This document shows positions 1-64,000 of a stretch of 64,000 nucleotides of DNA, in pieces. The position numbers and the translations under genes are program-made. The stretch is taken from assembly GCA_947561715.1 (NCBI GenBank), contig OX387199.1:21209001-21273000 (forward strand), in the 5' to 3' direction. The notes under the pieces were generated by a model that did not search any database, was not told where the DNA came from, and saw only the letters and a list, made by a program, of their open reading frames with translations. Numbering within the stretch: the stretch's first letter is position 1; the number at the start of each line of letters is the position of its first letter. This stretch comes from Ascidia mentula. Lineage: Eukaryota > Chordata > Ascidiacea > Phlebobranchia > Ascidiidae.

Positions 1-1
1 T

Positions 2-2821
2 CCCCACCTTAACGCCATTTCCGCAGGCACATCGGTCTATGCTCGAATGTTGGCTGAATTTCCAGGGATAGCTTCTCCCCATTTCTCGCAGTCGCTTCCT
101 AAGCATGGAGTTCAGCATTTCATCCCCACCAGCGGACCACCCGTGCACTCTCGCGCTCGACGACTTCCTCCCGGAAAGCTCGCCCGCGCTAAGAAGGAAT
201 TTCACAACATGCTACAACTGGGAATTATTAGACGCTCATCCAGTCCATGGGCTTCGCCCCTGCACATGGTACCAAAGTCGTCCGGTGGGTGGCGCCCATG
301 CGGCGATTACCGCCGTCTTAACGCTGCTACCCAGCCTGATCGTTACGCTATCCCCCACATCCAAGATTTTTCGGCTCGTTTGGCCGGATGTCGAGTTTTC
401 TCCAAAATTGACCTTGTTCGCGGCTATCACCAAGTTCCTGTGGCACCGGATGATATTGCGAAAACGGCGGTTATCACGCCTTTTGGCCTTTTCGAATTTC
501 TTCGCATGCCCTTTGGTTTGAAAAACGCGGCACAAGCCTTCCAGCGACTTATGGACACGGTATGTCAATCCTTGGATTTTGTGTTCGTCTACCTAGATGA
601 CATACTCGTCGCAAGCAAGTCCCTCTCCGAGCACTACGACCATTTAAAACGCCTTTTTAAGCAGCTTTCAGATCATGGTCTCGTCATTAACCTCGGCAAA
701 TGCCAGTTTGGAGTATCCAAAATTGATTTTCTGGGACATCGGGTTGACACCAACGGTGCACGACCTCTTCCCAACAAGGTTGAAGCCATTCAGAATTTCC
801 CTCGCCCTACTACTATCAAAGGACTCCAAGAATTCGCAGGTATGGTAAACTTTTACCATCGTTTTATTCCTGGGGCTGCACGCATAATGTCACCAATCTA
901 CGAATCACTTTCGGGCAATCCTACAAAGTTGATTTGGAGTGACAAGCTAAATTCGGCTTTCTCAGAGGGAAAAGTCGCCCTAGCCCGTGCCACACTGTTG
1001 CACCACCCTTTACCCGATGCGCCGACCGCTGTAACTACCGATGCGTCACAGCATTCCATTGGAGCTGTCCTCCAACAATTTATTGACAATGCCTGGCGCC
1101 CACTGGCCTTTTTCAGCAAACGTTTACGACCACCCGAGCAGAAATACAGTGCCTTTGACAGAGAACTACTCGCCTTGCACCTTGCCATTCGTCACTTTCG
1201 ATATTTTCTGGAAGGTCGCGTGTTTACCGCTTACACGGATCACAAACCTTTGACTTTTGCTTTTACTAAAGTGTCAGCTCCATGGTCATCGCGACAACAA
1301 TGTCATTTAACCGCGATTTCAGAGTTTACCACAGACGTGCGACACATCGCAGGCAAGCAAAACCACGTTGCCGACGCACTCTCGCGCGGTTCCATTGATG
1401 CTGTTCGACTACCTCTGGATTTGGATTATTCGTCATTGGCAGCCGCTCAGTCCTCTCCCGAAGTTCAAGCGTATCGCACTGCTGTCACTAACCTTAAACT
1501 AGAGGACATACAGCTCGATCAATCCGGGACCACCATCCTCTGTGACGTCTCGTCCGGCTCACCCCGTCCAGTTGTTCCAACATCATGGCAACGCAAAATT
1601 TTTGACATAATACATGGTTTATCGCATCCGTCGATACGGTCTACACGCAAACTTGTCGCATCCAAGTTTGTTTGGCACGGCTTACGCCGCCAGGTCACCC
1701 TTTGGGCGAGACAGTGCATCCACTGTCAAAGGGCAAAAGTCCAGCGCCACACTCGTGCGCCTCTGGCGAACTACCCACCCTGTCGTGCACGTTTTCAACA
1801 GATCAACGTCGATATCGTCGGTCCTCTCGCACCTTCACAGGGAAACAGGTACCTTTTTACCATTGTTGACCGTTTTACCAGATGGCCGGAAGCAATTCCT
1901 ATGCCAGATGCAACCACCCTGACGTGTGCACGAGCCTTTGCGTTCCATTGGGTTTCTCGTTTCGGGATTCCTTCCGACCTCACATCGGATCGCGGCCCCC
2001 AGTTTACCTCGGAGTTATGGACGGTTTTCACCCAACTTCTGGGAATCCAACTACACCGAACAACTGCGTTTCACCCTCAGGCTAATGGCCTTGCGGAGCG
2101 ATTTCATCGGCATATGAAGAGCGCCCTAATGGCACGGCTAGCAGGCCCCAACTGGGTAGACCAGCTCCCGTGGGTTATGCTTGGCATCCGGACTGCTCCC
2201 AAAGAAGACCTGCAGGCATCATCGGCCGAACTTGTTTACGGTTCTACCATAACGGTACCCGGCGATTTCTTCCGTTTCGGCCAATCCTTTCCTACCCCTC
2301 AAGATGTCATTCCATCGTTGAGGGACACAGTGCGTCAACTGGTGCCGACATCGATGTCACGCCATGGTTCCGTTCGCACAATGCTCCCACAAGCGTTAAG
2401 CACGACCCCGTACGTTTTTGTACGCAAAGATGGACACCGACCCCCGCTTACGCCGCCATACGATGGCCCATATCGCGTCCTTGATCGCAATAGCAAGACT
2501 TTTACGCTTGCCATTGGTGGACACAATCAGGTCGTTTCCATCGACCGTGTGAAGCCTGCACATGTCGACCTCACACAACCGGTACAGGTGGCTGTGCCTC
2601 CTCGCCGCGGTCGACCCCCGACATCAACGCACCACCCACCGCCATCCGACCCGGGGCTGTCCGAGCCGGTTTCGCACACTTCGACTCCGCCTTTTCTGGT
2701 TCCACCTGAACCCTCGCATACATCACTGGGCCCACCGGAGCACCAGCCCAACTTTTCACATTCAGGCAGACACACGCGCACGCGGGGCAACATTCGTATT
2801 CCACTTCGTTTTCAGTGTTGA
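2..2821 (+). CDS. Ty3/gypsy pol polyprotein, 3' part (reverse transcriptase, RNase H, integrase)
   Basis: This open frame runs in from the left edge of the window without a stop, so the first Met at 47 is not a true start and gag and protease lie outside. Numbering from that Met, the reverse transcriptase spans about residues 50-230, with the catalytic YLDD at 182-185. RNase H follows, with TDAS at 331, DREL near 372, TDH near 398 and VADALS near 442. The integrase has a zinc-binding HHCC set (H523, H527, C557, C560) and a DDE triad near D589, D648 and E684. The C-terminus is proline-rich. The frame is unbroken and all catalytic residues are present, so the copy is young or recently active. 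The order RT-RH-IN is that of Metaviridae (Ty3/gypsy). The family assignment is secure; the lineage within it is not determined. Confidence 0.95.
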
Positions 2822-2848
2822 TATATGTCCGTTTCTGGAGGGGGGTCA

Positions 2849-2989
2849 TGTAGCGGCCTCTCTAACTACGTTTGCGCTCCTACAGCGAACCGGACAAATT
2901 GCCTTTTTTCTTTTACTCTCGTCCCTCGTGGTTTATTCGCCCATTGTGTCATTCCATTAGTTTGTACCTCGAATAAACACCTCGCTACA
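2849..2989 (+). repeat. 3' LTR of the gypsy element (141 bp)
   Basis: The LTR starts with TGTAGCG and ends with CGCTACA, a perfect 7-bp terminal inverted repeat. A purine tract (GGAGGGGGG), the expected plus-strand primer, lies 3 bp upstream. An AATAAA polyadenylation signal lies at 2972-2977. The 141-bp length is short for a gypsy LTR. The 5' LTR is outside the window, so neither LTR divergence nor a target-site duplication can be checked. Confidence 0.8.
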
Positions 2990-3778
2990 ATGGCATGGTA
3001 TGATCTCTTGCAAGTATTTAAACTGTATGAAGCAATGCATGTCTTGGTCCTAGTTTCCTCTTAAAACAGCTTTTTAATTTTTAAGGTTATTTTGACGACT
3101 CGCCAAGAAGAGAAATGGGTCAAAAGCTTCAAAAATCAAATGGATCAGCTGAGCAATGACTTAATGTTTCGACTTGCATGCACTTTAACCTACACCGGCG
3201 CGAAGGGACAAAATTATGGGGCAATTTGCAGTAATTATTTTTGCTTTTTGTGGTTGGACAACACTTTCACATCAAATATTAATAGTGGTTTAATGTATAT
3301 ACATGTTTATGCTGTATTTTGCCATTTTCAAAAGTAAAATTGAAGAATGACATTTTTAAAAATTTGTTTGATTAAAATAGCATACATCCTCTGCTTACAT
3401 TAATGTAACAATTCATTGCAAACAAACAAAAACGTTATTATCATTCAGCCAATCCTCTTGTGAGGTACCAAAGTTTACCTCCATGATAAAGCTTTAATAC
3501 GTGCAAAAAGAAGGCATGAACGCAATGTGAAACAGGTGGGTCTTTGATTATACATTTGTTTATTAGCTGTCAGAAGAGCCAACTTGACAGCTGTATCTGC
3601 AATATCAAAACCAACTTAGCTGATCAATTACAGATATTCTATGTCAGTCCTACAACCTTATATGTAGGTTGTACCCGAAAAGCAGTTGTTGGTTCATGAA
3701 GTAACGCAAGGGTGGCAACCTCTGCGTGAATTTCTTGGTGTCGCTGTGCCAAAAGTCCCTTTTCCTCATAAGAATAAA

Positions 3779-4149
3779 GGAGGTGATTTGGCAAATGAAT
3801 GGAGAAGGGAGAATCTGGTGATGCAGCGGATCGAAAGGGAGTTACAAATATCTCTCTTCTGTTTGTGTGTGTTGTTCTCCTATTGCTTGTATGCGATTAT
3901 TTATTGGACAAGTTAGCAGACAATTCTCGCCAACAAAACTACTAACCCCTCTTATTTCTTGTTTGGTCCAATCCACACACGAACGTCTGGTTTCGAGGTC
4001 ACAAGACACGCGTTTGAAACAGCACGACGACAGCGCCCCTAGCGGCAATACAAATAGAAAGTGGGGACACAAGCGGCGATAGAGATTAACTTGTGCATTT
4101 TTGCTCAGTGTCAAACTTACTGCGTTTGTTTCGAACTTGAAAACTTCAT
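3779..4149 (+). repeat. Dispersed repeat, copy 1 (about 370 bp)
   Basis: This segment is clearly similar, in the same orientation, to 17556-17940. Shared landmarks include GGTGATTTGGCAAATG-like starts, the block around GACGACAGCGCCCCTAGCG, and an end around TTTCGAACTTGAAAACTTCA. No coding capacity is recognised. The two copies flank the pseudokinase gene as direct repeats. Confidence 0.75.
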
Positions 4150-5586
4150 ATAGTTCAAATGTCTTTTTGATTCGCACATTTTTCACACTAATTTTGGACG
4201 CCATAGCAACATTTTTACGTTGGATACGTTGTGGCTAATACACACCTCTGTGTAACTGCAATAAAAGACGCCTCATTTAATGAGAGCGATATTGTGTGCG
4301 TTCCCACAACAATAACTAGGCCTTGATTGGATTGGCAGGCATAACAGATAAGATATGTCGCCGGTTTAATTACTTCATGAATAATCGATGCCTAGGGGTT
4401 GGGACACCTACAACTGCTGCCTGTTTTGTATATTGGAGGCTTAATTAATTTTCACTGAACTTTTTTCTGTACCAATTTGCTTCATTTTATTATAGTGTTG
4501 TATATTCAGAGATCATATATTTCATAGATTTTACCAAGAAACGAGTGTCTCGTTTTGTTTTTTTCTGACATCGAGCGTAAAAAAAACAAACAAATAAAGG
4601 TTTGGTTTCAAAATTACCACCTCTGCTTGAAGAATCAATATATTTACCTAAAAAAGCGAACTATCTCAGACTTTTGCGTGGAATCAACCAAATGCGCTGG
4701 TGTCAAAGCAAAACTCAATAAATCACAGTTTGATTGTAAGAAACAACGGCACCTGGAATTTATATACTGAAGAGCAAAGTTAATTTGTGCTCAAAAAAAG
4801 TTCATTAAATACGGTTGCACATTTTTTATAAGGATTGATTTTGAATTGTTTGGAATTTTAATTCACGGCATTTGGATATCATGATGATATATAGTGATGT
4901 GTCTAACCAGCGCATATAACTTGCTTAAATAAAACTGGGAGTCCTGCAAATAAAGGCCAACCGTTTTGTCGTATTTATGTCGCAGACCGAACAAAATCAT
5001 AATGGGGGCCATAGTTTGACTTAGGATCGGTAGAAGCAAACATTTACCAACATGTCGAAACCGCTTTGTTTACTCCAATGAACTTTCCTTACTCACAGGA
5101 ACCAACTACCGACATACGATGTGTACGTGATATTTTGATTTGTCAGCGGACTAACCTATAGTTTGAGCATAAGCAAATCATTTGTAACCGCAATCAACAT
5201 TAACGTACTCGCTTATTAGGCCAATGCAAATTTGGTCAATTATAATAAAATCTCCCTTTGCGCAAATGCACACGTTTAGTGATTAATTGTTAACTCGACA
5301 CAGATTGTAATTAAAACATTTTGTTTAGTCCACACACTACCAAGCACCATTTTATGTGAAATGAGGCTAGAAGCCATGTCAATGGCTGTTTTTCTTCCAG
5401 CGCCTGTCGTCATTGCCAAACCACGTGATTTTGACCAGTCAACTCTCATGTATTCAGTTTGGTAACTGGGCAGCAGAATAAACGACCTTCACCGACCATC
5501 ATTGCACCTCTCTTTGAGCCTTGGGAAAAGATAACTCTTACACTGATTCTTGGTGTAGCGAAGCTTTTCTAAATGATTGTATGCAT

Positions 5587-5592
5587 TTTATT
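5587..5592 (-). promoter_or_regulatory. Candidate polyadenylation signal (AATAAA) for the pseudokinase gene
   Basis: AATAAA on the minus strand lies about 150 bp past the stop codon at 5744. No competing AATAAA was noticed closer to the stop. Confidence 0.4.
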
Positions 5593-5743
5593 AATCATAA
5601 TATCAAATCAAGATCACTGAAAAACACGAAACACTTTTGAAATTACGAAATATATAAATTCAGCACAAACATACAAAAATCTTAAACATCCGTTTCAGGT
5701 AATTGCTAATATCCTGAACTATGAATGTATTATTTATAATTTA

Positions 5744-6645
5744 TCAAAAAGTTCCATATGGGTCTGTGCTAGCGTACAAAACTTGCAACGACTGCAATTT
5801 ATCATTGCAAATTTTCTCCAAGTGAGGTTTTTCAACACCTGATCTATCAACACATCTTTGGTATAATTCTATTGCTTTGTTGAAATTTCTTTCTGCTTTC
5901 TTACAGAAGGATTCGTAGGTGAGATTGCATTGCATATTGTAAGTAAGTACAGTATAGACACACTCGTCTTCGGCTTCACAAAAATTATCTTCTATCATTT
6001 TCGTATAAACATCCCCGAGCAATTCATGACATTGTGCAAGTATTGAGAGATTCTTAACCCTAAGTGGGGGGTCTGTTGTAATTGTCGCCAACGTCGCTTC
6101 TGCTTTGATGAGGTCACCCAACATCAACTCAACGCGACCAACAAAATACAAACACTCGGTTTCCGCAAGTGTTTTCACGTCTTTGTTCAGCGAGGCGACC
6201 ATTTCCAATCTACTGGTGGATCTTGTCATAAATGGCAGGATTATGGAGCTAGGTATTTTACTCATATTTACGTTCCCGAACATGTATTCTGCCAAAACTG
6301 CTAATTCTTTTAAACACTCCCGCATTCCAATTACGACAGTTTCTCGGTTATTCAACTTCTCAAAGCATTTTACTGTCACCATGAAAAAAATGGCCGCATC
6401 TGCATATTTTTCGTTTGCTCGCTCCTGCACTGAAAACTCAAACAAGTTCTGACAGGTTTGTTCTGTCACCTGAAACTCCTCCTTCGGTTCTTCGTACTTG
6501 TCGTGTTCTTCTTTAGACTTGCATATTTTTCTCGCCATGTAAGAGGTGTATTTTTCCGTGTCTTTGTGGTTTATCTTTTTTAGGCTGTTTTTTGCTAGAC
6601 CTCGGACTTTCAGTAGTTGCGAGAGTGAAGTGTACAAGCTGAAAT
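5744..6645 (-). other. C-terminal helical TPR-like domain exon
   Basis: This exon supplies 300 residues after acceptor TTACAG at 6646-6651. Helical, repeat-like segments include QERANEKYADAAIFFM, RVELMLGDLIKAEATL and KAERNFNKAIELYQRC. This pattern of A/Y/L/G spacing is like tetratricopeptide helices, but no canonical TPR was verified. A paralogous exon lies at 33779-34698 with many identical stretches. Stop codon at 5744-5746. Confidence 0.75.
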
Positions 6646-9600
6646 CTGTAAGATAAATTGCATTTATATGTATATATTGAATGTAATAAATGAAAGTCGT
6701 TTTGTCTAACAATCATATTAGTATCGTACCTCTTTCTTTAAAAAAGTAGTCCAGTCGTTTTTTGTAATTGCTACTTTGGTAGGTCACGCTTAGCATAGCT
6801 GTAAAGTAACAAAAATTTAATTTGCAGGTCGCACCCGTTCTGTTTGTAAAAATAAACAGAGACGTTTATTACATAAACCATTAAATGTGCCACGTGATAC
6901 AGCTGGTAACGAATAGACTTGGTGTACCTTTGTATGCAGGTTTGTCAGTCATTTTCTTCTGGGCTACGTGATCATAAACCGCTTCTCCAACTCTGGGTGG
7001 CTTTGGTGCTTTTTCCTCTGCAAAAAAACAACAAGCGATTATTTTTCAAGCACTTGCCAAACATGTTTGCATTTTTCTTACCGCTAACTGGCATTGGCGA
7101 AGCGTTTGTTTTGTTGCCCAGCATCCTGAAAAAGAAAAAAAATATGCTAGGTTTTTTTCAAATTTTCAAAAATCTACATAGGCGTTTAAATTCAACATTG
7201 AATGAGCAGTGGTGAGTAAAGGTGTAAGTACGCAAAATAATTGTATATGAAAAAGCCAAAGTGTAAATGCCTATTACAACAAGAAAAAACAATTTCTCCC
7301 GTTTTGATAATTTGTTTGAATACAGTCATACACCTTGAGAGTCATACACCTGCCTCGGTTTGGGTGGAATTGGCGGAGGTAGGTCTCTTGAATTTCCTGA
7401 AACTCCTGTGAACATGGGACTTCTTGTTCTCTTGTCAGTATCACCCGCTAAAAGTAAAAACAAGCAATTGATGGGCGTAAGTGTATCTAGTTTGTTTTGC
7501 GGAATACACTAAACAAATAAACTGAACAAAGTTTGCATTGGAGTAAATTATTATTAACAATGCAGTAACCTAGCTAGTTGTTTTTGCACATCTTACTTTC
7601 AAATACTTTTCTTTTCTGTGCAACGCTTCCCTCAAAGATGTCATAGTGTTCAAATCTTTGTACGTTGGACTTATTTCCCGGAGTGACTTTCATTTCAATG
7701 TAACCGGGAGGAGTGCGTTTGCCCATTTCTGCAAGAAAAATAATCAGAAACTAGTCTTACAATTCTAAAAGAAAAGTTATCGTTATCATGCAGCTATCAC
7801 AAGAAATAGAAAAAGCTGCACTATTGACTGCACACGATCAGGCAACCATGAAACGTACTTCTAGTAGTTTTCTCATCTGGAAGCATATCCGTCTCATTTT
7901 CTTCTTTTTTAAAACGAGGGAGGCCTTTGTCCGTGGAAGTTGTCGGTAAATTTGGTTGTAGAAGAGCATCTATGAAACAGAATTTCCTGGTGTTAATGGT
8001 ACTTCCTGTGTAGTACACAGGGTTCGGCAGACAAAGTAAAAATGGTTGCGATTGAAAAAATCGTTTCCAAAACCGTTTCGCCGAAACGAATTTTGTTTTG
8101 AAACTACAAAATTGTTTCCGAGTAATTTTTAATTTTTTTTCTCTTAACAATTTTTGTAACAAATTTGTTACCGCATATTCGTAACGATTTTCTGAACACT
8201 AGATAGTGACAAAGAGCATTTTCTTCAAAATCGTTATGCTCATTTGTGTTAATCGTATTTCCTGTGTAGTACACAGGTTGTTAAACAAAGGTGTGATGAC
8301 GTTGAAACTCAAGAAAAATTTTGTCATACCTGGGAAAGTTGCTGATACTGCCGTTTCAATTGGTAACTTGACGAATGTTTCATTGCAATTAACACGCTGG
8401 CTGTTTTCTGTTTTGTTTGGTTTTTGTCAGGTTTTGAGTAAAAGAAAGAGCTTTGAATTCAATGTTAGTGAAAATTTACGCTCAGACTAAAATTATCACA
8501 GGTTTTTGTTTTTCATATACGCTCCATTGAAAATCTGCGCTCATCTTTTTATTGCAATTAACAGCAGTTTGACAGATTTTTTTAAATTAGTTCTACTTGC
8601 AAACAGATTGTATTGCTCTAGTAGATTAATCTGAAATGTGTAACATAATTCCACAGGGTATTTTACCATTTTTATCCTCCCAAGATTCTTCTTGCTCATG
8701 GGCTTCGTCACAAGCACTTTCGTCAAAATCAGAAAAACCTTAAAAACATGATAATCAATGTGAAGAATAACAAAGTGTCGAAATGAACCACAATATGCTT
8801 CCAGAACTGTATAAAAAAAATTCGTGTTAGGATCACTAACCAGGAATTTACGCATAATTCTGAGAACAAGAAGACTGTCCCATACTGCAGAAAACATTTA
8901 AAAAAAGAAAACAGGTAGCATGTAATTTGAGCCAGTATCTTTGTGCTCGCAATTTAAAATAATTATGGTGTAACGTGGATTGAATATATGTCTTAATGTT
9001 GCAAATAAATGTAGGTGTACTACAAAAGTTTTATAAGGAAACTAGTGCTATATTTACTATTCCAAGTGTCCTCATCGCTACCAAAGCCGTCGGTGGTGGA
9101 AGAGACCGATATTTTCTGGGTGTCCCGCGATGGTAAGAAATGTGTCGTTTCTATTGCAAAAGTAATTGTCGTGGATATAACAGCCGGTAATTCACGAAAC
9201 TAATAAACTTCTAAGTTATTCTTCAGTGCTACTTGTAAATATTAAAATAGCAATTTTCAAAAAAAAAGAATCATTTGACTATGTTAATACCCCCGACAGC
9301 TGTACTGCCGTCAGTTGTCACTTTTTCATCGTTTTTTGTCGCTTCGCCTGAGATATTAACAGATGGTTAGAAAGCGGTCAGGAAATGATATGATGGGAGA
9401 ATTATTCTCACGTGATGCTGTTAGTCACGGATTGTCGGCATGAATTGTCATGTGATTTACATATTACAAAATGGCATGGGATCAGGCAGAGGATGATGTC
9501 AACCGCAAATATTCATTGGACGATAATGGTTTACCATAGGATAAAGATAGTCACAAACTTACAGTATGAAGTGCAATTCTCTCAAAAGTTTTGCTATGCA

Positions 9601-12600
9601 ATTTGCGAACTAACTTTATGATTTACCTGTAAGTTTTGTTGCGCCCTTTCGCACAGTTTCGGTAATTGTCTGTTTTATTTTCTGTGATCAAAAATGCAAG
9701 AGCTGAAATGTTGTTCGTTTGTTCGCAATTACTTGTTTTCAACTTGCCTGTAAGTTTTTCCGGACTGCAGGTATTGGACGAACAAAATTCCGTGACCTAA
9801 CAAAAAAAATTTACGAATTTGTCGCAGGAATTTTTTTTTCTTTTTGCAAAGTAATTTATTGGACGCATACATATACCAACCGTTATTCTGTCGTGTGTGT
9901 TTTATGTAATTGGTTATACCCCTATAGTGTCATTCATTTTTTTTAAGTATCTATGCAACTTTGTTTGAATCATTTTGAAGGAAAAGGCTTACAGCATATT
10001 AAAGGTTTATGACTGGTGGTAAAACACACATCTATTTTTTTTCGTTGTTCAGCGATACATGGTTTTTAATTTATAAATGTACAAATACTGTATAATTGTT
10101 TGAACAATAACCTTTTTGGTTAGTTCTACTGATACTTTATTGTTACTTACGTGTCAATTGGGGACAAGCTATCCACCGGAGTGCTCTCACCTAAAAAAAA
10201 TGTTTTTTTTGCTCGTCGTTTGTACAAGGAATTTTGCGAAAAGCATACGCCATCCACCAATAGCTTACCTTCCCAACAAATTTATACTTTAAATAAAAAA
10301 ATCTTAAACAACAACTGAAAAAATGAAGATTGTGATGTGCTCTGCGGAACATGATTTTGACCATACTGAGTTACAATTGGATTTGGTGAACCAAAAAATA
10401 TTACCGCATCATTTCTTTAAACGAAGCCATTTTTTCCTCGCTTTTGATTTATAGTATTTCCAGGAAACTACTTTACACAATTCAATTTCTTCAATTTGTC
10501 GTGTCAGTCTATGACTATATGCTTGCTTGTGCACTGCTTTTATAAGAGACTGACTATGAAACTAATTTAATGGCACGAGCTTTCGCGAGATTAATCTCGC
10601 TTCATCAGGTGCAGCAAATAACGTGTCAAATAAAATGCGGAAACAGCGCTAAAAACAAGGAAGAAAAAAAGGAAAAACGCACGAAGAGGTGATAATTGTT
10701 GGTCACTGAGTGCCCGTGGCATCTTGGTGCGTATAATAACTCATAAAGCCCCAGCCTCTATTGAGACCGTGGTTGATAGAGTCAAATTTTTCGATGTGGC
10801 GTTGTTCTGCCGTCTCTCTCACTAGTCTCGTTCTTCTCTTAACCTTCTGTAGCACCATGACCCTCAAGTCTTCAACACTGTGGTCAGGCTCGTTGAAATG
10901 AGCTCCTACCGGTTTCTCGTAGTTGTTGTGTCTCGTAGGGCATTTCAACGAGCCTGACCACAGTGTTGAAGACTTGAGGGTCATGGTGCTACAGAGGGTT
11001 AAGAGAAGAACTAGACCAGCGAGAGAGACGGCAGAACAACGCCACATCGAAAAATTTGACTCTATCAACCACGGTCTCAATAGAGACTGGGGCTTTATGA
11101 GTCATTATACGCACCAAGATGCCACGGGCACTCAGTGACCAACAATGATCACCTCTTCGTGTTTGCTGCTCATTTTGTCTTGTCACAGAAAAATAACATT
11201 TGCAATGCATTAACACAAAATAACATTTGCAATGCATTAACACAGAACAACGTTTGCAATGCATTAACACAAAATAACGTTTGCAATGCATTGCAAATGC
11301 ATGAATTATATCTAACTGATCTTTCAAAACTATATTTACCGCCAGTAAACGGGGAAACTCAATTTAAGCCACATGGTCATTTAATTTGATATTTTAATAA
11401 TTTCAGATTTAGATTAAACCTTTCTTGTCGCTTACCTTCTGGCTTTTTCGTTACATCTTTGCCATCTCGTATATTTGCGCTGTTCTCTAAGTGATTACAA
11501 ACAATAATAAATTTTAATAAACATTCAGTGGGGTAGCGGTAATGGGGAGGGCGGTTACTTTGACCTCTAAATGTATTTCTGCTTAGTTCAATATCCCCTT
11601 CAGCGAATACAATCGCTTAGTTCGGTATTTCTACTCAAACAAACAAATTTTGCAAAAAACTTGCATATACATTCACGATTGTGGAGTCAGTGTGAAAAAA
11701 GTTTTAAATAATATATTTGCCATCGGGTGGAAGACGTTATCAATACGATTTCAATGGTATCAGCAGTTAGAGCCGAACATTTGGACAACAATTTATTTGA
11801 TAGGAAAGCAAACGTTTGGGGTGGTTTAGTGTAAGTTACATATTGCGTAATTTCTCAGAGAATTGGGCTTTCAACAATCTCTTGCCAATTATCCAAGTTA
11901 TTTTTGTTTGTCAGTCAATCACTTGTTTAGGCTTCATTCCTAGAGTTGATATTTTTACCCTGAGTCAGAATTTCTTAACTGGATTTATTTGTTGTCTATG
12001 AATATAAGAGTAAGCGTACAATTAAATTACTCTATACCCGGACGTTTTTCGGATTCCAATTGTTCTGTAACTTCTGGTGTGTCGTATGTATGATCATCTT
12101 CTGGTTGGTCAATATCAAATAAAAAAAACATTTGCATTTCATAGGAAATAAACATTGAATAACAGAAAAACAACTTTCAAACATCATCTAGCGCCAGTAA
12201 ACATTTCAATGTGAAAGACGCACATTACGCTACATTCTCATTTCAATTGATATTCCAGAACACCAACAATTTCAGATTTAGAATAATGGCCTTTTTTGTC
12301 ACTTACCTGTTGACGTTTCCTTTAAGTCGGAGGCATCTTGTACATTTGCGCTGTTCTCTACGCAATTACAGACAAGATAAAAACATCTTTAAACAGCACA
12401 GTGTGAGTAAAATATATTTACATACGAATATGGAAACAAACAAATTTTAAGTCTCTGTTTTTCCATACCTTGATAAGGTTTTCTGAAATCCACTTCTTTG
12501 GAATCTTCAGGTGTGTCGTATGTATGTTCATCTTTGAAAGATTTAGAAAATTAACCACAGGATTTTATCAATTTGGCTTGACGTTTATTGGTCAAAACCA

Positions 12601-15600
12601 AGCGTTAAAAGTTAACAAACATAAACCACAGGGTTGTGTTTGCGAAGAAACCATTTGAAACAATTAAAACTGAAAGCACAATTAGACAATATTTGAAAAC
12701 TATACAAAGTTTTTGGAACCACAAAGCCATGTAAATCATAATTATTTTGCTCATGCTACTTCATGTAGTTGATGCAACGTTACATACTTGTCTGAAAGTT
12801 ATCTTCGGCAAACACTTTAACTGGGACTTGGGTAAACACTTATTTGCATACTAGCCCAATCCAAAGGTTCGTTTAATCAAAGTAAATGTCATGCAACTTT
12901 ACCGAGAGCTTTGTTGCGCAAAAGAATGTTTGCTGCTCGTTATGTCTGGTCACAAAAAATATAACATTTGCAATGCATTACCACAAAATAACGTTTGCAA
13001 TGCATTGCAAATGCATGAATTATATCTAACTGATCTTTCAAAACTATATTTACCGCCAGTAAACAGGGAAACGCAATGCAATTAAGGCCACATGGTCATT
13101 TTAATTGATTTTTCAGTAATTTCAGATTTAGATTAAACCTTTCTTGTCGCTTACCTTCTGGCGTTTTCGTTACGTCTTTGCCATTTCGTATATTTGCGCT
13201 GTTCTCTAAGTGATTACAGACAATATTAAATTTTAATAAAAATTCAGTGGGGTAGCGGTAATGGGCGGGAAGGTTGCTTTGACCACTAAACATATTTCTG
13301 ATAGTATTTAATCGAATTCCCATGTGGGGCGTGCAATCGCTAAGTTAAAGATTCCTATTCAATATTGGATTGTATTTTGCACCAAAAAAACAATTATACC
13401 AATCTTTAACTGCAACCAAAAAACTTCTTAAACTGTAGAGTGTGAGAAAAATATATTTATATACGAATAGGGAAACAAACAAATTTAAGTCCCAGTTATT
13501 TGCATGCTTTGATAAGGTTTTCCGAAATCCACCTTAACCGAGCGTTCAAAGTTAACGAACATAAACCACAGGGTATACTAAGAGAATGAATGTTGTTTAT
13601 ATGACTGTCAAAGACAACGAAACGGGTTTCTGCAAAAGGAAACTCAACATCGTACCTTCCGTTACTTCGTCATCGACAGTGACGTAGACGTTTCTAGAAA
13701 ACAAAATGAAAGAATTAATGTTTGGAGAAAATATGAGGAATAATAATTCATAAATGTTCGTTTATTTTTCTCCTCTTTCTGCTTAGATGAGTTTCGCAAT
13801 GAGAGGGAAAGTTATCTACACTTACGTTTGATTTGTTGTCGGGTCACCGTCGGACTCGATTGAATCAGAAATAGCGAAGAAAATATGAATATGGTCAAAA
13901 ACATTGCACAACTCATTGGTTTTTGTTTGGTACTTATAATTTATCACAGTATTTGTGCAATCGGGGTTCGCTTTTTCCCTAGCTTTCAATTTTGTATAGC
14001 TGATGAGATGAGAGTTGTGTTTGCGAAGAAATCATTTGAAACAAAACTAAAAGCTTAATTAGACAATATTTGAAAACTATACAAAGTTTTTGGAACCACA
14101 AAGTCATGTAAATCATAGTTATTTTGCTCATGCTGCTGCATGTAGTTGATGCAACGTTACATATTTGTCTGAATGTTATCTTTAGCAAACACTCCAACTG
14201 GGACTTGGGTAAACACGTGCCTGTTAGCCCAGTCCAAAGGTTCGTTTAATCAATGGAAATGTCATGCGACTTTATCGATAGTGACTTGCAGCTTTGCTGC
14301 GCAAAACATTGTTTGCTGCTCATTATGTCCCATTTCAATTCATATTCCAGAAAATATCACAGTAATTTTAGATTTAGAATAAAGATCTTTTTTGTCACTT
14401 ACCTGTCGGCGTTTTTGTTAAGTCTGTGGCTTCTCGTACATCTGGGCTGTTCTCTACGCAATTACAGACAAGATAAAAATACCAATTATAATTAAGTGGG
14501 GTAGCGGTAATGGACAGGGCGGTTGATCTGACCTCTAAACATATTTCCGATAGTATTTAATCGAATTCCCATGTGAGGCGTGCAATCGCCAAGTTAAAGA
14601 TTCCTACTCAATATTGGATTGTATTTTGCACCAAAAAAACAATTATACCAATCTTTAACCGCAACCAAAAATCTTCTTAAACTGTAGAGCGTGAGAAAAA
14701 TATATTTATATACGAGTGAGTCAAGAAGTAAATTTTAAGTCCCAGGTTTTCCATACCTTGATAAGGTTTTTCGAAATCCACTTCGTTGAAATCTTCAGGT
14801 GTGTCGTATGTATGTTCATCTTTAAAAGATTTAAAAAATTAACCACAGGATTTTATCAACTTGGCTTGACGTTTATTGGTCACAGCCTAGCGTTAAAAGT
14901 TAACCAACATAAACCACAGGGTATACTTAGAGAATGAATATTGTTTTCATAACTGTTGAAGACAACGAAACAAGTTGTTGCAAAATGAAACTCAACATCG
15001 TACCTTGTGCTACGTCGTCATCGACAGTGGCGTAGACGTTTCTAGAAAACAAAATGCAAGAATTAATGTTTGAAGAAAATATGAGAAATAATAACAATTC
15101 ATAAATGTTTGTTTATTTTCCTCCTCTTTCTGCCTGAGATAAGTTTCGCATTGAGGAAAAAATATCTACACTTACGTTTGATTTGTTGTCGGGTCACCGT
15201 CGGACTCGGTTGGATCTAAAATAGCAAAGAAAATATGAATATGGTAAAAATTGGTTTCAGCTTAAGTGGAATTTGTCACATTTTTTGTTCAACGAAGGTC
15301 ACTTTTTCCCTACCTTTCGATATTCCAACGTTTTATGAATAAAAACTATCAAATTTATGTCAGTGCAAAATTTGTGGGAGCTCCAAGCTAGCTCGTACCA
15401 ACCCTTTTCGTCAGTACCAACTTTAGCAAACCCTTCAACTGGGGCTTTAATAAAACTTATGAGCTTGTTAGCTCACGCCACAAGTTCGTTTTCATCTAAA
15501 TAAAGTCTAAAATTTACTGACAGCAAGGATTTTCGGAATCCACCAGCTTTGAATCCTCTGGCTTGTCGTGTGTATAATCCTTCCCTGAAGGTTCTTGAAA

Positions 15601-16980
15601 ATAATTTAGGCAAAAACATTCGTTAAAAGCGTACAGGAAAACAAAGGATTGCAAGATTACCAGACTGAACAACCTCTATCAGTCAAAAGACATTTTGTTC
15701 TTGAAGATGTTAGTCTTGATGTGTGCTATTGATGCTAATCACTACGATTATTCTTGTTGTTGTTTTTAGAATACTGAGGATGCCGCATAGGCGAAATATA
15801 TATATTCAAAAAAAACATCTTGCTTGGCTGATTAAGTAGAAGTCTAGGCCAGTCCTAGTTATCACTTTTTGTTCTTGAAATATTCGTCCACTAGCAGTTG
15901 GAAAATGGCCAACATTATTTTTGGGACTTTCCAACATCATTTTAGTAATAAGAAAAAAACGCATACCCATTGAAACCACTGGTTGTTCATCTAATGGAGG
16001 CCAACTTGCATCAGGTTTAATTGGCAAATCCGGTGTTGAGAGGCCTTCATGAACTTTGCAGACCGCCTTGCTTATGTTAATCAGGCTCTGCTGTTTTAAC
16101 AAATTAAACAACGTCTGTTGTAAAATTTGTATCGATGGTCGTTGCTTTGGGATGTGTGATGAACATTGCAACACCATTTTCTTCAGCTCGTTCTTGATGG
16201 GACTTGCCTGTATGCATTTAATGTTAGGGTGCTCCATGCCGTAACTATCCATAAGTTTTCGGATGTCCAAGTCGTTTTCGAATGGCATCTGTCGGCTTGT
16301 CGTCGTAAACAGGACCATGCCAAAAGCGTAAATATCTTCGCATACAGTTGATGGCAATTTGACGTTCGCCATCCTCTCTGGAGACGTGAATACGGTTTGT
16401 GTACGCACGTTATTACCGTCGGCGTAGACGTAACCGATTTTGCATCGTAACTCCAGTGAAACAAAAATATTTGCAGGTGTTAAGTCACTCTTTGTTAGTT
16501 GCCTGTAACCACTTGTGTTGTGGAGGTATGATAGACCGTCGCAGACATCGCTGGTCATTCTTAGCAGGAGTGGATCATCTATTTTCACTGCATGGTTTAA
16601 AAGCAGATTTTCGAGGGTTCCGAATGGCATGTATTCAGTGAAAACCCCAAAACCCCATTTCCATTGCGTGTAACCGTAAACTCTTACAATACGGTCGTAG
16701 TTAGCCTGATGCAAAACATCGAACAAACGAAGGACTCTAAGAATATAGTTGACAAATGAAATACTGATATTTTTGGTCCGGTACGTAATGGATTTTAGGT
16801 TTTAGGCCTACCTGTTTTTCGGCTTTGGCTTTCCTCTTTTTCTTCAATGGAAATGCTGTTAACTGCAACATACTGATACAACTCGTGATGGCACAAATTT
16901 ACAACACCTTCTGATCCAGGATATAAACTTCCTGACTCCGAAATCACTCTTCGGACACTTTTTACATTAAAACATTTCAT
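5744..16980 (-). CDS. Multi-exon pseudokinase scaffold gene: dead kinase, repeated Tyr mini-exons, PxxP segment, TPR-like C-terminus
   Basis: Hand-built minus-strand model. Exons, 5' to 3': 16980-16812, 16734-15967, 15593-15522, 15215-15176, 15041-15004, 14819-14757, 14453-14403, (13865-13826), 13693-13656, 13205-13155, 12531-12469, 12357-12307, 12100-12038, 11486-11436, 10191-10152, 9347-9291, 9150-9058, 8738-8667, 7969-7859, 7728-7597, 7447-7334, 7017-6928, 6798-6730, 6645-5744. Nearly every internal junction is phase 1, so exons can be lost, gained or skipped without frameshift. The first two exons give a kinase fold with the active site erased. The middle is acidic and Tyr-containing. Exon 7447-7334 encodes PPPIPPKPRQ, a classical SH3-ligand type. 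The last exon is all-helical. It looks like a signalling scaffold; that role is inference. One gap is known: exon 10191-10152 ends in phase 2 and the next found exon needs phase 1, so a short exon between them is missing from the model. Confidence 0.7.
7082..7125 (-). other. Possible alternative first exon of the pseudokinase gene
   Basis: This 44-nt segment sits between an acceptor-like CAG and a GTAAG donor. It starts GATG and reads MLGNKTNASPMPVS into the next exon at 7017 in the right frame. It is not symmetric with upstream phase-1 exons, so it cannot be a normal cassette. An internal promoter giving a short protein made of the last exons would explain it. It may also be chance. Confidence 0.3.
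10573..10612 (-). ncRNA. Hammerhead ribozyme motif, minimal PLE type
   Basis: On the minus strand: CTGATGA (10602-10608), a 6-bp stem II (GCGAGA/TCTCGC at 10595-10600 and 10585-10590), then GAAA (10581-10584). A 4-bp stem I (GCAC/GTGC) closes the motif. Stem III is reduced to GC followed by TC. It lies about 90 bp downstream, on the same strand, of the PLE endonuclease fragment. Hammerheads with very short stem III are known in Penelope-like elements. A single copy is probably weakly active at best. Confidence 0.65.
10681..11160. mobile_element. Penelope-like element foldback: two inverted 220-bp arms
   Basis: Arms 10681-10900 and 10941-11160 are near-perfect reverse complements around a 40-bp spacer. 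Each arm encodes the same peptide, with HFNEPDHS, RETAEQRHIEKF and HGLNRDWG. This matches the C-terminal end of the GIY-YIG endonuclease region of Penelope-like elements (HFN-PxHS ... RE ... GLN). The left arm reads on the minus strand and the right arm on the plus strand. The whole lies in an intron of the pseudokinase gene. Confidence 0.75.
11188..11296 (+). repeat. Minisatellite, about 27-bp unit, 4 copies
   Basis: Tandem units of the form ATAACATTTGCAATGCATTA are separated by ACACA-type linkers and end in a self-complementary TTGCAATGCATTGCAAATG. A two-unit version with the same flank occurs at about 12960-13012. It was copied along with the duplicated mini-exon module. Confidence 0.75.
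11436..15593 (-). repeat. Tandemly duplicated mini-exon block encoding Tyr-rich peptides
   Basis: Five exon types recur with constant lengths and phases. D (40 nt, phase 1-2, ESDGDPTTNQ): 15176, 13826. E (38 nt, phase 2-1, NVYATVDDDVAQ): 15004, 13656. F (63 nt, phase 1-1, DEHTYDTPEDF): 14757, 12469, 12038. G (51 nt, phase 1-1, NSANVQDASDL): 14403, 13155, 12307, 11436. C (72 nt, DYTHDKPEDS) occurs once at 15522 and resembles F. Intron sequence is duplicated along with the exons. The peptides are acidic and hold one Tyr each in HTYDTPE or NVYATVDD settings, typical of SH2/PTB docking sites. That docking role is inference; the repetition is directly visible. Confidence 0.8.
13509..13533 (-). pseudogene. 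Decayed fifth copy of the F-type mini-exon
   Basis: Between exons E (13656) and G (13205), where an F exon would be expected, only the 3' half of F remains. Its donor has changed from CAAG|GTATGG to CAAAGCATGC, so it can no longer be spliced in. Confidence 0.6.
15967..16980 (-). other. Pseudokinase domain (two exons of the gene above)
   Basis: Exon 1 starts at the ATG at 16980 and carries a glycine-loop-like stretch (GSLYPGSEGVV). It then has YVAVNSI where active kinases have VAVK: the ATP-anchoring Lys is Asn. Exon 2 (high end 16734) continues with the C-helix region (FDVLHQANYDRIVRVYGY), the hinge (FTEYMPFGTLENLL) and the catalytic loop. The loop reads LTKSDLTPANIFV, so HRD is replaced by KSD. 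The DFG position reads KIGYVYADG, with the metal-binding Asp gone. The APE-region equivalent SPERMANV and the F-helix pattern EDIYAFGMVL are retained. Overall it resembles tyrosine-kinase-like/RIPK-type kinases. Loss of both K and DFG argues for a non-catalytic, binding or allosteric role. Confidence 0.85.
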
Positions 16981-17179
16981 CTCAATGCTTGTAATTTGTT
17001 ACCGCCTAATTGCTTTACATAATGGGCTTCAATTGAAGGCCACCTGTGTTCCGCCCACAGTTCAAATATATCCAACCAGACAAACACAAAAAAGTCAAAC
17101 AACACGAAGACCGAGGCAAGAAATCTTTCGCGCTATTAAGTAATAGTGTTATAGCGATACAAGGTGGATGAAAGCCATT

Positions 17180-17345
17180 AGTCCGCAAGTCGTATCAAGA
17201 TTTAAAACGCTCCCGGTGAGGTTTGAACTAACCACCCCAATCCAAATCCACGTCTGGCATGTTGCACTTGAGCACCAGTGTCGTTTGGCCACCTCATAAC
17301 CCCTCTCACAGGAGGTGAAACAATTAGCCTCATATGCCTCGAAAC
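17180..17345 (-). mobile_element. tRNA-derived SINE fragment
   Basis: On the minus strand an A-box-like GTGGCCAAACG is followed about 60 bp later by a B-box-like AGTTCAAACCTC, then ACCGGGAGC. The block GTTCAAACCTCACCGGGAGC also occurs at 44855-44874. The spacing is that of a tRNA-like Pol III promoter, but no complete cloverleaf can be drawn, so this is a SINE relic rather than a tRNA gene. Confidence 0.5.
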
Positions 17346-17555
17346 CTGGACTCACAGCAACTATTTAGAAATTGTCCGCAACACAGCGGTCAGCTTGGCA
17401 CCTGTGACATATAACAACTATTGACCTTTTATTACTTTACCAGGCATTGTAGTCTCGTAGCAAATTTAGCCATGTTTTCATGTTTACATGTGATATGCAT
17501 GTATTCTCATAGCATTCTCCTATGATACCATGATACCATAGTGTCATATATATTA

Positions 17556-17940
17556 GAGAAGGCGATTTGGCAAATGTATGGAGAAAGGAGAATCCGGTGA
17601 TGCAACGGAACGAAAGGGAGTAACGAATATCTCTCTTCAATTATGTGTTTTTTGTTCTTCTATTGGTTGTATGCGGTTATTTAGGGGACAAGTTAACCGA
17701 CAATTCTTGCCAACTAAATTGCTAACCCCAGTTGTAAATTGTTTGGTCCAATCACCACACAAACACCTTGTTTTCGAGGTCGAAGAGTCATCTGGCACGC
17801 GTTTAAAACAGAACGACGACAGCGCCCCTAGCGATAATATAAATAAAAAAGTGGTGGCACCAGCAGCGATAGAGATTAACTTGTCCCTTTTTGCTCAGTG
17901 TCAAACTTACTGCGTTTGTTTCGAACTTGAAAACTTCACA
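17556..17940 (+). repeat. Dispersed repeat, copy 2
   Basis: Homologue of 3779-4149 in the same orientation, sitting about 0.6 kb upstream of the pseudokinase start codon. Small indels separate the copies. Confidence 0.75.
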
Positions 17941-18202
17941 GTTGAAATGTCTATTTGATTCCTTAATTTTCACCTTAATGTTGAACGCCACAGCATCATT
18001 TATATGGTGGATAATAAAGACCAAACTGCACGATATCAACAGCGAACTGTTTTAGATTGCAGAGTTTAAATTCAATCCAAACGATCCCTGATAAACCTGC
18101 GTTAAAATGACTTTGGGAATGACAAAAACTTTGTTTTTGTCCACCTGCTGACGTTCTGCAACGTCATTCTCTGTTAAGCAAAGAGGAGCCTATAATATGC
18201 AT

Positions 18203-18259
18203 TGTGTAAGCTGCATATTGATGACCACTGTTTTGACCTAAAAGGTCTCATCAGTGCAG
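18203..18259 (-). ncRNA. Decayed hammerhead, 57-nt unit
   Basis: This copy has the same 57-nt length and boundaries as the insertion at 60700-60756. CTGATGA, stem II (GACC/GGTC) and stem I (TGCAGC) are kept. GAAA has become AAAA, and the stem III/cleavage region CTGTC has become AATAT, so self-cleavage is not expected. Confidence 0.65.
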
Positions 18260-19367
18260 CTGGTGTGACTTTCAGACGACTTTGCTGACCAAATGACCAA
18301 GCAAAGACTTCCACTTTGTGGTGACTATACAATTACCGTCATCCGTTGGGCACCAAACTTGGTGCAACTTCGCGGAGAAAACAAGGTGGAAACACTATGG
18401 CCAAGCAAAGCTCAACCAATAGTGCCGTCAGGCCCCGTGTCACAATAGTCATATGATAAGCAAAGTGGAGCCAATAATATGAAGTCTTTGCTTGTTTAAA
18501 TTCGATGTCTAGTGCATTTTTTTGTTCTGCTGCACTAACTTGATGTACTTGTCTATAGAATATTTGAAACATGGTTGAAATTTAGCGAATCGCATCCACA
18601 GTGCACCGCTGTATTGTTACATAACGGATTGTCACAATCTTCGCTAACACCTTTTTTGGAGTTTCAGGAAAATACCGACTCTTGGTGCACAACAACGTGG
18701 TTTTCAAGAATTGTCGTTCACAAGTTTGTATTTCGTGTAAAATTTGTCAAAGCAAAACATACATCTCATTCGTAAACTGCATTCAGCATATGTATTTTCT
18801 TTTTTTTTGACCACAAACGTTTCGCAACTTTGCGCTTTGTTTACTGCACTGACATTGCTCTACTCGTTGCAACAAGCTATTAACACACAGCATGTGTTAG
18901 GTGATAGGTTGGTTTGTCAGGGAACATAACTATGTTTAGTTTAGCTACACAACTATGTGCTGCACAACTATCTATAATTGCACAACGTTATTCAGACCCT
19001 TATTTGAAAGCCATTCTGTTTCACCATCTGTAATCACATAGGCATATTAAACTATTAAATAATCTGAAAATGTTCAGACATTCGCATGGATTTACAACTC
19101 AAAGCATCTCAACTCTGCTGACGCAGTAACTTGAAAGGACCAGACAAACTTCTGGTGAAAATTTACTGCAGCTGCAGAAGTGTTTTTATAATATTGTACA
19201 GCGGCCGCCTTGCCCCGTATAATTATGATTTTGTTTATAAGTTAAAGAGTTTAAGTAATACTAAAGTCAGGAAATGGTCTCTGACTTAAATTGACAGCAA
19301 TTGATCATTGATGCTGCTGCCATTATCACTACAAAAAGCCTCTTCTGGCAATAGTGTTTATTAATAT

Positions 19368-19407
19368 CAACGTTTCGGTTGATATGCAACAACCTTCATC
19401 AGGATGT
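19368..19407 (-). ncRNA. Hammerhead-like core, PLE type
   Basis: Minus strand: CTGATGA (19396-19402), stem II GGTTG/CAACC (19377-19394), GAAA (19373-19376), then CG and TT before a weak stem I (ACATC/GATAT, one mismatch). It has the same architecture as the motif at 10573-10612. Confidence 0.5.
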
Positions 19408-20253
19408 ACACGTATAAAGGTGCAAAACAGACAACCATGATTATGATCCACCATTCACTTGTGTTAACAACAAGTGTCAATAACAAGTATCGTATTATGA
19501 TAAGAACCGAACTCGATTTCACTAATGTGTCACTGACAGTGAAAGTGATTGGACATTTGCATATAGCCTATATAAATCAACTAGGATGTAATTGGCAACA
19601 GTATTGGTGTACAATGTTTGATAAATAAGTGAAATCATAAATTTTTGTTTTTGGGTTAAAAAGAAACGACATCTGTCAAATAAGAATTGAGAACGTAGCA
19701 AGATCACAATCCTGTGACACAATTTCTTCGTCCTGCAAAGTATATGAGCCCAACACTTGGTAATGTCAAAGCAATGTGATATTCACAGGGATTGAGGTGT
19801 TTTTCCTTAATAGCGTTAATATAGATATTAAGGAAATAAATCGTTGGAAGATGACGAAGAAGATTATTGTTGGATTTGTGCCCACGCTTTTTGCATGCGC
19901 TCTTACATGCCAGCAATCGTGAGACAAGATTTATAAAGTTTTTCAATACTTTAACGTACACTTATGTCGACCCTATCAAAACACGCAATTTAATTCATAT
20001 GAAGCTCCTGTTGTTGCCAGGCATATTGCAATTTAGAATGTACTGCTCTTCTGGCATAAAGTATACGTGCTGTGTTGTTACGACGTTTTGTCTGCCATGC
20101 GCCGAGACTTAATCAGGTATTGATACCGCACATTCAAAGTAGGTAAAGTGTTGCATCAAAGCACGTGTAGTTCCTCCTCCCCAGACATTATTGTTATATA
20201 TGTGGTTTTATTTCTTCACGTATCCCGCAAAATCTCATGCGTCCTGTGTGTTT

Positions 20254-20460
20254 GTACCTGTTTTACGCTGCTTTTCTCGAGACGGTGCCAATTATTTGTC
20301 ATACACACACTGTGTTTATTGTCCTCTGTGTTTTATGTTTGTTGTTGATTCAATTACTCCCAGGAAACGATTGGCTGCAAATTAATTTGTGCGATATTAC
20401 ACAGTGTGTGTATGACAAATAATTGGCACCGTCTCGAAAAAAGCAGCGTAAAACAGGTAC
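20254..20460. repeat. Inverted repeat with 62-bp arms (MITE- or foldback-like)
   Basis: Arm 20254-20315 and arm 20399-20460 are almost perfect reverse complements around an 83-bp spacer. No ORF or target-site duplication was recognised. Confidence 0.7.
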
Positions 20461-20639
20461 AATACGTATTGTTGTGGTCACGCCTCATTACACACGGCGG
20501 CAACATTGCGCTTGCATGCCACAGTCGCGTAATGCGTGGAATGTTCCGCAGTCCTTTCCATGTGATTATTATTTGTGCGTGTTACTTGAAATGTATGAAC
20601 AATTTTTTTTATATATTTTGGAGAAAAGACAGTCAATTA

Positions 20640-21360
20640 CATCGGTGATGGACAGGGCGGTACATTTTGAAAGTACAACTTGAAACTTTTTAGAAAACAA
20701 CAACACGTACACCAAGTTATAACAAGTATAGCTTTTCTGGACGTAGAACGCGTCTTTTCCACCTTTTCTAGACTTGATTATAAAACAATCGATCTCATTA
20801 AAATTTCCATGTTAAATCGCTGTTTTCTAGACGGATATTCCCATCACCCAGCAACGATTTTCAAAAGTATTTTGCAAAGGGAGATTCGAATGTGATTCAG
20901 ACTTCCATAGTAGTCTAAAGAAACTAAAGTCCAAAGTCATGCGATCATGCTTTTGCAAGAAGCGACTTGATCAACGTTTAGACCTCGCATTATGCGCAAT
21001 CCACACAAGCGTCGTGAGCGCAGAGAAACTAACATAACAATAGAAAACCCTGAATCCACACACCATGATAGTGTATATATGCGTCCACACACTCTCGCTC
21101 GCTTACTCACAAGGCACGATGTAGTAGTCCAATCATTGAATTTGCAACAAGTGGCAGAAAATCCCGGTTATGACGTTTCTTGCCCAGCAGGAAACTGCCC
21201 CTGTCGAAGGTTTGTCCTGGGTAAGTTTTTACGCTCAAATGCGACCAAAACCCACCATTTTCCCATGAGTCTAAAAATGGCAACGCTTACAGCAGTGTGG
21301 CGGTATTGTACGTTTTCAGTAATTACATGTCTACCAACTTCAAGCAACAAAACATTGTAA
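20640..21360 (+). repeat. Composite dispersed repeat, copy 1
   Basis: This copy is similar to 35208-35700 and 51590-52560. Shared landmarks are CTGGACGTAGAACGCGTCTT, GATTCAGACTTCCATA and GCGCAATCCACACAAGCG. It has no coding content. Confidence 0.7.
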
Positions 21361-22757
21361 AAATGTACTGCGCCATGGGCGAAGACCCGGGATCAAGCCT
21401 CCGACACCATGTTGGCAGGAAGTCCCGACACCGATGGTTTGTTCTTGGAGCGAAATTCGGTCTGAGACCAAAACAGAGATCTGGCACCGAACACCGAGAT
21501 CTGTAAGATCACATTGTGATCTGTTAGACTGAAAACCATGATATGTTTATTTGTGGAAAGAGTAGCAAATATTTTGGGAAATATCAAAGTCGAGGCAGAA
21601 ACAAAGACATAATTGCAGCGATTACGCGACGAAGAAGACTTTAGAAGAAGTAGCGCAAGTTGAAAGACGTAATTACGTCTGCGTTAACGCAAGTGAGACA
21701 ACTTATAGCGAAGGTGTAGGTTTTATGCTATGTTTACTCAGTGAAACACAAAACCTAACTATAACTCCAAAAAGACTCCAACACTGTGCAATTAATAATT
21801 ACTGGGTTGTATTAAAATTAGTAAGACATTCGAATACTCACAATAAAAGATGCAATTTCAATGACGAAGATCGAGTAAATCCAATTGGCGTTGAGACAGT
21901 ACAAATGTTCAATGTTACGTTTTCAGAAACTGTCTGGCTTTACAGCCCAAGCGGTCAATTATAACCACTAACTTTCAGGCGTGTTGACCGGGTAAAAATG
22001 TCATAAACAAACATAGATTACATAAAAATCATAAGGCTTTGGTCAGCGGAAAAGTGCGCTGTTACTAAGCTGACCAAGATGAATTTCTCTCACGTGCTAG
22101 AGCGGGCTTATCAGATTTATAACGCACGAGTATCATGACTTAGCGAATTGAAGAGTAATGTGAATTAATGAACTAATGTTGGTTAAACAAACAAAAGCGA
22201 TAACATACAATTTTCATTATCTTCTACAACGGCTCCAGAAAGACGGGGTGTAAATGTAAAATAGTAGAAAGCAGTTTCAAAGAACAAGTTCAAACAAAAT
22301 ATTGAAAGGTTTCGAATTATGAAAAGACGAATTCCCTACAATACTTATTAACTGTTTACTGTAATTACCACTGAAACATGTGACACCGGTCATTTCTAAT
22401 GTCAATTGCTTGCGAATCTTGTTTTCCCAAGTTATGTCACGCATATCATATTCATAACCGAATATGAATATTTTTTTAAAATAATTTTGGTATCTTTAGA
22501 AAGTTCAGTCTATGAACTTTTACGTGCAAAAAAAGTCATGCCGCTACCTCGTAAGGCGGCCAAGTAACCTGCGTTCAAAGTTTTGTTAACTGGCGATTTT
22601 TTTTTTGTCAACTAACATCCCTCTGGTTTTTCTGGCTTAGGTGATTGTGTGCTTGTGGCTATACTGGCTAAATTCCTTTTGATTAATCAACAACTAAGTG
22701 CTTGTACTACACTACACCCATAACGGTGACCATGTGATCGTTCCTCTGATGATCGAA

Positions 22758-25700
22758 ATGGCTTCTGTTGGTTGTGGTAAGTAGTTTATTTCTTATTTTG
22801 GTGTTGTCTAAAAAAAATGTATAAACGCAACTACAATCAAACAAACATTTTTCAAGAACCCAATTGCAAGCCCAGGTCACATACAACACCACATAGAGCT
22901 GTACAAATAGTCTGGTCAGTTCCACAACACGAACACGACAACATTTATAAAATTTAGATTTACGGTTATTTCAGAAAATGTTTTTATTTCAAGAGTGCAG
23001 TAGTACTGGACAACAGCACAAAGCTATACAAATAGTCCGACCAGTTCCCCAACAGGACAACATTTATGAAATCGATGCTGATGAACTTGAACGAATATTT
23101 GGACATCCAGATGTGACCGACACACCGGTTGCAATCTATTCAATGGCTGGAGATTTCAGGCAAGGAAAATCCTTCATGTTGAATTTCTTCCTGCAATATC
23201 TGTGGGCCAAGAAGAATAATACGGTAAGTCAATCAAAAATTTAATTTGATCTATTTTTTAATATTGTTACCAACAGTCAGATTCGTGGCTTGATTCTAAA
23301 GAAGATGATTTGGTTGAAGGCTTTTCATGGCGAGGTGGTCGCAAGGCCCACACACAAGGAATATGGATTTGGGATGAACCATTTTTTATAAATACATCAA
23401 GCTCAAAAGTAAATAGAAAGTAACGTTTTAATACGTGTACTTTTGCAACAGTATAAACATGCTCTTTTGCACCTCAAACACATATATTTCTATAGGTTGC
23501 TTTATTTCTTATGGATTCTCATGGATCTTTTGATCATCAAGACTCAGTGAAAGGTTGTTCCTTTATATTTGCACTCAGCACTCTGATAAGCTCGTTTCAA
23601 ATCTATAATGTGTCCAAACAAATACAAGGGGACAATTTACAACATCTTCAGGTTTGTGACCAATGACTTTACACCAGGTCACTTTGACTTTTTAGTGCAC
23701 AGTTGCCAATGAAACTAGGGTTTAAATTTGTTTGTTTGCACTGGTACACTTTCAACTATCTGGACAACTAAACAGTGTAGTGTTGTAATATTGGAATATA
23801 GACATGCTAATGTCCGAGATTCATTGGTTACATGGTTTGAGTAATTTTATCATAAAATTCCAATAATGTATTGTCCAAACTATGATTTCTATATTAATAA
23901 TTTGCACAACCATTTATGCACTGTAGACTAATTGTTTATTTTTTGATAAACTTGTGCACTGCACCCAAAGTAATGTGCGACACTTAATGCATTTATTGCA
24001 GCCTGATAAATAATAGTATCAGTTAAAATAATAATAAAATCACATGTTGTCAACCATCTTCAAGCCTTTTTAGAATATGCTAAACCAAATTTTCCCACCA
24101 ACTGTATATTGTGCCCCATACTGCCAGCCTTTTCACAAATGATCTCTGGATTGAGAAACACTGACAGTCAAAAGCGGAAACCTTTTTTTGAGATTTGAAT
24201 AATATTTTGTAACACATGAAACTATGTTGAAGATTATGCATCAGAATCTGTCAAAATACATCTAGATATCTCAAAGACCAATATGAAAAAAACACACTAA
24301 AAATTGTCAAAACTGACTCAAATTCTCCCTAGCAAAAGCACATACATACATGCTCACCTAATTGAAAAATTGACACTTGCATCACTGATTGCTTTGTTAT
24401 GTCATCATTATATTGTGACAAAGGGCACAATACAAGGTGGGCATTTTCCTTTGGCAAAACGTATTTCAATAGAAACACAGAGATGGATTGTTAACTTTAA
24501 ATATGAGTAATAGGCAATGCACAACATGTTCATAAAGTGTATTAAATACTGATTACTTGTTTTCTTTGCAAAAAAAGGCTTTACTTTATGGGTTATGAAC
24601 CACTATTTTAACAGTTATTTACACAACACACAACACATGCTCGTCGGATGAGTCAAATTGTGCAAATGTTCCCACTACCACTACTGATTTTGAAAGGAAC
24701 TGCCATGGAAAAGTCGAAAGACAACAAAACTTTTTTTCAGGTTTTTAAATTATCTTTCGTACCATTCTGCATGAAAAAATGTAAAAATTAGCAAATATTT
24801 ACCTTACTACATTAGTTTCTTCCTACAAATTATACTTTATTTCAAGCACTTGATGTTTCTTGTTCATGACTGGGATGACAAAAAATACAAATTTGATTTT
24901 GATGGTGGTGAAGAATATCTTCATGGAGTCTTAAAAAATGTTTCACAAAATTCAGAAGTTGAATCAGTTCAGAAGGGCTTACGTGATGCTTTTGAAAACA
25001 TCTCTTGTTGTTTGATGCCACATCCAGGATTTAAAGTTACTGAAAGAAATGAAAAGCAAGGAAGTCAACTTCAGTTAAAAGGTAACGTTTGCAAGTTTAG
25101 AAAAAAAAATAAATTTATAACATATTACCAATAAGTATCTCATGCTTTTTAAACCATTGTTTTCTTCAAATGATGCAGATGTTAGAAATAAATTTATTGA
25201 CACCGTTGACATACTCGTCAAAAGAATATTTTCAAGACAAGTTGTGATAAAGAAAATCAACGGCAATCCAGTTACAGGAACTGATCTCGTTAACTTAAGC
25301 TTGTGTTACTTCAATGCACTGAACAATGGAAAAATGCCTGATTTTAAAGCGGTAGCGCAGGTAAAGGCTTTTATTGCACAAACCAACATATTGTCTGTTA
25401 TTGCTCTCCGGTCACATAAGATTGATTAAAAAAATGTCTTGCCAATTTGTCTTTAGGTACAAGCAGAAAAAAGAGCTTTAGAAGCCATTCAAAAATGCAT
25501 GTATATGTATAAACAACAGATGAACGGGGTAATTGCAAATTGAAGTTATCTAATTTCATAAAAGCGTTTGTTACTCCCCTGTATTTTTCTTGCAGTTTTG
25601 TGATGACCGATGTCATAGCCAAATTTCCTTAGAAGAAAAACATAAAAGCTTAAAAAAACAAGGTTTGGAAAACTTCAATAGCAAACCAAATTTTGGAGGT

Positions 25701-28700
25701 GCTGAGTTTCTTGCCAAGTACTGGAAACATTTGAATGAAATCATGGACTTGGAATTTGTCGAGTTCAAACAAATTAACAAAGTTAATAAGGTGTGTAGAA
25801 CGCATGTAACTATTTATTGTGGCATGGACAATAATATATGTACTGAATTGAAGACCTTACATATAATAACCTAGCAGACTACTGTATTTTTATTGTATTA
25901 AACCTTACTACCATTCAATATATTAATATGCAAACTTGGTTTAAAGCAACATTGGAAAATGACTGTTAACGAAGCTGTGAGGGAAGCCACAGAAAAGTAC
26001 AAAGGGGAAATGCAGAAAGTAACATTTCTTAGCTTATCTTTATTTGTTTAAACAGAGTTACAACAGTAATTCCAAATACGTTTATTGCTTCATTCTAAAC
26101 CACTTTATGTGAGTGTGATTTTGTTGAATTGAATGCAATGGATACAAAAAGATTTATAGATTAAAGTAATGGACAAACTTTGTTCTTGTTTTTAAAATAG
26201 ATAGCATTTATTTAAATTTAGTGGATTTATATTCAGATGGTCAATGAACAATGTGCAGAAGAGACTCAATTTGAAGAAATTGAGAAACGATGTCAACAAA
26301 AAACATTTCAATTTTACAAGTATTTGACAAAAGATTTCCCTTACAGACTTGATGTTAAACCTGACAGAAAATTAGAAGATTTGTTAAATGAGCTGCGTCA
26401 ACACTTTAGGAATGAAAACATGAAAAATATTGTAAGTATTATTAATGCACAGATGACCCTTTTTACTACAAACTGTCTGTAAATAATATCTCATCACATG
26501 TCATCATAATGCTAACATTGATGATAAACAATATCAAAAACTTTAGTTTTAACAAGTCCTAACATTAAAATGTGTTTACCTGCAGTAGAAAAAAAATTAC
26601 ATGGGCTCAATTGCACTGGGATCCTACTATGACAAAAATTGCTATTTACAATTTAAGCTTAATGTTTTGTAATTAAAAATTCAATGCATGTTGCTTAATA
26701 ATATTAAACAAGTGTATTGCATCAGACATGTCCAATTTAGGTCTGACAATTTTGAAACATGAAACAAAAATGTTAGAAAACACTCACCTACTTTCTTCAA
26801 ATCAGATCACATTCTCCCCAGTAAAATTTTTAAAAATTCTAAACCCAGTCACATCAACAAACCTAAATGACTAAAATCAATTACCAATCTAGATGCAAGC
26901 AGAAAACACAGCTCTAGAAGCCACAGAAGAAAGCATAAATATTTACAAGAAACGAATGGACAAGGTAAGTCATAAGTAATTCTTTCAATCATCAAAGATC
27001 TTATTCTAAACTTACTGCAGTTTTGCAAAGAACAATGTCACAGCCAACCCTCCATCAAAGGGGAACATTACACTTTGAAAGTAGAAGCTCGACGGAACTT
27101 CGATAGCAAACTAAATTTTGGCAATGGTGACTTGGTTGCAAAGTACTTAAAACTCTTGACTGACAACCTGGACAAGGAGTTTCTTGTGTATGAACAAAAG
27201 AATGAAGAATATTTGGTGAGTAAATTTTCATTTAAAATAATATATTAATGGAATGAGACATGAAGTAGTGCGATATAGCAACATATGCATGTCAGTTTGT
27301 TCTTTGAAAAATTTAGATTTTTTTGTAAGAGTTTAAAAGTGAAACTTATTTTAAGCAACATTGGAGAAACATTTTGTGTGAAGCTGAAGGAGATACCAAA
27401 AAACACTACAACCAGGAAATGCATAAAGTAAGGTTTTTTGCCATCAGAAACTATTTATTGTCATATATGAATTTTTTCAGGCACTCAATGAACAATATTT
27501 GGATGAAACTCAGTTTGGATTAATTGAGAGGCGGTGCCAAGAAAGGGCAGTGGAATTTTACGATGAAATAACAAAAAAATTCCCGTCTGGATTAGATCTT
27601 AAACCTGACTGTAAAATTAGGGATTTGTTGACTGAGCTTGGTCTTAAGTTTTTGAAAGTTAACACAGGAAGTCTTGTAAGTAATTGCCCACTTGAGACTT
27701 GTTAAAGTTGTTAATTAACAGTGAAAAGTTGTCAAAACGCTAGCAGGTAGTCATGAATGTTGGTATTCTGACAACATTATAAAAGCGCAGTATAGATTTT
27801 TGTATGTTCGGGAACTTAATGAAAACTCAACCCAAACCAAGAAAGTGTGAAATTTCCGTCACTAATTAAAGTCCTAATTTACAATTTGTGGTACAAGAAC
27901 ATTGGTCGGTGTTGTGGCCTATGGCCCATTATTAACTGCACTTGGTTTTATGAATTTATATGTTATGTATTTAACCTAAATGTTAAATCTTGAATTTAAG
28001 AAAAAAATTAAATGACTGGCTTTTCAAAAAATGACTTTTAAAAGTTAGAAAATTTACAAAACAGTTATTTTCACAGAAACAAAGAGAATATAAAATAATG
28101 CGGACGATGTCATCAGTGGTTGGTGTGGAAGGTGGCAAACTTGAAGTGATGGGTTGTGTTGTTGATATTCCTCCTAATGCACTTGATACAGAGGAAAAAA
28201 TTTGTCTACGTTGCTACTATGGAAATACGAAGCAAAGTGTATGTGTCAATGTCTTATTTATTTTCATTGGATATTATTTTATTTAACAAGCTCCTATTAG
28301 TTTTTTTTTCTCTTGTATAAGCAATTAATACTTGTTTAGATCAATACTAGAAAATTATCAAAAAATTGACTACAATTGAAAAGTAGATATGAATGATCAT
28401 CATTTACTTTATTTCTCAGAAGGAAATTACGCCATTATTGTATTGTGGACCAAGTCGGTTAAAGTTCACCAGAGATGTCACCATCACTTTACCAACATGC
28501 TTTTTGTGTGAGGATCCTCCCCAACCAGTTGAGGTAAGAGCAATTGTTACTTGTTATGGCAAAAACAAGTGTGTAGATTCAGATTTGAATAGTTACTGAC
28601 CTAATAAATTGTAAACTGTTTCTGTATAACATATGCTGTAAATAATGTTGCCATTATACTCAATGTAAAGGTTGAAACAAGCCACGATGGAAAAACATGG

Positions 28701-30299
28701 AAAGATTACAAAAGTTTAACCTATAGTGATGAAGGAGAGTTTAAATTTGAAATCCTCCATTTTTCTTGGTGAGTGTAACATCACATAAAGTTAAAGACAT
28801 TTTTTTAATTTGTGTGGTACTTTAGGTTTCGTGTGGTCAGCAAGAAACTATCAAATTTGTCAAAGGAGAAAATGGTATTGGTTGGATTTTCAGAAAAGGA
28901 AAATTGTGACTTGGTGAAAATATCATGGGACTTTCTCATTTGTGACAGACTGAAATTTAACCTCATTTCAAATCCCACTTTGAAATTTTTGTTTGGTTTT
29001 CCATTGAGGTAATAAATCACATCATGGTTTTTAATTTTTTTGTTTTGCAAAGCGTTAAGGTCTTGATCTCCTATTGCTTGTCCGGTATTCTTTAAAAAAA
29101 GGCATTTTATATTTGAAGCTTTAAATTAGTGTCAACAAAGTTAACAAATCTACTGTAATTATTTGAAACTTCAATTTAAAAGGCAACTTATTTACTAAAA
29201 GATTAACTATTTTAAACCTTACACAATATTCACAGCATTTTAATCTAATACAATTTTAAGCATTAAGCAATATTTTTAAAACATTACCGATTTCAGTAAA
29301 TAGTCCGAATTTGACATAGCTATTGTAAAATTTCATTAAATTCCTGTACATGCTTCTATTAATTTGATCACTAGAACGAATGAAAATGAAGCAACTCTAA
29401 CACTTGAAAGTGAAAGTGGTCGGGTTACCTTTAATCAGAATGACATCAAGTTAAAGAAAATTTTCCTGAACAATTTGGAAAAACTCAATGTTGTTTTCAA
29501 TTTTGCTCCATATACTGGTGATGAAATAGTTGACCTTAAACTGGATTTGAATGGAAAGTTTCACAAAACAAACTTTAAAGTAAAAGTTGAAATACCAGAC
29601 AAACAACAAGAAGTAAGTGGGAAATAATCTCTGTAGCACTCCATAGAAATATGTTTCTATATATATGTGTACATTTGTATCCAGGAAGAGAAAAAACAGC
29701 AATCTGATTCAAAAAATGCCAAGTCACAACCACCTACATATCAAGCAAGTATGATAAAGCATATAGGTTTATGGGTGCATTTCCTTTAATCAAATGTAAT
29801 TCACAGCTACGACGTTCTCTGACAGCATACTTGTCAACCCCCAAATCTATATAGCAGGAGGCTCAACTAACAAAACAAATAATCAACAACTGACGTCTAC
29901 TTCATCAACAGGTTGGTTTGCTGCACGCTAAACAACATGATCTTTATAAAGTATTTAGTGGGAGTTTTAGAATAGTGTGGGACGGTCTGAGCTTCTTCAG
30001 AGCAGGCTTTTATGAACTTGTCTTTAAGGCTGAAAATTTTTTAACTGCTTACGCGTAGAGAACATAGTTTTACAAAAACAATTTCATTTTGTTGTAGACC
30101 ACAAAAAAATAAACAATAAACATGCAAAATAAAAATGTTATGGGAATCGATAAAACTATAAGCATTTTTAGGCACCCAAAACATGAATAAAATTGGCAAT
30201 TTGCGCCAGTCACCAGCTAATCATTGCCATGCTGAATGGTTTGTAACCAACAAGTGCTACTGTATATGTTGGTACTTGCCTATTTGTTACTACCAATAA
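22758..30299 (+). CDS. Gene A: atlastin-like GTPase with four helical repeats and a C-terminal ZU5 domain
   Basis: Hand-built exons: 22758-22776, 22994-23223, 23277-23408, 23496-23651, 24615-24740, 24847-25081, 25179-25360, 25457-25528, 25596-25790, 25947-26018, 26237-26431, 26893-26964, 27021-27215, 27356-27427, 27481-27675, 28077-28238, 28420-28533, 28671-28768, 28826-29008, 29375-29612, 29685-29748, 29807-29911, 30172-30299. All phases agree and the sum is 3240 nt (1079 residues). G1 is GDFRQGKS, G3 is MDSHGSFDH, and the atlastin/GBP RD site reads FLVHDW (Arg replaced by His). Four 89-residue repeats replace the single three-helix bundle of atlastins. A ZU5 domain follows, then an acidic tail and a Cys-rich end. 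The first exon was chosen because gene B has the same 19-nt first exon and phase. The membrane-remodelling or immune role is inference. Confidence 0.85.
22875..22957 (+). pseudogene. Decayed copy of gene A exon 2 start inside intron 1
   Basis: This stretch closely matches 23013-23074 (shared landmarks: GCTGTACAAATAGTC, TCAGTTCC, CGACAACATTTAT) but contains stop codons and deletions and has no donor. It is a small local tandem duplication. Confidence 0.6.
22994..25360 (+). other. GTPase domain of gene A (dynamin-superfamily, atlastin/GBP type)
   Basis: Exons 2-7. The P-loop exon reads [20 protein letters not shown]. The switch II exon reads [20 protein letters not shown]. The exon beginning HLMFLVHDW aligns with the PFQSLIFLVRDW region of atlastins. 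The exon ending KAVAQ corresponds to the linker into the three-helix bundle, where a [13 protein letters not shown] stretch fits the family. Exon sizes and phases match gene B almost exactly. Confidence 0.85.
25457..27675 (+). repeat. Four exon-pair repeats (72 nt + 195 nt) in gene A
   Basis: Each repeat is a 72-nt exon followed by a 195-nt exon, all phase 0: 25457/25596, 25947/26237, 26893/27021 and 27356/27481. Pairs 1 and 3 share VQAE/MQAE and FC..xCHSQ starts. Pairs 2 and 4 share QHW and NEQ...EIEKRCQ-like starts. So a two-pair block was duplicated. Each 89-residue unit resembles the helical middle domain of atlastins. The periodic exon lengths are directly visible. Confidence 0.85.
28077..29612 (+). 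other. ZU5 domain with HFS motif and following UPA-like region in gene A
   Basis: Exons 28077-28238, 28420-28533 and 28671-28768 give [18 protein letters not shown], then [20 protein letters not shown], then ILHFSW. This is the ZU5 pattern of UNC5, ankyrins, PIDD and the NLRP1/CARD8 FIIND. HFS is coded at 28758-28766. In PIDD and FIIND proteins, self-cleavage occurs between F and S of such a motif. The Trp codon following is split by an intron. The next two exons (to 29612) are beta-rich, in the position of a UPA domain, though that identity is unproven. Confidence 0.8.
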
Positions 30300-31423
30300 A
30301 TAAGTACTCTGCATTTAATGCCAAAACTTTGTTAGATTTTGGAGGACATTGTGTGGTTTCATAATTTCTATGAACTTGTTTTTTTAGCCTAGCTTATCCC
30401 TTATATATGCCTATAATCCATATTTGATGAAAAAGGCATGTTTAAAGAAAAAACTAAGTGCACAAGTCAATAATAGGCATCTTCCTAAAAAGTACTGAAT
30501 GATTACCCCAGTTAAATGTGTGATATAAATACCGGCACATACAGATTTTTTTACAACGTACTTTATTTTTTTACAGAACAAAAGTAGGTGTCAATTGAGG
30601 GCAATGGCTAAAGAAGGCGATTTTAACCAAAACGTCTTTCTGCCCAAAGTGAACCCTCAGTAACAGAAAAACACATTTGAAGTGCATTGTTAAACGATTT
30701 TGGACATCATTCCCCATTCTATTGCAATCACTGTGGCGTTTTCCACCTCTTATACTTTTTATATCACAAGAATGGAAACGTTTATTTTCAGGTTGAAATC
30801 TGTCAGATTTTTTTATATTTTGCATATATTTGCACTTTTTTATGTGTTTACTTGATATTTCACTTTATATAGTTTTATGCAACTTTGGAACTTGGCTGCC
30901 TTAAAATTGCCGCTTAGCAGTTGAACTGTGCAATGTATACAAAAGTTGTCTGTTTGTTTATTATGCAGATTGTTTACTTATTGAAATTGCCTTTGTGATC
31001 TTGTCATGCCCATCGTGACTTTAAACCAGTAATGCATAGGGGTAAATTTTTTGGTAGATGCTCCCAGGGGGTAGCTAAACCATTTTTCTAGTGACTAATT
31101 TTGATCAAAATTTGTTCATCTGGGATGGATCTTTCGTAAAAGCACGAAAGAGCCATTCATTTTTCCACAAATACAACCTGAATTTTGTGCTCCATTTTCA
31201 CCATAATTTTCAGCAGCACCCACCAGCAAGTAACTACCTGATTGAAATAGCCCGAAACCCCCCTAAAACTGTCCCAAACACCCTAAAATTCGCCATGACA
31301 ACAGCACACGCATGTGCGCTTATTTAACCGTAAATTCGACCCCTATGCATCACTGGTTTGCTTTGTGACGCACCCTTTTCATTGTGGCAGAGGTCTGCAC
31401 GGTGGGTACCAATATGCGTTCAA

Positions 31424-31458
31424 TAGATTTCGCGAGTACCTCTTGCTTCATCAGGTGT
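31424..31458 (-). ncRNA. Decayed PLE-type hammerhead motif
   Basis: Minus strand: CTGATGA (31448-31454), an imperfect stem II (GCAAG/CTCGC, one mismatch) and GAAA (31428-31431). Stem I is not restored on the 3' side. The text around it (GCGAG...TTCATCAGGTG) matches the motif at 10573-10612. Confidence 0.4.
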
Positions 31459-32739
31459 AAATAAACACAATGCGACACAAAAAAACAAGTGCAAGACAAA
31501 AAGGCCACTATCAATTCAGAAGAGAATTCTGAAACTTAACTTGGTAATTCTAAATTCATAATTGGTAAATATGAATTTGTTGCACGCCTGCAGATGGGAA
31601 AGACAATACAGACAGCGAACTTGATTTGTCAATATGCCATATTTCCGTTTATGATTTTAGTTGTAAGGCGAAAGAAGATTAGTTTCAAGTTTCATGTGAG
31701 TTTGACGGAGTGTTTGCAAATTGCAATGCTACGAGCAAATATTGCAGTCGCAGTAAAGATGGTCACTGTTTTTTTGAATATTTTTATTCACCCTGCAGAA
31801 CGTTAATTCATGGTGGAAAACTTACCTCAGTTCATTGAAGGAGACGATTCTGTGACTATGTTTAAAATTGACGTCTTATTCATCAAGCAAAACGTGCGTA
31901 GTGAATATTTGATTTTAAAAGCAAAGGCCCTGTCCCGTAAATTTTTGCCGATTGAGTTTCATAAAAACAGTTGAATCGACACAGTTAATCAATTTTTCTA
32001 ACCTCAGTCTACTGTAGGGCCTATTTTTGCATCGTAGTCTGTAGCGAACACAGTGTAGGCTATATTAATATGAAAATTGTAATATTGGAACTGTTTATAT
32101 TCGTGACCGGTTTCCCACGTACAATAATAATTACAAACCACGACCGCCCTGGCTCTTGTCGCCGCACAACACATGTATATACTAAAAAAGGCCCAAAGCG
32201 TATAACTATATTATGACCGAGAGTTAAAACCAAAGTCATTGTAATCACGCGTTCAACGCATGTCCAAGTTGTGATGTCCAATAAAACGACATGGGAAAAA
32301 AGAAGAACTCATTTCCGGTTTAGGTCAATTCCTGACCGGACAATTTAATAGGAAAAACCTGCCGAGCTGGTGGCAGGTGAAAAAATTGTAGCCGGTAGAA
32401 GCAGCCACATTATAGATGTGTTATAAACCATGTAATTTGGGCAATAAAGTCATGTAGGTAACTTAGGCAACCAAACTAACTATGTAAATCAAGTTAAAAT
32501 AATTACAGACATTTCTTTGGCAAATAATAAATAAAGGTTGATTTAAACACAAGTACTTCTTTCGCAAATGATAAATAAAGCTAAAATAAACATAACTACT
32601 TTTAGTTATTATGAAAACAAAGTCTACCTATACATAAATAACCTATTAGGGCACTTAGTTAATTAAGCTATATAAATAACTGACGTAATCGACCAAATCG
32701 GTCAACTTCAAGTTGCATTCAAGTTGCGCAACAACCGCA

Positions 32740-32900
32740 GACTATATAAGCAGAGAGACTAGCGCCTGCCAAATTAGTGTGTTTTAACTGTTGCTGTGTA
32801 AGGGTCTAGGCTGTTGGTTCTGCTTTAGTACACTGTATAGGAGCCCCAATTGTACTGTACTGTACTTGGATTTATTCGTTGGATTATATCAATAAATGGA
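32740..32900 (+). repeat. Putative LTR or Pol II promoter fragment
   Basis: CTATATAAGCAGAGAG followed about 140 bp later by AATAAA is an LTR-like R/U5 arrangement. No coding sequence of an LTR element follows, and the ends could not be fixed. Confidence 0.25.
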
Positions 32901-33778
32901 TTTATGAACAACTTTGGACTGGCTTGAAGCTTGGTGGATGTATGTGTTTAGTCGGGAGTTAGACTATTTAGAAGACGCACAGACTTGTGTAAAGGAGTTC
33001 TTTAACTCCAACAGTAAACCTTGAGATAGAGAAGGCAAGTTGCCTACGAGGCCGAGTTGCCAACGAGACTCAGTCGGATCCCTTGGGGTGCGAGGCCGAG
33101 ACGCAGTCGTACCCCACGGTCACCCAGCGGGGACATACCCCGACAACTGGTAAACCGACACTCTAAAACAATAAAGGACTATAAAGTGCCGTAACCTGTT
33201 GGTCCGCCCTGACATGCCTAGCGGGCACTTGTGACTTGGGTTCATGCTTTATATGTGCCACATTGGCTTGAATGATTATTCCATTCCATTCCATTTTCTA
33301 CTTGTGGTTTCATTTGGACTGCTGCCGTACGTTTCAGCCATCTTAATACAAGATTGTTTACCTGATTGATGTCGGATTACGGAGTTTACAGAAGAACACG
33401 CATTAAAACGCAACAAGTCTATTGATTTTCTTTGGTAAAAAGTACCCCTGCCATGAGGTCATCTTGACCAAAAAGACGTGCATTGGGCAATACAAATTAA
33501 CTGGAAACGAAGTAAAAATACACAGCTCATACGAAACATACAAAGCCTACATCACCAGGTGATTAACGAAATCGTACAATGATAAGAAGTATTCGTTTGG
33601 TGAGCAGTGGCAAATCGCTATTATACACGTGAAATGACGATATTCATATAAAATGCCACAAGGAAAATCATACACATTACAGTTTTATCTCATGTAATAC
33701 TCTGTACAGTTTTGTACGTTCTGCAAGACAAAGCTGCTCCTGTGTTTGTTTCGTACAAACGAGATTGTTAAAGGATTG

Positions 33779-35030
33779 TTAGCAAACACATTGAAACTGA
33801 TCAATTTCAACGTACAGGTTGTAGTCCATCTGTGAGCGTTGTTCACTCAACTCCCTTAGTTTATCTTTGCAAGCTTTCTCCAATTGAAATTTTTCGATCG
33901 ATGATCGATCGACGCATCTTTCATACAATTCTATTGCTCTGCTCAAACTTTGCTCAGCTTTCTCATAGAAATCATAACAATTGTAATCAGGTTCTCCGAG
34001 TTTCCGATCTTTGACTTTAGGCCTACCTGATCTTACTGAAGTTTGGATCATTTTAGTGTAAACATCTCCTTGTAATTCATGACTCCGAGGGAGTATGGAA
34101 AGATCTTCAACCCTGCGTGTGGCGTTGGTCGCAATTGTCGCCAGCGTCGCTTCTGCTTTGATGAGGTCACCCAACATAAACTCAACGCGGCCAACGCAAT
34201 ATAAACACTCGGTTTCAACAAGTGCTTTAACATCTTCGTTCAATGAACCGATTGTTCGCAATTTACTGGTGGATCTTATCATAAATGGAAGGATTATGGT
34301 TCTGGCCATGTCCTTCGTGGTCTGGTTTTTGGTCAACATATCTACCAACACTACCAACTCATTTAAACACCCCTGAATCCCGCCTACAGCATTCTTTCGA
34401 TCATCTAACTTGTCGAAACTTTGAAGTGCTACCATACAAAAAATGGCCGCATCTGCATATTTTTCGTTTGCTCGTTCCAGCATTGAAAACTCCAACATAT
34501 GCTGACAAGTTTGTTCTGTCACCTGAAACTCCTCCTTCGGTTTTTCGTACTTGTCGTGTTCTTCTTTGGACTTACATATTTCTCTCGCCATGTAAGAGGT
34601 GTATTTTTCCGTTTCCATTTTGTTTCCTCTGTTGAAGCTGTCTTTTGCTAGACCCCGAACCTTCAGAAGTTGCGAAAGCGTGTTGTGCAAGTTTGAATCT
34701 GAAATAACTGCTGTGTTTATCTAATTGTGTAATTAACTAAACGAAAAATTCCATCGAACCTCTTTCTTTAAAGAAGGATTCCAACCTTTTCTTGTAGTTG
34801 CAACTTTTGTAAGCCACACTTGTCTCAGCTGTTTATAAAATAAACTTTAGCGACTACTGAGTTGCGTAAGCCATAGTAAATAATATAAGACAAAAATGTC
34901 AAAGAGGATTCGTATCTTGTATTGTAAAGATTTTTTGTACCTGTGAAGATTGCTTTGTCGTTCATTTTCTTCTGGGCTATGTATTCATAAACCGGTACAC
35001 TGACATTTGGGGTCTTACGTGTTGTTTTCT
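33779..35030 (-). CDS. Partial paralogue of the pseudokinase gene (last three exons only)
   Basis: Exons 35030-34941, 34828-34760 and 34698-33779 match the last three exons of the 5.7-17 kb gene in length (90, 69 and about 900 nt), phase and sequence. Shared blocks include AQKKM, NYKKRL, ARANEKYADAAIF-like helices and GDLIKAEATLATI. Donors and acceptors are intact and the frame is open to the stop at 33779. No kinase, mini-exon or start exon was found before 36 kb. It is therefore either a short protein with an unrecognised first exon or a truncated duplicate. The sequence has no disabling change, so some constraint after duplication is plausible. Confidence 0.7.
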
Positions 35031-35207
35031 CTGCGCAAAACTGGCTTTTATGACAAAATTCCAGTAACAATACGCTTTGAAACTGTGTAGGTTGTTGTAA
35101 TTATATACCATTGAAGGTTGCAGCAGTCAATCAAAACTATGACGTAATAGTATCGTCACAATGTCAAAGAGTTATCCTAAGTTTGTATACAGAGATTTTA
35201 TACCAAG

Positions 35208-35700
35208 GGGAAAGCTTTTCTGGGCGTAGAACGCGTCTTTACCACCCTTTCTAAACTTGTTTTTTAAACATCAATCTCATTAAAATTACCATGTTAAATC
35301 GCTGTTTTCTATACGGGTATTCCCATCACCCAACAACGATTTTCAAAAGTATTTTGCACGGAGACGCAAAAAGGACTGCAAATGTGATTCAGACTTCCAT
35401 AACACTCATAGAGTAGCTGAAGTCCAAAGTCTTGCGATCACGCTTCCCCAAGAACATGGTCAGCGACATAATCAACCCAGCTAAGGACTGGTAAAATAGT
35501 TTAGACCTCTCATTACGCGCAATCCACACAAGCGTGATATATTATCGACGAGCTTCGTGAGCGCAATGAAACTAACAGAATAATAGAAAACCCTGAACCC
35601 AAACACCGTGGTAGTGTATAATCGTCCACGCACTCACTCTCGCTTACGCACAAGGCACTGTGTAGTGCACTGCGTAGAAGAAAAATCCAGTTGTTTCACG
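35208..35700 (+). repeat. Composite dispersed repeat, copy 2
   Basis: Same order of landmarks as 20700-21130: CGTAGAACGCGTCTTTACC, GATTCAGACTTCCATAA, CGCAATCCACACAAGCGT. From 35700 to about 36180 nothing is recognised. Confidence 0.7.
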
Positions 35701-36184
35701 TTCTTGCAGACATCGTGCTGTTTGCAGAAACTATAAATTATTTTTGGGGAAACAGTAAGTCTATGGGCGTAACAACATGTCATTTGTCTTGTCTTCTTTC
35801 TATGACTTTACCTTTATCTCACGAATCTCAAATTAAAATGATAAATCAACGCAACATGGGTAATACTGCGTAATGTAGAAGAATCACGTAACCCACAAGC
35901 ATGTGACTTGCTTCCTGCACGTCACACCTTGCGATACGTTTTTTTTCCATGAAATTAAGAATCGATTTGCAACACAGCATTGTGACATGGATTTCGGTCA
36001 AAACACTATTTGGTAAATATTACTGTCGTGTTCATTGCTCGGTAATGTTTTTCATGTAATTAATGCAGTTGTCATGTAAATCTAACATCAAATACATGAG
36101 CTTAAATAATTTAAAATACTATGTAATGGCTGCTCTTTACGGAACTTTGTTTTCCGTCCTTAATCACACCGAGGTTTTCCAGCA

Positions 36185-38350
36185 TTGCACCCAGACACAA
36201 GGTCCAGCATCACATTTGCACAACTGGAACACCGGTTCACGCAAAGGCACGTCGTTAATCCTCCGAATAGCTTGCAATCGATAGAGCGGAGTTTGCCAAG
36301 ATACTTCAAATGGGGATCATTCGTCGTTCATCCAGTCCTTGGGCCTCACCACTACATATGGTACCAAAGCCATGAGGTTAATGGCGCCCCTGCGGTGACT
36401 ATCGCCGCCTACATGTGTCCACCCAGCCAGATAGCTACAGTATTCCGCATATTCAAATCGCGGTTGTCCGGCGCTAAGATATTTTCGAAGATCGACCTTG
36501 TTTGGGGCTACCATCAGGTCCCTGTTGCAGAGAAAGACATCCAAAAAACTGCTATCATGACTCTGTTTGGATTGTTTGATTCTTAACATTGCCTTTCGGC
36601 CTTAAAATGCAGCCCAGACTTTTAAACGGCTTATGGACCAGGTATGTCAATCTTTACCATTTGTTTTTGTTTACCTGGACGACATACTGGTGGCCAGCAC
36701 TTCACCAAGTTAACATAAAATTACACCTAGAACAGCTTTTCCACCGCCTGCAGGAATGTGGTCTTCTAATCAACAAATGTGTTTTTGAAACAAACAAGTT
36801 GAGTTTCTAGGTCATTTGGTTGATGCCGTAGCGCAAAACCTTTGCCCAATAAAGTGGAAAAATTTCCTTGCCCCACCACTACTAAAGGTTTGCAAAATTT
36901 CCTGAAATGATAAACTTTTATTACTGATTTATTCCTTCTGCCACAAGTAACATGTCCCCCAGTTATAATTCCATATCAAAAAGGAATGCTCAGCTGCAGT
37001 GGTTTCGTGATTTGCAATGTGCTTTCAACGCAGCAAAACTTGCACTGGCAAATGCAACCAAACTTAACCACCCACATCCTGATGCCACAGTCGCCCTGAC
37101 TGCTGATGCATCCGATAGGACTGTGGGAGCGGTGCTTGAACAGCATAAAAACGGGATTTGGAAACCTCTTGCACTTTAGCCGTCATTTGCGTGCTAACGA
37201 GATGAAGTACAGCGCTTTCTACCGGGAGTTGTTGGCGGCTCATCTGGCTATTCGCCATTTCCGATACTTTTTGTAGAGCCGCTTATTTACCCTCTACACC
37301 GACCACAAAACGTTGACTTTTGCCTTACAAAGGGCATCGGATCCATGGTCAACAAGACAACAGCGCCACTTGTCCGTCATATCCGAATACACAACGGACC
37401 TTCGGCATGTAGCCTACAAGGCAAATACAATTGTGTTGCCGATACCTTATCCAGAGCAGTGCAATCAATCTGGATCACATTGCTCTTGCCAAAGCACAGA
37501 ATGTTCCAGAAGCACAAGCTTACCGCACTGCCGTATCCAACTTACAAAAAAGGAGGTTGTGATGAACACCTCACAGGTGAGACTGTTATGTGATGTGTCC
37601 ACTGGTGTTTGCAGACCAATCATCCCGCAATCATGGCAAAGAATGGTGTTCGATGCTGTTCATGGTCTAACCCATCCATCAGCCAGAACAACACGCCAAA
37701 TCTTTTCGTCAAGGTTTGTGTGGCATGGTTTAAACTACCAAGTTGCAGAATGAGCTCGACAATGCTTGCAATGCCAACGTGCAAAAATCCAAACACATGT
37801 ACGTTCTCCTCTTCATCGTTATTGGCTTCCCAAAGCACGATTTTACCACGTTAATATTGATATTGTTGGCCCTCTGTCGCCATCACAAGGAATCAGATAC
37901 TTGCGTACCATCGTCGACCGCTTTACACGATGGCCAGAAACCATTCCAATGTCTGACGCGACAACCGCCACTTGCGCAAAAGCGTTTATATTTCATTGGA
38001 TTGCCCGCTTCGGGATCCCAACGGAAATATCGTCTGACAGAGGCCCGCAGTTCACATCTGAATTGTGGAAGAACATTTGCCAACTTATGGAAATTAAACA
38101 CCACTGCACCACAGCGTTCCGCCCACAGGCTAACGGTTTGGTGGAACGATTTCACCGTCAACTCAAAAGCAGCCTGATGATGGCTAGATCGGCTAATTGG
38201 ATTGACATCCAAATTGGATTGACGAGCTGCCCTCGGTTCTGCTTGGTATACGTAACACGCCAAAAAAAATCTCACCACGTCAAGCGCGGAACTCGTGTAC
38301 GGCTCAATCATTTCCCAACCTGGGGATGTGATACCAAAACTATTGTTTAG
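36185..38350 (+). pseudogene. Degenerate Ty3/gypsy pol copy
   Basis: Fragments in three shifting frames follow the order RT (36300-36830), RNase H (36950-37460) and integrase (37600-38340). The YLDD box is still readable near 36675, RNase H TADAS near 37100 and integrase NIDIVGPL near 37860. Stops and frameshifts break it at 36585, near 36810, 37177 and later. It is related to the intact element at the left edge, judging from shared blocks such as [18 protein letters not shown]. It is not expected to be functional. Confidence 0.85.
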
Positions 38351-38820
38351 CATTTGTGCTATGAACTATGAACTAGTTGAACTGCCATGAACTACTGTGT
38401 TGTTTTGCCTTAAAAATTTAAAACGTACTTTAAGGATTATTGAGTGTTTGTTAATTGTTTTAATAATTTTCAAAGTAGGGTGGGAGTGTATGATGGAAAC
38501 TGTTTTAATTTGTTGAAACTAAACATTTCTCAACAGACTTCCAAAAGTTAAAACTTCAAAGCAAATAAAGCTCATTTTTATATTACTGCTGAGAACGGCA
38601 ATAAAATCTTCCATACTGCCCGCAGTGCTGGGACGAGCCAAGTCAATAATGTGCTGGGTAATAAACTTTATAGCAAAGCAAACGTTTTCGATGTCCTAAA
38701 ACTGTTGAAGCAAAATTTACTTTTCCAGCACGTACACTAGACTCGAGAGAGAGGGATAAAAGGCATTAAATCCGCTTGGATACAGCCTACCGGTAAAAGA
38801 CAAGCGCTACACAGCCCAAT
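38351..38820. other. Short gap without recognised features
   Basis: AT-rich sequence between two gypsy remnants. It could be LTR remains, but no TG...CA-bounded unit could be supported. Confidence 0.35.
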
Positions 38821-38821
38821 C

Positions 38822-39604
38822 TCACACACATACACAAAAACACCAATTATTGTCTCTTCTAAGTTTTGCAACTTGCGGGGTGGTTTGGCAACTTGTACAG
38901 GTTGCGTTTATTCGAGGTGAGCTGGTTTTAGTCGATCTATGGTGACTTCTTGTTGTGGTCCACCTTTCTCCACGATGCGGGACAGCCCATCGTATGGCGG
39001 AGTCGACGCACACGAAAACATAACGAGATTTGTGCAATTCAACTGGAACGTACGATCCATTGAGGCAGTGGCGTGACATTTGTAAAGGAACGAGATTTCG
39101 TACTTGTGCGTACAGACCAGGCAAAAATACAGTTGTGTTTAATCATGGAAGGAGGACTGCTCGTATGAACAAAATCGCCAGGAACCCGAATTCGCGGCCC
39201 GTCTACCAATTCAGCCGATGACGTTTGAATGTCATTTGTGCTGCTAAAATACCAAGCAGAACCCACGGTAACTGACACTTTTGGCAATCCAAAGCGTGCT
39301 GTCCAATTGTATTCAAATGCTGAGACTTAGGAAAGGCCTCTGGCCATGAGATGAAATGGTCAACCATGGTAAGCAGGTAACCACAACCCTGCATAGGTGG
39401 CATAGGACCAACAATGTCAGAGTTAATGTGGCTAAACCTGTCCCGACATAGTGGATACCTTACACCGATCATCATGGCCCAAACTGGAATAATCAATAGG
39501 GGCATTATAACTTCCACTTTCCACTTTCTTCCGGTTTTGAAATAATCCAATCTTTCAATTAATATGTACAGTTTTATTCTTGCCAAGTGCCAATGTAGAG
39601 ACAC
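38822..39604 (-). pseudogene. Gypsy integrase remnant
   Basis: Minus-strand fragments read INSDIVGPMPP and MVDHFISWPEAF (integrase core). Further on are QLPWVLLGI and, near 39000-38900, SRYVFVCVD and PPYDG-type C-terminal blocks. The frame changes at least twice and the catalytic centre is incomplete. It is inverted with respect to the neighbouring copy. Confidence 0.75.
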
Positions 39605-40312
39605 AAGACAGGCAATGTTAACTTTTCACTTAAGCAGTTTACGTGGCAACCAAAAGAATAGAAAGGCACAGCACTTGCAAAAGCGAACGACAGTCAGAGA
39701 GGACATAACTGAGCGATGCAGGGGTGAAAAAAACTTTAGAAAAACATACATTGAAGACAAAACAAACTTGCGTTGACATGGCCAGCCTTGGGCCAACGCA
39801 AGCAGAGGCGACATACTGGAAATTACACACAACACAACGACCTGCTTGGCGCCAGTGACATACAATATAACCATTATGCAAAAGATTAGTTTTTTGTGAT
39901 TATGAATTCGTTGCAAACACAATATATTTTATTTACATGAAGCAAGAAACAAATTGATTGGAAATATATTCACTGCATTCAAAATTATTTATTTAAAGAA
40001 AATCGGTTGAAGTGGGTTTTGCGCAATTGGATAAACTTATTTACACACTGGGGCAGGAGTCCGCAAATGATGAGTTGCGGAACAATTTTGGGTGGCCAAA
40101 CTGTCATTTTTGGATTGCGAAAAATTTGAAAACAACTTCGTTCGATTGTTGCATCGCAGTTATTCACTAGAACTAACCAGTCGTATCAAATAAGAGTTTA
40201 AACAATCGTAAAATCACAAACACGAAAAATCAGGGTCGAGAAACATTCTTGGTAGTTTTAAACACCAATTCTGAATATATATACAAGGGCTGTAATTGTT
40301 AATTACATGTTA
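39605..40312. other. Spacer without recognised features
   Basis: No exon, repeat or RNA was recognised between the gypsy remnant and the 3' end of gene B. Confidence 0.4.
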
Positions 40313-40717
40313 TCAGTGATCAGCCTTTTTCTTCTCAACAGAATCTCCCCATGATTGGTTTTCATATTTGATTTCATCCCGTACCCCGTCTATAGCCCCA
40401 AATAACGCACCTTCAAGCGCACAATAACCACGTTTTATCCAGTTTCCACTCACCGCAGCCCCTTCTACCGCTCCTTTTACAAGACCGCTAACAGCACTAC
40501 TGAGAACCCTTATGAATATGTTTCTGTTGTGTTTGTTGTATTCCTTCACTTTTTCGTAAAATTCATCGACTTCTTCGTAATATCTTGTTTCAAACTCGTC
40601 TTTTACAAATGCAAGGTCTCCTGTGAGCTTTCCAAAAAACTTGATTTTGGTTTCTTCTCTTAGTGCTTTGTGTTGTTCTTTTAAAAATGACGGATCCACA
40701 TAGTTTCCGTCACATAA
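40313..40717 (-). other. Terminal exon of gene B with Gly/Ala-rich segment
   Basis: The first about 65 codons match the long repeat exon type (LCDGNYVDPSFLKEQHKAL). They are followed by FIRVLSSAVSGLVKGAVEG and GALFGAIDG, then a Lys/Asp-rich end. Small-residue spacing suggests a membrane-inserting or amphipathic helix; this is inference. Confidence 0.65.
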
Positions 40718-43700
40718 CTATGAATTAGACAATGAGTTTAATCAGTCTTGTGACATCGAACTGCACTAATCTGGTTTAGCATTGTTTAAAGAGACTGATT
40801 TTATTTTCTAAAGCACACGAGCTTCTGTGAGAGATCCTCTCACTTCACCCACTTCAAATAAATATAACACCATGCAACGTGGATGTCTTTTACGCTATGA
40901 TCAAGCTCGTTGAAGTGTTATTATATGACCAATATTGGAATTTGTGTGCCTGCTAGTCTACCAGCTAGCACAGTGCCATATCAACAGCTGCACTGATGAG
41001 ACCTTACAGGTCGAAACAGTGCGTGTATACACCCTGTCTGCAGCTCTCATTGATTATTATGGCTCTTTTGCGCATATAATATGACCAATGTTGGTTTTAT
41101 GTCCATTCATTCGTTGTATCAGTCCTGTTTGTTCAAAATACAGAACGAGTAGGCAGCGTGCACATGTTATGATGTAAACGACGTTTGTATATGTGGCAAA
41201 ATCTCATCACCAGAAAAGGAGAACAAAAAAGGAGAGCCAAATTACATCCGGGTCATTGTTCTGCAAAAAAGTTAAGGAGAAAATACAAGACTTGCAAGGG
41301 AAACGGCCGAGCAACGCCACGTTGAACGCTTTAACTTTTTTCATGAGTCCCTACCCAAATTATTCCGCGGGACCGAACTGAACGACAACTTATCGTTTCT
41401 TGCCCTTTTCTTTTTCTGCGCATGTTTCCATATTGCATGATTTACATTTATTTAAAGTGGTAAGCGAGACGAACCCGCGAAAGCTCTAGAACCAATAGAA
41501 CTTACGTCTTTCATTGATGCCAAATAATTGGTGATTTCTTTCTCCAGTTGTACTTCATTTTTTTTCTTCAGACTCTCCTACATTGCAATGTTAAACAAAC
41601 TTATTAATGAACTTAAAATTTCAGAGAATCTGCGTCTCATAATATTTGCAATGCCAACAAACTTATTGCAGTAAGAATGTGGATAAATAACACGGTGCCT
41701 TCCTCCATATTACCAGTGTATGGATTCCAGACTTATTCTGGCTATATGTACTACGAGTTATTTGTTTTTACTGAAAGTTGTTTGTCTTTAACGACAATGA
41801 CTATTGTAAATCAAATTGTTATTGTGCTATATTAAATCGCCTTTAGCTCTGAGTTGTCATTCTTAACATCTTCATAATAATCATTGATGTTTTTCTCCAG
41901 TTTCTCATGTATAGATTTGTAATTTTTTTCCAAATCTTCCCGATAAAGTTCTTCGTACTCCAGCATTACACCTAACTTAATTTTCAGGTGAATCTCATGT
42001 AAACATGGTTCTGGCATACACGTTTGTACTTCCTGGTTCACAAAAAAAGGCGTTTATAAGATCAAAATCTCAAAAAACAATGTGGTAAATTCACTCATAC
42101 TCACATTTCTGATTCCTTGTTGGTATTTGCGGTGGCATTTGGTCATTTTATCTTGAAACTCTCGAATAGTTTTTTCCTGGTGAAAAGTATTGATAAGAAA
42201 TTGACCCCAAACAACAACTTGCTGCTAATTATAGCTTTTATATTTCATGCAAAACACAAGTCAGAAGACAGGATATATCTACAAACTATCTTCCAGATTA
42301 CATTCTTTATGTTTTTAAATTAAACACTTGTGGACTAACAACATGTAATATTCAGGATGACAACCTTTAATTCGTTGTTTTTTATTTCAATCATTTTAAA
42401 TTCCAAGTCGATCATTTTTTCAATATGTTTGCTGAATTTTTTTTCTTCGGAAACTTTTGTTGTATCATCCTTGCTGTCCTTGTGAGCTTCAATAAGTTTG
42501 TCTGCATCGATATATCCGCTGCCACACCGCTTCAAACATTAAATAAAACAATGATACAGAGGTTTAATAAAAATGGAACAATAAACTTGAATCTCACCAT
42601 TGACATTTTCTCTGTGTAAATTTTTTTTGCTTTTTTCATTGCATCAGACATTTTTTTCTGAAAAATAAAGAATAGGAATTTATTCCGCTTACTGATTTGG
42701 TTTTAATATATTAAATATTACGCTAATTTGTTGGTAGAAGGGTTTATTTTCTTCAATGTTTTTTTGAAGGTTTTCGCGTTCACTGTTTTTCCATTTTGTG
42801 TTGTTGCCAGTATCGGATTCATCAAACTTTTTGTTTGCTTTTTTCTTAGCGTCTTGGTGGACTGAATCAAAATCTTCGTCAGTGAGAACTTTTTCTCTGC
42901 ATTTCTGTGATAGATATTAATAAAAAAGGTATAGGAGATATTAACAGAAGTGCACACCGTTTCTACTGTGGCAACACGCATGTTTTCCCTGGCCTAGTTC
43001 TGACCACGCCGCATGTTTCCTGTAACTCAACAGTGGACCACCAGACGGAAAGTACACAGGCGGAATTAAGCCTTCCTGCAGAGCTGAAAACAAGCTGCTA
43101 ATACTCTGCTGGACAAACACATCTTTTCTGACACTTCGTTATAAAACGCCCATTTCGTAATCCTACTATAGGTCTCTCTCAGAGTCTGCTCTCCCTTGGT
43201 CATCATTCTCGTCATCGTGCTGTTACGTTCGCACGTTCTTTATCAGTTAATTCGCTGCAATTCAGACACGTGTTAAACTCTAGTTAAACGCGCTTGGAAC
43301 CAAACTTACTTTACGCCGCCTGGTATTACAAACGTGTGTTTCCATTAATAAAGAAGTCTGTTCACGGAGCGTTAAATTCAATAGTCTATATCAGCAAGAA
43401 CACGCAAATAGACTTTAGCTTCAGCAAAGCAGCCGACCGGGAATTAAATTTGCAAGCTGCACTACCTATAAAGTATGTTTACCACCTATACACTAATGGT
43501 CTCAGATCTTGCTGAAATGTAAGGAGGTGAAATAACCTAAATTTTGGAAATTTTACCTCGATCACCCAAATCAGTTATGTACCCAATTGGATCGACGTTG
43601 ATCGCAAGAAACCACCAAGTGGGAATTTGTGTGCCTGCTAGTTTAAAAAGCGAGTCCAGTGCCACAATAACCGACTGCACCGATGAGACGTGATAAGTCG

Positions 43701-46700
43701 AAACTTATAGATATGCAGCTCCAAATGATTGTGATTGCTTTTTTGCAAATAAAATAGTTTACCTCTGTAGATAATTTGCAATTACTCACCTCATCCATTA
43801 TGCTTCTGTAAATATCAATGGAAGTTTGTGCTTCAGTTTCAAGTTCCTTCTTCAGTTTTTCCTAAAACACAATCTTCATGTAATAAACTCTGTCAGACAA
43901 ACCAACTTGCGAATTAACTACATGTAATTAATACACAACTTTTAATACAGATTTTAAACAAACAGTTTATTACACTAAAAGTGCATGTGGAAGAATTGAA
44001 AACGAAAATATTTCAAGAAAAAATGATCAAATTTTAGCAATTTTTGGCGAAAAAAGTAGTTTGAAACGGCTGCAGGTTTCTGAGATACCGCTGATTAAAG
44101 TTATGTTTGAACCTTTGCAAACGTGATCGTGTCGGATAATTGTTGCATGATGTTTTAGAAGGAGTTATGGTGGTACAGAAACTGCCAGAGAGTCTTATGC
44201 GTATGAATTAAAACCAGTGTAAAACTGCTTTGGTAGTTTTGTATTGAACAGAAGCACAACAAGTGAACAAGTGCAACAAACGAATTTTTTTTATTGTTTT
44301 TTTTATTGTTTTTTTGAGCTGCAGACAGATGGCCAGTGTTCCGATCTATTAGATCTTATTCACGTAATAATAAAGCTTTACTAGGACAGGGTATTTTTTT
44401 AGTAAGTCAAAGTATTTATGATTTGTAACGCCTTCACAAAAGCACCACTGGGAGCAAAAAGACTAGCCGCTCTTAGTTTATTTATGGCGTCAATTTGTAA
44501 TTATTGAAGCATTTTTGCTTTGTAAAAGATAAGTAATTATTTTTTTAGGCGTAACCTACGGGTTTCAGTTAATTCATAAGTGATTCGAATAATTCATCCG
44601 CATTTCTACGTCCAGTACGCCTCGTGTATGAGCACTTGCAACCTACCTAAGCGCAGTGGGGAGATTCTGACAATTTTGCGATTGCATGATACATTACTAC
44701 GTTATTTGATTATAGTGGTAGAGTTATCCTACGTATATGTAAAGGTTTCCTGGCAAAGTTGTGCGCTTGCACATTTGTGTATCTTGGTCACAAATCACAA
44801 TACACCCCGTGAAACTGCTGAGCGTTGGAGTTTGTAAGCCCAGGGTCGTGAGTTCAAACCTCACCGGGAGCTTGATTTTTCAAATCTCGCTTCGATTTGG
44901 GGTTTAGGACCTTTAATCTAGTGGCTATTTCAAACAACATTTAATCAAAATTGTCATCTGCGCACCAAAATACTCACAATATTTATTGTGTTTTCTTTTT
45001 GAAACCGTTGACACAGCTTAGTCAACAAATCTTCTAATTGTCTGTCGGGTTTAAGATCAAGTCCGTAGGGGAGATCTTTTGTCAAATTCTTGAAAGATTG
45101 AATGCTTTTTAGCCGACATCGTTTCTCAATCTCTGCAAATTGAGTCTCTTCTACACATTGTTCATTTACCACCTGAAAATCAAATCACTAAAGTTAAATA
45201 AATACTTTCTGGTTGCGTTTCTGCGATTGTGGTATATTGCAATAAATTTCCATACACGGAATAAATTTTGTGAATCAAAACTTTTAAAACAAAATTTGTT
45301 AGTACAGTAAATCAATGCATTCAATTCAACAAATTCACAATCACATAACTTCGTTTAGAATCAAACAATTAAAAGTATTCAGGATTACTGTCGCATAATT
45401 TGATAAACAAAATGAGGGGAGAATCTTACTTTCTGCATTTCCACTTTGTACTTTTCTTTGGCTTCCCTCACAGCATCGTTAATAATCGTGTTCTTTAAAC
45501 CAAGTTTGCATGTTAAATTACCAGGTGAAAGTCGGTACGTTTAATTGTGTCGGAGGAACAACTTAATCAAAACACAATATGTCTGGCAGAAACCGCAACA
45601 AAATCACAAATAGTTACTAAGTTTCCACAAACCAGATTAATTTCGTTTATTTTTTTGAACACGACAAACTCCAAATCCATGTTTTTAACCAAACTTTTCC
45701 GGTACTTGGCAAGAAACTCAGGGTCACCAAGATGTCGTTTGCCATCGAAGTTTTTCAGAACTTCTGCTTTTAAGCTTTCGTGTTTCTCTTTGAAGGCAAT
45801 TTGATTGTGACATTGGTTATCACAAAACTGCACAGAACGCAAAGGGAAGTCTTAAACTGTTCTAGCAACTTAATAAGAAATTGAAATTACCTTGTTCATT
45901 TGTTGTTTATAGCTATTTGAGCATTCTGAAATGGCATGTAAAGCTATGTTTTCTGCTTGCGCCTGAACACCAAAATGTAACAAATATTTTTTGATTAACT
46001 TCCTGTGACAGGAGAACTACAATTCAATACAATTATCATCGAGGGAAGTAGATAAAAGTTATTGACATTTTACATATTACTAAGTGTCTGACTTCTTAAT
46101 CCAACAGAAAAATTACTGAGCAACAAACAACGTTTATTTGTTGATGAATAAATTTTAAATTACATTAAATTGTGTCCATTCTCGTTTGTTATGTGGATTC
46201 ACGCAATCAAAGCTATTACCTGTGCTATCCCCTTAACATCAGGCATTTTCCCATTGTTCAGTGCTTTAAAGTAAGACAAGCTTAAGTTGATAAGATCAGT
46301 TCCTGTAACTGGATTACCGTTGACTTTCTTTATTATAACTTGTTTCCTTGAAAATATTCTTTTGACCAATATGTCGAGGGTGGCAATAAATTCATTTCTA
46401 ACATCTGCATCATTTAAAGAAAACAATGGTTTAAAAAACATTGCTAATATGTTTAAAAAATTTAACATTTTTTTTCTAAACTTGCAAATGTTACCTTTTA
46501 GTTGAAGTTGACTTCCTTGCATTTTTCCTCTTTCAGCAACTTTTTCTCCTGGTTGTTTGATCAAAAAACAAGAGATGTTTTCAAAAGCATCACGCAAGCC
46601 CTTCCGAACTGATTCAACTTCTGGTTGTTCTGAAGGGGTTGTCAAGATTTTCTGAAGATATTTCACACCACCATCGAAATCACATTCGTAATCTGTGTCT

Positions 46701-48864
46701 CCCCAGTCACGAATAAGAAACATCAAGTGCTTGAAATAAAGTTGAAATAATTTTTTAGGAACAAACCAAATACTCCAATTTGGCGCTTCTGGCAATAATT
46801 TTATTACATCATCGTTCGGTTGCTATTCAGCAGCCTTCATCAGGATGTAGAAAAGTGAGAATAACACAACGTGGACAATCTGAGAAAAACTTTAGAATCG
46901 AAAAAGAACAAAAAAGAAGAATGACAAAGAAAGGTGGAAAGAAACAAAATCTTCACTACAATTGTCGGCAACCTTAAACATATTATCAATATGTTTTCTG
47001 TACACAAGGTGCAGGGACAAAATTGCCTGACTGGTGTCTGTACACTGGGGAAACAGGAAATGTTGTAAATCACGCCCCTCGTGGGTGCAGTGTGTACATT
47101 GAGGAAACTGGCCATGCGCTGAGAACAGCGCATAACACCAGCGGGACGTGCCCAATCACGAAGAAAATACGACTCTCTGTCACCACGCAGCCGAAACTGG
47201 ACACATGAATTACGAATCTGTCAGGTACAAGAGAATATTTATGGCGTAGTTGAATATAAATGCGCATGCGTCATTGCTCAATGACAGAAAATAAACACTT
47301 TTTCCCCCAGTTTCTCACACTTGTCAGGCAATTCTGCCCCTGCACCTCGCGCACACCAGAAACAGTGATAACCAGTGGTTGCCGATTGTCCAAGTTGTAT
47401 TGTTTTGTACATTCACAGAAGGCTGTTGCATAGCAACTAAAACCATGGATGTAATTAAATTGTTGCAAGAAGATCGTTTTCATGCAGAATGGCACGAAAA
47501 AGTTCAGTAACCTGAAAAGATGTTGTGATGTTTTGCGGTTTGTTCTTGTCAGTTTTATTCGATCCAAACATCGTCTGCATGGGGGCCTGCAAAACCTTTT
47601 TGGTCTGGTTGATTTGTTTTTTTAAATGATCCATCCAATAAGCACTCTTTGCGTATTGTGTAAAAAGCTGTTATAATAGTGAGTATATTGCAAAGATTAA
47701 GTTAATTTGTGTCATCTTCACTTTGTCTAACCTGAAGATGTTGTAAATGGTCCCCTTGGACTTGTTTAGACACATTATAAATTTGAAGCGAGCTCATCAA
47801 AGTGCTGAATGCAAATACGAAGGAACAACCTTTGACTGAGTCATGATGATCAAAAGATCCTTGGGAGTCCAGAAGGAATAGGGCAACCTATAAACACAAT
47901 GCATATGTTTACGCTGCGAAAGCGTTTATAATATTTAACAATTGCCCACAACGCAAATCTTTTTACTACTTTTGTTTGTTGTGTATCAATGAAAAACGGC
48001 TCATCCCAAATCCAAATTCCTTGTGTGTGTCTTTCGCCACCACCTCGCCATGCAAATCCTTCAATCAATTCATCTTCTTTGGAATCAAGCCATGAATCTG
48101 ACTGTTGTGAGAAACAGAAAAAAATGATTTAAACATCTTCTTCGAGTTTGTAAAATACTATTACAATGTATTCTGTGCCGCAGTTTCGATTCCGGCCAAG
48201 AGAAGTAGCTTGTACTGTGTATCACTATTTTCTGTACCTTGTTATTTTTTGCTGCCCACAGATATCGCAGAAAGAAGTTCAACATGAAGGATTTTCCTCC
48301 CCTGAAAGCCCCAGCGATTGAATAGATCGCAACCGGTGTGTTGGCCACAGGTGGATGTCCAAATATTCGTACAAGTTCAGCAGCATCGACTTCAAAAATA
48401 TTGTTTTTTTGTGGAACTGGTCGAAGTATTTGTACTGCTCTGTGTTTTTGTAGAGTACAACTGGGGTCTGGAAAGCAATTTTTTCATTTGTGAAAACTTC
48501 GATAACTCGCCATACAAAGGGTGGAACAATTTTCATCGAGAGTTTGTGTGACTAATGACTTTACAAGATGTAAATGTTAATTACGTAATGAACCTTCAAA
48601 AAAACCCTAGATAAAGTATGTGTAACTAATGACTTTCGTTGCAACAGTTGAGTAAATATGAAGTAAGCTAAATGAGAAACTATCCAATTAACATCGATTG
48701 CATAAAAGTTTCCAGGTTGTGGATCAAATATTTGTTGTTGTCGAATACCGCTGCATTCTTGACAAAGTTTGAAATAGCTGAGACCTAAATTTAAACACTG
48801 CTTGCTTCATTGGGATTAGCCAACAATGTAAGAGAACCTACTTACCCCCTTCCGCAGAAGACAT
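40313..48864 (-). CDS. Gene B: atlastin-like GTPase with six helical repeats and a Gly/Ala-rich tail
   Basis: Hand-built exons, 5' to 3': 48864-48846, 48467-48238, 48101-47970, 47887-47732, 47667-47512, 46729-46495, 46404-46220, 45962-45891, 45827-45633, 45492-45430, 45172-44978, 43861-43790, 42904-42722, 42657-42598, 42529-42365, 42176-42105, 42032-41841, 41577-41506, 40717-40313. The sum is 2859 nt (952 residues). G1 is GAFRGGKS, G3 LLDSQGSFDH and the RD site FLIRDW, all as in atlastins. Six short/long exon pairs follow. The last exon adds VSGLVKGAVEGAAVSG and a charged end. There is no ZU5. Oddity: after 41841 the expected GT donor reads GC, and read-through stops at 41832. The last two exons may therefore be cut off. 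Confidence 0.8.
40814..40850 (-). ncRNA. Decayed PLE-type hammerhead motif with paired changes in stem II
   Basis: It aligns to the motif at 10573-10612. CTGATGA is lost (GGTGA), but stem II survives as GTGAGAG/CTCTCAC, with the C-to-T change on one side matched on the other. GAAGCTCGTG is retained. Confidence 0.45.
40986..41045 (+). ncRNA. Hammerhead ribozyme, intact core
   Basis: Stem I is AGCTGCA (40986-40992) with TGCAGCT (41039-41045), 7 bp. The core is CTGATGA (40993-40999). Stem II is GACC/GGTC with loop TTACA. GAAA lies at 41013-41016. Stem III starts CAG/CTG and carries an inner GTG/CAC helix. The cleavage triplet GTC lies at 41036-41038. All invariant positions are present. It lies in the last intron of gene B, antisense to the gene, so cleavage would not affect the gene B pre-mRNA. 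Its upstream flank (GGAATTTGTGTGCCTGCTAGT-like) recurs before the decayed copy at 43673. Confidence 0.85.
41255..41495 (+). mobile_element. PLE relic: endonuclease C-terminus plus decayed hammerhead
   Basis: Frame 41283-41380 reads LARETAEQRHVERFNFF, matching RETAEQRHIEKF of the foldback at 10.7-11.2 kb. About 80 bp downstream on the same strand, AAGCGAGACGAACCCGCG followed by AAAGCTC is a decayed hammerhead with stem II and GAAA. The spacing and order are the same as at 10.6 kb. Confidence 0.65.
43673..43720 (+). ncRNA. Decayed hammerhead copy
   Basis: CTGCAC, CGATGA (core T changed to C), stem II GAC/GTC, GAAA and TGCAGCT are readable. The stem III strand and the GTC triplet are lost. It is preceded by the same AATTTGTGTGCCTGCTAGT flank as the intact copy at 40986. 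Confidence 0.6.
44316..44364 (-). ncRNA. Half-preserved hammerhead copy
   Basis: The 3' half (ACTGGCCATCTGTCTGCAGCT) is as in the 60.7-kb insertion. Stem II is GATC/GATC with loop TAATA. The 5' strand of stem I and CTGATGA are replaced. Confidence 0.5.
44800..44875 (+). mobile_element. tRNA-derived SINE fragment
   Basis: The B-box-like GAGTTCAAACCTCACCGGGAG is shared with the minus-strand element at 17180-17345. The upstream part differs, so only the 3' tRNA-like end is common. Confidence 0.4.
46797..47210. mobile_element. PLE relic in gene B intron 5, with hammerhead-like motif
   Basis: Minus strand 46805-46849: CTGATGA, stem II with TGC/GCA and GG/CC, GAA (one A short) and a perfect 6-bp stem I (TACATC/GATGTA). 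Plus strand 47023-47208: LYTGETGNVV and VYIEETGHALR, resembling the VYIGETG start of GIY-YIG endonucleases in PLEs. The parts are in opposite orientation, so the relic is rearranged. Confidence 0.5.
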
Positions 48865-48954
48865 ATCAACAGAAACAGACACAGATAATCTTTATGAATA
48901 TTGCTACCTATTTCAAAGAAGACGATTTCAGAGAATACCTGTGAAAATAACCAA

Positions 48955-51090
48955 AGTAACAATTACTCCTCAAAAAGGCACAAAATTTCTGTTGATCAAC
49001 CGTTTCCCGTCAAAAAGCTTGCGTTCATTGTATGGATCTGACCTGACTGGCGTCAAAGACTTTATAAATATTCTTGGGTCATATTGCAGTTTTGTCATCA
49101 GTTTTTTGAAAACAACTCAATATACTGGATGGAAAACTACACTTACTACGTTTAAAAAATCTAACATCCAATTTACAAAATGCTAATATACGCTTGCCTT
49201 ACATCCAAGCTGGTGCTCCGCTACACCATTGAACAATTCTACAACATTGCGACTTAAGTCAATGTGACAAATGCCGTCGGTAAAAAGGGGAACTAATGCT
49301 GTGATGGTGTTGGTCGTGGAATGAATACGACGTTGTAATTATGACGTAAAGGTAATTGGTGGAGGCATTGCGTGTTTAATGGGCCGTTGAAAATGGTTGA
49401 AGCAAAATCTAATTTGCTTCCGGCTCTGAAACCCCTTCTTGACGGTCAAAGCACACAAGGTAACTTGCGATATAATTATTTTTGCACGGCTTACGTTTTG
49501 ACATTACATGATCTAAAAATAGTTAGTAATTTTTTAATCTAGGTAAAGTATCGACAAAATTTGACCGAGTGTTACTCGACTTAAACAACGCAATAAAAGT
49601 AAGTCTACAGCAAACCTCGATTAGTGGCCCGATACAGTACATCTTTAATACATTTGTCAACATACGAATAGTCACGGGCTATAACGACATACGCGACACA
49701 GACGTCCTGATCTGTTAAAACTAGCAGTATTCGTTTTAGAATCTCGCCATTTTACCAAGTTGAAGGGCACGTAATCGTGAAGGAACAAAATTGATCGCGT
49801 TAGACATGTTTGTCGGTGCATCGAAAAGCTGCGGAATAATAAAATACACATTATATAATCGTGACCTTTTCGGCGTCAAATGAACTACCGAAGCACACTT
49901 ATCGTAGAGGGGTTGATATAGACTCTCGTGCTTCACCAAACCTTACAAATAATATCTGCACTATCGTCATCGACGCTCCTTAACGAAGCAACAATGTCGG
50001 CAATATTGTATATTCAAAAACCTTAGATTCGTATTTCGAGGCGTTGTTTACAATGCGTTAATATATGGTTTGATGTTGCATTTGAATGCTGGTTGGCTAC
50101 TTTGGAAAGCTAACCAAAACGATAAGACCAATATCACGTGATTGTTCTCAAGTCATTTGTGCAACTTATACACAAAGTTGCGCATTCTTCAAACCTTCTC
50201 CAAACCACATACAAACGTGAGGGAGTCAAATAAACCTAACCTTAAATAACTAGGCAGTGAGCTCTTTCATAATTGCGCAACGTTATTTAGACCCTTATTT
50301 GTTCTGATTTGTTTTGGATTTTTTGCAAAACACTTTGAAAATTCTGAGAATACAGAGACTGGCCAAAACTGTTGTTAACGTTGATATGTTTCATGTACGA
50401 AAAATATTTCAGCAAGAACTTATGCCATCATCAGTTTGAATGACGCGGTTGGTGGAACTCCATCATTGTATGGATCTGACCTGAGTGACGCCAAAGACTT
50501 CAAAAATATTCTTGGATCATTTTGCAGTTTTGTCATCGGTTTTTTAAAAACAACTCAACATACAGAATGGAAAACTACAGTTACTACGTTAAAAAAACTA
50601 ACTTCCAATTTAATTCTAATATACGCTTGCCTCCCATCCAAGTTGGTGTTGCGCTACACCATTGAACAATTCCACAACATTGCGACATACGTGAATATGA
50701 TAAATGCCGTCGGTAAAAAGGGGAACTAATGCTGTGATGGTGTTGGTCGTGGAATGAATACAACGTTGTAACTATGACGTAAAGGTAATTGGTGGAGGCA
50801 TTGAGTGTTAAATGGGCCGTTGGAAATGGTTGAAGCAAAATCTAATTTGTTTCCGGCTCTGAAACCCTTGCTTGACGTTCGAAGCACACAAAGTAACTTG
50901 CGATATAATTATTTTTTGCACGGCTTACGTTTTGACATTACATGATCTAAAAATAGTTAGTAATTTTTTAATCTAGGTAATGTGTCGATAAAAGATGAGT
51001 TTTTGTTATCCCGACATTAACAACCCAATTATGGCTAGTCTACAGCAAGCCCCGATTATCGGCACGATACAGTACACATTTAAACTCTAT
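48955..51090 (+). repeat. Diverged satellite copies (one full, one partial)
   Basis: The landmark ATTGTATGGATCTGACCTGA occurs at 49026 and 50463, one period apart. The order of all other landmarks equals that of the array after 57.25 kb. The second copy breaks off near 51090. Confidence 0.8.
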
Positions 51091-51119
51091 AGGCGAGACG
51101 CCCTGCCCACATTGAATTT

Positions 51120-52560
51120 GAGGTATCAATACCTGATAAAGGCAAGCGAGACGTCATGACAATACAGCACGTATATTTTATGCCAGAAGAGCAGTACATT
51201 ATAAATTGCAATATGCCTGGCAACAACAATAACAAATCCAACAATAATCTTCTTCGACATCTTCCAATGATTTATTTCACTTTAATCTGTATTAAAGCTA
51301 TCAAGGAAAAAACATAACTAAATAAATCGACGTAGGTGTACTTATTTGTTTAGTGTTCACCTCAATCCCTATGAATATCACATCGCTTTGACATTACCAA
51401 GTGTTGGTGCCCATACTTTGCAGGACGAAGAAATTGACGTTGTGTCACAGGATTGGGATCTTGCTACGTTCTCAATTCTTTTTCGAAAGTTTTGGTTTAA
51501 ACAGTGTATGTATTGGCACCGAAAAAACGCAGCTTAAAACAGGAACAATACGTATAAATAATTCACAGAACATTGGCATCATTTTGATATGTTTTGGAGA
51601 AAAGACAGTCACTTACATCTATGATGGGCTGGACGGTTGATTACGAAACAACAACTTGAAACTTTTTAGAAAACAACAACACGTACACCAAGGTATAACC
51701 TTTTCTGGACGTAGAACGCGTCTTTACCTCCCTTTCTTAACTTGGTTATAAAACAATCGATCTCATTAAAATTTCTATGTTTAATCGCTGTTTTCTAGAC
51801 GCGTATTTCCATCACCCAGCAACGGTTTTCAAAAAGTATTTTGCACGGGGACGCAAACAGACATTGAATGTGATTCAGACTTCCATAGTAGTCTAGGGAA
51901 GCTTAACTCCAAAGTCAATGCGATTACGGTTTCGCAAGAAGCGACTTGATCAACGTTTAGACCTCGCATAATGCGCAATCCACACAAGCGTAGGGCGACG
52001 AGCTTCGTGAGCGCAACAAAACTAACAGAATAATAGAAAACCTTGAATCCGCACACCGTGGGAGTGCATAATCGTCCACCCACTCTTGCGCGCTAACTCA
52101 CAAGGCACGGTGTGGAAGAAAAATTCCAACTTATTCACGTGCTCTTTACAGAAACTATATAAGAAACAACAAATCTATGGTCATACCAACATGTCATTCG
52201 TTTTGTCTTCTTTCTATGACTTGACGTTTACTTCATGGATCTTACTTCACAATTCCCGGTTCAGACGTTTAAAATTATAAATTAACGAATCATTGGTGTA
52301 AACCCGAGGCGAAATTAGGTTCCAATTCTAAGGAAAAACTTTATCCAATCGCTGGATTTACAAGAAGTGGCAGAAAATTCCAGGTTAAGACGTTTCTTAC
52401 CCAGTGGGAAATTACACCTGTCGAAGGTTGTCCTGCGGTAAGCTCCTACGCTAAAATGCGACCAAAACCCACCTTTTACCCGTGAGTCTAAAAATGGCAA
52501 CGCGTATTGTACGTTTTCACTAATTAGATCTCTACCAACTTTAAGCAACATAACATTGTT
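51120..52560. repeat. Composite dispersed repeat, copy 3
   Basis: 51120-51500 is the reverse complement of 19685-20110. 51500-52560 is in direct orientation with 20440-21360. It interrupts the satellite copies. Confidence 0.65.
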
Positions 52561-52869
52561 AAAATATACTTATTCTCTGTTTACTGTATTAACCACTAGA
52601 GCATGTGACACCGTGATTTCATATCTCAGTCGTTTAGCGTGCAGTGACAGAATAGCTGGTTAATCGTTCATGCGCAACGTAGGCAAATCACTTGTTTAAT
52701 GTAAAGTTTTAATAAAACAATTAAATCTTTACTTTGATAAGGACGGTGCAAAATCATTTTGTTTGACGAGAAAAATGGGTTTGTATCTGATAATTCTTTT
52801 CGCGCCGTTTGAAAGGGTTAAGCGCGTAGAATGCTCTGGTTTAAATTGTTTGCCAGCGAATCTTGTTTT

Positions 52870-53889
52870 CGCATCTTCTGGTTAGATGTTGCATTCCAAT
52901 GCTGGTTGTCTACTTTGGAAAGCAAACGAAAAGATTAAAAACAAAATTAGTCTCCGGAGACGACAAACCCAAGAATTCCACAACATTGCGACACAAGTCT
53001 GTATAACCAATGTCGTCGGTGAAAAAGGGAACTAATGTTGTTATAGGCGTTGATCGTGGAGTGCATACAACGCTGTAGTTGGGGCGTGAAGGTATTTGGT
53101 GGAGGCATTGTGGGTTACATGCGCCGTTGCAAAACTGTGAAACAGCCTGATTGGCTTTGAAGGCGCATGAAGTACGTTCTCACACAGTTTATCACCGTGA
53201 TTACCACAATATGTCACTCATGGAGCGACAAAGAAAACAAATCGTAGCTAACCCTGCGAACACGACAGAACAGAAGAATTACGGAATAGTGAAATACACA
53301 TTATATAAACGTGACCTTCTTGGTGCCAAATGAACTACTGAAGCTCACTTATCGTAGAGGGGTGGATAGACTCTTGTACTTCACCAAACCTTACATGTGA
53401 TCTCTGCACTATCGTCATCGACGCTCCATAACGAAGCAACAAAGTTGGCAATATTGTATATTTAAAAAACCTTAATTCGTATTTCGAAGCGTTGTTTACA
53501 CTGCGGTTACATCTGGGAAGATGTTACATTCCAATGCAAGTTGACTAGACCGGAAAGCTTACGAAAACATAAAGACCAAAATCACTTCCCCAAACCACAC
53601 ACAAACGAGAGAGAGCCAATTAAACCTAAACTTAAATAAGTAGACAGTGCGCTCTTTTATAATTCGTACAACGTTACTCTGGCGATTTTTTTTCTGATGG
53701 CTTTGGGAATATTTGCAAAACATTTTATAAATATTCTTGAATCAATTTGCAGTTTAGGAATCAATAAACTAACCCAAGATACTGGACGGAAAACTACACT
53801 TACTACATTTGAGAAACTTAGTTTACAAAATTTTAATAAACGCATGTCTCTCATGCAAGTTTGTACACCCCTACACCATCGCAAACAAT
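52870..53889 (+). repeat. Diverged and deleted satellite copy
   Basis: Starts around GTTAGATGTTGCATTCCAATGC and ends at the left border of the gypsy element. Several internal deletions are visible relative to the array unit. Confidence 0.65.
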
Positions 53890-54478
53890 TGTTTATTAGT
53901 TATGTAACGAATTTTATTTACTCCACGTCACCTTTTACTTTTGTTAGTTATTGTTATTGTTTGTATTTCATTGTTTTCACCTTTCTTCCTGTCACCTTGT
54001 AATTTCACTGTTTTCTTTCGTTGGTACCACTTTATTTAATATATTGTTTTACCCACGCATATTGCTTTTAAGTCTCGCACTTCACTTATTTTCACCACAC
54101 TATTTTATTATCTTCGTCTCCCCTCCCTTTCCTATTATTTAACGCTCCGCTTATTTTTGTATGCCCCGGATGTGCCGGCGTCACGTTGGTAACACCTCTA
54201 GTACAGTGTTGTGTGTTAGCAATCGGGATCTTGGCCAGTAACGTTTCGTATTGTTTTTAATCGTCTTGATTTAACACGACGTCCAATAAGTTACATCAGC
54301 CTGGGTTACTTTGGCTTAGTGGTGAGCCGTTAATGCAGGGTTTTTCGCAGTATCAGAATTAGGGAGGCAGTTTTGTGAAAAGTACCGAATTAGGTAGAAG
54401 GGTTAATTGGGGAATAATATTGCCACCCAAAAACACCTAACCGCTTAATTGCAAAGCTGCCGAAATAATTCCGTAACA
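53890..54478 (+). repeat. 5' LTR of second gypsy element (about 589 bp)
   Basis: Begins TGTTTATT exactly where the satellite sequence stops (after GAACAAT-like sequence) and ends CCGTAACA, giving TGTT/AACA ends. Two bases later TTGGCGAGCACGCC is a plausible tRNA primer-binding site. The matching 3' LTR is missing, so the ends are provisional. Confidence 0.55.
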
Positions 54479-54588
54479 ACTTGGCGAGCACGCCAGGACC
54501 CTGTCACCACACCCGGCTGGTTTTTCAGGGAAGACTCCCTACGTGCATTTTGGTTTTATGATATTTTAAAGGTTGGTTTTCCTTAACA

Positions 54589-57250
54589 ATGGCTTTTAAT
54601 GTTTTAATGCAACCTCCGCCTTTACGGCCGGGAGATGACCTAGGACCGTATTTTGATGTATTTGAGTCCTATTGTACGAGCGTCGAGGCATCAGAAGTAA
54701 TGAAACCACACCTGTTCCTGGCAAGCGTTGACAACGACTTGAAATGGACAATACAAGAAAAGACGCAAACTTGTTCGAGGTTTCCTACAAGGACCTCAAA
54801 GAACGCGCATTGCGCCAAAGGGCTACTGGTCAACACGCAGAGCGTCAACGCGCCGAGCTGGTAAGGCGCGTGCAATTACCTGGCGAATCCGCACGTGAAT
54901 TCGTTTACGCCCTACAGACACTGGGCGATGGTGCCTACAGCAACTCCGCTGACGCTGCCCTTAAAAATGAGGTTCTGTACGCTACCTTACTGCAAGACTT
55001 GCAAGACCGGCGCCTCGCGGACACTATCCCGAATACCATCCAATATGAGCGATCATTCAGAGCCGCAGCTCAAGTCGTTGTCAATACACAAACACTGAGC
55101 TTTGTCCAAGTCGCTGCGGTAAACACAAAAGCATCAGAGATGGGATTAGTACTAAAAAAGTTAGAAGACATGGAGAAACGTTCCAAGAAAAAGAAGCACA
55201 ACTCGAGGACACCTTATCGAAGTTACAAGCTCAATTGGATGCCATAAAGCGCGAACGACCACAGTACAACAACGTGCGAACACGGACTTGCTATGGTTGC
55301 GGTGGACTTGGCCATATGCGGCGCGACTGCCCGCACACGGGTATGCGAACAAGGGACGTCAACACGAGAGGTCAAAACATACCACGTACGCCTTCGTTTT
55401 CCAAAGTGATTCGTCGCGCACCGGAGATAAAATGTCACTTCGACCAAAAACGTATAGCTCGAGATGCACCAAAATGTTTGGCGCCAAAGTCGGTGCAAAA
55501 ATCCGCTACACCCGCCGCGCCGTTGTGGTTTGTCAAATTATTGGTCGGCCAGACGAGGATGTGTGCGTTGTTGGACACCGGCTCCAGTGTCTGCTTGATT
55601 AATATCCTAAAGTGGCATTCCTTAAGCGCCGAGCAGCATGACCAGGTAAACAGGTGCTCAAAGAAGAACTTAGTCGGGGCCGGCGGACAGCAATTGGCGG
55701 TAAAAGGCTGCGTCGAGCTTCCCCTCCGAGTGGGAGGATTGATGACTCACGCGAGTTTTTACATTGTAGACAATCTTACGCACGAACTTATTCTAGGATT
55801 AGATTTCCTCCAGTCAAACAAATGCCAGATCTGCTACGAAGCCAACGTGCTAACAACAGGGGATGCAAGCGTGCTACTCTCGCATTCTCCGGTGCCGTTG
55901 CCACAACCTTCCGAGGTGTACGTCGTCGACGATGTCACCATCCCCGCGTTTACCGAGGTATGTGTAACAGCAAACTTTTGCCAAAAGCCGCACACCAGGG
56001 AAACCCCTTTTCTAACTGAGAAGATAGACGGGTTTGTGGAAAAATATGGGTTGTTGACGGCTAAGAGTATAACGATGGCGCAGAGTAACACTGTTGGGGT
56101 CTATGGCGCGAATTTGGGGGACGAAGCGGTATAAATATCAAGCGGGTCAAGGATCGCCCAGGCATCGCCTGTTTAGGTTTTGCCTTTGGCAATGTCGAAT
56201 GTCCAATGTCTGGCGCATGTGTGGTAGTCGATGGATCGTCGGCGAAATGTAAACACCCGGATTGTTTTGGCGGCTGCGCTGAAATTTGTTCGGTGTCGCC
56301 ACACAAAACAGCGGATAACCGTGACCCGTTTAAGTGCATTATAAAGCAAGCTCACATCGGAAACCACCTAACTGAAGAACAAAGAGAAGAGCTGCTTGCC
56401 CTTCTTCGCTCCAACCAGGACGCCTTCTCAACATCTGACGTGGACCTTGGACGTACGGACGTGGACACGTGATCGACACAGGAAATAACGCTCCAGTGCG
56501 ACAGCCACCCCGCCGCATGCCCCACAACAACAAGGCGAAAGTGGAAGAGATTTTGGCAGAAATGGACAAACAAGGACTGATTCGGCCGTCTAAATCGCCG
56601 TGGAGCAGTCCGATCGTGTTGGTTCGGAAGAAATCCGGTGAGACTCGTTTTTGTGTCGATTATCGCAAGCTAAACGAGCTAACTAAAAAGAACAGATATC
56701 CGATCCCCCGGATAGATGACAGCCTAGACCAAATGTCGAACGCGGCGTATTTTTATACGCTAGACCTGAAATCTGGCTATTGGCAGGTCGCCATCGATGC
56801 CCCTTCGCAAGAGAAAACTGCGTTTACCAGTCACGTCGGCCTGTTTGAATTTAACGTAATGCCTATGAGTCTATGTAATTCGGCAGCGACCTTTCAACGC
56901 TTAATGCGCATGGTATTAAGCGGAATCGAGTGGCGGGGTGCCTTAGCGTATCTGGATGACATTATTGTTTACTCCAATACTTTCGAGCAACACTTAAATC
57001 GACTAGCTGACGTCCGAGAGAGAATTCAAACCGCGGGGCTGTTAAAGCCGTCTAAGTGTTCGCTTTTCAAAGAGGAGGTGGCTTTTTTAGGTCACGTATT
57101 GTCGAAGGACGGAATACGATGCGACCCCAAAAAAGTACAGTCGGTTTCCCACACCGCGTAATGTGAAGGAGATCCGGCAGTTTTTAGGCCTAAAATCCTA
57201 CTATCGCAAATTTATTCGAGACTATGCAAAGATCGCAGGTCCCCTCCACA
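54589..57250 (+). pseudogene. Gypsy element 2: broken gag, protease and partial RT
   Basis: Gag starts at 54589 and shifts frame near 54744. A CCHC zinc knuckle (CYGCGGLGHMRRDC) lies near 55290 and a protease DTGS site near 55575. Stops at 56134 and near 56472 separate these from RT (56469-57161), whose YLDD is at about 56950. The frame breaks again near 57150. RNase H, integrase and the 3' LTR are absent: the element ends at about 57250, where satellite DNA resumes. Confidence 0.85.
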
Positions 57251-60200
57251 GGCAAACTCCAAACCTTCTCCAAACCACATACAAATGTGAGAGAGTCAAT
57301 TAAACCTAACCTGAAATAACTAGGCAGTGAGCTCTTTCATAATTGCACAACGTTATTCAGACCCTTATTTGTTCTGATTTGTTTTTGGATTTTTTGCAAA
57401 ACAAAATTCTGAGAATACTGAGTCTGGCCAAAACTGTTGTTAACATTGTCATGTTTTATGTACGAAAAACATTTCGGCAAGAACATATCCCATTATCAGT
57501 TTGAATGACGCGGTTGGTGCAGCTCCATCATTGTATGGATCTAACCTGACTGACGTCAAAGACTTCAAAAATAATCTTGGATCATTTTTGCAGTTTTGTC
57601 ATCGGTTTTTTAAAAACAACTCAATTTACTGAATGGAAAACTACACTTACAACGTTCAAAAAACCTAACTTTCAATTTACAAAATGCTAATATACGCTTG
57701 CATCACATCCAAGCTGGTGCTCCGCTACACCATTGAACAATTCCGCAACATTGCGGCATACGTGAATATGACAAATGCCGTGGGTAAAAAGAGGAACTAA
57801 TGCTGTGAAGTTGTTGGTCGTGGAATGAATACAACGTTGTAATTATGACGTAAAGGTAATTGGTGGAGGCATTGAGTGTTAAATGGGCCGTTGGAAATGG
57901 TTGAAGCAAAATCTAATTTGCTTCCGGCTCTGAAAACCCTGCTTGGACTTCAAAGCACACAAGGTAACTTGCGATATAATTATTTTTGCACGGCTTACGT
58001 TTTCACATTGCATGATCTAAAAATAGTTAGTAATTTTTGTAATCTAGGTGAAGTGTCGATGAAATATGACCTAGTGTTACACGACATAAACAATCCAATA
58101 AAAGTAAGTCTGCAGCAAACCTCGATTAGTGGCCCGATACAGTACATCTTTAATACATTTGTCAACGTAGGAATAGTCGCTGACTAGAACGACATACGCG
58201 ACACAGACATCCTGATCTGTTAAACCTAACAGTATTCGTTTCAGAAACTCGCCATTTTACCAAGTTGAAGGACGCGTAATCGCGAAAAATCATAATTGAT
58301 CGCATTAGTTATGTTTGTCGGTGCTTCGAAAAGTTGCGGAATGATAAAGAAATACACATATAATAATCGTGACCTTCTCGGTGCCAAATGAACTACTAAA
58401 GCACACTTATCGTAGGGGGATTGATAGACTGTCGTGCCTCACCACCAAACCTTACAAGTAATCTCTGCGCTATCGTCATCGACGCTCCATAACGAAGCAA
58501 CAAAGTCGGCAATATTGTATATTTAAAAACCCTCAATTCGTATTTCGAGGCGCTGTTTACAATGCGTTAATATATGGTTAGATGTTGCATTTCAATGCTG
58601 GTTGGCTACTTTGGAAAGCTAACGAAAACGAAAAGACCAAAATCACGTGGTTGCTCTCAAGTTATTTGTGCAATTTATACACAAAGTTACGCATTTTTCA
58701 AACCATCTCCAAACCACACACAAACGAGAGAGCGTCAATTAAACCTAACCTTAAAAACTAGGAGGCAGTGAGTTCTTTCATAATTGCACAACGTTATTCA
58801 GACCCTTATTTGTTCTGATTTGTTTTGTATTTTTTGCAAAACAATTTGAAAATTCTGAGAATACAGAGTCTGGCCAAAACTGTTGTTAACATTGTCATGT
58901 TTTATGTACGAAAAACATTTCGGCAAGAACATATCCCATTATCAGTTTGAATGACGCGGTTGGTGCAGCTCCATCATTGTATGGATCTAACCTGACTGAC
59001 GTCAAAGACTTCAAAAATAATCTTGGATCATTTTTGCAGTTTTGTCATCGGTTTTCTAAAAACAACTCAATTTACTGAATGGAAAACTACCCCTACTACG
59101 TTCAAAAAACCTAACTTTCAATTTACAAAATTCTAATATGCGCTTGCCTCACATCCAAGCTGGTGCTCTGCTACACCATTGAACAATTCCACAACATTGC
59201 GACATACGTGAATATGACAAATGCCGTCGGTAAAAAGAGGAACTAATGTTGTAATGGTGTTGGTCGTGGAATGAATACAACGTTATAATGATGACGTAAC
59301 GCTAATTGGTGGAGGCATTAAGTGTTAAATGGGCCGTTGGAAATGGTTGAAGCAAAATCTAATTTGCTTCCGGCTCTGAAAACCCTGCTTGAACTTCAAA
59401 GCACACAAGGTAACTTGCGATATAATTATTTTTGCACGGCTTACGTTTTCACATTACATGATCCAAAAATAGTTAGTAATTTTTTAATTTAGGTAATGTG
59501 TCGATGAAATATGACTTTGCGTTACACGACATAAACAACCCAATAAAAGTAAGTCTGCAGCAAACCTCGATTAGTGGCCCGATACAGTACATCTTTAATA
59601 CATTTGTCAACGTAGGAATAGTCGCTGACTAGAACGACATACGCGACACAGACACACTAATCTGTTAAACCTAACAGTATTCGTTTCAGAAACTTGCCAT
59701 TTTACCAAGTTGAAGGACGCGTAATCGCGAAAAATCATAATTGATCGCATTAGTTATGTTTGTCGGTGCTTCGAAAAGCTGCGGAATGATAAAGAAATAC
59801 ACATAAAATAATCGTGACCTTCTCGGTGCCAAATGAACTACTAAAGCACACTTATCGTAGAGGGATTGATAGACTGTCGTGCCTCACCACCAAACCTTAC
59901 AAGTAATCTCTGCGCTATCGTCATCGACGCTCCATAACGAAGCAACAAAGTCGGCAATATTGTATATTTAAAAACCCTTAATTCGTATTTCGAGGCGCTG
60001 TTTACAATGCGTTAATATATGGTTAGATGTTGCATTTCAATGCTGGTTGGCTACTTTGGAAAGCTAACGAAAACGAAAAGACCAAAATCACGTGGTTGCT
60101 CTCAAGTTATTTGTGCAATTTATACACAAAGTTACGCATTTTTCAAACCTTCTCCAAACCACACACAAACGAGAGAGTGTCAATTAAACCTAACCTTAAA

Positions 60201-60685
60201 AACTAGGAGGCAGTGAGTTCTTTCATAATTGCACAACGTTATTCAGACCCTTATTTGTTCTGATTTGTTTTGGAATTTTTGCAAAACACTTTGAAAATTC
60301 TGAGAATACAGAGTCTGGCCAAAACTGTTGTTAACATTGTCATGTTTTATGTACGAAAAACATTTCGGCAAGAACTTATCCCATTATCAGTTTGAATGAC
60401 GCGGTTGGTGCAGCTCCATCATTGTATGGATCTAACCTGACTGACGTCAAAGACTTCAAAATATTCTTGGAACATTTTGCAGTTTTGTCATCGGTTTTTT
60501 AAAAACAACTCAATATACTGAATGGAAAACTACCCCTACTACGTTCAAAAAACCTAACTTTCAATTTACAAAATTCTAATATGCGCTTGCCTCACATCCA
60601 AGCTGGTGCTCCGCTACACCATTGAACAATTCCACAACATTGCGACATACGTGAATATGACAAATGCCGTCGGTAAAAAGAGGAA

Positions 60686-60770
60686 CTAATGTTGTAATGT
60701 GTATAAGCTGCAGACAGATGGCCACTGTTTCGACCTAAAAGGTCTCATCAGTGCAGCTAATGTTGTAATG
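60686..60770. mobile_element. 57-nt hammerhead insertion with 14-bp target-site duplication
   Basis: The sister units (near 59240 and 62195) read GGAACTAATGTTGTAATGGTG without interruption. In this unit the 14-mer occurs twice and brackets the 57 nt. This is the mark of an insertion event, not of unit divergence. Confidence 0.85.
60700..60756 (-). ncRNA. Hammerhead ribozyme inserted in one satellite unit
   Basis: Minus strand: stem I AGCTGCA/TGCAGCT (60752-60758 with 60706-60712), CTGATGA (60745-60751), stem II GACC/GGTC with loop TAAAA read on the plus strand, GAAA (60728-60731), stem III CAG/CTG with a 7-nt loop, and triplet GTC at 60713-60715. All core positions are canonical. The insert is flanked by CTAATGTTGTAATG on both sides (60686-60699 and 60757-60770); neighbouring units have this 14-mer once. 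Confidence 0.9.
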
Positions 60771-63700
60771 GTGTTGGTCGTGGAATGAATACAACGTTAT
60801 AATGATGACGTAACGTTAATTGGTGGAGGCATTAAGTGTTAAATGGGCCGTTGGAAATGGTTGAAGCAAAATCAAATTTGCTTCCGGCTCTGAAAACCCT
60901 GCTTGAACTTCAAAGCACACAAGGTAACTTGCGATATAATTATTTTTGCACGGCTTACGTTTTCACATTACATGATCCAAAAATAGTTAGTAATTTTTTA
61001 ATTTAGGTAATGTGTCGATGAAATATGACTTTGCGTTACACGACATAAACAACCCAATAAAAGTAAGTCTGCAGCAAACCTCGATTAGTGGCCCGATACA
61101 GTACATCTTTAACACATCTGTCAACGTGGGAATAGTCGCTGACTAGAACGACATACGCGACACAGACATCCTGATCTGTTAAACCTAACAGTATTCGTTT
61201 CAGAAACTCGCCATTTTACCAAGTTGAAGGGCGCGTAATCGCGAAAAATCATAATTGATCGCATTAGTTATGTTTGTCGGTGCTTCGAAAAGTTGAGGAA
61301 TGATAAAGAAATACACATAAAATAATCGTGACTTTCTCGGTACCAAATGAACTACTAAAGCACACTTATCGTAGGGGGATTGATAGACTGTCGTGCCTCA
61401 CCAAACCTTACAAGTAATCTCTGCGCTATCGTCATCGACGCTCCATAACGAAGCAACGAAGTCTGCAATATTGTATATTAAAAAACCCTTAATTCGTATT
61501 TCGAGGCGCTGTTTACAATGCGTTAATATATGGTTAGATGTTGCATTTCAATGCTGGTTGGCTACTTTGGAAAGCTAACGAAAACGAAAAGACCAAAATC
61601 ACGTGGTTGCTCTCAAGTTATTTGTGCAATTTATACTCAAAGTTATGCATTTTTCAAACCTTCTCCAAACCACACACAAACGAGAGAGTGTCAATTAAAC
61701 CTAACCTTAAAAACTAGGAGGCAGTGAGTTCTTTCATAATTGCACAACGTTATTCAGACCCTGATTTGTTCTGATTTGTTTTGGATTTTTTGCAAAACAC
61801 TTTGAAAATTCTGAGAATACTGAGGCTGGCCAAAACTGTTGTTAACATTGTCATGTTTTATGTACGAAAAACATTTCGGCAAGAACATATCCCATTATCA
61901 GTTTGAATGACGCGGTTGGTGCAGCTCCATCATTGTATGGATCTAACCTGACTGACGTCAAAGACTTCAAAATAATCTTGGAACATTTTGCAGTTTTGTC
62001 ATCGGTTTTTTGAAAACAACTCAATATACTGAATGGAAAACTACCCCTACTACGTTCAAAAAACCTAACTTTCAATTTACAAAATGCTAATATGCGCTTG
62101 CCTCACATCCAAGCTGGTGCTCCGCTACACCATTGAACAATTCCACAACATTGCGACATACGTGAATATGACAAATGCCGTCGGTAAAAAGAGGAACTAA
62201 TGTTGTAATGGTGTTGGTCGTGGAATGAATACAACGTTATAATGATGACGTAACGCTAATTGGTGGAGGCATTTAGTGTTAAATGGGCCGTTGGAAATGG
62301 TTGAAGCAAAATCTAATTTGCTTCCGGCTCTGAAAACCCTGCTTGAGCTTCAAAGCACACAAGGTAACTTGCGATATAATTATTTTTGCACGGCTTACGT
62401 TTTCACATTACATGATCCAAAAATAGTTAGTAATTTTTTAATTTAGGTAATGTGTCGATGAAATATGACTTTGCGTTACACGACATAAACAACCCAATAA
62501 AAGTAAGTCTGCAGCAAACCTCGATTAGTGGCCCGATACAGTACATCTTTAATACATTTGTCAACGTAGGAATAGTCGCTGACTAGAACGACATACGCGA
62601 CACAGACACACTAATCTGTTAAACCTAACAGTATTCGTTTTAGAAACTTGCCATTTTACCAAGTTGAAAGACGCGTAATCGCGAAAAATCATAATTGATC
62701 GCATTAGTTATGTTTGTCGGTGCTTCGAAAAGTTGCGGAATGATAAAGAAATACACATAAAATAATCGTGACCTTCTCGGTGCCAAATGAACTACTAAAG
62801 CACACTTATCGTAGAGGGATTGATAGACTGTCGTGCCTCACCACCAAACCTTACAAGTAATCTCTGCGCTATCGTCATCGACGCTCCATAACGAAGCAAC
62901 AAAGTCGGCAATATTGTATATTTAAAAACCCTTAATTCGTATTTCGAGGCGCTGTTTACAATGCGTTAATATATGGTTAGATGTTGCATTTCAATGCTGG
63001 TTCGCTACTTTGGAAAGCTAACGAAAACGAAAAGACCAAAATCACGTGGTTGCTCTCAAGTTATTTGTGCAATTTATACACAAAGTTACGCATTTTTCAA
63101 ACCTTCTCCAAACCACACACAAACGAGAGAGCGTCAATTAAACCTAACCTTAAATAACTAGGCAGTGAGTTCTTTCATAATTGCACAACGTTATTCAGAC
63201 CCTTATTTGTTCTGATTTGTTTGGGAATTTCTACAAAACACTTTGAAAATTCTGAGAATACAGAGGCTGGCCAAAACTGTTGTTAACATTGTCATGTTTC
63301 ATGTACGAAAATCATTTCGGCAAGAACTTATCTCATTATCAGTTTGAATGACGCGGTTGGTGCAGCTCCATCATTGTATGGATCCAACCTGACTGACGTC
63401 AAAGACTTTAAAAATATTCTAGAATCATTTTGCAGTTTGGTTATCGTTTTTTTAAAAACAACTCAAGATGCTGAAAGGAAAACTACACTAACTATATTTG
63501 GAAAACCAAATTTTTAATTTACAAAATTCTAATATACGTTTGCCTCACATCCAAGCTTGTACACTTGTACACCATTGAACAATTCCACAACATTGCGACA
63601 TAAGAAAATATGACAACTGCCGTCGGTAAAAACGGGAACTAATGTTGTGATGGTGTTGGTCGTGGAATGAATACAACGTTGTAATTATGACGTAACGGTA

Positions 63701-64000
63701 ATTGGTGGAGGCATTAAGTGTTATATGGGCCGTTGGAAATAGTTGAAGCAAAATCTAATTTGCTTCCGGATCTAAAAACCCTGCTTGAACTTCAAAGCAC
63801 ACAAGGTAACTTGCGATATAATTATTTTTGCACGGCTTACGTTTTCACATTGCATGATCTAAAAATAGTCAGTAATTATTGTAATCTAGGTGAAGTGTCG
63901 ATAAAATATGACCTAGTGTTACACGACATATAAACAACCCAATAAAAGTAAGTCTGCAGCAAACCTCGATTAGTGGCCCGATACAGTACATCTTTAATAC

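Follow-up and report, generated by a model that had tools for sequence, protein, structure and literature searches.

A short insert in a satellite array of the ascidian Ascidia mentula raises the question of what had moved there, a hammerhead ribozyme by itself or a piece of something larger. The original prediction, made on one stretch of 64,000 nt (the window), took the insert for a bare ribozyme that is a mobile unit of its own. Analysis of the window and of related copies in the genome led us to a different reading, to which we give a probability of roughly 0.8: the 57-nt insert would be a 5'-truncated copy of a 285-nt retrozyme, likely made in trans by a Penelope-type reverse transcriptase (RT) on circular or uncleaved RNA.

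The insert, its empty sites and the predicted ribozyme

The features at the insertion site and in the sister satellite units are as follows.

60686-60699, plus strand: left target-site duplication CTAATGTTGTAATG, from the sequence and comparison with sister units
60700-60756, minus strand: the insert, a truncated retrozyme copy of about unit positions 1-60 with start type A, from alignment to the reference unit
60706-60758, minus strand: predicted type I hammerhead ribozyme, from the sequence, fold energies and weak Rfam matches
60757-60770, plus strand: right target-site duplication, from the sequence and comparison with sister units
59243-59256, plus strand: empty site in a sister satellite unit, with the 14-mer present once and the insert absent
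62197-62210, plus strand: empty site in another sister unit, with the 14-mer present once and the insert absent

The 57-nt insert is flanked by identical 14-mers, and the sequence at 60686-60770 bore out the claimed insertion with a perfect 14-nt duplication. The true size of the duplication is 12-14 nt, as about 2 nt on each side can be assigned to either target or element. The claim of an empty site in sister units also held, for the units at 59243 and 62197 carry the single 14-mer without the insert, with about 98-99% identity on both sides of the insertion site. Units at 63639, 57797, 49293 and 50726 span the site without the insert as well and have more changes than these two. In no sister unit was the 14-mer found doubled without the insert, an arrangement that would speak against insertion. 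The satellite has a period of about 1.44 kb and lies in two blocks (about 49025-53890 and 57260-64000), the second of which runs beyond the window end. The insert had been ascribed to one satellite unit only; a second unit with the same 85 nt was found 4,390 bp further on, about 1 kb beyond the window end. The 3-kb surroundings of the two filled units are 95.6% identical, suggesting that the insertion was probably amplified or converted together with the satellite. A rearrangement of the satellite at the DNA level would fit the position of the site within a satellite and the presence of the insert in two units, but we consider it most improbable, since empty sister units are up to 99% identical and the same sequence occurs with duplications at many unrelated sites.

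On the minus strand, the sequence contains the complete hammerhead that had been proposed, with stem I (AGCTGCA/TGCAGCT), CTGATGA, stem II (GACC/GGTC), GAAA, stem III (CAG/CTG) and the GTC triplet, though stem III is short and weak, with 3-4 bp only. The final 2 nt of stem I belong to the right repeat too, so that the ribozyme reaches 60758. Cleavage is predicted between 60713 and 60712 (minus strand ...CTGTC/TGCAGCT), which lies between unit positions 15 and 16. The hammerhead structure has a fold energy of -15.1 kcal/mol versus -17.4 kcal/mol for the unconstrained minimum. Rfam searched at the curated threshold gave no match for the ribozyme of the insert, and the sub-threshold scores were 17.6-17.8 bits for two hammerhead families.

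The 285-nt parent element and its copies

Positions 60698-60757 were identical to the reference unit at 60 of 60 nt. This reference is one unit from the array at locus L080, which has an arm of about 6 units (about 1,680 nt), and the 285-bp spacing of tandem copies defines the unit length. By alignment, the insert is a cut-short copy of a retrozyme-like dispersed element of 285 nt with hundreds of genomic copies, and this element appears to be a new member of the metazoan retrozyme type. Its first 24 nt occur exactly 698 times in 195.8 Mb, while the 85-nt query gave 43 matches, with 40 of 789 first-look candidates scored. According to passages of PMC7229834, metazoan (non-LTR) retrozymes share with it a type I hammerhead (here CTGATGA, GAAA, the triplet and three stems by sequence, below the Rfam threshold and with the weak stem III), a unit of 170-400 nt (here the 285-nt spacing), tandem and dispersed copies, and duplications longer than 4 bp (here a median of 12 nt in 49 of 79 parsed matches). 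The retrozyme hammerhead has a short stem III, whereas the minimal Penelope form has none. Metazoan retrozymes are also expressed as self-cleaved linear and circular RNA, and such RNAs would be expected of the present family, which was read from genomic copies.

We then compared these copies with the view that the mobile unit is no more than a hammerhead monomer of about 57 nt. The insert is nearly coextensive with the ribozyme and has a perfect duplication, and its end point is shared by L028/L032 (65 nt, no duplication) and by L031 (tail and ribozyme, 88 nt, 7-nt repeat), all of which such a monomer would explain. Against it, the distal 26-mer of the ribozyme has 694 exact copies, and at least 653 of them proceed with G into the 285-nt unit; the longer shared flank that counts against a bare mobile unit was thus found for most copies, not for all 694. 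The other 41 have a non-G base after the 26-mer, and 30 of them were read: 10 proceed into the unit with an altered base, 13 join an inverted arm and 7 do otherwise. One of the 7, L045, was grouped by eye into a single event with L043, L044 and L046, which makes it a 14th inverted-arm joint, and the remaining 6 enter other sequence, two of them (L047/L048) being the window insert and its sister unit. In addition, the ends of one-armed copies are scattered, and the fixed end of the insert is start A (defined below) rather than the cleavage site. A mobile bare monomer is therefore very unlikely in our judgement.

For the truncated retrozyme copy, the edge of the ribozyme would be one end point among others. 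Copies stopping there among the 30 read were L031, L032, L047 and L048, with L037 and L050 ambiguous, and since such copies are few, the solo ribozyme is most likely a chance end point, most likely helped by the 2 nt of shared sequence. We do not claim the ribozyme edge as a strong hot spot, because 10 of the 30 read non-G copies simply continue, and a joint through the AGCT palindrome was seen in no more than two independent events, L039/L015 and L043-L046.

Three further hammerhead-related copies lie in the window.

18172-18483, minus strand: near full-length older family 1 copy, start type B (tailed), core broken, from alignment
44317-44359, minus strand: decayed fragment resembling family 1, unit 9-51, from alignment
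40934-41078, plus strand: truncated copy of a second retrozyme-like family, with a hammerhead stretch at 40987-41021 and 11-nt repeats

The first of these corrects the description of 18203-18259 as a homologous 57-nt block with the same ends. The block belongs to a longer match of 312 nt, which begins 31 nt before 18203 and extends rightward past 18259; its ribozyme core has AAAA instead of the required GAAA, and no target-site duplication was found for the 18172-18483 copy. The second-family copy is flanked by the 11-nt repeats ATATGACCAAT at 40923 and 41079. A 38-mer of this family had 1,063 genome matches at up to 2 mismatches, and some of the places listed lie near one another, inverted or in tandem, at a distance of about 290 bp. 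A decayed hammerhead-like fragment at 43675-43704 is by eye akin to the second family. A tail hairpin was tried and was not used: in family 1 it is slightly better than shuffles (18 of 500 fold as well), and in family 2 it is no better (205 of 500). The window also contains LTR-type retroelement pieces at 37277-38350 and 55049-57161, which carry an integrase core with a zinc-binding match below its cut-off, a zinc knuckle with aspartyl protease, and a reverse transcriptase. A protein kinase domain and a guanylate-binding domain were read in frames at 15806-16801 and 46199-46822 (minus strand). A protein search with a kinase-like frame gave no hit at 1e-60.

Starts, arms and templates of the insertions

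Insertion anatomy was parsed for 82 matches from 90 loci and the window, including some decayed and second-family matches, and the 79 whose piece reached 35 nt or more were kept, leaving out 3 shorter ones. The loci comprised the best matches to the 85-mer (L001-L030), copies chosen for a non-G base after the 26-mer (L031-L060) and the first 30 listed places of the 24-mer (L061-L090). We dropped BLAST pieces that scored below 28 bits, any match that came within 60 nt of the end of its locus, and repeated flanks; duplications were called with a finder of our own score at a cut of 5. As the search patterns called for either positions 1-24 or the distal part of the ribozyme, a copy that consists of nothing but an arm ending at 15 would have escaped them. 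The results showed a duplication above the cut in 49 of the 79 matches, with a median of 12 nt and 80% A+T, and no convincing duplication in the other 30.

Arms of the 49 duplicated insertions start at two fixed places, 44 at A, 34 at B and 2 elsewhere. Start A is unit position 1, just past the hammerhead, and B lies about 30 nt downstream in the RNA. The two exceptions (L041 and L052), each in one of 31 pairs, are the arms out of 80 that fall outside narrow borders (A 276-9, B 240-262); the borders were later widened to A 268-9 and B 238-263. The start-to-start distance had a median of 30 and a range of 14-41 (n = 31), matching the optional tail of 30-40 bp that two internal starts leave in Penelope-like elements. 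Ends are variable by comparison. Eighteen one-armed copies with duplication start at A (15) or B (3), and the ends of such copies spread over unit positions 50, 60, 98, 99, 100, 114 and 117 and on to 285 and beyond. The smallest duplicated copy (L069) has 51 nt and a perfect 12-nt duplication; for L061, with 38 nt, no duplication was found. Arms exceeding one unit measured 315 to 496 nt, in addition to the long arm of L080. In the window insert, the arm ends at the outer border of stem I, and the matching CT there comes from the target.

Two arms joined head to head were parsed in 41 insertions, so that, as far as genomic copies tell in place of an assay, both target strands were extended. Of these, 38 combine A with B and 3 have one arm unassigned (L033, L053 and L060, all without duplication); L012 and L076 have other arrangements and stand outside the 41. 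Under the widened borders, every two-armed insertion with a duplication was A+B (31/31). By sample, A+B made up 13/13, 15/18 and 10/10, and after collapsing shared flanks 35/38 overall and 30/30 with duplication, the latter being about 29 independent events, as L043-L046 are one event by eye. Independent starts at equal odds would give A+A or B+B in about half of the assignable pairs, and none was observed.

These numbers bear on whether the same retrozyme could have been moved by a LINE-type RT through twin priming, as in human L1. Insertions of L1, too, can be truncated at the 5' end, carry duplications in this size range and take an inverted two-arm form. Such a route nonetheless appears unlikely to us, given that the internal starts are two, fixed and spaced by about 30 nt, and that every duplicated two-armed copy uses each of them once. 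Passages of PMC11167929 describe the start-site pair and tail as unique to Penelope-like elements.

The template was approached through the two arms of each insertion. Arm-to-arm distance was not lower within than between insertions (15/28, p = 0.39), and one template per insertion, judged by this measure, was unsupported; an earlier figure of 2.6% within versus 5.0% between insertions had come from regions that were not matched. A test of minor alleles, run after this null result on 36 pairs (25 informative; L033, L043, L044, L046 and L074 left out), found 26 of 118 common to the arms of one insertion versus 8.9 expected, a value reached in 0 of 2000 permutations. This minor-allele sharing supports one template per insertion, while overall arm distance does not. 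As the insert spans the predicted cleavage site, a linear self-cleaved monomer is unlikely as template; primed at A, it would give only about 15 nt of cDNA, so a circle or an uncleaved multimer would be needed for the 57-nt insert and the longer arms.

Penelope elements and a proposed route for retrozyme mobilisation

Penelope elements are resident in this genome. At least 121 GIY-YIG matches were found (150 of 382 candidates scored), many of them in close pairs with the minus-strand copy first and the 3' ends outward, and one Penelope array has a 2,870-bp tandem period. Locus L094 has an open frame of 885 aa with RT and GIY-YIG domains. The protein has 990 relatives at E ≤ 1e-20, and among the 120 listed are named proteins of turtles, ticks, lancelets and molluscs. 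The outer ends were compared in three head-to-head Penelope pairs, and two of them (C67 and C72) show an anatomy like that of the retrozyme, with one tailed end about 34-40 nt longer than the other and flanks that match over 12 nt; in C67 up to 5 of these 12 nt are also in the element's end. In the third pair (C52, L095/L096), the two ends finish at an identical terminus, and no duplication adjoins them. A Penelope family with an 801-aa protein has a minimal hammerhead-like core ahead of its end. The sole significant match between retrozyme and Penelope loci was 52 nt of ribozyme at 83%, about 460 nt past the frame of L092, which may be an inserted copy. The Penelope element in L092 also has a hammerhead-like core of its own, nearer the frame than this stretch, and the places concerned are 944-993 and about 1280-1300.

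Taken from their insertion anatomy, the examined copies bear the marks of a Penelope-type RT, which is likely the mover. Passages of PMC11167929 and PMC3846280 attribute to GIY-YIG Penelope-like elements the paired adjacent RT starts and, resulting from them, an optional tail (about 30-40 bp); inverted copies placed head to head, targets rich in A+T, short duplications and a hammerhead are also shared, as far as these sources go. In contrast to Penelope-like elements, which encode RT and GIY-YIG, the 285-nt unit is too short for such a protein. In the passages on the lizard Penelope protein (Frangieh et al., PMC11167929), the enzyme cleaves both strands and extends each of them, and it can begin at either of two neighbouring internal sites. 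This choice of sites accounts for a 30-40-bp tail, and the hammerhead is dispensable for insertion in vitro. In Adineta vaga, a 31-bp tail is reported on one of the inverted Penelope ends (PMC3846280, in part). The same source describes non-Penelope sequence inserted in trans by a Penelope enzyme and solo pseudo-LTRs, with a duplication and an empty site in one trans case. What moved there, in the parts concerned, was pseudo-LTRs and a host gene, whereas here it would be a separate small element with hundreds of copies. Set against the Penelope reading are the 30 of 79 matches without convincing duplication, the weak stem III and sub-threshold Rfam scores, the arm distances that are no lower within insertions, the two arms outside the narrow start borders, the missing anatomy in C52, and the fetched Penelope 3' ends (L091-L105, few of the genome's families), none of which bears the retrozyme tail.

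We propose that the hammerheads of the transcript would cut it and the product would circularise, unless the transcript stayed uncut. A+T-rich DNA would then be cleaved by a Penelope RT/GIY-YIG protein with a stagger of about 12 bp, and the cut strands would prime cDNA at A or B, the two fixed places in the RNA. An arm would end after tens of nucleotides or several laps, and the ends would be joined, partly through short shared sequence. For the window insert, one arm would have begun at A, crossed the ribozyme over about 60 nt and reached the target at the shared CT. Mobilisation in trans by a Penelope-type RT, which the original prediction had also suggested, is now the best-supported route, from the starts, the tail and the A+B pairing. 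More tentatively, and with a chance we put somewhat below even, each two-armed insertion could come from a single dimeric Penelope RNP acting on a single RNA circle, with top-strand-primed RT at A and bottom-strand-primed RT at B.

The enzyme that moves animal retrozymes was an open question, and Penelope insertion marks bear on it. In passages of PMC7229834, Cervera and de la Pena name Penelope elements as a strong candidate for metazoan retrozymes; a review (PMC7761336) states that no conserved motif points to a helper, and later texts (PMC8969392 and PMC11722881, in part) hold that LINEs or Penelope elements may move retrozymes. The passages of PMC7229834 mention no start sites, two-armed copies or A+B pairing, and in the open-licence literature we found no prior insertion-level evidence for the retrozyme enzyme or for strict A+B pairing. 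The anatomy described here, read from genomic sequence, gives insertion-level support for Penelope as the mover. Since the two starts, the tail, both strands and the A+B pairing can be read from assemblies without RNA, the question of the enzyme can be put to the test in one species after another. The pairing rule has a bearing, too, on integration by Penelope RTs, which are relatives of telomerase. If the dimeric model is true, both RNP subunits would travel around one hammerhead circle, for less than a full lap or for several. The strict rule of one A plus one B would then be the trace left by a reverse transcriptase with two heads, and some of its shortest products would be solo hammerheads.
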